DNA from: Lepidurus packardi
Lineage: Eukaryota; Arthropoda; Branchiopoda; Notostraca; Triopsidae
Direction of reading: 5' to 3'
Assembly (NCBI GenBank): GCA_023053545.1
Contig: JAKZAN010000006.1
Coordinates: 9,828,351-9,892,350, forward strand
DNA: 64,000 bases
Both the position numbers and the translations under genes were made by a program. Below are positions 1 through 64,000 of the stretch, piece by piece; the stretch's first letter is position 1; each line of letters begins with the position of its first letter. The notes under the pieces are model-generated. The model saw nothing but the letters and a program-made list of their open reading frames with translations. It did not search any database and had not been told where the DNA came from.

Positions 1-39
1 AATGATTTCTGTTTTATTTGCTTAAATTTTTAGGAAACA

Positions 40-7015
<6,976 letters not shown>

Positions 7016-8101
7016 GACTGCAACCTACGTAAATGAGAGAATTACAATTCACCAAAGTAGGAATAAGGGATCGCTACTTGTTTCGAAACAGTACAGATGC
7101 TTTGACTGCGCTAGAAGTAGAACCGTTGAAGTTGTGTCAAGTTTCGCTCGAATGCTATGCACTCGGCCACAAAGCTGAAAGCCGGGATAATATATTGGAC
7201 CCCAAGCTGACAACTCAACAGAATCCCAAGTACGCAAACTAAATGCTATAACGCGATATCTATTTTTCGCATTAGTATTAGTATTTTGGCCAGTTGAGCC
7301 AAACCTTCCAAAGCAACAAACCAGCACCAAAATGATACAGATGAGATTCGATGCTAAAAAGCGAACAGAGAACTTCACGGAAAACGATTTTGTATGGTAC
7401 CGTACCATACGCAGAATTGTTTGCAGCGTATGTGTAACCCCTGGTAAGAGGCAACCCTTGGAGACGCTGTAGTATAACGCTTCACCAAAGGATTCTGACC
7501 AACCAATCCTACCCAGAACAATGGTTTCCTCCTCACCAGGGAACTTCACATTCGTTTTTAAAAAGCTGTAGCGTTAGCCGCGGCTGATTTTAGTAGTTCG
7601 CGGTTTATTCACCATTTTTTCCGAGAGGTGCTGCCGGTTCAGATAATCCCTGAGCGCCACATTCGAAAGATGTTTTCCATAAATGTCGGACAAATAGAAA
7701 CCGCACGAAACTCTTTCTTTAAATTATAGTACGATAATACTGAAGAAGTCTGAAGACCTAGCGATTTCTAAATTCGCATTTTTTTCATAACTGAAAAGCT
7801 AATCAGCATGTGTAACGACCTAACTCAGAAAGCAAGAGAAATCACACATTATGCATACCGATATTAGCTGTATTACTATTACAAAACCTCGTGATTCATT
7901 GATCTTGTCTTCCACATGCTATGATCCTATAGAAGGCGAAGCTAAAGTAACACGGGTGCTTGTAGTAAATCATCTTCAGAATTTTGAATACTTTGAATAA
8001 TACGCAAATTTACGAGTATATCCCAAATAGGAAGCCTCTCTCCATTCACGACTTAATCCAGCAACATGGTCATACCGTTCATACTTGCAAGTTCATTCCA
8101 A
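7016..8101. other. intergenic: PHRF1 upstream region and RPS6KC1-like 3' flank
   Basis: About 1.1 kb between two minus-strand genes. A 166-codon open frame at 7049-7549 (-) has no recognisable domain and unlike composition, so it is not called. The region should hold the PHRF1 promoter and 5' UTR. I cannot point to a specific core promoter. Confidence 0.5.
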
Positions 8102-11027
8102 TCAGTCACGGAAAAACGGATGTGATTTAACCTCCCGTGCGTCGCCTTGAGATCCCAGACGTTCTGATGGGTAATACTGGAGTAACTAAATAAGAAAACG
8201 ATACAGTTTGAAAGAATCCCAGCATAATAATCCTTCACTGCACTACTTACTCCACTTATTAAATTTTGAGCAGACTTCGAAATATGATCAGGAAAGTAGC
8301 AAGTGAAGTAGTTGGGAACACCCGAAGGATAGTCTGAGACTAGCGGCTAAAAAAAATACATTAAAAATTACCACATGCTCTATTTTTGGTAATCTAGTTA
8401 CTTTTCCAGTAAATAATTCGAAAAGTAAAACGCCTACGGACCACCAATCACACGCAGGCGTTATCTCGTTGACTCCGCCTATTTCCGGGGCACAATATAA
8501 GCAATCAACGGCTTTTTGGTCAACAAATTTGTCTACCACAGACCATTGGCTTTGGTAGGAAAGACACAAATGTCCATTTTCGGTTAAAAGTAGGCTACCA
8601 GGATTTAAATCACTAAATGAACAATAAAAAAAACTCCATAAACATTTTTGCTATTTCAAACGTAAGAGTCACACTTTTACGCCATCTTGTACACGAAATA
8701 GCGTCTTATAGGAGCTACGGGGCTATAGTGTTTTTGCATAATCGGTTTCTTTGTTCACATTACTTTGCTTGAACTATGATGGCAGTACACTTTAAAGAGC
8801 TGCATACTAGAATTTTATATGCAATTTCTAGATTAACTTAGGGTTATTCGTGGACCTGATACGACGCCTTTTGCTTTTAATATGGCGGAAAATGACAACT
8901 AGATAAAAGAGCTCTAGTCTTTACCAGCAAATGATGCCCCACTTGTGAAGACGCTCGACTGCGGTGATTAACTCAGCTGCCCAAAGTTTTATTATATGCT
9001 CAGGAATGTAGCAGGGTGTTTTAGAACGCTGAAGCAGAGGCACAAATGCAGCGTCAAGTCGTAAATGCTGGGTTTTCAAATCCGCCAAGGAATCCGAATC
9101 GGAGTATGCGTTTGTTTGGCTCCGGTAGAGGGTCTCTTCTACCGATTTAAGTAGCTGCCGGGCATTAGTAACAAGCTCTTCGCTCGTCAGGTCAGCTGGA
9201 ATTTTCATTTTAGCCTCGCAGTCTGCAAAATATGGCGACACGAGGTCCCACAACTTCCCGCCTCTAGATAATGATGAATTAACAGAAAATCAGATTATTT
9301 AACAATAAAAAGTTTCAACTGAAATACAAATAGGGACTAAAGGTATCTAAAACAAATTAACCAAACATATTGAAGGAATTCAACGCAAAATGGAACTATT
9401 CTAAAAAAGATGTTTCCGAAAGGATCGTTAGTTCGTACTTGGCGTACTGCAAGACCAACAATATCGCATCTTCAGTTTCTATGTACTTCAACAAAGGCAC
9501 CATGCAGGGGACTTGTACTGGAATAATCGTTCGCTTATCTGCAGGATCAGGAGATTTAAGTAACAGCTTCATGACGTAACATTGCTCCGATCTTTCATCC
9601 AGCACAAGGATATTCCGCTTGCTTATAACGCCCAGTACTTTATAAAACTGCAAATCTTCTCTCGACGCTCGTAAGTCTTTGGCCAGCAAATCCGGGTCAA
9701 CTCGAATCGAACTTTCGGTTTTCGCAACCTGTGACAGATGTTTGTGGAAAATAGCTTCTGCACGCTGCAAATACGCAGCCGTTTTGCACTTGACAGCTTC
9801 TCGACGAGAATCGATGGGATCATCTAAACAAACAGGATTATTTTCAGAGTTTCGTTTTTAAGATCAAACTGATAGTTACTTTGAACGCCGCTGACTAGAA
9901 TGCTGATTCCCGTTTTGTAGCAAGAAAAGGCCCATTCATATCTTCCCTGAGCTTCGTGCTCCTGAGCCAAGCCAATCTGCGCTGCAGCATGGAAAACGTA
10001 CTGACAAGTCGAAGTTTGGGAAATATCCGGTTTGACCGAGTTGGTAAAGGGTGATAAAGGGACCAATTGAGGAGACGGGAGTTGTGGGGATTCGGTGTTG
10101 ATCCTAATGGGATTTTCTACAGTTACTGTCAGGTCCGAAAACGAAGGGGAAGCCAGAATTCTCAGAGAATCGGGCAAATCTGTTGTACAGGATTGAGTAC
10201 CAGGAGCAGCTAACGTTTCTTTCAAGAGCAAGTGATTCGATTTAGGTGAAACTGTGTGTTCAGCACTCCTACAATGAGGCTCTAAGTTTTGAAAGTCAGG
10301 CGACAATATAAAAGAGGGCAAAGGGGAAGTATCCTCCAACGGAGCATAAGGAAAGGGTTGTAAAGGCGTTGGAAGAGGTAGAACATCTGGTTCAAGTGTC
10401 GGCGTAGAGTCTTCGCGCAAAAAAGCTTCTCCAGACTGCTTAATTTGGGAGAGTATTTTTATCAAATTTTTTTTTCTTAGTAAAAGTTTTCTTAAATTCT
10501 ACCAATACCTCAAAAAAACGCTGGAAACTGTGGCTGGTGAAAATCGGGGCGTTCTCTGCCGCAAATTGGAATAACCTACAAGAACTTTGCCTTCTATCTT
10601 CAATAACGTCAGGGTCAAACCTGGAAAAAATTTAAGATTACGGTCTTTCTTTGTATCCTTTAAGAAGATGAGTAGGACTAATATTATAGTATTTCTTACC
10701 TGTTGAAAATCCGTGCTTTGGGAAAAGGTGGACATTCGCCTGGCAACTGAAGGTTTTTATGAAGCCGTTCTACTTCTTTATGTAAATGGCTGATACTTCG
10801 GTAGCGCTTCCATACCACAATTTTTGTTACAGCTTCTGGCGAATGATTAGGAAAAACCTACAGAAATACGTAAGGAATCAGCCTTCTGCTTGATTTAATA
10901 TAATTATATTTAAATTTATGCTTACTATAGACGTAATTTTATAAACAGTATACCCTTTTTCATGCAACCGTGGCTCAGTAACGTCGAATATTCGAATCCA
11001 CTTGTTGCTTTGGGGTCCAAAGGCCAT
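8102..11027 (-). CDS. RPS6KC1: RPS6KC1-like protein: PX, MIT and pseudokinase domains, 9 exons, 681 aa
   Basis: Exons: 11027-10926, 10857-10700, 10620-10509, 10438-9880, 9823-9439, 9263-8925, 8612-8402, 8346-8251, 8185-8102; phases agree throughout. Residues 1-124 form a PX phosphoinositide-binding domain (KIVVWKRYRS, FPKARIFNRFDPD). A MIT domain begins near residue 265 (FHAAAQIGLAQEHEAQGRYE, then AAYLQRAEAIFHKHL). A kinase-like domain fills the C-terminal half. It keeps the VAIK-type lysine (YVMKLL), CAPEIGG, DWWSVGVLLFELFTGK and SERLG/KSHPFF. The HRD position reads CCD, and the DFG position is replaced by LSYQSQW. As in the vertebrate protein, it is therefore probably a pseudokinase. Family knowledge: an endosomal protein that binds PI3P, sphingosine kinase and peroxiredoxin-3. 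Shorter than human (about 1066 aa) because the linker between MIT and kinase domains is much reduced. Confidence 0.9.
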
Positions 11028-11839
11028 GAACGTAACCGAAATCTTTTACGACATTTAATCAAATATAAGTAATAACAAATACGTCCGTGAACTGTTAATA
11101 GAGCTATGCAAGGAATCAGGAGGAGGCGTCACCATACATTAAATTTTTAAGCGAAACGCTAGGGCAATCGGTCTCATGGTTCGCTGTTCGCTCCCAGCGG
11201 CTGACTGTATGCACCAGTGGGCTTCCGCCGGTTTTTTAAAATTCAGACAATGCTTTTGTTTTAACCCTACTAGACCCAATAAACCACCCGAAACCACTAT
11301 TCCTAAACCCTAAATCCAATATTGTTACGTGCCGTTCAATTCTGTTCATGGTTTCGTAATTTTAATAGATAAAGTACGTTTTGGGAACTCTTTAAATGCT
11401 AATCTTTAATCGCCCGTCCTCTTTATACTATGCGCGATCAAATACACTATACGGGACACTTTATGCCATCTAGGGGTAGTTATCCTGCAAATAGCTAAGC
11501 TCCACAAAACCTAAAAAATATTTGCAGGTAGTCCGTCTGATTGAAAAGTTAAAATATTAAATAGTTAAAAATGGATTAAAACGTATATTTTATTGAAACT
11601 GATCCTTTGTCTATTGGGAATTTTTTTCATCTATAAAAAATCGACTTTTGCGAAGACCAGTTTAAAAAGGACACATTTGGACTAGGATTCGGTCTAAGTG
11701 AAACTTACAAACCCTGTACGATTTACTTAAACTTTTACCATTACTCTATCTCTGTTAATATTAAGCTAATTTTCTTGACGAAGGACAATTTTTTTTTACA
11801 GATCTGGGAATAAAATTAAACCTACATGAAGGCAATTAA
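11028..11839. other. intergenic, no gene seen
   Basis: AT-rich spacer of about 0.8 kb upstream of the RPS6KC1-like gene and downstream of the mucin-like gene. No open frame with protein-like composition and no clear repeat was found. It presumably holds the RPS6KC1-like promoter. Confidence 0.5.
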
Positions 11840-14812
11840 TTAGTGCAAAAAAAATCCACCAACTACCATTCCTAAAAGGATCGTCCACATTGGATACATC
11901 TGAACTGTAGTAGCAGCACTCTTGGAATTTTTCTGAACTTGGTCACAATTCATGCTTTTGAGAAGGACATCCATCACTGCCGTCAAATGCTGACGTTGTG
12001 CAGCTTCGCATTTAGATTTAGCCTGTTGAATCTGCTCCGTCAAACAACTATTGGTGTTAATCAGAGTCCTGCGAAATTAAAATTAGGTTAAATAAAAATG
12101 ATTACAAAAATCATCACAAAATGAAGTAAACAAGTTATCTTTTACCGACAATCATTTTCTTTCAAAACTCGTGGGGTCAATACCAAATCGGAAGGCCAGT
12201 GCATACTAAAGCCTAGTTTGTTATTGGTTGCGCAAGTTTTGGCGAAAGTAGGTAAGGCCTCGACGCAAGTCAACGGTTGGCTAGCCAATGCTAAGAATCA
12301 AAACCAAAAAATAAATGTAAAAAAGAGTAAGAAACAATAGTAAAATGAAATTCGAAAATGTCAAATTTAAAAAAAACGTGAAAAAAACACAATGAAATCT
12401 TTAAGAATTTCAAGTACTAAATCAAAAAAATATATCGAAAAATTCAAAACTTGACGAAAGAAAAAATCAATAGTTTTCCCATAGAAGTCAAGAACAGTAG
12501 CAAAGTAATATAATTAAGTAATTAATTTTGCTTTTTGAAATAATGTTTAATACGCCTTGCCACTTGCGCACTACCTGCTAAGTTCGTGGCATTGTGATCG
12601 CAAAGATAGTTCCAGATGTTCGACAGTGCGATGGACCTGTACTTGGATACGCTATAAACTAGTTCCTTCTCGCAGGTTTCATTCAAGGGCTTTAGCATCG
12701 CCAGGATTGTGCTAATTAAGCCATGGAATTAAACAAAAAAAATAAACTCAATATAAACTTCACACGATAATTTTTTTTTCAAATTTACGTGCACTTCTGC
12801 ACTGCCCAGCTAGTAACCCGGCCAGTAGCAATAGAGGCTGGTAAATCATCGGATTCGGATAGTAAAGCTTCGGGTACGAAAAGTTCCGAGCGTTGAATCA
12901 AGGTGGACTGCAACAAAAAGTAACTTAAAGATCTTAAAATTACCATTTTAAATAACTCAAGTCAGATTTACATTAAGGTGAATTGAACATTCGCTAGGGG
13001 TTTTCTCAGTGAATTTTGCTGTTGTAGAATTTCTCGGCTCTGCAGAAGGAATACCCGTAGCACTGCCCGGAACGGTAGAATTGGCGAAGCTGCTTTCGCT
13101 TGACGTTTCACGAATTTGAACAGGTACACCCCCTTCAGCTTCTTTTGTAGTATCTGTGGCTTGTTCCCGAGGTTGTTCAGTCACCAAATTTGTAAGCGGT
13201 TTCCGCGCTAAACCTTCCTCGTTGGAAGGTACCAAAATGATAGTGCTGTTAGGACTCGATGTTGCAAAGGAAAGAGTGGTAGGCGCAAGGATCTTATCCT
13301 CATCGGCAAGAGATTTTCCTTTTCGATCTTCAGATAACGGTGTTGGAATAATGTCATGATTGGCAGTAGAACTAGGAAGCAATGAGCTGCTGGTAGAAGA
13401 GGCCGTTGATGACGTAAACTGTTGCGATGTTCCACTTTCTGTAGGCAAGGTTGTATTTTCAAGGGCTGTAGGAGTAGTTGGTAGAACTTCCGAGGTCTGA
13501 ATTTTAAAAATCAAAGTCAATAAGAAAAATTGTTGAATATGGTTGAATTGAACGATTTAATTCAAAAGAGACTTACTGCAGCAACATGTGGAGTTTCTAC
13601 AGAGGCGGACACAGTAACGGATGGAATTTCAGGCGTGGAGGATGCAGGAGTAGTTGAATTAATCGTAGGGTCGGTTGTAGTAATATGAGTCTCTGAAAAG
13701 GATTCTGCAGTCGTTGGTGGATTTTCGGGGGAGACTAAGCGTTTCCATTTTGAAGAGTGGCCTAATGATGAAGTGCTGGTTTCTTCACGGCTCATGGATG
13801 GACTCTACGAAACAAAAACAAAAAAAGATTATATAGTTACACACTAGCCATCCAATTTCTAATTTTTTCTACTAACCTGACTTTCGGTAGCTCCGGTCAA
13901 AATAGGAAGTTCTATTGTCGTTGAAGTAATTGTACTAGTTTCTTCAATCGGTTTTGAATTAGCACTGTGATCCAATGGTGCCATCGGAGCTTCGGAAGCA
14001 AGGCGATGCTCGTCAACCAAAACCATATACGAAACTCCGGTTAAAGGAGCTAACTGAGCATGATCCAATACTGAAACCGAAAGCAGTCCCAGTACAGAGA
14101 AATGGTAAACTAATTAGTAAACCAAGCGACAAAAACTTTTCGAGGTAAATGGAACATAAAAAATGGTTCGAAAGGGACACGACATTTAAGAAGAATGCTT
14201 TTAAATGGTCGTCATGGTGATATCTAAGCTAATTGCTCTTGCACTATTCATCAAACTCTACTTCATCAATAATCCGAAGAATGAAAACTAGGCCATCGGC
14301 AAACTTAGCACCGTCATTAATAACACAAATGATTTCGGCTTTTTTTAAATTTGTAACACAATGATTTATTTTAATACAAAAACTTTGAATTTTGCAATCA
14401 CTTTAATTTAAGTTAAATAACTATACAAGATATTATTTTTTTAATTACTGAATTTTTAAAGCTTTGTTAGATTCAATTCGTTAAAATTCCTCGTTCTCGT
14501 ACATAATTTACACTAACATATTACAACTACGTTACGAAACTGGATTTTTTTCCACAGAAGCTAAAGACAATAAAAGGTATAAAGCTTATGGACATACAAT
14601 TGCTAATGAAACTACAGATATAATATTACACTTAAAATATAGTATTGTAAACGGTGTTGCAATTAGAAATTTGTAACAGGGATCTCGTGCACTTATTCTA
14701 AGAATTATGCCATACGTTTACAGTACAGTAATGGGAAGATTGATTACACTTACGTACCTGCGAAAAACAGCAAGATGGGCCAAAATACCACACCTAAACT
14801 TGCCATGATCAT
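11840..14812 (-). CDS. unrecognised mucin-like secreted or GPI-anchored surface protein, 8 exons, 543 aa
   Basis: Exons: 14812-14758, 14070-13877, 13804-13577, 13496-12972, 12907-12789, 12711-12575, 12290-12146, 12068-11840; total 1632 nt in frame. The first exon encodes a signal peptide (MIMASLGVVFWPILLFFAVL). Residues of about 20-320 are Ser/Thr/Pro/Glu-rich with many TT, SST and NST runs, which suggests dense O-glycosylation. A C-terminal ectodomain of about 200 residues has roughly ten cysteines. The protein ends in a hydrophobic segment (MWTILLGMVVGGFFLH) with almost nothing after it. A short polar spacer before that segment (KNSKSAATT) would suit a GPI attachment signal; a tail-anchor reading is less likely. 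The cysteine-rich half vaguely recalls small arthropod hemolymph glycoproteins, but I cannot name the family. ATG 14812 is followed by a second ATG at 14806. The 687-bp first intron shows nothing else. Confidence 0.72.
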
Positions 14813-16458
14813 AGCAGGGTTATTAGTGCCGTTGGTGAGATTCAGTTGGAAAGTTTAAAATGCAGTTCAACACCGACTGACTCGTCTTGCTAGTTTCGTA
14901 AGTTTTCGTTTGGTGAGATTAAGAACAAGGACGGAATATTAAAATGTTCAGACTATTATGTTTGTCGTGTGGGCTACCGGTGTCGACGTGGACAGACTAA
15001 AATCACATCGATGAAGATGCCTTGTTGGTACCTGGCTCAGACCCACACGGAAAAAGCAATACTGAAAGGATAGAAAACCTTAACTTTTTCTGCCCTCTAA
15101 AGCTGACTGTACGCCGTGTTTGTTTACTCTTGCCAAGTCTCCCATGCGACTTTTGATCCGAAAAAAAGTATGAAAAACATAAACGTGTTACGGCTACTTT
15201 AGACTGCCTAAAGGTCTACACTACTTTCACAAGTAGGCTCCAAACAACAAGAAATTGTATATTTTCCCCATAAAGGAAACGATCAAATAAGTCTAATACT
15301 TTTTGTTAGTTTACAATTTTTTCTCGTGATTTTCGCAATTATGATTAATCTTTCCTAAGTATAATAGTTAAAGCGAGAATAATCGCATGGCTAGACTTGA
15401 AATAGGTAATTACTACACTTTGCTCTACACTTACTGAAAGTATGTTATTGTTCTTTACTGTAGGCAACAATCAACTAACAAGGAACACAAGCGACATTTA
15501 AACCGAGTTTGAAGTATAACGTTGCGAACGTCAAGAGACTGTTGCGAACACCCCTCAACGCCGTATGACGAAACAAGGAAATTTTGCTTATTTCATTGTT
15601 GTCGTAAAGCTCCACGGACGCTTGGCAAGCGAAAGTGTCCAGATTTGTAACGGTTCGGATTTCGGTATTGTCTTGTCGTATAAACCTTTTGATGCTTGTG
15701 TATTTACAAGGTTGTAGTAGAAAGTAGTAGTATTAAGGAGAAACAATAAAAAATGTTTTGTACGCATACACGAAAAAGTTCCGTTTTCCCGAGAATTAGT
15801 TCAAAGGAAACGAAAATGAAAAACTGAAACTAAGAATTAAAAAAAAAATTAAACATGAAACTAAGAATTAAAAATGTATTGATCTTCTTGTCCAGGTCTA
15901 CTAAGATAGTAAATATAATTAGATTATATCTCTTGAGGCAGTTATTTCCTTCTTCGATCCTCTTTATATATTACGTATCCCAAGTGAACGAGTAAAATCT
16001 AGTTCAATCTAAAAACAGATTAGGCACCAGGGGAATATTTTCGTACCATTTCGAGCGGCTATAGTTTTAAGTGAGGCTTGTATCCGCCTAAGAAAAACAA
16101 AACACTATTGTCTAATGACTTCTTCTGCGAATCCTTTTGATAAGAAGTTTATATTACGAAGTTATACTATTAATTATAATGACATCACTTTATAACGAAA
16201 AGCTACTTTTGTCAAAATCCCCAAATCATACGACATATACGCATTTTGCCAAACCATTCGAATTTGCAAAGGAGAACCTAACCAACAATTTTACGTACGC
16301 TTTCTACAAGGTGTTCTACATGCTCTGTAGAAAACGTACGTAAAATGGTGGATTTCGCACATTAACCACATAACCTATATAACCAGCGCGCAGCCAGCAC
16401 CTGTCTGAAAAAGGCGTGGCATATCGGCGCCTGAAAAGGTAAAAAACGTGTCTCAAAA
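14813..16458. other. intergenic between divergent genes, probable promoters
   Basis: About 1.65 kb between the mucin-like gene (-) and TMX2 (+). Small open frames are AT-rich and not protein-like. Both promoters should lie here; I cannot place a TATA box or initiator with confidence. Confidence 0.5.
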
Positions 16459-17607
16459 ATGGCTCGTTTAAGCGCAAAATCAATTAAAAGTCAATTAAGA
16501 CAGCTTCTACGGCCTTACTACTTGCTAAACTTAGCATTAAGTCTCTCATACGTGGTGCTAAAGAACCTTAAGCCAGTATGTTACTTCATTTTCCCAACAT
16601 CAGAAGAACCATGCGAGCTGGATATGGTAAGAGATCTATTTTGATTCGTTTGTTTCCTAATTATTTCTTAATTCTTTCCTTTATTTAGAAAGAATCCGAG
16701 ATCTTATTCTTCCTCTTGTTCATCATCATGATCCGCGCCAGAAAAACCGGGTCAACTAACATGATCTCTTACTTAACGTCAGGGTTTATGTACGCTAAAG
16801 TCGCAAATCTAGCATTGTGGTTCTACAACGATCCTAGACTGGGTCTTTTATATGGAGCCATTTTCATCCGTAAGTTTCTAAATCTACAAAAAGGCTCTAA
16901 AACTCGTACAGGAAGCTCTGCCAAACTCTTAAAAATCTCTCTTGTTCCTTTAGTTCAAGCTATGCTGTTGCCAGAACCTTCCTATACTGGCCCTGAGAAC
17001 ATAACCTACTTTAGAGGCAATACATTAGAAGAAGAACTGGAAAGGGACAGGAGAATCACGTGGCTCGTGGCCTTCTACACGGTTTGGAGCCCTTCCTGTG
17101 TGAATCTCGCCTCCATTTTCTCCAAACTATCAGCAGAGTATTGTCACCATGTTCCGTTCGGTAATGTACTAATCGATACCGTCTGGCTAATCTAGTTATG
17201 CTTTGGAAAACCTTAAATTCGGTAAAATTGACGTTGGACGCTATCCTGACGTAGCTAAGAAGTACTACGTAGACGATTCTTCCTTCAGTCGGCAGTTGCC
17301 CACAATTATAGTGTTCAAAGAAGGCAAAGAAGCGATTCGAAGGCCTTTCGTCGATACCAAGGGCAAAATTCAAAAGTTTCTGTTTAACGAGGTAAAAACC
17401 TTCCCTTAAAAAATTAATTAAATTTTTTCTCCAATGAGTTTCGATTCAAAGGAGGTGGGTGGGATAGGAAGTGTTTGATGTTAATCTTTTTGTTAATAGG
17501 AAAATATTGTGTCTGATTTCGATCTCAACAATCTGTACACTGAGAAGAAGGGCAATCCCTTGAAAAAGAAGAAGGAAAAGGAACCTAACCACGTCAAAAC
17601 CGAATAA
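16459..17607 (+). CDS. TMX2: thioredoxin-related transmembrane protein 2 (TMX2), 5 exons, 278 aa
   Basis: Exons: 16459-16626, 16689-16869, 16954-17137, 17196-17391, 17500-17607. Membrane segments lie near residues 20-45 and 58-75, with further hydrophobic stretches to about 120. They are followed by the TMX2 signature (FRGNTLEEELERDRR, ITWLVAFYTVWSP). A thioredoxin-like domain (KFGKIDVGRY, LPTIIVFKEGKEAIRRP) follows. The active-site position reads WSPSC, with the first Cys missing. Vertebrate TMX2 also has a one-cysteine site (SNDC), so a classical dithiol oxidase role is unlikely. Family knowledge: an ER and mitochondria-associated-membrane protein. The C-terminus is lysine-rich (KKKKEKEPNHVKTE) but lacks the exact KKxx of the human protein. 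The exon 3 donor is at 17138 inside GCAGA/GTATTG; a later GT gives the wrong frame. AATAAA at 17603-17608 overlaps the stop codon. Ends 153 bp from the convergent DHX37. Confidence 0.95.
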
Positions 17608-17748
17608 AGAAAAGAAAAAAGGTTATCCCCCGAGTTGTTTTCTTATGCGTGACACCATAGTCAATAGTCATAGCTAAATATTTCCTAACTTAAACCCAAT
17701 ACAAAACTGTAATTAAAGAGACGGATAGCTGCAGTTTAACTTCAGACT

Positions 17749-17754
17749 TTTATT
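17749..17754 (-). terminator. polyadenylation signal of DHX37
   Basis: AATAAA on the minus strand (tttatt on the plus strand), 7-12 bases beyond the DHX37 stop codon. It lies in the short convergent gap with TMX2. Confidence 0.6.
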
Positions 17755-17760
17755 GTGTAT

Positions 17761-20700
17761 TTATACAGGGGGCCATTTCAGTTCCACCTCACTGTGCAAA
17801 GACTGGGGCAACCACTCTTTGTACTGTGCCAACAAAACTGCACCAAAATAAATACGAGAAACAAATTTACTAATATGCTAATCAAGAATCAGTGAATGGT
17901 TTCTTTGATACTTACATAAAGGATCTTGGCTCCATATTTGCTGTATCGCCTCTTTGCTATCCACACCATGGCGAGCCAAGGTTTTTAGCAAAGATTCTGT
18001 TCTGGGCTGCAGTCTAATCAAAGAAATAGTTTTGAATTTAGATTTACAAATTTAGTTATAATAATGTGCAAAGTAAGAAAGTTTACTTGGCCCAAGACTT
18101 GATCATAGTTGCAGGCGGGGAAAGCAAAACGCTCGAATAATCACTCAGACGTGGACAAACACTACCGTCTAAGAAAAATCGGGCGAACCATTTATAGCGT
18201 TCCAAGCCAGCAGGAAATTCAGTCTCAACCATAGGCAATTCCCAATTCCGACGCCCTAGAATTAAAATACATTACACATATTAGTACTAGAACAAGTTCC
18301 TACTGTACTTATCTTTCATAATATCATTCCCCTTGTATGGTACGAAGCTATTTTGTAATTTACTACATTATGGAGCAAAACCATGTGGAGAACAGAATTT
18401 TCAAAAAACAAATCAGTAAAGCTTGATTTTTCGTATAATGATATAAGACACGATATAATATGATACAAGACTTACCAAAGGTGACATTGCGATGGCAAAC
18501 TACTTTGCCTTTTATAGCGTCGAAGCGAGGTGGGGGCGTGTCTAAAGGCTCGGAAAAGGTGCAAAGACTCGGGCAGTAGGTAGGAATCCATTCCGGTTCC
18601 ACGGCGGTCACGCCCCGGATGTACATTTTGTTGGTTTCGAAGACTTCTTGGTAAACGACCCACTCTGGTATTTTAGAGCGCAGAACGGAGTTCTGGTGCA
18701 GAAATACGGGCTCTTCCAAGTCCGAAGTTCGGTAAGCGTACTTCCACTTCGCTTTGTCTTCCATGGCTTTCACCTCTTCGAAGCCAACTTTTCGCGCTAT
18801 ACGGTCAGGCATACCAGAGAGAAGAATCTGTCTAAGCATTTTCGCCTGAACGAAACGATAGGAAATCGAAATCGAAATCTCAAGCACTTTCAAAAACGTA
18901 AATAAAATTCACAATAATGGACAATTAAAAAGTAGACAGGAAAAAACACTTTCCTCTTTTTAAAGGGCAATAGCCACCAAAAAACAACTTAGAAAAAGAG
19001 TAAAAAATCCAGTTTCCAAAGTTGTTTCTTTTTACCATATGCGAAATAATAACTGAGATATGGAGAAAATAAGAAGTCTAAAATTCAAACGGGGCAATTT
19101 TGCCATTGGCCAACGCGGTCACGTGGGCTCTGTGACGTACCAGCCGTGCACCAAGCTTTCGTGGCGGAAAAAGCCCCAAACTTCGCAAGTCAATAACTCG
19201 TGAACGGCTCTTCAGAAAAATTCAAAACAAAAGTTAACTGTTCTTAGAACAATGTGTAGAATAAGAATCCATTAAAATCCTCAATATGCAATTTTGGGGG
19301 CTAATGCCCATTTAAAAAAACTTAAGGGACCATACAAATATTCTCTCACTTGTATATCGGAAGGAGGCGGCATCTTCGGATCGACAGCCAAATTCATTGT
19401 AGGCAACGCTAAATTCACTTCGTTTGTGAGCTGGACCCTTAGTTTCCTCACTTCCCGTAAGGCTTTATTTCTAAGCCCATTGCTTTCACAGAACTCCAAG
19501 TTGCAACCCTCAAACTCGGCTGCTCCTACGGATTTGAGCAAAACCATGGGGTCACCTAGTAAAAAACTATGTCCTGACCCCGCCCACGCTCTACGAGTGG
19601 CTTGCCACCTATAAAACAAGAACCCTATTCTTCCGTTGCAAACGCGGGACATGTTTCGTTTACTTGGCTTGCAATTCTCCTTTATTGGTAGACACACCAT
19701 CCAAAGGTGTTTCCAAAAGCAATTCCGGAATTGATAAAGCTGCTACCATGCTCACGGTAAGGGGTAGTAAATCGTGCTGATGACTTAAGGCTAGCATTTT
19801 CGCAAATCTGGGAGCCACAGGAAACGCAGCCATTGCTTTGCCCAATGGCGTGATCTTGGAAGACCACTCATCTGTGCGAATAAAAGAACCCAAATCAATC
19901 CATTGTTCAATTATATCAAAGAGGAGACGTAAAGGTCACATGATTCATAAGAGTCACGTGGTTAAGTGAACGTAACAACGTTAAATTGATGAACAATGTG
20001 GTCTACTAAAGACACATACTTGTGATGAGTTATAAGTAAATAAAAAAGAATGTAAGAAAGAAAGTAAATAAATAATCCGACAACAGGCACAAGCCTATAC
20101 GTCGGCTTAAAAAGAAAGAAAAAAAGCCATCCATATGAAGTGAATGAAACTAAATTTTAAGGTAAAGTCAACGTAAAGGGATGGGTGGGGAAGATTTTAC
20201 TTAAGGTGAAAGTAACGAATAAAAAGGTAAAATGAAGGTAATAACTGAAAAGGTAAATGTCTAAAAACAGAAACAGTCAGAACAATATTTACGTTTCGTG
20301 GCCTCTTTTAAGCGCAGATTCTTAAGCGGCTCCTCCAACGAGCCTAGCAAAATGAGCCGTTCTTCTGCTGCCTGCAGCTGTTCTATGGCTGGCGGAGAAG
20401 GAAAAGGAAAATTGACAACTTTCTGGATATTCATTGCCTTCATTTGCAAGACCAGGTCATCTATAGGTCGCCGAGCTATATCAGGAGCTGAAAACTTTTC
20501 TAGTTCGTCTGTAAACACGGCAGATGAGTACAGCCTGGCTCAGAGAGTAAAGATATTACCAATTAACACTTTCAAGTATAATAATAAACATTACCTGTAG
20601 CAATGGCCTGGACCCATGCGTCCAGCACGCCCCGCTCTCTGATCAGCCGCAGCTTGGGAAGTCCACATGACTTGGAACGCAGAAACACCCGTGATTTTGT

Positions 20701-23480
20701 CATATAACTTGGTTTTTACCCTACCAGCGTCCACTACGTACTTAACCAAGGGGATCGTGAGCGAAGTTTCCGCTACATTCGTAGCTACGACGCATAAACG
20801 ACTTCCTTCAGGACACGGCTCGAAAACCTATTTTAAAAAAAAAAAAAAAAAAAATTATCACTTTCTTAGTTATTTTGGAGAATTTTTCTATTCATGGCAA
20901 AGAGTTTCTTTAAAAAACTCGGGTTTCTGCCGGTAACACTGGAAGTTTCCTCGCCCATTTCGTATCTTCTCAAGGGCAAGTGCTTTCCACAGTGAGAGCA
21001 TTTTTCCATATTCTTTTTTCTTATCATAAGAATACAATTACCTTTTGCTGTTTGTGTGTTGGCAATATGGAGTAAAGCGGGAGAACATACAACGGCTGAC
21101 CACCAGAAATACCCGTTCCTTCTTCTCCCTCTTCATCGCTGGGAATGTTTCCCAAATCTTCATTCATGTCATCGTCATCTTCTATTTCATGCTCTATATC
21201 TTCTTCCGGAGGCAAAACGGAATAACTATGGGGGATTGTTAGGAACGTCTATCAATTTTGATCCTCAAATTAAGCGGAATTGTTGTTCTTCTTACCTGTC
21301 CAAGTTTATGTTTGGCAATGCGACGTCTTTCTCTGTTTTATAAGCCTTCTTTTTCTTATTGCTTGCTTTTGACGAGTCTTGAGTGGCTTCTGAGTGGCTG
21401 ACCTTTGATGTCTGCCCTTGATTAGTTTCTTCAAGCTTTTCGTCAAGTTTTTGGAAGGGAAACGTACGCTGCAATTTTTTCACCAAGCTGTTGACTTCTT
21501 GTTGGCCTGCGGAACAAAAAATATGAATAACGATGTAAAAACGACCAAAAGCTAGTCTTAAAAGGACGGAACGAAAACTTACCGGTCAGAAAAACCAGAA
21601 TTCCACCATCAGGTAACTTTCGATGGATCTTGCATACTTTACGATACGCTTCATCAACATAATCTTCCAAAGCTGTTCGCTTATTAAAATGTACCGTAAC
21701 AGGAAACTGTCTGCTTTCCACCTTAAGTTTGTCGATCCCAAATCAGATGCTAATATTTTTATAATCAATAGTCATTTATACTTGAATCAGCGGTGGTTTG
21801 ATCTTAAAGAGCCTGGGATTTTCCGTGAAATCTTGTACACGTAAAGTGGCGGACATGATGACTAATTTAAGCGGATTCCTTCGTTTGTTCCTTAAGGGAA
21901 CAATGCGAGACAGCAAGCCGATTAAAATATCGGTGAACACGCTTCTTTCGTGGGCTTCGTCAATAATAATCACTGAATATCTCGTCAGCAAAAAATCCTA
22001 AAAACGAAAAAAAAAAAACACAATAATAATGACAATTAATTCATTAAAACATATTTTTCAAGTTAATTACTTTTTGCACTTCTTTAAGAAGAACACCGTC
22101 GGTCATGAACTTGATGCGTGTTTTGTCAGTTGCGTTGCCTTCAAACCTAATTTGGTAAGCAACTTCTGAATCGTTAAGGTTCATTTCCTCAGCCACTCGC
22201 TTCGCCATGGAAGTAGCGGCTACACGTCGCGGTTCTGTAACCCCAATCATGGCCCCGTTCCTATAAGAATGAAACCAAGTCAAGCAAACTGAATGACATT
22301 AAGCAAAGTCGCTTACTCGGCGTATCCGGCTTCGTATAAAAACTGAGGGACTTGAGTGGTTTTGCCGCTTCCAGTCTCTCCTGCCAAAATGACGATGGGA
22401 TTTTCGCGAATAGTTTCCATGATGACTTGCTCTTCAGCCAAAATCGGGAGTTTTAAACGGGCTTCTTGGATTTCGGGTTTCCTGTTCACAGGAACAAACA
22501 CGGCTGGCTTGGGGTCCTTGCGTGAGTCGGTTCGTGGCATTTTCATAGGAGAAACGGTCGTCAATGATTGAGCAGCCACTTCTACTACTTTTGGGGCAAC
22601 GGCAAGCAACTCGTTTTGGGGCAACTCGTCCCTTTTCTCCATTTCCTCGTCTCTTTGCGATTCATTTTCCTCTTCTGAATCTGTTTCTGAGCTAGAATTC
22701 TGTACGAAAGGTACGAAAGTAGATCAGATGATCATGTGAAGATAGGATGGCGGTTCCATACTTGGAATCCAACAACGTTGGGATCTTTTTCCTTGACGGC
22801 ATGGTCTTCTTCATCCAACTGGGCTTTCCTGCGTTTCCTTGCGAATCCTGCAACACTGCTGATTCTGACATAAGCGCCCGGTTCATTCCGTGTTTGTTCA
22901 AGCAGGCTTAGGGCAAACGATTCCTCAAGGAAATGTCGCTTTAAGCCTTTTGTTTGCATCGACGATAAAGATGTTAACAAGGCGGTCTCGGACGCTGACG
23001 CTTGGACTTTTGCTAAGGATTCCAGCAGGTCAGCTCTCTAAAATGTATGATGTATAAACTAAACATAAAATAGTCCAAATAGTGCGTAAATATTACGTTC
23101 GCTTTCTTTTCCTTGAGTTCCACAATTTTTTCCAGTTTTTTGCGATGTTTTTTGGAAATTATTCGACCGCCACCGGATTTTTCTTTCACAATTTTGGGTT
23201 TTGTTTTCTTGCTTGGGAGAATCAAGGCATTGCTCTCGTCATATTTGCTAGGATTTGCCTCAGGTAACTCAAGTTTTACCTATAATAAGATTACAAAATA
23301 ATCAGTTGAAACCAGGGAATTTAGATACCCGTTGAAACTTATGCAAAAAAAAAATCATACGGTATTTAAAAAGAATGTAAATGACAGAATCAGGCATACA
23401 TTCTTGATAGCAGTATTTTGAACTTCTGTTTTGACGATCTGTCTTGCTTTCCAATTGTATCCCTTCTTTAAACGACCCAT
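17761..23480 (-). CDS. DHX37: DEAH-box RNA helicase DHX37 (kurz), 17 exons, 1172 aa
   Basis: Exons: 23480-23400, 23279-23097, 23037-22762, 22699-22317, 22260-22071, 21997-21782, 21721-21583, 21506-21296, 21225-21042, 20827-20595, 20534-20293, 19871-19664, 19608-19350, 18845-18476, 18255-18087, 18013-17916, 17837-17761; phases close at every junction. Helicase motifs: GETGSGKTT (near 287), [12 protein letters not shown] (384-387), SAT (420-422), [15 protein letters not shown] (637-647), QRAGRAGR (684-691). The ratchet and OB-fold C-terminus ([70 protein letters not shown]) follows DHX37 closely. The basic N-terminus is also typical. Family knowledge: a nucleolar helicase that releases U3 snoRNA during 40S ribosome assembly (yeast Dhr1). 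Motifs I-VI look intact. Some large introns (18846-19349, 19872-20292) hold no recognisable gene. Confidence 0.97.
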
Positions 23481-24536
23481 TTTGTCTCTATTGTCCTACT
23501 GTCCCAACTTGAAACACAACTACACGTGGTTCTTGGACTCGCAAGATGCGTTCCTAAAATACGAAATGCGACGCGCAGTGCAGAATGCATTCTGATTTGT
23601 CGATTTCAATTTGACATTGCGCATTTTAGAAATTGTGAAGTGCGGGTAGGCGAAATGGTGAACGTAGGATTAAGAAAAACCTTGTGTGAAGCGAGACGCC
23701 GAAACTGGCACAGCAGGTAAAACCAGATAATGGGTCCCCATAGAATTATAAAAATAGGACTAAAACATTGTTTATCAAGTTACCTTTGTCCTGTAGTCAA
23801 TAACGACCGAACGGTCATAATTGTACATACTTACGATGTTGCATATGCAGGCTATCGACCCCAGCAGAGTTGATCAAATGCAGCCTGTGCAAAAATTGGT
23901 TTCAGGATATTTGCTTTGAAATGGAACAGTCCGATTGGTAGCAGGCGAAGAAATTGCATGGATCTATCCAGTATGGATGTTTTTTAACCCTGTACTTTTC
24001 CTAGTGTTTTGTCTTTTTTAATATAACGATTATATTATACCCATTATTTTTATATTATATCTGTATGATTGTTCATTGGTGTAATAATGTACATTTTATC
24101 ATTCGTATTATTTATTCGGAAACATTCGGAATTTTATGAACACTTCGATTTTATTTTCAAAATAATTTTATTTTTCATAAGTCTCATGTTATTTAGTTAA
24201 AAATGTAAAATTAGTATCCTTGTGCAGTTAGTTAGTATTATGCCGTTTCGCACATTACTCACATTGTTCCTATGTTTCACATTTTAGATCTCCTATTTTA
24301 GCGCGAACCGCAGCTGAAGCGACAGGAATGTAGTACGAGCTTCCGCCACTAAAAGGCTGAACGCATTACATGAGACAACTAAATAGAACTTCCTTTCTTC
24401 GTGAATTGCTATTGGCATTCTGCTAAAAATGTAACAGCCCCCCAACTGCTTAAAGGGTGTGGCCAAACTTTTGATTGGTCAAAAAGTTGCTGGATCTGCT
24501 TTTTAACTTCACAATATTGCATTTGTGTTGACGAGG
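23481..24536. other. intergenic between divergent DHX37 and NXT, probable promoters
   Basis: About 1.06 kb, AT-rich toward 24.0-24.3 kb. A 64-codon open frame at 23526-23720 (+) lacks any known motif and is not called. No clear repeat was seen. Confidence 0.5.
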
Positions 24537-25190
24537 ATGGCTTTATTAAATGCAAGTAAAGAATTAAATCTGAAATACATTTAACATGTATGGATTCTCT
24601 TCTAGGATAAAAAAGCCCGCATTGACCAGGCTTGCAGCACAGGAGAAGAGTTTACGAAGCTTTATTATGAGTGCCTAGATAAACGAAGAAACGTAAACTT
24701 AAACTTGAAACTATATAAATATGACGAAAACTAACAAGTCCCATTTTTAAACAACTCCTTACTTATAGTTGTTAGCCAAGCTCTATTTAGAAAGTGGTAT
24801 TCTGGTTTGGAATGGACATGCTTCAACAGGGAACACCGAAATCCAAAAATTTTTTGAAACCCTTCCAGCGAGTGTTCATAACGTGATCACTTTAGATGCC
24901 CAGCCCGTTCTAGGTTAGTCAGTTTAATCAAATACAACTATCTAAATGGTTCAAATGCTATAGCATTAGAAATTATATCTATTTAACAAGAGTTGCCAAG
25001 TCGAAGTAAATTAATTTGTGTAGATCAAGCCGTTCAAAACCAATCTACAGTCCTGATTTCGTGCTTTGGCCAAGTAACTTTTGGGACTCAGCCAGCTAAA
25101 AACTTCACCCAGAACTTTGTCGTCACAGCGCAAGGCGACAAATGGAAAGTCGTCTCAGACACTTTCCGCTTTGACGAAATTTTGCCCTAA
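24537..25190 (+). CDS. NXT1: NTF2-related mRNA export factor (NXT1/2, p15), 4 exons, about 133 aa
   Basis: Exons: first exon to 24555, 24606-24692, 24769-24913, 25024-25190. The NTF2-like fold is recognisable end to end: ARIDQACSTGEEF, LYYECLDKRR, LLAKLYLESGILVWNGH, FFETLP, LDAQPV, NFTQNFVVTAQGDKWKVVSD and FRFDEILP. Length fits p15/NXT (about 140 aa). Family knowledge: it heterodimerises with NXF1 (TAP) for nuclear export of mRNA. The start is uncertain. With the strong acceptor at 24604-24605, the in-frame start is ATG 24550 and the first exon codes only Met-Gln. The better-placed ATG at 24537 needs a weaker acceptor just before the CCCGC at 24617. AATAAA lies at 25204-25209. The gene is convergent with PAN3. 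Confidence 0.9.
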
Positions 25191-25203
25191 CACTTTTGCG
25201 TTC

Positions 25204-25209
25204 AATAAA
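25204..25209 (+). terminator. polyadenylation signal of NXT
   Basis: AATAAA 14-19 bases after the NXT stop codon, in the 221-bp convergent gap with PAN3. A minus-strand AATAAA for PAN3 lies at 25238-25243. Confidence 0.6.
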
Positions 25210-25411
25210 AGCCTTCACGAGTTTGAATTATGTATTTTTTATTTCCAATTTTTCATGTTATTTTCTTAAACAATAAATGACACTTTTTTAAGAGTTTCAA
25301 GTATTTTTGAAGAAACTTCCATTTCCCTATGCCTGGTTCATTGATCGGATCGTACGATTTTTGCGAACTTTTCTGAAAATTCGAAAAGCTTCTGCAAAAT
25401 GTGCTTTCACT

Positions 25412-28400
25412 TCACGTTAGTTGGACAGCGTTAGGAGGCGGTTTAGAGATAGCCGCGGCTTGCAACTCCCCAAACGCACTATCCAAACAATGTTGGAGCT
25501 CCGCATACGACACAACCAATACATTCTGTTCGTCTCGACTCATCAGGCAAACCTGGAACACAAAAATCGACTCATTTTGCTTCACCGAGTTTCTTCCTTA
25601 AAGTAGAAAGCTCACCTTTTCCTGCGAACCTGCATCCAGTTTATTTAACGTGTGAATTATGTGTCCGAGATCCAACCAAGGCCTACCATCATCCGTCACT
25701 GCGTGAAGGAGGTAATCCCTAAATAGCTTTAAAAGATACCTATCACCCGTTTCAGCCCAGGAAGCATCCAAATTCAGCCTTAAAAGGAATTAAAATTGAA
25801 CACAACTCGTCTAAATTATCTAAGAAGGTGAAATAAAGCTTACTCGGGTCTATCCACAACAGCACCTAATTTCCCGAGGAGACGGAATAGACGGCTGTTG
25901 TCAATTTCCCTGGCCAATTGATCTAAGAAGATATCTTGTGTCGCAATGGCCGCGTCGAGCTCCTGCAAGAGTCTGGGGCCAACAAAAGGCAACATTTCTG
26001 TTACGGATTTTGTTCGTTGCTGTGGGTTCGCCAATAAATATCTAGCAGCAAGGGTATAGATGGGAATACGTAAAGAAAATTTGAAGTTTTCCAAGACTTA
26101 CAAAACAAGATTACGGAAATCTGGTGAATAATTTTTGGCCACCAGGTCTAAGGAAACCTGAAAATTCTCGCGCTGCAAGGCTAATAGCGAGTTGCAGGCT
26201 AACGCCAGTAGCAACTTGCCTAATGCCATTAAATCTTCTTGCTAAAGTAATAGAAAAAACTATGAATTCTTTACTACTGAAAGTGTTTTTTTCCTTTTCT
26301 CATACTTATGCAATCAAAACCTTGACAAATTAGTTACCTGATAATGGGGCAATAAGGCCATGGGATTGGCGGCCGCAGCATCGAAGGACAAAACGTCAAA
26401 AACGCCTACTGCTCCTAACTTTAGGCGATTTTGGGAAGTGACCAAGATTTTGGTAGGGTCCAGCACTCGAGCAGCTAACCCCGCCCCTTGTATACTCTGC
26501 AAAGCTCCCACCAGTTGACACACGTAATGCCAGAGCAGCGACTCAGGCAGAAACCCTAACGAATCCGCCCACCGAAAAATGGAAAGAAAAAAAACTATTG
26601 AAGAAATACATTAAGGAAATTATGAACTATATCCACCTTTTTCTGCCTGTTGTTGTAGCAGACGGTTCTTTTGATGTGTATAAGGTTTAGGGACCGAGGG
26701 ATCGTCACTAAATACATCGGGCCCTTTGGAAAGGTCCCTCCCACTCCCGAAATGGCGGTTCATGAGAGTTTCTGCTCCAGCGTGGTAATCGTAAACGAAT
26801 ACGATGGCTGAGAATATAAAAAAGTGAAGAAAAAACATTATACCTTCACAAAGAAAGGATGATTAAAGTATTACAATGATCGCCGAATGCTTTGGTGGTA
26901 AAAACTTCCCGCAGCCGCACAACGTAGCTGTTGGTGACCTTCTTCCATGTTTCAACCAACGCTAAACACTTTGTGCTGCTAAGGCGGAACCCGTGTACAC
27001 GTTTGAGACTGTAATGGTTGCCCGTGCGCATATGCCGGGCTTTGTAAGTCGACGTCACGAAGCCAAACGTGGAAGACTTGACGGCGTGCAGCGACGACAT
27101 GGGTTCCAAAGGTACCAATTCGTGAAACTGATCTACTTCGGACGGAAGATCTAGTTTTCAAAAACATTTAAATTAAGGAATTAGCTCAAAACTAAAGGAA
27201 AACTTTGTTTTCTTTTCCTAACCTGGGTATATACTAGGGTCAGCCAAGGCCAAGGTTAAGCTATTGCGATGAAGGATTTCCATACGAACGTCTTCGTTAA
27301 CGAAGTAGCTTAACGGATCTGGAGGATGGAACTTTCCTAATCTCTGGTAAAGGTCTTGTGTGGCGGATGGTGGCCCTGTGTACACGTTATATACTTGAGG
27401 AGCTGGTTCTGTCTCCTCGCTCTTTACTTCCACGCCCTCCGTTTCTTCTTTACTGGATTCGTCTTCGTTATAATAATAAGTAGTACCCATATCCTAACAA
27501 AAACAGCACTTTGAACGTTACTAAACCACGTTAAAATGTAATAAAGTTATACTTGAAATGTTGGCAGGCTATCCCCAGAATTAACCCTACAGACGTAAAT
27601 AAAATGAATTCCGATGTCTTTTTTTAAAGAAAAGAGATAATTACTAGCACTGGCTAGCCGGACCCTTTCTTGTTTACATTAAAAGCAGCAAGTTGCATAT
27701 AAGCGGGTTCAGCCATATTAGGGGGGGGCGCCTTGCGATCCGCAGCAAACCTTGCCCGAGCCTTATTTTGCTTCAGGCGGGGTATTTTAGGTTAGGTTAC
27801 GTTAGCATAGGTTAAGTTAGGTTAGATTTGTTGGGTTAGGTAAGTTAAGTTAGGTTAGGACGCTTAAATGCATCTTAAAACATGTATGAATCCGCTTTTA
27901 TGCGTTTTGCTGCATTTAGACTTCTCCTACAACATGCCTAAACCCGCTTTTATGCGAGTTGCTGGTTTTAGATGTAAACAAGAAAGGGCAAGGCTAGCTT
28001 AACGTATAATTACTTCTCTACAGCATCTCCTCGACCCTTGCTTCTAGCATTGAGATTCAAATGTTGAGTTTTTTCTGTCAAGGAATCAATGTTAGGAGGA
28101 GGGAAAGAGGGTGCGAAGGTTGTCTGTGATTAATATAATGTAAATTAAGAGGTTAAAATAACAAGCTTTTTCTAAGAAAGAAGTACCCCATATGCTTGTG
28201 ACGGTGTGTTTTTATCACTTGCAGGGTAGAAATCTGAGCTTCCATCGGCACTAGGTAAATTCATATAGGGCGACGAAGCTTGGCCGGATTGATGTACATG
28301 ATTATGGCCGTTACTGGCGTGTAGGAATTGGCAATCGGTGCCATAAAAACATGTCCCAGATGCAGCAAAGTAACGGCAAATGATCGGCCTTTTAGAAATT

Positions 28401-28417
28401 TGTGAGGCGATCTCCAT
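25412..28417 (-). CDS. PAN3: PAN2-PAN3 deadenylase subunit PAN3, 11 coding exons, 650 aa
   Basis: Exons: 28417-28187, 28123-28014, 27586-27553, 27493-27223, 27150-26875, 26807-26637, 26555-26338, 26241-26102, 26041-25844, 25778-25616, 25552-25412. An N-terminal CCCH zinc finger (C14, C23, C29, H33) is followed by a short low-complexity linker. The pseudokinase (TYKARHMRTGNHYSLKRVHG, VFVYDYHAGAETLM, DPTKILVTSQNRLKL, GVFDVL) comes next, then the coiled-coil and C-terminal knob (SVTEMLPFVGPRLLQELDAA, GRLFRLL-type NSRLFRLLGKLG, ETGDRYLLKLFRDYLLH, HTLNKLDAGSQEK, SRDEQNVLVVSY). Family knowledge: PAN3 dimerises, binds poly(A) and PABP, and recruits PAN2 to trim mRNA tails. An in-frame stop directly upstream of ATG 28417 and an acceptor at 28437-28438 fix the start and imply a noncoding first exon, which would fall at or beyond the Helentron edge at 28545. 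The 34-nt exon is unusually small. The intron 28013-27587 carries an inserted element. Confidence 0.95.
27637..28013. mobile_element. inverted-repeat (MITE-like) element in a PAN3 intron, with apparent 8-bp target duplication
   Basis: Near-terminal inverted repeats of about 65 bp, roughly 80% alike, lie at about 27651-27715 and 27935-28000 (core GCTAGCC..ccctttcttgtttacat). ATAATTAC occurs at 27637-27644 and again at 28006-28013, so an element of about 361 bp is bracketed by an 8-bp repeat, the size made by hAT-type transposases. No open frame, so non-autonomous. Degenerate TTAGG-like tracts fill 27780-27860. The outermost 6-7 bases do not pair, so the exact ends are uncertain. The right copy of the repeat contains the splice donor of PAN3 coding exon 2. 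A related sequence lies at 49290-49424. Confidence 0.6.
27784..27859. repeat. TTAGG-like degenerate tract
   Basis: Repeated TTAGG, TTAAG and TTACG units on the plus strand. TTAGG is the usual arthropod telomere unit, but this interstitial, irregular tract sits inside a MITE-like element and need not be telomeric. Confidence 0.6.
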
Positions 28418-28544
28418 TCATAAGCTGGTTCAATCTATAAGAGAAAGGAATTAAACGTCCTTTCGTAAAAGTGATAATTACCTAACAATATTTAATTAAT
28501 GAAATTACGCAGGAAAAACATAACCCATTTCTACGTTAACAAGA

Positions 28545-28577
28545 CGACAGGATGAACTGTCGAATAAGCTGTGCCAG
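28545..28577 (-). repeat. Helentron 3' end: hairpin plus inner copy of the asymmetric terminal inverted repeat
   Basis: CGACAG-GATGAA-CTGTCG at 28545-28562 is a perfect 6-bp stem with a 6-base loop. AGCTGTGCCAG at 28567-28577 is inverted relative to CTGGCACAGCT at 44898-44908, with a one-mismatch copy at 44631-44641. HLE2 elements are known to place the inverted repeat just inside a terminal 3' hairpin. Confidence 0.6.
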
Positions 28578-29318
28578 GGAGTCCGTGTGAGTTGTGGATG
28601 ACGTGGTGTTCTGTGGTTCTGGTAGATGGCTGTGTAGTTGAATGACGGTGGTCAAGCGTGTGTTGATGTGTGTTATTATATGTTAAGAAAATCGACACTG
28701 GTTTTGATCTGTTGTAAAAGTGTATAATTAGCTGTTTGGTAATTATTCTGTGTTGTTTTGTTTGGTAAGTTTTATTTGTTTCTGCGTAGTTTTGGTAATT
28801 TGTTTTTGTGGGTATGAATGTTAGTGTGTAATGAGTTTCGTTATGCTTTACTAAGGAGTGTTGTGTTTAGAGAGCTGAGAGTTAAGCGATATTTGTGTAT
28901 TTATTTGCAAATTTGAGTACGACGTCGTTGGCCTTAGGTGGTGTATCTGTTGTCGTTTTTGCCACTTGTCTGTTTAATGTAGTTTCATTGCATTATTTTG
29001 AGTATTCGTTTTTATTGCTTTAGTTTTTTAATTGCTTAGTTTTTTTGTGTGACAATTTTTTTGGCATTTCGTTTTGGAACGCGTCTTGTTGTAAGATAAG
29101 AATTGGTATATTAATAACCTTTTTTTATTGTAGACACGTTTGGTATATAGTCTTTGTTTTGCGGCTTGTGGAGCTGTTGCGGTTTTACCTGTAAGAATTG
29201 CAGTGTTATAATTAATAAACGACAGTTTAATTGGAACATTTATATTGAAATCGTCTTGGATACAGGTACATGATTACAGAAATGTCACAAAATAGTGGAG
29301 GGGATTAGTATGGGTTCT
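28578..29318 (-). other. Helentron 3' noncoding region
   Basis: T- and G-rich on the plus strand, with no convincing open frame. It probably holds the 3' UTR of the second RPA-like gene. I see no further structure. Confidence 0.45.
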
Positions 29319-30362
29319 TTAAGGGTTTTGGGTAATGTTAACTACTTCTTTTTTTTGTTCATCCACAGTGTATATGATGTCCGTTGCTGTAAGAATCTTA
29401 ATAACCAAGTCGGTCGTGTTGTGTGGCGTCAACTCCTGGTTTTCGGCTTTTCTGAAGATATTTTGCAGGAGTTCGCTGTTTATTGAAGCCTCCAGGATGT
29501 CGCATTCGTGTTGAAACCCAAGCGTGGCTTCAATGTTCGGGGGTGTGGTGGCGTTGAGCTGCATCCGTTTGCAACTTCCGCAGTGGAATAGAATTTCGTT
29601 GTTGTCCTCCCATTCTGTTTTTTTCTTACAGGCCAGGCAAGTTCGGTTAATCTGCACGTTGCAGTGAGCGACTCCGCTGAAGGTTAGTTGTCTGGGTGGT
29701 TCCATTGTTGCTGGTGGTGTGGGTACAGAAAGATTTGTCGCCGATTCTTGGATGCGAGACTGCTGCGTTAGACTTATGTTGTTATAATCCTGATTGTAGA
29801 CAACATCCGTAATGTCATACACTTGGTTCAGGACTAAGTCTATGTTTTGATTTTTCCAGCAGATTAATTTGGCTTCTGAAGTTTCGTCAGCAATGATGAC
29901 CTCTCTGTACATTTGGCCGGTTGCGGTCTTGTGGTCCTCCGTGATTTGCTGAATCTGGACGGTGATCAGGTAACGTTCGTTGGGATATTGCGTGCAGGTT
30001 TGAAGCGTTGCTCGCTGTTGTGGGCGAGAAGCGTACTGAAAGGGTGGACGCGGGATTGCTTCGGTCACTTGCGATGCCTGATTAATTTTGATGACGTCGT
30101 ATTTTGTCTTCTTTTTAGGTGTCTGGTGTTCGCTTTGGCTGGTCAGTGATGGGCGGATGGTGATGGGTATTTTTTCGGCGAAAAAACGCTTCATTCGGTT
30201 ATATGAGCCTGGGACAAAGGAAATGCATTCCTCGTATTGCGTTGGGGACGTTTGCAGAAAAAATCTGAAGTTCTGGGACTTGGTGCCAAATTTTGAAGGA
30301 CTCTGATTGTCACGGAGCACAGAAATGTCATGGATAAACCCCGTGTTTGCGTTGGAAGCCAT
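29319..30362 (-). CDS. Helentron RPA-like protein with zinc ribbon (RPA-B), 347 aa
   Basis: Begins MASNANTGFIHDISVLRDNQ, the N-terminal OB-fold signature shared with the other RPA-like frame here (TGYVHDVTTLK). A second OB-like stretch (RYLITVQIQQI, REVIIADETSEAKLICWK, VYDITDVVYNQDYN) follows. A four-cysteine ribbon (CLACKKKTEW, FHCGSCKRM) corresponds to the DBD-C zinc ribbon of replication protein A large subunit. Family knowledge: RPA-like genes ride in many Helitrons and are thought to coat single-stranded DNA during rolling-circle replication. An acceptor lies 10 bases upstream of the ATG (30373-30374), a donor near 30458 and a TATAAAAG at about 30551-30558, all minus strand, giving a plausible own promoter and 5' UTR intron. 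The open frame is uninterrupted. Confidence 0.75.
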   Translation of the reverse strand: MASNANTGFIHDISVLRDNQSPSKFGTKSQNFRFFLQTSPTQYEECISFVPGSYNRMKRFFAEKIPITIRPSLTSQSEHQTPKKKTKYDVIKINQASQVTEAIPRPPFQYASRPQQRATLQTCTQYPNERYLITVQIQQITEDHKTATGQMYREVIIADETSEAKLICWKNQNIDLVLNQVYDITDVVYNQDYNNISLTQQSRIQESATNLSVPTPPATMEPPRQLTFSGVAHCNVQINRTCLACKKKTEWEDNNEILFHCGSCKRMQLNATTPPNIEATLGFQHECDILEASINSELLQNIFRKAENQELTPHNTTDLVIKILTATDIIYTVDEQKKEVVNITQNP

Positions 30363-33194
30363 GGATTGATCTCTATAAAAGTTCGATACATTATTTTTTA
30401 AGAAAAGTAAATGTTTTTTTTTAAAGTACTTTTTTTAGAGTGAATGGTTACTTACTTTTTTCAGTGTGCCTTATAGTAGTAGGGTGCTGTTTCGAAGGTA
30501 CTGTATGCGAATTGTGACTGGACTGTTCTTGGTTGTTCCTTGTCAGGTCTTTTATACTCGGATTGGATCGTAGAGTTGAGGTCTGGAAGAATAGATTCAT
30601 CCTAAAGTCAGGTCCGGTCAAAAGTTCAGGTCAGTCATTAGGGAAAAAGATTCAGTCAATAATCAGGTCGTTCTCTCCCCCCTTTGTTAACGAAAAGGGT
30701 GAATTTGCAAAGAAAAAAGTTCCAAAGGGTACAACCAGTTAATGAGAGTCATGTAAAATTTTCATCCTTAGTTCGAGTGTCAAAGCACGCTCTGAAATTT
30801 CATTAGTTTGGTAGGATGGTCACGTTCTTTTGCGTACCATGTCTTGCACTTTCCACTATTAGCGGCCTAAAAGTGTTCTTTTAGAGTTGTTTCTTTCGTT
30901 TTGTTTTTTAAGGGCGTCATGTTGGGGGATGACGTAGTTAAGAAATGGCACTTGGGTTAAATGTCGACGATCGTTGCTTTGTTTGCAAAAATTTTGGATA
31001 CAATTTTCCTTAATCGATGCTTGGAGTTTTCCATTTTCACCGAAAAAACATAATCTTGCTTTGTAAGTGAGTAAGATATATGCTTGGTTTTACTTGGATC
31101 CATTTGCACTTTCTGCGGATGATGGTATAGGATTTTTTTCCCCAATAAAACGAATATAGAAACTTTCCCACCTGTAAAAAACCCTGCGTGAAAATAACAC
31201 AATCCAATGACGAGAAAAGACGTAAAAAGTAAAAAAAAGAAGTAAAAGGAAACGAGAAGCTGCCGTTCAAAACTCCCAATCAACTGGAACAGAAAAAAAA
31301 AATATGGCATCTCTTAACGAATATCCTATGCTATAATCAAGGTCCCCTAGTGTGGTTATATAAAAATGGCGGAAATAACAGAAAAAACAACCAAGAAAAG
31401 CGTGGATTCAAATGTAAAAGAGCAGGTGTCGCTCGATCGCATTGAAACGACAACGTGGAAGTTTGGATATCCGTTATACATATACGTTCGCAGATACGTT
31501 CGCTTTCCGTAGAGGATGAGCGGTAGTAGATGGTTTGTATCTTCTTTGTGGAATTGCGTGAGTACTTTACGACACAGAAAGTGTAGGTAGATGTTGCGCC
31601 TTTTTTTTCTATGGATAAGATTATGTTTAAATAATTGTTTTCTTGGAGAAGATAGGATTTTGATAGGATAAAAAGCCGGAGAGAGCATGCAAAAATTGGA
31701 GTTCGTTAACGGAGAGTGTGGCATGATACTCTTAACAAAAACTTAGGAAAGCGATTTGATTGGAAAGAAGTTATGTTAAGATTTTACGATGTAGCGCTAA
31801 GGGAGTCAAAGTTAGCATGCATTTTAGTTCGAACAGGATTTATGGAGAGAAATTACTTATCGGTGATAATTGACAGGATATAGTAGTCATTCTTTTGTAA
31901 GAGAGAATGACGGTCTCAGTTGTAGCTGCTCCAAGTGAGGATGTTGATAATGTTGGACGTTTGTTGATCTTGTTAAGTTGATATAAAATAGCACGTTTGG
32001 GTGTTGTAACGGTTTGTGTTAGCGATGCATGCTTGTAGAACTTGCGTAATGGGAAAGTGCGTAATTAGTCCTAGAGAGAAAGTAAACGTTGATTCTAATT
32101 AGAATTAAGATTTTCAGGGAGCTCGTAAAAATTTTTCAATAGAAAAGTTCTTAATGATTTTACCATAGTTTTTGTCGATAGTCTTCTCCCGTAGTTTATC
32201 AATGCTGGGCTGGGAGCTTTTCTTCACACTTTTTACATAAGGAATATTCCTTTCTTACAAAAGGAATAGTCTCCTGAAAATGAGTCAATTTGTAAATTTC
32301 TTCAGAAAATAGAATTAGAAAGAATAAGAAGTCATATATACTTACTTGTATTTATTGCAGTTTTCCAACTGCAGTAGGGTCCGGTTAAAAAGTCTTGAAA
32401 TTTTTAGCGAAATGCCATTGTTGGAAAATGGGTACGAGCGTATAAGTAGCCTATAATTGTTGGGAAGGCGCGAAATGTACTGAATGTAATTGCGGGGTTA
32501 TTGATTCCTGTGTTTCGAATTTGTATTGTATACTATGTCAGGAAGTGTTATGTATGGTATATACAGGGAGCATTTATTGAATGGTATTTGGGCAAACTAC
32601 GATGAAAAGCATTTCACTTGACAGATTAAATGTCAATAAGTGTAATACTGTACTGGATAGAAATATTATTATGAATTTAGATATTTTGAGAGATGTTCTC
32701 TTGTCGTGTGTTCTTATTTCGTGTTATGTGTACGTACAGATACGTCACATATTTTTGTGTGGGGACGGCGATGGAGGAGTTTCGAGTTGGGGGGGGGGGG
32801 GGGGATTGGTCCTTTTTGTACTGTTTTCTGGTGGTGGTTAGTTGGAAAAAGAGAGGGTCAGTCAGAAAGAGTTAATAAGAGAAGGTGGAAAGCGATAGTC
32901 GGTTGAGTTGGAGCTGAGTTGAGTTGTCAATGTGCTGGAGAAAGAAGTTAAGCGGCAGTATAGTTATAGCGCCGAGTTATATAGAGGAGTGATTAAGCAA
33001 CTGTTTATTTGTGGGAATGAAATACAGCTGATCGTTTATTTTGTTCTAAAACGTTTTCGTGTGCTTGCATAACATTCGTTTACATAAAATATATTTATAT
33101 TTAAACTTATTATTTTATAAATTAAATTTGTACGTCCATGTTCCATCTTCTTATATGATTGATAATGCATGTGTAAGTCCTTGGCAGTTTGAGG
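30363..33194 (-). other. Helentron spacer between the Rep/helicase and RPA-B genes
   Basis: About 2.8 kb. The minus-strand 5' leader of RPA-B occupies 30363-30560, with a candidate TATA box. Two minus-strand frames of about 120 codons (30957-31310 and 31356-31724) are lysine-, phenylalanine- and leucine-rich without a known domain and are not called. A 16-base G run lies at 32789-32804. The rest should include the 3' UTR of the Rep/helicase gene. Confidence 0.45.
32789..32804 (+). repeat. poly-G tract, 16 bases
   Basis: Uninterrupted run of 16 G on the plus strand inside the Helentron spacer. It is prone to length error in sequencing and may form quadruplexes. Confidence 0.8.
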
Positions 33195-36100
33195 TTAAGT
33201 ATCAGGTAATTGAATGTGAATAATTTTGTGATCTGAATAGTATGTTTCATACACACCAGTTTTAGGATTGTGTAAGTTAGAGTAAATATGATCCAACGTT
33301 GATGAATAGTCGGTTGTATAGGAAGTAATATGCTGTCTTAGAGTCAGGGGTTTGAGTATGTCGGCAATTTTGGCAGCGTATGTAGTGTGAGTATGCATAT
33401 TGACATTAAAATCGCCCATAAGTATAATTCTTTCAAAGGAGCTGTCAACGTCTCGTACGAGTTGCTCCAGTGCGTCGTACAACTTTTCTATATTGTGCCC
33501 ATGATGTCTATATAATACGTATACTGCTAATCGTAATTCCTTAACATGATAGGTAGCTACTTCAAGGTATTTGTTGGAACACAGACGAGTAAAAATTCCA
33601 GTAAGTTTGGAATAAATAACGATTCCATAAGGTGAATTACCCTGGTGAGTTGTAGCGAAATCCATACGGTGTAACTGGAAGTCTGGTAAGTTATAGTCGT
33701 TGTCTCTATCAGTTGTGCATAAACGAGTTTCACACATGGCAAATATAGCGGTCATTGCGATGAAAGGATCACATAGAATGTCGGGAATGTGTTTTCGTAA
33801 TGAGACGACGTTTAGGAACGCCACGATTTTTGTTTCAGATAGAACAACAGATCTTACGTCCTCCAGTGTGAGTTTTTGAGGATTGCTTCGGAGACGATCC
33901 ACTTCATTTTTTATGTCGGAAGACACTTTAATACCGGATTCATTAAGATCTTCAATGTAAAGGCCATCAAGTCGTTTGGCTCTGCTGATCGCTACGTAAT
34001 GCATGTTGCATGTTGCGTGAGCCAAGTTAACAACCACCTGCTCCATCGTTTGTCCTTGAGCACGATGAATTGTTTTTGAGCTATTAGGTCTTAACGGGTA
34101 CTGGAGTCGCTCGAATTCTGTTCTAAGGAACGTGTATCTACAAGTTACAGGGAATACAGGTGTCCATTGTTTTGAAACTGTGCAGTCTTGTTGGTATAAT
34201 TGTAGATATTTGTCACGGCAATGCTTACCCACAGAACTGTCTTTAAATTCTACCCAAATGGGAGCCTGTTTCGAACAATGTAATATAGGACACGTGTGCT
34301 TAAAATTCGCGTCAACATTGTCTTTACCTAGAGGTGGTAAATTTTGTGGTAATCTTCTAATTGTACATTCGGATCCATTCGCCATACCATCACTAACGTC
34401 AGAGTTAATATTATACTCAAAAGGCAAATCAATTGCTATGAATAAATAACGAATACTGTTACTACTAGTAGTTTTATTAGGTAACTTCTTTAATAAAGAA
34501 TTTGTATCGATACCCTTACAGCCTTTTATGGGCATATCATTACTAACTATTAAAATTTTATCATTTTGCGCATTTTCCCATTCTTTTTGGTTGTAGCAGT
34601 CAACGTCGTTATTTCGGTAACTAATCCGTTGTATATGTGGAGGGGGCTTCGGAGAAATTCGGCTACGCAATAAGGAAGTATCTTCCTTTGTATGTTTTCC
34701 TTCACGTAGACGGTTCAGTAGCTCGGCGAACTTTAAGTCTTCTTTTTGTCGCATAATTTGTTGTAGTTCATAAATTTTAAAGTTGTCTATCCACAGATGT
34801 TGGGCTAAGCAACGTGCCCCTGTATTTGAATATTTGAAAATAGGCTGGGCCTTTGTAGGTGGTAGCTGAAAGAGATCACCGACACATAATATTGATTTGC
34901 CTCCAAATATTCGGGAACAGCCAAATATTTCTTTCAAACGGAAATCAATATAATAAAGCATATTTATTCCAACCATGGAAACTTCGTCTATTATAAAAAG
35001 CTGTACGTCACGGAATAATATGGCTAATTGGGAGCGAACTTGTGAATTTAGGGACAAAAAAGAATTGTTAGCATCAAACATTTTGCCAGCTGGAATATGA
35101 AACGTGCTGTGTATTGTTGATCCGCCTACACTGAATGCTGCTTTGCCTGTGTAAGCTACTATTACAACTTTCTTTGTATCAGGATTCGAGTTAGGAGCCT
35201 TATTATAGTACCGTGTTAAGCACGCGTTAATAGCTCGAACAACCACACTTTTTCCAGTCCCCGCTCCACCGCTTAGGTATCTGCAATAGCTTCCAGTTTT
35301 TGTTTTATGCATAAATAACAGATCTAAAACAAATAATCGTTGTTCTACATTAAGACTACGCATTAAACTGTAATACTCTTCGTCTTGTAATCCGTAATGT
35401 TCTATTACCCTTACTGCCTTCCCTAGTCCCGCATCATCAACGCTGCAAGTCGGTAAGTCTCTTCCTATATCTGGAATTGGCATACAGTTATACTCTGGAT
35501 CGTACATTTGATTAGGGGCATTTTCTTGCTCTTGCGTTACTTCTTCGTCTTCCGAGTCTATATGGCTGAAATAGTTACGATCAAAAAACTCGTGGAGAGG
35601 TTTCTCTAAAATATCGTCAACAGTAGAACTGTAAGGTTCATAGATGTCGCGCTCTTTTAGTACACGACGGAACACGTTATTCTGAAAATACTTCGCTTCG
35701 TAGGTTTTTTGGTCTTTCAGTTCTTTGTGGTCTCGCCATGGCCAATATAACATCAGTTTCGTGTGGTAATATTTCTCGGGGTTACCCTCACGACGATAAT
35801 TCATAAAGCGTAGGATGCGTTGTTTCGTTCTAACTGTGTATTGCGAGTTTTTGTCAGATTTCTCGCAATTTTTTGAATAGTCTTCGAATTCATTATCACT
35901 TGTCATATCATCTGAAAATTCAGCCTGTTCTAGACAATAACCGTCATTACCGATCACAGGCGAATAATTTTTTACATATGCATGTGTGTATTTAGTTAAA
36001 TATTCTGCCAAGCTAATATCACTGAGGTGTTCAGGTCTCCTAGAATATCTGTCGAAGAAGTTTTCACTAATTACGTTTTCATTATCATCGTTCATCTTCT

Positions 36101-39100
36101 CTATAACTGCGAAAGGTTTTGTGAGTACGACTCTTTCCTCAGGTTCGCACGTATTTACAAAGATGACAGATCTGCTAAACTTTCGCAGCGGTAATTGTAG
36201 AATTAAGAAAACAGCTTCTTGTACACCTACTTCTGATGAGTTCAGAAATTTATTGCCCAACATCCTGAATTTTTCTCTGATACTAAAATTGCCGTCGCGT
36301 ACCTCTTGCACTACGTTACGAAGAGTCTCACTCATTCCTCTCTGAGACTTGGTCATGTAGCTCGCAATATAGGAGGCAGCAGCGTAAGCATCGTCAACGT
36401 ACTGTATATCCATATTCGCATTCCAAAACAGGAGAAGTAATGGATTAAAAGCATTTATCATACATTCATTGGGGGCACGCTTCAGAAATAGTGTTTTCTT
36501 TGGAATACGTGATCGTAAAGCACCAACATAGGTTTCTAAATTAAATCCGCATTTGCTTAAAAATTCGGAGAAAGTGGTTAAGTTTTCACTGGGTAGTTTC
36601 ATGATTTCTTCTACTTTTTTCCATGCAACTCTGTATTGCTGTAACTTAACTTTCGGCTCTGCAGAATCCAATGGCTTTAAAATCATTGTATATGGCAGTG
36701 GAGGTTTCGGAAATCCAAAGCGACATTTGTTATTTTTACCTTTTCCTTTACATGTAAAGGAATGCTTGTGTTTCTGTACTTCTTTTGCTATAGATGCTGA
36801 AGCGCCAGATAATTCGCACGTGACGTAGCAATCAACAAAACGGATTAAGCTTTCCTCGTACGACAATTCGTCTTGAAAATCAGTGGGGCACGGCTGATTA
36901 TGACACCACACGAACATATGTATGTGAGGAGACCCGCGCTGTTGAAATTCCACGCGAATTGCATAATCTTTAAGTTTACCGACTGGTTCCGTAGAGTTTC
37001 GTAAAAATTGTAATAGTATATCTACACGGTAGTTAAAATACCTAGCACAGGTAACACTGTCTTTCAATAAACGACACTTATCCAACCAAGTTAACGAGAG
37101 AAGCTCTTCCTTCGTATAAGAACGACCATCAACTGTTCTTCCTAATATGCGTAAGAGTTCTAACCATCTAGTTTCAGCGGCTGAAAAGCTGAGAAAAAAA
37201 GCCGGTGGGCCAACTTGACGTATCATGGCAAATAAATCATGACACATACGCTGGTAATAGGGAGGTGATCCACGGACGCATCTTAAGAAATTAAAACCTC
37301 CATCGAATTGTAGTGAGTGCAAAATTTCTGGATTTTTAAACATTTTAGCATTAAATGTGGTACCCGGTTTTCTATCCTTTCCTTTGACAATACGTGTTGC
37401 GAAACGCATAGTGTCCGCTATCTTTTTAATCTGTATCTTCTTGAGTTTGAAGAAAATATTAACCTCGTCTTGAGCAACACGACGGTCAACATTCTGTAAC
37501 TCGGCCTTGCAAAGAGAACTATAGGAGACCGGTCGACAACGATAACGGCGCCCTTGTAATGCAATATTGCAATCAATATTATCCAACGATGCTAGTCTAG
37601 AGTCTTTCTTAACATACACGGGCCTGGCATATCCGCAGAAAATATGCGGAAACCCCAGCTCTTCACAGTATTTATCAGTAAGCACACCGAATGGTCTTTT
37701 GTTTTCTCCGGGTGCTATGGAATGAATTACATCGTCACCCTCACCGTGAAGAAAGTTTTCATTTAGTAATACAGTATCCATGTTTACTCTAGCAATGTCT
37801 TCAGAATCCTCTTGGTCACTACTACCGTCACACAATTCGTTTTGTGATAACGTAGTGTTCTTATCATCTTCATGTTGCACTGATCTACCGTCAATTACGC
37901 ATTCTTCCGCACTTATGTGCGGCAATTCTTCTTCCGCTACAAACTGCCAGTTTTCTGCCAAAGAAATACCATGTTCAATAAATAATGGGCGTCTTACCAA
38001 CAACTCTGCTGCGTAACGAACTAGATTTGGACGTACAGTTTCCACAAATTCAGGGCGAGTATATTCTAGTTTTCTTTTTAGAGCAACTTTTATTGTCTCG
38101 AAGTCACGAAACGTGCGAGGTAATTCGGTTATAGTTTCGTCTATGTCATGAGGTATATTAATTACATTTCCCTTCAGTTTCGATTGCCCACCCTGGCGTT
38201 GTGGCTGCAATTTTAAGAACATGAGACGGGGAGACACTAGCCTTCTTTCCATATCATTTAAAACTGTAAGCTCGTCCGGTCTTTCCGGGAAAGAAACTTG
38301 GTTTAATACAGATACTGGAGGTACTTCGCCTTTTTTTATATACTTATAACAAGTTCTGCAAACATATTGTTTATATACCGAAGTGAAACATTTTTCAAAT
38401 AAATTTCTTGCACGATGACCTTCCTTGCCAGTTAACGGTTCTACGTTTTTCCGCAACATTTCTACTGTACATAAAGTGCGTCTAAAAAATAGCTGACAGC
38501 AACAACCACAAACAAAATCGGCTCCCTCAGCAAGTAAATTTTTCAGTTTTCGCATGACTTTATCTACGGATTCAGTTTTAGTCTCTGTTGTCGTGCAAGT
38601 TTCTGTCGCGCGACTGTCTATTGAAACCGTATCGAAACATTTTAGTGTATTGTGGTAGTCAAGATCCTTCCGAGTACGGTCAATGGTTCTTTGATTTCTA
38701 TGACAAAAGACCTCAGGGTGCCCTTCATGCGAACAACTACATATGATTTCATTAGAAAAGCAACTGAGGCATCCCCTTTTAGCGTCAACAATACAATCCA
38801 GTGCTAGGAAACAACAGTTTTCGATTCTGCAGGGAGTCACAGCTAAAACTAGTGAATATATCGTAAATTCATTCGAATCGTTCCATCCTATGAAACATTC
38901 ATGTATTATACTCGGAAATTCAGCTACTGTACTGTTCCTAATTACGGCACACCTATCGTACGACGTGCAATAAGATCCACAACTACGCGTGCTATTGTGA
39001 CTACAAAATATGCTTAAAACGTTATCTTCTGTTCTGCAGACGGCAATGCAATAACTCCTATATTGTATAACGAAATAAGTACCCTCGCGCAACGAAAGAC

Positions 39101-39512
39101 TGAAATAGGTACTAAATTGTGAAGGCGAAACAGTTGTGCACAATACCTTTGAGAAATACGTGTAAGACAATCCGATGTTAGGAATGCAAAATTTACTAGG
39201 AAAGTTGTCAACAGATATCCGAACATTGTTATTAGCAAATAAGTTGTATACAATTATGCCTACTTTTCGGATATTTCCAATCATGTCTATATCCGCAAGT
39301 TCATTGTTATGTAAGCCTCTAGCTGTTGCGTAACGCAAGAGCAGGAAAACAATGCTGAGGGGCACAGACTGGTCACATTTTCTAGGAGAATAGAAGTTCT
39401 CCGCGTAATCAACACCTTTGCATAAAACCAAATGTCTGGTAAAATTGTCTCCGCTTTCAAACTGTACGTTACAATCGTTGCACTTTAAATGTGTGACACC
39501 GAAAGATAACAA
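33195..39512 (-). CDS. Helentron Rep/helicase/endonuclease protein, at least 2105 aa in one open frame
   Basis: Domains in order: a C2H2-like finger (CNDCNVQF..HLVLC, residues 10-31); a protease-fold-like region with FCSHNS; a Cys-rich block; the HUH Rep nuclease (SPHIHMFVW near 860, paired tyrosines in ASYIASYMTK near 1050); a Pif1-family helicase (SGGAGTGKS near 1415, AYTGKAAF, IIDEVSM near 1510, VGDLFQLPP, TIHRAQGQTM, VAISRAK); and an exonuclease-endonuclease-phosphatase domain (CETRL, GDFNVN near 2033, LDHIYSN, YSDHK near 2092). Nickase, helicase and endonuclease residues that I can check are present. The frame stays open upstream to about 39587 with no ATG before residue 77 or so, so translation probably starts in an upstream exon. 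That open stretch overlaps the RPA-A stop by a few bases. Family knowledge: Rep-helicase drives rolling-circle transposition; the endonuclease is the Helentron hallmark. Confidence 0.9.
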   Translation of the reverse strand: MLSFGVTHLKCNDCNVQFESGDNFTRHLVLCKGVDYAENFYSPRKCDQSVPLSIVFLLLRYATARGLHNNELADIDMIGNIRKVGIIVYNLFANNNVRISVDNFPSKFCIPNIGLSYTYFSKVLCTTVSPSQFSTYFSLSLREGTYFVIQYRSYCIAVCRTEDNVLSIFCSHNSTRSCGSYCTSYDRCAVIRNSTVAEFPSIIHECFIGWNDSNEFTIYSLVLAVTPCRIENCCFLALDCIVDAKRGCLSCFSNEIICSCSHEGHPEVFCHRNQRTIDRTRKDLDYHNTLKCFDTVSIDSRATETCTTTETKTESVDKVMRKLKNLLAEGADFVCGCCCQLFFRRTLCTVEMLRKNVEPLTGKEGHRARNLFEKCFTSVYKQYVCRTCYKYIKKGEVPPVSVLNQVSFPERPDELTVLNDMERRLVSPRLMFLKLQPQRQGGQSKLKGNVINIPHDIDETITELPRTFRDFETIKVALKRKLEYTRPEFVETVRPNLVRYAAELLVRRPLFIEHGISLAENWQFVAEEELPHISAEECVIDGRSVQHEDDKNTTLSQNELCDGSSDQEDSEDIARVNMDTVLLNENFLHGEGDDVIHSIAPGENKRPFGVLTDKYCEELGFPHIFCGYARPVYVKKDSRLASLDNIDCNIALQGRRYRCRPVSYSSLCKAELQNVDRRVAQDEVNIFFKLKKIQIKKIADTMRFATRIVKGKDRKPGTTFNAKMFKNPEILHSLQFDGGFNFLRCVRGSPPYYQRMCHDLFAMIRQVGPPAFFLSFSAAETRWLELLRILGRTVDGRSYTKEELLSLTWLDKCRLLKDSVTCARYFNYRVDILLQFLRNSTEPVGKLKDYAIRVEFQQRGSPHIHMFVWCHNQPCPTDFQDELSYEESLIRFVDCYVTCELSGASASIAKEVQKHKHSFTCKGKGKNNKCRFGFPKPPLPYTMILKPLDSAEPKVKLQQYRVAWKKVEEIMKLPSENLTTFSEFLSKCGFNLETYVGALRSRIPKKTLFLKRAPNECMINAFNPLLLLFWNANMDIQYVDDAYAAASYIASYMTKSQRGMSETLRNVVQEVRDGNFSIREKFRMLGNKFLNSSEVGVQEAVFLILQLPLRKFSRSVIFVNTCEPEERVVLTKPFAVIEKMNDDNENVISENFFDRYSRRPEHLSDISLAEYLTKYTHAYVKNYSPVIGNDGYCLEQAEFSDDMTSDNEFEDYSKNCEKSDKNSQYTVRTKQRILRFMNYRREGNPEKYYHTKLMLYWPWRDHKELKDQKTYEAKYFQNNVFRRVLKERDIYEPYSSTVDDILEKPLHEFFDRNYFSHIDSEDEEVTQEQENAPNQMYDPEYNCMPIPDIGRDLPTCSVDDAGLGKAVRVIEHYGLQDEEYYSLMRSLNVEQRLFVLDLLFMHKTKTGSYCRYLSGGAGTGKSVVVRAINACLTRYYNKAPNSNPDTKKVVIVAYTGKAAFSVGGSTIHSTFHIPAGKMFDANNSFLSLNSQVRSQLAILFRDVQLFIIDEVSMVGINMLYYIDFRLKEIFGCSRIFGGKSILCVGDLFQLPPTKAQPIFKYSNTGARCLAQHLWIDNFKIYELQQIMRQKEDLKFAELLNRLREGKHTKEDTSLLRSRISPKPPPHIQRISYRNNDVDCYNQKEWENAQNDKILIVSNDMPIKGCKGIDTNSLLKKLPNKTTSSNSIRYLFIAIDLPFEYNINSDVSDGMANGSECTIRRLPQNLPPLGKDNVDANFKHTCPILHCSKQAPIWVEFKDSSVGKHCRDKYLQLYQQDCTVSKQWTPVFPVTCRYTFLRTEFERLQYPLRPNSSKTIHRAQGQTMEQVVVNLAHATCNMHYVAISRAKRLDGLYIEDLNESGIKVSSDIKNEVDRLRSNPQKLTLEDVRSVVLSETKIVAFLNVVSLRKHIPDILCDPFIAMTAIFAMCETRLCTTDRDNDYNLPDFQLHRMDFATTHQGNSPYGIVIYSKLTGIFTRLCSNKYLEVATYHVKELRLAVYVLYRHHGHNIEKLYDALEQLVRDVDSSFERIILMGDFNVNMHTHTTYAAKIADILKPLTLRQHITSYTTDYSSTLDHIYSNLHNPKTGVYETYYSDHKIIHIQLPDT

Positions 39513-39579
39513 GCCGGCGCGGAAACACCGGAAAGGGTTGGCGTCGGGAGGATTAGGTTGGATTAGGTTGGTGTAGATA

Positions 39580-40554
39580 TTATAGAGGAGTTATTACTGT
39601 TTTTCTGTATCGGATTTTAATTGGATTGTATTTCATATCATTGAACTGTTTAGAAAGACTGAAGTATTTTGAAATTGTGATAACAGTTTGGACAGTGAGA
39701 GTTGCAGGATAGAAAATGTTGTTTTGGAGCCTATTGCGGGATTCCGAAGCGTTTGTGGATATGTGAGTTGACTTGTTTGAAATAAGAAGTTGAAATAGTT
39801 GGGGCTGGGACTCATGGGAAAGATGAACGTGTAGGATTGCGTCTCTAATATATGAAAGAGAACCGTAGAGATGTTTGGGACTTTCGTGGAGATTTTCCAT
39901 TGGTCGAATTTTGCGACTAAAGATTCTTGTTGTTGTTCCGTTGAAGAGTGGATACACGTCGCTGTACGTTATGCTGGTGGCTTCTTCCTTAAAATCGCAG
40001 CCCTCCCTTGTGGCGAAGTGAGAATATGTCTCATTGTAGTATACTTTGGACAAAGTGAATGTTTTCCCTGCGGTAAGTTTATCAATATCGTTCTCCCACA
40101 AGGCGACGCAGGACATCCCACTGTCATCTGCTACCTCTAGGAATCGTCTTCGTTTGTGTTGCTTGCCGATGCGTTCGACGCCCTCCATGGACGCGACGTG
40201 AACCCGTACAGAGTACGTACCCCTAGGATCCGATACCACTTCCTTCAGATTCTTGAAGGCAAGAAAAGATGTCGTATATTGAAAAGGAAGATCCTTCACG
40301 GTTGTAATTTGTTGGGCCCGCCTGATGAGGATAGTACGCGAATTCTCTTCCATGGTTCCGTCTAGCTTGATGGGTGTCTTTTCCACTTTGCATTTTTCAA
40401 TGAGACTTAAGGATCCCGGAGTAAAACAAACGACGTGTGCGAAACCTAGGGAATCGGTCTGTAGCGTAAAGGAAAAGTATTGTTGCGTGTTGGGTTTGTT
40501 CCATTTGAGAGTTGTAACATCGTGAACGTAGCCAGTTAAACCATTTGACGACAC
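39580..40554 (-). CDS. Helentron RPA-like protein (RPA-A), up to 324 aa, no zinc ribbon
   Basis: The N-terminal OB-fold signature (NGLTGYVHDVTTLKWNKP) parallels RPA-B. A second OB-like block follows (TYSVRVHVASM, RFLEVADDSGMSCVALWEND, FTLSKVYYNETYS). After about residue 215 the sequence no longer looks like RPA and lacks the four-cysteine ribbon, so the true C-terminus may be reached by splicing or may have decayed. The frame start is GTG: an acceptor at 40555-40556 joins it to an upstream exon, and a matching donor lies at about 40637-40643 (ACAA/GTAAGTATACC). A TATA-like stretch near 40750 suggests its own minus-strand promoter. The upstream region is the left arm of a long foldback. The stop at 39580-39582 overlaps the open stretch that leads into the Rep/helicase frame. 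Confidence 0.6.
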   Translation of the reverse strand: MSSNGLTGYVHDVTTLKWNKPNTQQYFSFTLQTDSLGFAHVVCFTPGSLSLIEKCKVEKTPIKLDGTMEENSRTILIRRAQQITTVKDLPFQYTTSFLAFKNLKEVVSDPRGTYSVRVHVASMEGVERIGKQHKRRRFLEVADDSGMSCVALWENDIDKLTAGKTFTLSKVYYNETYSHFATREGCDFKEEATSITYSDVYPLFNGTTTRIFSRKIRPMENLHESPKHLYGSLSYIRDAILHVHLSHESQPQLFQLLISNKSTHISTNASESRNRLQNNIFYPATLTVQTVITISKYFSLSKQFNDMKYNPIKIRYRKTVITPL

Positions 40555-40602
40555 TGTAATGAAAATAAAGAGTAAAAAGAAGAATTATGAACTAGGGAAG
40601 TC

Positions 40603-41597
40603 TAAAGAGAAGTACATATATAAGAACTTGAAGGTATACTTACTTGTAAGAAATCGTAAAGCTGGCACGGAAGAGTTGGAATAGGTTGTAGGTCAGTAGT
40701 GTAGACGAGTGATGTTTGCACTTTGGTAGAAATGGAACTTCGAGAACGATGTATATAGTGAAGTGAAAGGTTACTCAAAGATACCACAACGTTACGATAG
40801 CGAAGGCCAAGTTGTATTCAAAGAATTCCATTTATCTAAGCCGAATGCTGAATTCCATAGTTTAAAAATGTGGTGACCTGAACTGTACTACAATAACGTA
40901 AACCCGTTACAGGTTGACCTTCGCTAATGCTGAATATTATGGAAGTATTTGTGAAGGGCAACTCGTAAGAAGATTACGTACAATGTTTTCTAAGTATGAC
41001 ATTCACGATTTGGCTTACATAGATGTAATGCCTTGTATATTGAACATCAAGGAAGAAAATATTGTGATCTTAAGTGTGGAATTACACAATCTTCTTACAA
41101 TTTACAGTTAAGATCACAATATTTTCTTCTTTGATGTTGAATATACATGGAATGACATGTATGTAAGCAGACTGGTAAATAGGATACTTAAAAAACATTG
41201 TTTACATAATCTTCTTACGAGTTGCCCTTCGTAAATACTTCGATAATATTCAGCATTAGCGAAGGGCAACCTGTAACGAGATTACGTAATTCAGCAATGG
41301 TTACCAATGGTTATGGTTAAGGTCACCATATTTTTAAGTATGAAATGCACCATTCGGCTCAGGGAAATGTAATTACTTGAATACGACTTGGCCTTCCCTA
41401 TCCTAACGTTGTGGTATGTTTGCGTAAGCTTTCACTTCAATATATATATATCGTTCTGGAAGTCCAAAATCTACGAATGTGCAGACATCAGTCGTCAACA
41501 CTACGAACCTACAGCCTATTCCAACTCTACCCTGCCAGCTTTACGATTTCGTACAAGTAATTATACCTTCAGGTTCTTATATATGTACTTCTCTTTA
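40603..41597. repeat. long inverted repeat (foldback) inside the Helentron, arms of about 0.47-0.49 kb
   Basis: Left arm 40603-41073 and right arm 41108-41597 are reverse complements, with a 34-base spacer. The inner 30 or so bases pair almost perfectly (ATCAAGGAAGAAAATATTGT against ACAATATTTTCTTCTTTGAT), as do 40908-40985 against 41197-41275 and the outer 20 bases. Middle parts pair with mismatches and small gaps. The left arm contains the putative RPA-A promoter and first splice donor. The right arm has a corresponding TATA-like run (41440-41450) and donor (ACAA/GTAATTATACC) pointing the opposite way. Confidence 0.85.
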
Positions 41598-41879
41598 TAC
41601 TTGTATAGTTAATAATTCTTCTGTGTATGCTCTTCTGTGTATGCTTTATGTTCATTACAGTGTCGTCAAATATTTGAACTGGCTACGTTGACTACTTTTC
41701 CTTTACGCTACAGACCGACTCCCTAACTTTCGCACACGTCGTTTCTTTTACTCCGAGATCCTTAAGTCTCATTAAAAAATGCAAGTTGGAAAAGACAGTC
41801 TGAAGTTACACGGAACCAGACCCGTCACAGCTATAAGGCATAGGCAATAATCCGAGAGCGTCGAGCTAGAACTTGTTCG

Positions 41880-42330
41880 ATGTAGGAAAAGATGTTGCAT
41901 GGATGTAAGATGTTAATATTGGATGGATTGTAATCTTGTATGAATTGTAATATTGGATGAATGTGAATGTTGCATTTATGTTAATGTTGCATGGTTGTTG
42001 AATATTAATCTTGGATGTTCGATATACTTGGATGTAGTGATTAGACGGCCTGCTGAAGGCAAAGCAAGAAACCCCAATGGGATATTGGATTTAGGAATTA
42101 ACCCCTCTTTGCCCAGGTACAGCGTACGAAGTTTGTTCCCTACTTGAAAAGCACATGAACTGTCTAGAACGACCAAAGCTTGTTTGCATAGGACACTATT
42201 TGAACAGGGACACAGGAATGTGAAGTCCCATTTGAAATGCACGGGGATTTTTATTTGCACAGGGACATCAGGAATGTCATTTGAAATGCATAGAAGCTGT
42301 CTTAAACGACCAAGGCACGCTCGCTTAAGG
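41880..42330. repeat. degenerate tandem repeats upstream of the protease-like ORF end
   Basis: 41890-42020 holds loose repeats of ATGTTGCATGGATG and ATTGTAATATTGGATG type. 42150-42330 holds two imperfect copies of a block of about 128 bp (GAACTGTCTAGAACGACCAA against GAAGCTGTCTTAAACGACCA; GGGACACAGGAATG and CATTTGAAATGCA twice). No coding signal. Confidence 0.6.
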
Positions 42331-44016
42331 TTGGCTTGCCCTAAGGGCAAAACGCCAACCCAAAAACCGACAATTACGTACATGTTTTCGAAATACTCGT
42401 TCTCGAACAAAGACTACACCGCAACCTTGGCACAATAAATTTTTAGTCTGGCTACCAGAGGAAGAATTACAAGTACTTTCAATATTGTTTACCATTAAAT
42501 TCGTAGTTCTCGGGAGCTTAGATTGACCAACACTAAATTCTAGATAACCCTCCTGTCTTGTCTGCTCGCCTTTAGTATTATTCTTGGTAGTTCGGTTATT
42601 CGAACTTTTGATCACCTCTTGTACAGACGGACTAGAGAAAAGAACGGGACACACACACAAATGTCTGCGTAAATTAAATGAAGAAAATAACGCCTGGCTG
42701 CAGTGTTCACATGTAAACTCTTGCACATTACTGATCACGGGCATTTTGCTGTCAACTATTCCTTTATTGCAATTACGTCTTTGCAAATGTCTGTTAAAGT
42801 TGTAAACAGAAGAAAAATGCTGATGACATGAAACACAGTCAGTCCTTTTACTAGAATTACCAGCTTTACATAATGCTAAATGTCTGCTCAAACCACGGCG
42901 CGAAAGAAAAGTTCGTTGGCACGTTTCGCAAACAAACTGGTCATGTTCACCTTTTTTCTCAATGACAGGTTTGTGGCGTCCAAATTCTACATGTCCTTTT
43001 TCTCCTGAAAATGAATGATCAAATGCAGATATGTTTGAATCACCTTTTGAATCGTCAACGATCAGAGCAAACGGCTGTGGTAACGTTTCTGTGAGATCCT
43101 TGGCCAAATTAATGCAGGGAGAAACACCGTTTCTATCTTTCGAACAATCTTCCATTACTTCAAGATACTTTAATGAAACTTCAGAGTTATTTTTTTTAGC
43201 ATGTTTTATTGTTAAACTCTCATCAACTTCGTATTTCCGTTTTCTCAGAATATTCAAATTATTCTTGGTATCAAATTTCGATGTCGAAACATCTACTAAT
43301 TGTGGGTTAATATTAATAGCATTCAGATCAGTCCAATTACCCGATGAGACACGTACATGATTACATGCAACCCGACTGCACTTATCTACAGTTGTCAACG
43401 TATCATCCGGTCGTGCACCCCGAATTTCATGACAACAAATAGGAACAATATCATACTGTGGATTACCACTGAAACCATACATCCTCCGTAAATACTCAAG
43501 CAGTTCATCAAAAGTAAACTCTAACAGGACGGCAGTACCGCTTGTGCAACGCTGACCAAACTCATCACGCGCATGCGAGTCAAAAACAAAATATCTTCCA
43601 CTACGCTCCATGATACTAGTACAAAATGAGCAACTAATAAAAAGCACTCCTACACAGTGTTCCGCAAGCTTCACTGCATCTTCCAAAGACCAATGCCAAT
43701 AACGTGTTGTACATGGCCATATAAACCCAAAAGCATCTTCACCATGCACAAAGGTCTTTAATACACCTAAATCTCCACAACCAACAAATCGAGGCAATTC
43801 TGAAAAGCTAAAGAATGCATGAGCGTGCTTATACGTACGATAAATCTCGTCTCCAATTGACATTATCTGGTGCATGTCATGCTCAATCCAATTGGCAGGG
43901 AAAACAAAATAACTCCATGCAATAGAAACAAAAGCCATGGGTGTGCATTGTACACCACGACTTTCACTCGTACCAACCGAATCTTGTGAATATCGAGCCT
44001 TGCAGACGAGCCTCAT
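42325..44016 (-). CDS. Helentron cysteine-protease-like and C2H2 zinc-finger protein, 563 aa
   Basis: The N-terminal third resembles the OTU/C76-type cysteine protease domain found in many Helentrons: a candidate nucleophile in RGVQCTPMAF (Cys24) and a His box FDSHARD near residue 150, followed by GTAVLLEF and YLRRMYGF. A lysine-rich linker leads to four C2H2-like fingers ending in Cys: FVCETCQRTF..HLALC, CVSCHQHF..HLQRRNC, FTCEHCSQAL..HLCVC and LLCQGCGVVF..HVRNC. The Rep/helicase frame begins with the same kind of finger. A good donor (AACAT/GTACGTAA) inside the last finger suggests the two frames may be spliced into one protein across the foldback and RPA-A gene. The ATG at 44016 is preceded by a duplicated leader. 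Protease substrate unknown. Confidence 0.72.
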   Translation of the reverse strand: MRLVCKARYSQDSVGTSESRGVQCTPMAFVSIAWSYFVFPANWIEHDMHQIMSIGDEIYRTYKHAHAFFSFSELPRFVGCGDLGVLKTFVHGEDAFGFIWPCTTRYWHWSLEDAVKLAEHCVGVLFISCSFCTSIMERSGRYFVFDSHARDEFGQRCTSGTAVLLEFTFDELLEYLRRMYGFSGNPQYDIVPICCHEIRGARPDDTLTTVDKCSRVACNHVRVSSGNWTDLNAININPQLVDVSTSKFDTKNNLNILRKRKYEVDESLTIKHAKKNNSEVSLKYLEVMEDCSKDRNGVSPCINLAKDLTETLPQPFALIVDDSKGDSNISAFDHSFSGEKGHVEFGRHKPVIEKKGEHDQFVCETCQRTFLSRRGLSRHLALCKAGNSSKRTDCVSCHQHFSSVYNFNRHLQRRNCNKGIVDSKMPVISNVQEFTCEHCSQALFSSFNLRRHLCVCPVLFSSPSVQEVIKSSNNRTTKNNTKGEQTRQEGYLEFSVGQSKLPRTTNLMVNNIESTCNSSSGSQTKNLLCQGCGVVFVRERVFRKHVRNCRFLGWRFALRASQP

Positions 44017-44043
44017 ATTTAAATGTTAGAGTTACCAATGAAA

Positions 44044-44619
44044 CGTGCAACTAATAGCAAAATGTAACCAGAAATACAAATAACTATACCTTCCAAACGT
44101 GCAACTAGACGTAGGCTCTGAAAAGAAAACGACGAAACTGAAAATACAAACAGCAACAGCTAGAAAAACCTAAGTAAACTACGTTATGAATGCTCTACAC
44201 AAAATATCAAAAAACACGTACTTGCAATCCAACGATGTATGTATGCAATATTATAATAATAGTCGCTTCCTTCCTACAATTCCAAGTATTGCAATTCGGA
44301 CATGAAATAGTACCGTAAACGTAACAATGAAATTATATCGTTTCGTGCAACTAATAGCAAAATTTAACAAGAAATACAAATAACTATACCTTCAAAACGT
44401 GCAACTAGACGTAGGCTCTGAAAAGAAAACGACGAAACTGAAAATACAAACAGCAACATTAAGTAAACTACGTTATGAATGCTCTACACAAAATATCAAG
44501 AAACACGTACTTACAATCCAACGATGTATGTATGCAATATTATAATAGTCGCTTCCTTCCTACAATTCCAATTATTGCAATTCGCACATGAAATACCGTA
44601 AATGTAACAATTTAAAAAA
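44044..44619 (-). repeat. tandem duplication of the Helentron 5' leader, two units of about 0.3 kb
   Basis: 44044-44343 and 44344-44619 align along their whole length with few substitutions and several short gaps (both start CGTGCAACTAATAGCAAAAT). Each unit contains the same potential minus-strand splice donor (GGTATAGTTATTTG), so the leader of the protease-like ORF has a duplicated 5' exon-intron unit. Confidence 0.85.
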
Positions 44620-44646
44620 CCAGTCATAGACTGCCACAGCTAACAA
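44620..44646 (-). repeat. Helentron 5' end candidate (inner terminal motif)
   Basis: A 27-base motif beginning CCAGTCATAGACTG and ending CACAGCTAACAA directly abuts the duplicated leader. It is nearly identical to 44887-44913 and inverted relative to 28567-28577, as expected of the outer copy of the asymmetric terminal repeat. Confidence 0.55.
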
Positions 44647-44878
44647 CGTATACCCAACGAATCTTGATCACCACGTAGACGAGATAAACTAGCGAGTGTT
44701 GTGGGCCAGTTTTCTTCTGACAGATTTCGCCGAGCTACTTCTCTTGCCCGGCGGTAAAATTCGCTTATCTCCCTCCCCCAGGTACCACCCCAAAATTCTA
44801 TAGCCCCTTATGGCGAGAACAGAGCTAGGCTCACCATCCCACCCTCCCAAGCACGGACTAAAGTCGGTACGATACTAT

Positions 44879-44913
44879 AAGCTGTCCCAGTCATAGACTG
44901 GCACAGCTAACAA
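44879..44913 (-). repeat. second copy of the Helentron terminal motif, forming a palindrome
   Basis: 44879-44910 is a palindrome with 13-base arms (one mismatch) around a 3-base centre. 44887-44913 repeats the 27-base motif of 44620-44646 with one difference. The 240 bp between them are noncoding and GC-richer. This may be the true 5' end or the remains of a non-autonomous relative next to the element. Confidence 0.5.
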
Positions 44914-47205
44914 GTGTCAGCCATCTTTTTTTGCGGTTCACTTTTCCAAGTTCAATACAGTGCGATCCGCGGTTCTAAGCAGAATAATGTGATACAAATG
45001 ACGGTAAAACGCGATGCAGGCTAGAAACTGCTCGTTTATTTTCAAGATTCTGTTATAGATCATTCCACTTGCTGCACTGAGTTTTGGTTAGAGCAGCCTG
45101 ACTTTCTGCCCTGGAGAAACTGGAGTGACGTCATGACCTTACCCTAGTGCGTTTCCCAGTGAATCCCCTTGCAACTCATTGCAACTGTTGTTTATACCGT
45201 TTTAAGCATGGCCGCGTCTAACTTTTGTTTTCAAGATTTTGTTAGATTGGAAACCAGGCAAATTGCCATGAACGATGCAGTATTTTTATGCATAGTTTTT
45301 AGTGATGTAGATGTTTTACTTAAGTTAGAAGTTTTTTAAATTATCCTCCACGTATTTTGCGTTTTTAGGACAATTAGAGGTCCAATAACTTACGAGGGAA
45401 CGACTCTTTAAGTCTCGGTTTAATTGAAGTGGCCATGAAGATAGTACTCCTCCTTCTACCAACGGAAAGAGGGGAATGGAGTGATTCCGAAACTAGGTTT
45501 TGATAGTGATAAAAATAATGTTTATTTAACAACATACCTCATCGTCCGAAGACAAGTGTACCACAGACATTATTCCTTATTTTGGGAACCGGGATTATTG
45601 CTTGAAACAAGTAAAAGAGCACATTGTTCCTCGAACTCGTCGTCGTTTTCATAGACTATGCTATTTACTGGTTGCAGAACTCCTATGTCCAAGTTCTATA
45701 TGACCAGGTAATTTGTATAAAAGGGAGTAAATTACATAAAACTGATAAGAAAGGGTAAAAGACGAAACGAGCTGCAACACAGCTCTCCCTTTGGCTCGTG
45801 GAACCCATCGGAAAGCTGCATGCTTGTTTTCGCGTCTTACCTTATCCCTCTCTTATACTCATAAGTTTCCATCTCTCACTATTCTATATATGATGTACAA
45901 CATTATAGCAACTATATCGGAAGATGATTGGTGAATATTTCTTTAGAAAAGCGTCAGACTTAACTTTTTAAGCTCGATGGTTAATCCTTGTCAAGGATCT
46001 CGTATACCTTTAGCTCGGTAGTGGCCGTAATCATGTAGAATTTCGGAAAAAACGTTTGCAAAAACGAGTACATTTCATACAAAACTGCATTAGCGCTTAA
46101 ATCAGGGCTAGTGCGAGTAACTCTCACACAATTTTTTCCATGCATAGTAAATTTTTTGAGAAATCTTATGTACCTCGTAATGGTAGAATGCTGCGAATGC
46201 CTGCCCGTTTTCTATAGTTTTCCCGGAATTGAATGTTTGAACATTTCACCTTGTTGTAATACCTGTTACCCATTCACTAGCTTTTCGTCGTTCCCTAGTT
46301 AAACTTTCCTGGCCTTTAAAAAGGGGTTCAGAGTCGTACAATCGAGGGCGTAACTCCAGACGTGAAGGAACAATAGTGAGCAGTACCTCATTTACCTTTT
46401 TTTTTCTCTTTATTCTGTGAACCAGTCGGCGTATATCTTAAGATTAGCAAATAAAGTTTGTTTAGCCAGTATCCGAAAAACCCTGTGCCTTGTTTTCTAC
46501 ACATTTCCCACAAAATTAGTAGTATGAAATTAAGTTTCCAACTAGGTGCAATACGTGGACGAAGAAAATTTCAGTTGTTTGTGTAATTGATACTAAAAAA
46601 AGAATTTATGACATGCATTGTCTTCAAATATATTTGTGTATAAAGCTTATTTTCGAGATTTCAAAAGCGTCTTTATATTCTCTTCACATCGTAAATACGT
46701 TGCAGATAAGATTTGCAGGAAACACAAGGAAAGATAAAGACAAATGACCTAGTCGTATGAGCGAGTGCGTGGGTCCCGGAAAAATTACAAAGTTCACAAA
46801 CATAAAAATGGCACATTTGACAAAAACACACGACACTTTTTTTAAAAAGTTTTTTTCTTTTTTCTTTATAAGTCTTGGCAGAGTCACATGGTATAAAAGC
46901 TAGAATAATTTCTTTCTCATTTTTACTTTTTCCGTTTGAATTTTTGCATGTCTCTGAAAGGGTGCGAGGAACCTGACTGGAAAACCTGAATGTATGAGGA
47001 TTCTATAGTCCAAGTTGTGGGATTCTATGGCAAAAACTGATTCGCTGTCTGAAAATGCCCTTCTGCTCTGCTTGTCAATTTAAGTGAGAGGGGGGGGTGC
47101 TGAATTTTTATCACAAGTGAACCTCGATATTCTTGACACTGAATAGTTTTTTGATAGACTTAAGCCATTACTGAAGCTGTTCTCTTAAAGTGTGGCAATT
47201 CAACT
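44914..47205. other. intergenic between the Helentron and TPST, no gene seen
   Basis: About 2.3 kb with only short AT-rich open frames (for example 46111-46302 and 46684-46887) lacking known motifs. The 3' UTR of TPST should occupy the right part. No clear repeat family recognised. Confidence 0.5.
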
Positions 47206-48922
47206 TCATGGTTCGCCCTTATCAACTGACTTCTCTTCTCCGGCCTCAAAGCCTTCTTTCAACTTATCATTTTCAGCGGAGAGCATTTCTTTCTTGGGTT
47301 TCAGTAAGTGTAACGTCTTATTCTGCCATCGGGACTGGTTTTGGATGACGTCAAACGTGTTTTTTGATACAAAAGCGTCCGGATCGCCGTAATTTGGGGG
47401 ATTGGCTTTGGGATCGTACCCGAGTTTTGCTAGCATGGGTGCTAAATCGGCCATATCTTTCACCACATCCTCGGGAATCACTCCAACCCACTTTGATAAC
47501 GCCTCTATGTTAATAGGCTTCACTACTTGGTCCGAAGATCTCTCCACCCTGCCAAAAACGTAACGTTAGATCGCATAATTAAGAACAAGTAAAACGTGCA
47601 AAGCAAAAATACTGGATAGTTTCCTAAAATTATGGCGATTTTTTTTACTAAATTACGATCTCTTGATTTCCTTACTTGGAGAGAGAGATCCCGCCAGGCT
47701 TGTTAATGAGCTCTTCATGGTGCAGAAGAACATCGTCCCATGGCACTTGCAAAAAGGACATAATCTTCTCCAGCCATTGCTTTGGATGGAGTACGAGTTG
47801 CTCGTAATACACCATCATACAACGAGAGGATCCTACACTTTTACATTCATTGTACATGGTCTGAATGGCTTGGTTCCAGCGCTGCATACAGGACCGGTAA
47901 TTGGTTAAATCAAAACCTGTTATGGTTACCTTCAGAAATTGATTACATTTAATTAATTAAGAAAATCCAAAAATACGTAAAAGGAAAGAAGTAAGTACTT
48001 TTCTGCTGATAATGGAATGGACAGTGGCTCTACCATCTCGTACCATCAGGATGAATTTCGCGTTAGGGAACAATTGCGATAAATAAACTGCAGATTTCAT
48101 AGTAAAAGGGTCCTTGTTGCACAAACGAGCGGCAGGCTCACCATGCCGGGCCATTACCTCAACAATAAAAGCCCCCACGGCATTGTTGAGAACCTGTAGA
48201 ATTAAGGAAAAATATAGAATCAAAGCGCGCCCTAAATTTCGAAAAACAGCCTACTTCAGGAAAAACACCAGCTTCCTCTAAACGGACTGTTTCTTTGGGT
48301 GATTTATACCATTGTGCGCGCATTTGCAGTAACCGAGGTACTACACGCGTCTCTTCCCCACACCTAAAGTTCCCAAAACTTTTAAATTTAATTAAGCCAA
48401 AATCGTTTTTTATAGTTAGATTAGATTTTTCAATGATTTTTTATTGAATTGAGGGAAAACAAACAGGTTAAACTACCTAATATCGGGATGAGCATCAAGA
48501 AGAACTCTGGCTAAGGTTGTGCCTGATCGAGGCATGCCTCCAATAAATATAAAGGGTGAGTTTTTATCATAGTGATACATCTGGTCTTTTCCGTTTAGAA
48601 CCATATGCTGTAATAAAGGCTGTGAGCATGTGGAATGGTTGGTGAAGGAAACAGAGAAGGTATAGGCAGAGTTGAGGGGGTTAATGCAAAGAAAGTCATT
48701 TGGATTATTAGAAAGTTTTATAAGAAGACACAAAATTCCCAAAAGATTGATTCCAATATATACCTGGTTATCGTAGCCCACGTTTGGACAAGGACGACGC
48801 ATATATAAGGCAAAAGCATATACACTACACCCAAAGACTACTACCCAGAGCAGAGACTTTTTGGAAGAATATCTAAGACCCATAATTTGATGCTTGCTTT
48901 GGCGGAATATCTTGCCGGACAT
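47206..48922 (-). CDS. TPST: protein-tyrosine sulfotransferase (TPST), 6 exons, 396 aa
   Basis: Exons: 48922-48764, 48607-48477, 48363-48255, 48193-47999, 47929-47676, 47548-47206. A short cytoplasmic N-terminus and one membrane segment ([19 protein letters not shown], about residues 23-41) make it a type II Golgi protein. Catalytic features: 5'-phosphosulfate loop [24 protein letters not shown] with the family's catalytic Glu, [11 protein letters not shown] (3'-phosphate loop), [24 protein letters not shown] and LSKWVG. Length and order match TPST1/2. Family knowledge: transfers sulfate from PAPS to tyrosines of secreted and membrane proteins in the trans-Golgi. The start is the first in-frame ATG after an acceptor; ATG 48883 is an alternative. 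The first intron (48608-48763, 156 nt) is open in frame, so retention would insert 52 residues. The C-terminal tail is acidic and lysine-rich. Confidence 0.94.
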
Positions 48923-49289
48923 ATGTTGTTTTTGCGTTTCAACCTTTACCAGTAGGCTTAACACGAGCGCGTAACTTAGCGAAATACCTAAGGAAAGAAG
49001 AGTAGTGTTCAAGCTCTAAAATGTGCAAACATATCCGCATACTTTTCGTTTTTTTTAGATGAAGAAATATCAAAACACTCTGCGGGGAACTCTTTTCTAA
49101 CTTTATACAAGAACTTTGGATATCAGCGTTGTTTATCTGTTGTGAAGATCATTTTACAACCCGCTCATTACAAAAAGCTATATACCGAAAACAGTTTCAG
49201 TATAATATTAGTGCACTCGTGTCGTCTTTTGTTGTTATGGGTGACGTATGCGGTACATAATCCAACGAGGTTCTGAACGTTTGAAGCGG

Positions 49290-49424
49290 GGGTTGGCTAT
49301 CCCGACCCTTGCTTGTTTACATTAAAATCAGTAACCGCGCGAAGCTAATTCATTCATGCTTGGGGAGGGGCCTAGCTGGATCCGCAGCAAACCATGCCGT
49401 ATTTTACTTCAGGCCATTTTGATT
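49290..49424 (+). repeat. diverged copy of the MITE-like repeat in the PAN3 intron
   Basis: Similar over about 135 bp to 27650-27783 (shared GTTTACATTAAAA, GGATCCGCAGCAAACC-type and TTACTTCAGG blocks), estimated near 70% identity by eye. Its right inverted end is not clear, so it is partial or decayed. Confidence 0.6.
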
Positions 49425-50110
49425 GACTGCCAGACATGTTCGCTAACTTCTAGCAATTTGAGTATTTCTTTTTGGCTTGTAGTGCTGTTAATCCTGTAAC
49501 GTTACGTTAGATTGACCATTTGTTATTTACGTTGTAGGATTTTTCAGTGAACTGCATAAACCCGCAGCGGTGCATGTGATCTATTTTTTCCTCTGCGTTT
49601 GCCGCAGTTTACCCACAGGGTGCTTCGAACAATAAGAATAACCATGTGTTTTACTTTTGCTTTCTTGTTGTTACTGAATTGCAATAAGATTATGTGTATT
49701 TTTTGTATTTCTTATTGTAAATTCAATATACCTTCTTAAATACAACGTCACAATAATATACACTATCATAAGTGTTTTATGATCTAAGAGGATCTTTGCG
49801 TAGAACTTCGAGACAAAAACGATGGCGTTTGTATAGAACTAGTCTTAAAAGTTCCTCTATTGTTTCTCCCCTCTTACTGTTTAAATGTCCGTGTTGTTTC
49901 TCCTAATAAGCTGCGCAGCTTTCTTTGACTTGATTTCTTTGTTGTTATCTTAAAGGAATAAATAGGTCATGGTTATTCGATCTCTGCTCCGAACATTAAG
50001 TCTAGTTTTTGCTTCAGATGGGAAAAACCACGAAGAAAATTTATCAAAAACTTCAGGAGTCTGCATAGTAATGGACGCTTACCGATGCCACGCTCGCAGC
50101 AGACGGGAGA

Positions 50111-50186
50111 TGTCTGTCGGCCCACAGAGTAATTCAATCGGCGTACAGTTCTTTGACGATAGAATTACTCTGTGGGCTGACAGATA
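50111..50186. repeat. hairpin with 25-base arms
   Basis: Left arm 50111-50135 (TGTCTGTCGGCCCACAGAGT and five more bases) is the reverse complement of 50162-50186 with a mismatch or two; spacer 26 bases. It lies 75 bases before the small C2H2 frame. Confidence 0.75.
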
Positions 50187-50259
50187 CTTCGTACAGTTCA
50201 TTGGCTTCTGCTTCTTCTTTCGTCCAGTCAAAGAATAGACAAAGAACCCCACATTTTCT

Positions 50260-50439
50260 ATGTCAACGATAGTCAAAGCGTACAGATCGCATGAAGTCCT
50301 TCGCGAACATCAGCGCGTTTATTGTGGCAAAGACCCTTCTTTAGCATGCGTTACTTGTGACAAGCGATTCAGTAACAAAAGTAATTTGAAGAGACATCGT
50401 GATACTGTCCATAAAGTCTGTGTGTTCCCGTTGCTCTAA
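50260..50439 (+). CDS. small open frame with one C2H2 zinc finger, 59 aa, probable relic
   Basis: ATG 50260 to TAA 50437-50439. The product contains a well-formed finger CVTCDKRFSNKSNLKRHRDTVH (C-x2-C-x12-H-x4-H), preceded by SHEVLREHQRVYC, which looks like the end of a previous, worn finger. A related but decayed block follows at 50490-50580 (TCDKRFSRKDCLKQH). Intact families have several fingers, so this is probably a fragment of a zinc-finger gene rather than a complete one. The source is unknown; it might derive from a host C2H2 gene or a transposon-encoded finger protein. Confidence 0.45.
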   Translation: MSTIVKAYRSHEVLREHQRVYCGKDPSLACVTCDKRFSNKSNLKRHRDTVHKVCVFPLL

Positions 50440-50489
50440 GTTGTACAAATGGCCTAGTGCCCTTTTGAGGCTTTTGAGGCCTAGTGCCC

Positions 50490-50580
50490 TTTGAGTGTGG
50501 CACAGAACCTTCTTTTAGATGAATTACGTGTGACAAGCGATTCTCTCGCAAAGACTGTTTGAAACAACATTGTGTTACAA
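50490..50580 (+). pseudogene. decayed duplicate of the C2H2 finger fragment
   Basis: Translates as FECGTEPSFR, a stop, then ITCDKRFSRKDCLKQHC, parallel to the block at about 50320-50400 (YCGKDPSLACVTCDKRFSNK). It carries an in-frame stop and has lost the second His spacing, so it cannot be functional alone. Confidence 0.5.
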
Positions 50581-51285
50581 CATTTTACAACATTTTTTGC
50601 AACAACATGTTAGGCGATGCGTAATTTACGAATAACGCAAGAAGTATTTTGCTAGGTTTCTCATGGATTAATTTTCTTACTTCTCCACTTAAGAATTATA
50701 GTTGACCCTTATTACTCACTGTAATTTGCTACCCTGTGAACTAACTACAATATACGATAAGTTAATGACACCTCGGATTTGATTATGTGGCGAGTGCGGA
50801 TAAATAATAGCCAAGTTTATCAACAATTTCCCAGTTTTAATTTCTCAGCTTGACATGTGTCATAATGTGATTGATATTACAGTACGTAATATAATTTTCT
50901 AATATTTTGCGGGTTTGTACAACACGGTTCGAATGGCAGAGCGGATTCGGGTTTGACTGTTATAGTAAATTCCGAACTAGATCCCCAACTAAAATAAGTT
51001 AAAACTATGTCCGGCTTTTTGTTAAAACCAGTTCCCTTCCCCTTATTGTAAATTAAGACAGTGTAATCGCGGTTTACGCTACAATATACAACGACATATG
51101 CGGACGTTCTTCCCTGAAGCCATTGGATGCGACCAAGGCAAATAAAACGGAGCTCAGTGAGAGAGCTGTTTCGCAGTCTGTTTCGCGTTTTACAACTTCG
51201 CACTTCGTCTTTTACCCACACCCGTTCTTATAATCGTTGTTTCACTAATCTTTTTGTGTGGTGGTTCGATTAGCATGTCAAAATT

Positions 51286-54200
51286 ATGAGCCAGTGTAAC
51301 CGTTTCGTTGATTTGTTAGTAATTTGTGGCTTGGATACACAAGTTGGATTGGAACCCAACCCGTTGCTCAGTAAATCCAAATGCAAGCTTTTTTAATGCA
51401 ATTTTCCTTTTTCCTGGACAGAAACTGGACCAGTTGTTTTTCTCTTATTTTGTTCCGTAGAAGATCACAATGCTGCTGCACCACCATTGGAACGATTCTA
51501 CCAATCCAGCATCCTTGCGCACTTCCCAGAGACTAAGGAGGGAATCAATGTGAATGCAGTTAACATGGTATGTTAGTGTTAATGTAATGGTTATTTAAAA
51601 AACACATCTTGTGTAACTTTCGGGATTTTGGTTTGTTTTTGCTCATAAAACGTGTTTTTGTTTTCTTCTCAAGCTGTGTATGCCGAGAGGCTTACATTTC
51701 AGAGTATGTCCCAAGGAGAAAGCAACCGAACTTTTGGAGGGGGAAGATACGACGTTTCATCCTTTCATCATTACAAGCGAAAACGGAACCCAAATCCATG
51801 GTTACTCTTTAACGTGTTGGGAACAAGTAGAGGACCTTCGCATAATCAACGCAATGGTCTCGCTGCAGGTTTATTTGTCGAATTGGTTCCAATTACAATC
51901 TTACGATGTTGTTGCCTTGGTTTTTAGACAATGCACATGGCGGAAAGCAACCCTAAGTTTCCCTTCCCGACTTCCCAGAACCAACAATCAACCCATTCCT
52001 TGCCAAGACACTTTCGCGTCAAAGCCAGTGATCTCTCACATTCTGCGTCTCCCTTGGCTACGTTTTTCCATTTCGACCCTGATCGCCATTGGCTTCTTGT
52101 CTCCAAATGCATTGCAATCATTTGTTCTATACCTCTGGTTCATTCCGCCCGAATTATACTCCAAAACGTGTACAGGTATTTGGTCTCTAAGCTCCTTAAA
52201 AGCTTAAGATTTTAACTTCTAAGCTCATTTTAGAAGGGGAAAAGAAAAACTAAATGTCATCATTCTAGGACTTTACATTCAAGCCTCTACACGTCGCACG
52301 TAACAATTCATGATGTCAACACAACCATTTACCATCTCCTTTACCATATTCCCTTACCAGCTCCAAATCATGCCCTGCTGTACAAACCTGGTCCCTCCCT
52401 TTTACATCGTCCCGCCCTCCATCAAGGTGAACTGCCGCTTTTTGACTATCCACTCAGGGAATTGTTTACACTTTTCCGTGCCGAAGCTGTTTTGCAGCTG
52501 CTTACTTGTATACTACTCGAACATCAGATCCTCTTACACTCCAAAGGTAAGCACTGTTTCCCGTTCCTCTTGCTAAAACATGTTTCTTTTTAATGATTAT
52601 TTTTCCAGTTTGGCCCTTAATAAATTCACTCACTAAAATTTTTCGACTGAGTACGTGATTTTTTTATTCTTTTATTTTCTAGTGAATTTTCAAAATTTTG
52701 AGTAATACTAAAATTCTGCCTTATTTAATTAATTTTACTTGTGTTTTTTTAATTATTATGTTTCCGTTTTTTTAACTAATTTTTCTTTGTTGGGGGTCGG
52801 GGTTTAGAGTGCTATCGTCTCATGCTGGTAGGCGAGTGTCTTTCAGCCCTGCTGTGGCCATTTTTCTGGCCTCATGTTTATGTACCCATTTTGCCTGCTG
52901 CCATGAGACACTTTTTGGATGCTCCAGTACCGTACATCATGGGCTTGCATGTTTTAAGCAGCAGCGCCAACCATCCAATGGAAGGTGACGAAACGCAAGC
53001 TAGCGCCTGCGTCGTAGATATTGATAACGGACTAGTCGAGATTCCGGAGGATTTGCCTCCCTTTCCACACCAGCATGAAGTGTTGGAGGAGTTGCAAGAA
53101 GTGTTGAAAACGTACCGGATTTCCACAGAGCAACCGTATGCGATTCTCTCTTCTTTTCAACAACTTTAGGCTGGATTTCGATTGAATTCTGAATTTTAAT
53201 TCACTTTAGAATTGAACTTTCGTTCTTGATTTCAGACATTTTTTCTTTTGTACTTGTTCAGGAGTCAGCAACAAACAAAGCATAGAAGGAAAATGTCATG
53301 GAACTCTGAAAGCGAACGCTGGTTAAATGAAGTCAATGATAACCAAGTCATGACGGATTGGGCTATACAATCAAACAAAACCATATTGGAGCAGTCGCCC
53401 GTGTTTCAGCGCGTTGCTGCGATTGCTCAGCGCACGGGTAAATATAATGGAATACAAAAAAATAAGAGAAAAGGATAGTTTTAATTATGGATGGAAATGT
53501 TTAACGGGCTTTTAACAGGTGTGATTACTTCTTTTCACGACTGGGAGAAACCCAGTCCGAAACCAACGACCCAATTGATAGATTCTCTGAAGCATTACGA
53601 AACAGACATGAAAATTAATAACGCGATTAGAGAAATCGTCTTTCATCGCTTTCTTCATCTTTTTGCGGCGTACGAGCATTTCCTTGTCCAACCTTCCCAA
53701 GTAACGTTAAAAAATATTTTTCTTTACTTTTAATATTTTATTACTAATTTTTTTCTGTTTTTTGTTTACTAATTTTATTACTAAACTTGATTACTTTACT
53801 GTTCATTACTAATATATTTTTTTTTCATTTTTAATATTTTTTCAAATATTTTTTCGTGTTAGTTTCTTACTTTACCTTTTGTTTAGTAGTTAGGTTCGCT
53901 TTTAATCAGCTATGTTACTTCTTTATTACTCTGGATTCCGTATTTTTACTTTCGTAATTTACTTTCTTATTCAATTTCTTACATTAGTTTTTAATCTTAA
54001 TCCTGTAATTGATTAATTATGCTTTAATAGTTTAAACGGGTCTGGAATTTATGAGTTTGTTTTTATCTATTGTTGCAAGATATTTCGTTATTCAAGTTTC
54101 TGTATTAGAGTGACTATAGCTGAGACTAGTGATTCATTTTATATTCGCTAAAGGATGCGGATTCGTATATGGTGAGCCACTTCGATTCCGCTCCGTTCTT

Positions 54201-57200
54201 ATCCGATCAACCACGACAAACCGTAGCGTTTTTGGCGCGCTTTTTAGATACTCAACTCTTTATAAACTTCGTCGACGCCAAAGTCATGGCTTTGCAATCT
54301 GGTGCTGGGCCAGGGTTACGGGATTCTCCTGTGGCCTTTTTTGACTTGCGGCTCAAGCAACTTAGGTAATTTAACACTTCAAGATAATTCAGTTTTTTTT
54401 TTTAAATAAAACAAAACATTATTCTGCTATATAATTAAGAGACCAATTGGGAGAATCAACCCGCACGCCAGGGTATGAGCCTTGCAAGTGTTTCTATGAC
54501 ACGGAAATTTTGCTCATGCAACGACTTGCCAAAGCTACCCCTATTACCATCACGGATAGCCTAGCCAAACCCTTGGACCTGGAAAAGAGAGTTCGAGGTC
54601 CTCGAGTATGGTTTTTAACTCGATTTCCTGTACTTGACGTTTGTTTACTGAACCAGATCCCAGCTGCGACTTTAAAGTAATCCATATTCCTCATTATTTC
54701 ATCAAATTTCGTAATAAATAGTATATTTTCCGTTTTTTCCGTTTTTTTTTTTACTTTTAAATTAGGAAGATACGTAATTAAGACACGTGTAGAATTTCAA
54801 AATTCTATACGTGTTTTCTATTCTATTCGTGTTTAGAAACCAACTAGGTTTCTAAAAGTGACTTTTAATGTTTAGTCGTGGGAAGAAGAAGAGCAACTCT
54901 TTGGTTAAGAACAAGGAAAAAACGTTAGAAAGATCTGCTAGTGGACCTGAAATCACCGAGCAAAAGCATGAACAGCTTATTCCCAGTGCTGCGGCCATTG
55001 CTCAGACCAATTGGAAGTTCGTGGAGCAGTTGTTAAAAGTAAACGATAAAGCAAATTTATTGATTTACAGTCATCCTTAATTATTTACTCGATCTGAAGC
55101 CAAAATATGTTCTATTTCCCCATGTAGGAGTGCAAAGCCAAGACCAAGCGTTTATTGGTGGATAAAATGGGGTCAGAGGCTGTCGAACTAGGTCATGGGC
55201 ATGTCGCTTTGGTAGGATTGGAAGAGAATCCGCTTTTGGCTTCGTTGTGCGACCTCTTGGAGCGAATTTGGAGTCATGGCTTGCAACAGAAACAAGTATA
55301 TTCATTCCCAGGCTTTAAGTGTGGTTTATTCAAAGTGCCAAAGTCCTTTTTTATATTTTTTTATGATTTCAGGGGAAATCGTCGTTGTGGTCCCATTTAC
55401 TACATTACCAGGAACTTGAGAATCATGGAAACCCACAATCGCTCAATGCGCAATCATTAACCCCGAGTAAGTGACCCAATTAGCGTTTTCTTTTACGTCT
55501 TTTTGCTTATTACAATTAACAGAGCTAACTTAATTACTAACCTCGCAGCCTTGGCTTGGACTGTATTTAGAAAAAGATTGGAGTGTAAGTTGATTCGCTT
55601 ATTTATTGGTTTATTTGACATATGCATTTGGTACAACCTGATAAAATTGTGTAAAATTGTGTGATAGGCATCGAATCTGTCCATTTTACAGATTTGTCTA
55701 CTTTGACACTGGAAAGCGACACGGTTTCGCCGCTGGCCTCTCCGTTGCACTCACCTTCGCATCGCAAGTCACGGGAACGGGAACGGGAGCCGAGGCAAGA
55801 GCCCAGATTACGTCCATTGCCTGTGTCCGTCACCTTCGACATGCGGTAGTTAACGAAACAGCAATAAATACGCAAATGACAGACCTGGTACGTTATTTTT
55901 TCCCTAGGAATGTGCAAAGTATGAGCGAAATCAAATCCGAGGTGGGATTAGCTCGTGCCTGGGTACGTCTAGCGTTGGAGAAGAAGCTCCTATCCACACA
56001 CCTGCGCACTTTACTTTCCAAAGAAAAGCTTTTAAGGTAGAATTCGCCAATACAATTGCAAATCTTCATAGATTTGGTTGGGTTCTAGGAGTTTGTACAA
56101 AAGATACGCGTTTCTGCGCTGTGAAGACGAACGCGAGCAGTTTCTCTTCCATTTATTGTCACTTAATGCTGTAGATTACCATTGCTACACCAACACTTAC
56201 GCTAGCACGGGTAAGAAAAGATCTTTGCTAATAATATTAGCTAACAACATCTTTTCTAAGTTATTCCTTATCACGTGGTGGTCGTTTGCTCCAAGAAAGT
56301 CGCCGCCTCAGTCATGTCTTCCAATCCTTATGTCGCCGTCGCAGGCACATTGGGCGAATCCGGTGTCATCAACTTTTCCAGAAACAAGATGACATTTCTA
56401 TTCCAAGTAAAAATTGAAATCATTACCTAGAAGGTCTTGTAATAGAAATAATATTTCTGTATCTAACAGCACAAGAATTTGGGACTGCTTACTACACTCA
56501 GAATCGGCCATGATAATACTGGCTTGAATCCGCGTTGGTTGGTGGATTACGTTTTAGTCCGCAATGAAGTCACCGGCCAAACCTATAGGTTAAGTATAAT
56601 TCTGATACGAAAAGAAATTTTTTTTTTTTGAAGTTGTTGGATTTCAGAATTGGCGTTTTAAAGGTTTTCGTGTATTTCTGAAGAAATTGATTTTTTTTTT
56701 TTTTTTGAAGATTTCCTTGCGGAAGATGGTTAGGGCGTGGCGTCGACGACGGTTCTGGGGAGCGATTATTAGTGGCTGAAGCCATGGAAATGGGTGCCAA
56801 TAGCAGCTTCGAGCTACTCTCTCCTTCCATGCACAATTACAGTTCAAGCTCTTTACCCCGAGCTCGTAGTCCTAGCGTAGGGCCAATCGGTTCTTTTCCA
56901 GATCTGAGCGGTTTAAATGAAGGGGGTTTAGCTAAAGGAAAGCTTACAGTTCCAGAAATCCAAAGAATTTTGGGTAAAATCCTATTTTTGGCATTTGTGT
57001 ACTTCCGAATGTAAACTAAATTTTGTGTGTGCATCCATTAGGAGATAGTGTTAATACGTTGGTCAAGTATTTTCATCGTTTGAACAGTGAAAGAGGAAGT
57101 TTGACTCCCTTACTGTGTGGTGAAGGCGGATTGGTTAGTTGCATCGATTTGGTGCTGAGTTATGGGTTTCGTAGTTCGAGATTCTTTGGGCGAAATTTGT

Positions 57201-58048
57201 ACCTCTGGGATTATTTTGGTAATTTAGTTCAGCTATACTTTGCATTCGTATCTTTCAGTGCTTTAAAAATTTGGTTACTAATCTTTTCAAATTTCTTTTT
57301 CGAACCGGGATAGTTAAAGTCAAGGACAGCTTGGAAGCAGGCGAATGTCCTAAAGGCAAAGCTGACATCGCGCGTTGGATAAGTGAAGCTGTAAATCGGG
57401 TGGAGCAGGATGCAGCGTCCTTGGGAAAAGATGGCAAATTTCAGTTGCTGGTTTGCTTGGGATTCAGGTACAACCTTGTTAAATACTTACGACTGTTCCT
57501 TTTGGAACACGAAAGAAAAATTGGAGCCCCTTTTCATTAGACATTATTTTACTGTACTTGGTACCAAAAGTTGGGTATATCAAGCTTATCAAGCTAGCGC
57601 AATGGAGTTTTATGCGCACAAAAAGCCATGTGCGTTCAGGTCTGGCTATAAAAGACCGCCCATGGCGCAAATAGAAAAATTAGCTAAGCAATACTGAAGC
57701 CTTTCAAGTACACGCAATTACTTCTTACTTTACTTTTTATTCATTAATTAATGACACTATTTACTAATTCTTGTTTTATTTATGTAAATTTAGTGTTTAA
57801 TATTATGCGTTCTTTGTTTTTGTACTTATTATATGGGTGTAATCAATTATTACGATTCTTTTAGATCCAAGTACCTGCATCAGTGGTGCAGATTACTTCA
57901 GTCCCTTCACGTGACGTATTCGATGTTTGAAGACGGTTCTTTTCTCAGGGATCCACAATTGTGTTTATTTTTGGAGCAGATTCTGGCGACTTTAGCAGAC
58001 TTTAATATAGTCTTAGAAGCCTCTATTACGAGAGGCATTACTCTCTAA
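51286..58048 (+). CDS. DENND5: DENN domain protein 5 (DENND5/Rab6IP1), 23 exons, 1326 aa
   Basis: Exons: 51286-51370, 51461-51567, 51674-51868, 51928-52175, 52269-52546, 52808-53135, 53262-53437, 53519-53700, 54154-54365, 54440-54676, 54876-55038, 55128-55295, 55373-55466, 55549-55584, 55668-55845, 55908-56036, 56089-56210, 56261-56406, 56470-56588, 56711-56973, 57042-57218, 57314-57467, 57865-58048. The N-terminus [13 protein letters not shown] matches DENND5. The tripartite DENN module ([63 protein letters not shown]) is followed by RUN1 ([35 protein letters not shown]-type), PLAT ([27 protein letters not shown]) and RUN2 ([31 protein letters not shown]). Family knowledge: a guanine exchange factor for Rab39 and effector of Rab6 in Golgi and endosome traffic. 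Several donors were chosen by phase, such as 55585 and 54677. The last RUN2 intron uses an acceptor at 57312-57313; the pyrimidine-rich AG at about 57260 would create a stop. Confidence 0.95.
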
Positions 58049-58985
58049 ATAGTTGCTAGTTTATATTCGGAAATATAAAGGGGGATGGTAGGATTTCCTT
58101 GCACTTGATTTTGTCGAGTTGCAATTAATAATGAGGCAAGCAGAAGGAAAAAAGTTAGGGCATTCCGCGGTAAAAAATAAAATACGGCTAGATGTTAGTG
58201 TGAAGGACAAACCTCAGGTTTTTTGCGACAAGTTAGAAAAAACCCTTGTCCATTGGTTGGTGTAAATGGGTAGAAAAGTAAACATGTTTTTGTAATAATT
58301 GATGTGAAAAAAAAACTTGTAGATTCGTTGTTTTATACTTGTAATATAAATATTTGGGTAGGGAATTTAGTCAAAGATTTGTCGCAGAAGAGTGAACTAA
58401 ATGTACAGTGCTGAGCAGATAAAACTTTACCGAGCAAACAACAGAAGTCTAATTAATCCTCTTGAGTCTTGGTCTTCATTAAGAAGGTGAAGGGACTCGA
58501 ACCAGTCGGTTGCAAGGTGATGTAATTAAATGCCTCTTAGTAGCGAAGCTAATCCCTTTTCCCTGACAAACAAAAGGAGCATTTATTTGATTGACCTGCT
58601 CCTTTAATTAACTGGGGAGTGTAGAAGGGACTTGTTGAGAACCCTACCTGAGCATAGAAGTACTGTATGTAAGAAATGTAAAAGACTCGCTTAAACAGTG
58701 GTTAAGCGCTTTGATTGGTCAATTTCGAAACTCCATAAGAACGATCAATAACTTCGTTACTGTACGTTAAATAAGAGAATATAAACAATGTTGTGGGAGA
58801 AATTTGATTTGCTGGTGTTATTTCCGTATCAATTCGCTAAACATACAAAGTTGCCCGCCAGTTTTGATCCGCCAATCAGAAGACAGTTTCAACGTCAGAT
58901 TGGCTTCTTTCCCATTATGACGTCTAAAACATGGTGGCAAATGACGGTACTAAAGAGGTAAATGAAGAAACGGAAGGGAGTGGAA
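58049..58985. other. intergenic between DENND5 and RAB4
   Basis: About 0.94 kb with no protein-like frame. It holds the DENND5 3' UTR and the RAB4 promoter and 5' UTR. A weak RNA polymerase III-like signal lies at 58493-58551 (-). An upstream ATG at about 58930 opens a 24-codon frame that overlaps the RAB4 start out of frame. Confidence 0.45.
58485..58560 (-). other. weak tRNA-like pol III promoter signal
   Basis: On the minus strand GGTTCGAGTCC (58503-58493) fits a B box, and TAGCTTCGCTA (58551-58541) loosely fits an A box at tRNA-like spacing. The T-stem and acceptor stem do not pair, so this is not a tRNA gene. It could be a tRNA-derived SINE scrap or chance. Confidence 0.2.
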
Positions 58986-59946
<961 letters not shown>

Positions 59947-61031
59947 AGTGACCTTTCTATTGGTATTTGTTATTTTTCCTGAGAAATCCCGTTCTATGAC
60001 AGTATCATATTATGTGATACTGTAAAAACTTGTTTTATTCTATTGATAATCTATTATTTACTTTTTTACGAGCAATTTCCTTTACTGCAAAGATATGTGT
60101 GTTATGTCTTTCGAGCGACCAATGCTACGCCACCCGGGGTTAGGCAATACAGGGCAACAAAGTTGTAGCAGATTTATCACATGTGGCCATTTCGGTGAGA
60201 AAGCTGGCTGTATTGATCCGAAGTATCTTTCCCGATTCGTCGTCTTGATCGTTGCAATGATTAGTTAGAAAAGAGGGAAAGGTAAATTTTTTCTCTTTTC
60301 TTTCCTTAGATCTACTGGGAAAAGGAAAAATAAGGAAAAATCTTTAAGATCTTTTCTTTTCTTGACATGAAAAACGACTAGCGCGCTGGAAACGGGTTTT
60401 TCATTCGGTACTTCTGACGTTTAGGCAGTTTTGCAGCCGAACTGCTGCGCGGATTGCGGATCGGTGCTGCAATATACTAGCTGTAAGCATGGCAGAACTC
60501 GCGGCCAGCTTAATGTTTATAATCTTCAGTATTGATAAATCTGAAAAAGACATACTATAATTAGGGTGCCGTAATTCCCATTTCGTTTCTATCCGTAATT
60601 CTGCAGGAAAAAATGAAGCGGTATAAGTTTTGATATCCGTATGATTATGTTCGTTGGACAGGAAACGACCTAGTAGCTCCGTATAATAGCGCGTTCAACT
60701 GGCAGCACTGGTGCAATATTTTTGGCAATCAATGTGTGTACACAGTGCGTAAAGATAATACATGTTTAACACACTGAGTGCCAAAAATATTGCGCCAGTG
60801 CAGCCAGTGGAGCCCGCTATAAGTTATACTAGAACGCTAACGGTAAGAATTGAAGAGAACTGACCCCGTAAAGCTTGTGCCTTTGTTAGCGGCTCGTCGT
60901 TCGGCTTTTTGTCTGCCCCCCTTCAGAAAACAAAAGCCAAAACAAAACAATCGACGCTAGACGCTTTTACAGTTACTCAACCCTTTTCTCGTTAATTGTG
61001 ACGCTTATCAATGTGTTTTTAAAGTGTAACT
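59947..61031. other. intergenic between RAB4 and menin
   Basis: About 1.1 kb. It includes the RAB4 3' UTR with a 9-bp-stem hairpin near 60000-60025 (ACAGTATCA..TGATACTGT), an inverted-repeat element (60686-60820) and the menin promoter region. No gene seen. Confidence 0.5.
60686..60820. mobile_element. small inverted-repeat element (MITE-like), about 135 bp
   Basis: Arms of about 52 bp at 60686-60737 and 60769-60820 pair with scattered mismatches (GCAATATTTTTGGCA against TGCCAAAAATATTGC). The ends read ATAGCG and CGCTAT. It is almost all inverted repeat, with a short spacer and no coding. A clear target duplication is not visible. Confidence 0.65.
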
Positions 61032-64000
61032 ATGCCTAGTTCTCCGTTTACGGAAGAAGAGAAGAAGTATTTTCCTCTGAAAAACATTCAATCAGTCGTT
61101 AAACTTTTTGAACACCATTTGGCCCGATCTCATGATGACCCGAATCTTTCCCTACTTTCCATCATTGTTGGAGCCATAGAAAACACGCTCACTTGCAACA
61201 ATAAAACAACAGCCGCTAGCTCCTCCAGCAATCATAGCGAAAGCGGAAGTATTACCATATCTACTACCTGTTTAGTTGATGAAGCTGACGATTTTCCACC
61301 ACTTGACATTCATGTTGTCGAAGCTCTTCACGCCAAATTCAAAGCCATTATTAAAAGCTCGGTGGATTTGTCCTTTTACAACTGCAAAAAGGGCGATTAT
61401 GCCACACGCGACTTGATCAAACGTGTGTCAGACGTCATTTGGAACACTTTAACCCGGAGTTACTACAAAGATCGAGCTCATCTCCAAAGCCTCTACAGTT
61501 ATCTCACAGGTAAATTATTATTACTTAATACATGAATGATAATAGTAATGTATATAAAATGATAAAAAAAAATATTCAGTAATTAATACGACTACTTGTT
61601 TAAACTTAAAGGAAATAAATTAGACTGCTTTGGAGTTGCGTTTGCTGTTATAGCTGGTTGTCAGATTCTGGGCTTTAAGGACGTTCATTTGGCATTGTCT
61701 GAAGATCATGCCTGGGTCGTTTTCGGCGAACACGGACAAGAAACGGCTGAAGTTACTTGGCATGGTAAAGATGACTTATTTTGGAATCACGAAAATAACT
61801 TTGAATTAATGATTAATTAGGGAAAGGCAGTGAGGATAAGCGAGGAGCCTGTATTGATGCTGGTTTGAGCGCCAATTCTTGGCTGTATGTAGCAGGCCAT
61901 CCTGTTATTGGCTTGGCCAAGGGTGGAAGGTTTACTCAAGTAGCTGCGCTGGTGTCTTCCATTAATCCGAGTGTCAGCCTCAGCGTTGATTCCATGGAAG
62001 TGGCGGGATTACAACAAGCCTTGCTCTGGCTGCTCTATGACATGAGCTATCTGGACAATTACCCCATGGCATTAGGTAAAATTGAACCTTTTTTTACTTA
62101 TCCAATCTAAAAGGTATATCAGTTGTTAAAAGTATCATAAAATCTTTTTTTCCCTGTTTTCGTTATTTTTTTATTTTAAGGTTGTTTTAAACTAAATTTT
62201 CCGCTGAAATATGTCCACTTAAAAGTGCTGTACCGCGGTTACTGTGAATTTCCAGATAATGTCAAAATTATGGTATTGTAAAGGAATGTCATCCTTCCTC
62301 CCAATATTTAAAAAAGACTTCTAGTTTTATTCATAGCTTCGGGAAAAAGTCATGAAGTTGACCTATTTCGCGAAAATTCGAAGCCGACACAAAAATCCGG
62401 ATCTGTTTATTTTTACAGATCATAATTTGTGTATTTTTACATGTTCAGTTTCTATATTTTTACGTACGGTTTTTTTGCTTTGAAATAAAATAAGTAAATT
62501 AATTTTTATTCAATTGTGTTTTCTTAGGCAATCTGGCAGACTTGGAAGAAATAGCGCCAGCACCTGGTCGACTCTCTTGTCAGTATTTGTTCCAACAGGC
62601 CATTCAAGTCTCTCGTAGAATGTACAACAATTGCCACGTTTATCCTTACACATACCAAGGCGGTTATTACTACCGCAATCGGCACTACAAGGAAGCCTTA
62701 GACAGCTGGGCCAATGCAGCTGACGTCGTAAGAAAGTAAATTTAGAATTGTGCAATCTTCACCTAAAACAAGAGTCATTCATTGACATTCTCATCATCGC
62801 AGTTACAATTACTCGCGAGAGGATGAAGAGATCTATAAGGAGTTTTTGGAAATCGCCAATGAACTTATTCCACATATCATGAAAGTGGAAGGATCAGGCC
62901 ATAATGCGCGAAGTATCTTAAAAGACCCACAATGCTTTGCGCATTTGCTGAGATTCTACGATGGAATCTGCCAATGGGAAGAAGGCAGTTCTACCCCCGT
63001 TTTGCATATAGGATGGGCCAAGCCGTTAGTCAACACCATCTCCAAATTTGACGCAGACGTGCGCGCGCAAGTCCATATAATCGAAGAACAAGAAGCAGGT
63101 ACAACTTTTCTCTACGTTGTCAAACATTTTATTTCTTTTTAGTCAAACATACAAATAAGGACCCTTTTTCAATTTTGAAGTTCAAATTCTAATCGAAATA
63201 AGCAAAAAATCAGTTTCGAATTTCTAAATCGTTTTTTTAGAAATCGAAATCGAATGAAACTGAAATCGAAAGAAATCGATACTTTTCCAGTCAGTACCTA
63301 ACTCGTAATTCATTTCTGATTAAAAAATTAGATATTGAAAATCAACCTAAAGTGTAAAAGAAAGTATTCCTTCTTTACTTTTACAATCGTATTTCTCGCT
63401 TTCGCTTTCTGATTTGTGTAACGTCCTAGTCTTTTTGCTTTTAGAATACGTGTTATTTTTCTTTTTTTTTTCTTTATTTATTTGTATAAATATGGTTGGC
63501 GTTAAAAAAGTGTCCGAACCAAGTCATGAGAGCGGAAACAGGTCATTTATGGACGAAGAGTTGCTTTTGGATACCAACAGCAACATTCTGGAGAGTCATA
63601 TCAAATCGCCGGGTAAATCAGCGTTGCGAGACTATTTTGCCCGCATCGAGGACAAAGTGGACGCTCGGCCATCTTCTGTAAGCAATGCCACACTCGCGGC
63701 GCTCACGGAATTATGCGGGCAAACGGTCCTCAACGCCAGTTACTTTATGGGCGGCAAGTTGGTCAGCGAGAACGAGAGCAATGGCAGTGTTTTGGCTTTG
63801 GCGGAAGATTTCTGTGATCTTGAGAAATCACCTAAAACAGTCGAGTCTGACTTTGTAGGACCCAGTGTGGCCGGAAATCCAACTTTGGTGCTACACAAAA
63901 CGGAGGCTCCGCCCACTAGACCCTCTAGTGAACCTAAAGATGCGCCAGAACCAAATTCCGAAGAGTCTCTGCCCACTTTCCCTGCTCATTCTGAAGGCGG
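61032..64000 (+). CDS. MEN1: menin (MEN1), 6 exons seen, 626 residues, truncated by the window edge
   Basis: Exons: 61032-61509, 61612-61764, 61821-62075, 62528-62735, 62803-63098, 63511 to the edge. Conserved blocks: [112 protein letters not shown] and [20 protein letters not shown]. These form the thumb and palm that bind MLL and JunD in human menin. Family knowledge: a nuclear scaffold for the MLL1/2 histone H3K4 methyltransferase complexes. The last exon starts at a GTTAAAAAAG acceptor, chosen by phase because an earlier AG leads to a stop. The encoded tail is long and low-complexity, already past the human length at the edge, so the C-terminus is extended. Introns 62076-62527 and 63099-63510 hold nothing recognisable. 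Confidence 0.95.

Follow-up and report, generated by a model that had tools for sequence, protein, structure and literature searches.

A probable full-length, recently inserted Helentron carrying a tegument-like deubiquitinase gene in Lepidurus packardi

The 64-kb stretch of DNA from Lepidurus packardi analysed here (hereafter ‘the window’) harbors, with an estimated probability of about 0.8, a full-length and recently inserted Helentron from the branch that carries viral-tegument-type deubiquitinases. The estimate refers to this identity, and the rival views of the element's functional state and history weighed below are not exclusive of it. That the element is a Helentron, as the earlier note on this DNA had proposed, is supported because its domains and both of its termini fit. 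Helentrons are an already known kind of element, and the present one is a further, well-preserved member with some uncommon parts. Judged from its reading frames, autonomy is plausible though unproven, because Rep lacks an ATG upstream of its zinc finger; the element may still be expressed and mobile at present. Its features are as follows.

28538 to 44913, minus strand: Helentron, full extent with the outer 5' end (16.4 kb); subterminal inverted repeats (subTIRs), hairpins, and the coding block between them
28538 to 44646, minus strand: alternative extent with the inner 5' end
44880 to 44913, minus strand: outer 5' terminus, TTGTT plus palindromic subTIR; 12-bp hairpin with one mismatch, -12.6 kcal/mol (DNA parameters)
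44647 to 44913, minus strand: segment between the two 5' termini, outer terminus included (267 bp)
44620 to 44646, minus strand: inner copy of the 5' terminus, identical to the outer copy at 26 of 27 bases; hairpin partly lost, -3.5 kcal/mol
44044 to 44611, minus strand: tandem repeat ahead of the first gene, two copies of ~285–300 bp, 91% identical
42325 to 44016, minus strand: predicted VTD deubiquitinase and C2H2 zinc-finger protein (563 aa, ATG start; Cys24, Asp146-Ser-His148)
40353 to 41818, no strand assigned: imperfect palindrome of 1.47 kb, its mirror arm a degenerate copy of the 5' part of RPA-a
40554 to 40643, minus strand: predicted RPA-a intron (90 nt, GTAAGT...CAG; donor 5.1 bits, acceptor 6.9 bits)
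39580 to 40553, minus strand: RPA-a, within a 324-codon frame (40554-39580) whose first codon in the genome is GTG
33195 to 39512, minus strand: Rep-helicase-endonuclease frame of 2105 codons (zinc finger, candidate dead VTD, DUF6570, HUH Rep, PIF1-type helicase, AP-type endonuclease)
38700 to 39452, minus strand: candidate degenerate VTD at the Rep N-terminus (alignment to VTD and low-confidence model)
30556, minus strand: TATA box upstream of RPA-b
30455 to 30373, minus strand: predicted intron in the RPA-b 5' UTR (donor 4.4 bits; weak acceptor, 0.9 bits)
29319 to 30362, minus strand: RPA-b (347 aa, ATG start; OB fold at residues ~116–208, two CxxC pairs)
28567 to 28577, minus strand: 3' subTIR CTGGCACAGCT, the exact 11-bp complement of the outer 5' repeat
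28545 to 28562, minus strand: 3' terminal hairpin with a 6-bp stem, followed by the 7 nt TCTTGTT

The four long open frames of 2105, 563, 347 and 324 codons all lie on the minus strand (39512-33195, 44016-42325, 30362-29319 and 40554-39580, respectively) and are not due to chance, since 30 dinucleotide shuffles of 28539-44913 gave stop-free runs of 186 codons at most (median 136). Codon usage was scored against the Rep codons beyond about residue 300, which makes the score circular for that part. The expected frame is favoured at the Rep N-terminus and over the greater part of the 563-codon gene; within the candidate second VTD the score falls to about zero (39165-38940), and both RPA genes score weakly.

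Along the Rep frame, Pfam matches above the curated cut-offs occur in the order DUF6570 (E 2.6e-12), Helitron_like_N (2.8e-22), PIF1 (PF05970; 8.8e-24) and Exo_endo_phos (8.5e-6), the last scoring 26.1 bits against a cut-off of 24.5 over residues 1975–2121 of the 2131-residue stop-to-stop frame. The helicase part matches PIF1 structures in the PDB with E values down to 1.4e-24, and the frame matches a Dda-like helicase in PHROGs (5.9e-53). All of the motifs named by the earlier note, i.e., HUH, paired tyrosines, Walker A, DEVSM, IHRAQG, GDFN and SDH, could be located: RGSPHIH at 859 (HUH), YIASYMTK at 1048 (the YxxxY pair) and GGAGTGKS at 1415 (Walker A), then DEVSM at 1509, GDLFQLPP at 1545, IHRAQG at 1815 and YVAISRAK at 1839 in the helicase, and ETRL, GDFN (2033), LDHI and SDHK (2093) in the endonuclease, spanning residues 1928–2093. 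Rep motif 2, VEFQQRGSPHIH, has Ser between Gly and Pro, which is described as diagnostic of Helentrons (PMC4067079). For the second diagnostic given in that description, F/Y w/l/y/k R near motif 2 (PMC4067079), the residues ahead of the motif read DYAIR-VEFQQRG, so that Arg alone fits if the three residues directly preceding motif 2 are meant. Exo_endo_phos_2, the endonuclease model named there for Helentrons (PMC4067079), yields an E value of 3.5e-5 and a score of 24.1, below its cut-off of 27.4.

The Rep frame is open from 39590 and indeed uninterrupted over its 2105 codons; these begin, however, with TTG, and no in-frame ATG is reached until residue 77, so that none precedes the zinc finger. 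An upstream Rep exon is unsupported, because the sole donor above 4 bits between 42700 and 39400 is that of RPA-a itself and the acceptor just before the Rep zinc finger scores -3.2 bits; a scan of donors over 42700-39400 and of acceptors over 41000-39380, using generic splice weights not trained on the host, provided no supported pair for Rep. For the same reason, splicing of the VTD–zinc-finger gene or of RPA-a onto Rep was rejected.

Both termini could be defined, with boundaries that differ from those first given. Read in the direction of the element, the 3' end is CTGGCACAGCT-TATT-hairpin-TCTTGTT and stops near 28538; 28545, taken before as the 3' boundary, is the edge of the hairpin and thus not the end. 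The 27-bp 5' terminal sequence TTGTTAGCTGTG(C/G)CAGTCTATGACTGG is present twice, at 44913 and at 44646, the latter being the boundary proposed in the earlier note. We consider 44913 the more likely 5' end: the outer copy matches the 3' repeat at 11/11 bases (inner copy 10/11) and forms the far more stable hairpin (-12.6 versus -3.5 kcal/mol). The exact 11-mer CTGGCACAGCT occurs only twice in the 64-kb window, once per element end and inverted. Allowing at most one mismatch, it is found at 6 sites where 0.45 are expected, a count reached in none of 100 shuffles; four of these sites lie at the termini and the other two at 4121 and 23705. A looser 15-base terminal pattern with up to 3 mismatches has 8 sites versus 3.96 expected and by itself proves little, because 8 of the 100 shuffles equal that count. 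The element starts with TTGTTAGC and ends with CTTGTT, with neither a 5' TC nor a 3' CTRR. Helentron anatomy, i.e., at least 11 identical subterminal bp and a 3' hairpin, is seen here in the 11/11 repeat and the hairpin at 28562-28545, the family rule itself concerning several copies. TT is found at both ends of this single locus; Helentrons are described as inserting into TT without target duplication. The 267-bp segment between the two 5' termini appears to have been acquired, since its GC content of 50.6% is higher than that of the 8 other stretches measured (33–42%).

The state of the Rep start and of the 5' end bears on whether the copy, albeit recent, might be defective, that is, devoid of a full-length Rep start, damaged or duplicated at its 5' terminus, and able to move with help in trans only. 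We regard this as a tentative view with a real though minority chance of being correct. It draws on the position of the first in-frame ATG at residue 77 and on the weak splice signals upstream of Rep, but Rep could start at a non-ATG codon or at residue 77, and Rep-like codon scores extend up to ~39500, upstream of that residue. The inner 5' hairpin is likewise degraded, but an intact outer 5' end remains, with all 11 of its subTIR bases pairing with those at the 3' end.

The protease-like/zinc-finger gene of the earlier note can be described more precisely. Residues 15–198 of the 563-aa protein match PDB entry 8add with an E value of 1.1e-8 (phmmer), and Cys24, Asp146 and His148 (FDSH) align with the catalytic residues of 8add; the triad is therefore kept. 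As judged by this alignment, the protein carries a herpesvirus-tegument-like (VTD) deubiquitinase domain with an intact Cys/Asp-x-His triad, and C2H2 fingers follow C-terminally (zf-C2H2 above the Pfam cut-off). A plausible AATAAA lies 70 nt past the stop. Entry 8add is VTD2 of the zebrafish Helentron DrT1, for which alanine mutants of Cys322, Asp451 and His453 are reported to have each abolished ubiquitin cleavage (PMC9741609). The usual published name, OTU protease, was rejected for the present domain: the matched solved structure is a VTD, and Pfam yields no OTU match at E values up to 1. OTU-protease and RPA boxes appear among the proteins of these elements in the legend to Figure 5 of PMC4067079.

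The two remaining genes, previously labelled RPA-like, retain that label, RPA-b through a structural model and RPA-a through paralogy. The RPA-b model is confident over residues ~116–208 (OB fold) only, with a mean pLDDT of 42.8 for the whole model. Foldseek returned 35 matches at E values up to 0.001, including archaeal and human SSB and RPA and also HIN-200 OB folds; the best (9.9e-6) is an SSB, and the RPA entries are below 1e-3. This model supports the view that RPA-b is an RPA/SSB-like OB-fold protein. RPA-a and RPA-b are paralogous over their first ~200 residues (E 5e-18; a score attained by none of 500 shuffles), which supports an RPA-like assignment of RPA-a by sequence comparison. The RPA-a tail is not alignable locally to RPA-b and lacks the two CxxC pairs of RPA-b. 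An RPA large subunit would combine an OB fold with a C-terminal zinc ribbon; an OB fold was modelled for RPA-b, which also has four Cys in its two CxxC pairs. Over ~129 codons the RPA-a tail is open with a chance probability of 0.0045 for the given frame and 0.015 for any frame (2000 dinucleotide shuffles); as a frame other than that of RPA-a was read, these figures describe any stretch of like length and composition. Its coding signal is weak. Neither gene matches a Pfam RPA family, phmmer against the PDB returned no RPA, and the NCBIfam single-stranded-DNA-binding protein model remains far below its cut-off (E 0.081 for RPA-b, 0.011 for RPA-a). The RPA-a start ATG would form at the splice junction of the predicted 90-nt intron. 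In both RPA genes a short intron is predicted at the start codon or immediately ahead of it. A captured ribosomal L23 fragment at 30957-31313 was considered and discarded: the Pfam match (E 0.017) is below the cut-off, concerns one of five small frames, and has no ribosomal counterpart in the PDB.

The arms of the palindrome at RPA-a are 77% identical over the whole length (BLAST), with 591 of 702 ungapped positions alike (84%) and 88 gap columns. The gene-side arm comprises the RPA-a upstream region, the 5' intron and the first codons, and in the mirror arm the donor GTAAGT has become GTAATT and one codon block is missing. With 16% of the aligned positions differing between the arms, an assembly artefact was rejected as the source. 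Most likely, the palindrome arose by head-to-head duplication of the 5' part of RPA-a; a putative role as hairpin RNA or divergent promoter is possible.

At the Rep N-terminus a zinc finger is followed by ~230 residues alignable to VTD, in which Ser takes the place of the catalytic Cys, and Cys-Ser-His that of Asp-x-His, so that the triad is not preserved. A duplicate VTD on sequence grounds alone was rejected: the local score of 32.0 is no better than that of shuffles (mean 32.9; 275 of 500 as good), and phmmer finds no VTD among the PDB matches. A model of this region (pLDDT 41.5), built on an alignment holding a true VTD as its second row and thus possibly biased, has no PDB match at an E value of 0.001 or better. 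Among the 50 matches listed for it, however, four are VTDs, with 8adc first (E 0.011, probability 0.97), 8adb at 0.90, 8add at 0.60 and 2j7q at 0.38; the remainder are mostly bacterial sliding clamps at 0.08–0.18. The model thus provides a weak structural lead that Rep may carry a second, catalytically dead VTD.

Such a second VTD would suit a composite history, in which a cassette of RPA-a and palindrome (~42.3–39.6 kb) split an older single gene of the order VTD, zinc fingers, VTD, Rep, helicase and endonuclease, as in zebrafish. The order found here, VTD, zinc fingers, [RPA-a], zinc finger, candidate VTD and Rep, recalls DrT1 with its two VTDs (PMC9741609), and both the overlap of the RPA-a and Rep frames (39590-39580) and the paralogy of RPA-a with RPA-b agree with an inserted cassette. 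No insertion scar was found at the locus, however, the second VTD is weakly supported, and the 563-aa gene possesses its own plausible AATAAA 70 nt after the stop; taken together, we give this history a minority chance. A canonical Helitron or Helitron2 in place of a Helentron is very improbable: Rep and a PIF1-like helicase are common to both kinds, as is reflected in the match of the helicase part to Helraiser in the PDB (E 8.9e-12), whereas the C-terminal endonuclease, the Ser in Rep motif 2, and ends without 5' TC and 3' CTRR are at odds with it.

Against the preferred reading of a full-length young Helentron we count the missing Rep ATG, the duplicated 5' end and RPA-a without CxxC pairs, as well as, at the level of sequence models, the Exo_endo_phos_2 score below its cut-off and the second Rep diagnostic that appears to match in Arg alone. 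Young age is suggested because the four frames contain zero stops in 3339 codons. Counting stops only, and assuming a copy free of selection, neutral divergence since insertion is less than ~0.6–0.7% (95%), and the bound becomes ~0.2% if 0.1 indels are assumed for each substitution. The tandem repeat (91%) and the palindrome (84%) would then predate the insertion, and sister copies should carry both if the age reading is true.

An ATG at 28417, ~120 bp downstream of the 3' end of the element and after an in-frame stop, opens a frame with a CCCH finger, and the next frames downstream match PAN3 (PDB 4bwp, 2.8e-27; Pan3_PK, 1.1e-9). The CCCH exon would belong to the PAN3 gene, with 28417 as its likely start. 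Upstream of the element lie two frames of the same strand that match Sulfotransfer_3 (1.5e-15 and 6.7e-16); their gene is presumably TPST, and its end would be at 47206 provided that the last frame is part of it. From these flanking frames it follows that the Helentron most likely sits in the PAN3 promoter or in an intron of its 5' UTR.

Searches for relatives with Rep, the VTD–zinc-finger protein and RPA-b as queries (RPA-a being left out) say little by their outcome, because the collections scanned were viral and prokaryotic. Rep had no pattern match in viral contigs, nor did a degenerate motif-2 pattern; the latter matched one genome contig (L001) by chance, with stop codons in the motif-reading frame. 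A 200-aa stretch of Rep found no match in phages, and tblastn confirmed none of the 3 stretches pattern-matched to the VTD–zinc-finger protein and none of the 5 to RPA-b.

Published Helentron anatomy comprises palindromic subTIRs, a 3' hairpin, a T-rich target and a separate RPA frame (Thomas, Vadnagara and Pritham 2014, PMC4067079). Helentron-Mo and other animal Helentrons, as described there, share with the present element the intronless frame for Rep, PIF1-like helicase and endonuclease with N-terminal zinc-finger-like motifs, and likewise the separate RPA frame, the palindromic subTIRs and the 3' hairpin (PMC4067079). Compared with the one RPA gene described for the mite Helentron, two RPA-like genes are present here, and the Rep frame has 2105 codons versus a corrected 1881 aa (PMC4067079). 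Unlike Helentron-Mo in that description, our element adds the VTD–zinc-finger gene, the 1.47-kb palindrome and two nested 5' termini (PMC4067079). Proto-Helentron-Pi from Phytophthora (~14 kb) is similarly large and multi-gene, with a Rep grouping with Helentrons, but is described with no endonuclease, with Helitron-like ends (5' TT, 3' CTAG) and with a SET-domain gene (PMC4067079).

DrT1 (PDB 8ADD; Erven et al. 2022) has in common with the present element a VTD deubiquitinase with Cys and Asp-x-His, and VTD-bearing Helitrons are stated to carry a C-terminal AP-type endonuclease, as is the case here (PMC9741609). Two VTDs are described for DrT1, both of which reacted with a ubiquitin probe, VTD2 comprising residues 300–520 of the protein (PMC9741609); in our element the second VTD is a weakly supported candidate. 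In further contrast to DrT1 (PMC9741609), the intact VTD resides in a separate frame together with C2H2 fingers, and in the candidate VTD of Rep two catalytic residues out of three are missing. Two statements of the earlier note on rarity fare less well in this comparison. Its view that few Helentrons with every part open are documented appears doubtful, as VTDs of presumed autonomous Helitrons are reported to keep all catalytic residues, several pseudogenized sequences excepted, a finding that concerns the VTD domain alone (PMC9741609). The layout in separate genes, which it called unusual, could be so for the deubiquitinase at most, since RPA is described as having a frame of its own in the mite Helentron (PMC4067079).

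We know of no autonomous Helentron that has been shown to move in the laboratory. Presuming that the Rep, helicase and endonuclease motifs can be assigned to the steps of transposition as in the family at large, the HUH Rep would nick the 5' terminus by means of its paired tyrosines, the PIF1-type helicase would peel off one strand, the RPA-like proteins would coat it, and the 3' hairpin would end the process. The fused AP-type endonuclease would open the T-rich target, and the VTD protein may strip ubiquitin off the transposase or a host factor.

We consider it unlikely, yet worth stating, that the deubiquitinase moved from the Rep polyprotein to a trans-acting and maybe DNA-binding zinc-finger protein, leaving the Rep VTD as a non-catalytic scaffold. 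If this were true, the free VTD gene would be well placed to give rise to the inactive genes that Erven et al. describe in insects outside transposons, whose VTDs are related to those of Helitrons (PMC9741609). Finally, as a young copy with four open frames, two defined ends and an intact triad, the present Helentron would be a candidate for addressing the roles of RPA and deubiquitination in rolling-circle transposition.

The region at 28001-34000, which spans the 3' third of the Helentron (a rolling-circle transposon of ~16 kb on the minus strand) and includes a 2.8-kb stretch without assigned genes, exhibits strong strand asymmetry: measured in 2-kb steps, the GC skew of the + strand is +0.24 to +0.28. 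Pfam matches a small frame at 30957-31313 to ribosomal protein L23, but below the cut-off (E 0.017), and a search of the PDB did not confirm this match; that the frame might represent a captured ribosomal protein L23 fragment is a possible but unsupported reading.

Close to the Helentron, a short inverted-repeat element is located at 27651-27998, the arms of which (27653-27719 and 27931-27998) are 84% alike and which has a relative at 49294-49414 (74% over 130 bp). Its interior tandem tract resembles the arthropod telomere repeat, and small palindromes elsewhere in the window are perhaps foldback miniature elements:

27787-27859, TTAGG-like degenerate tandem tract inside the inverted-repeat element (15 units of 5 bp, 72%)
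60686-60820, 50113-50184 and 16285-16349, small imperfect palindromes (79-81% self-complementary by BLAST)

At the insertion site (region 28172-28538), the Helentron 3' end is located ~120 bp upstream, on the same strand, of the likely start codon of the host gene PAN3 (ATG at 28417), and an acceptor-like TTTCTCTTATAG is found between the two at ~28435. Hence, the Helentron probably inserted into the promoter or a 5' UTR intron of PAN3.
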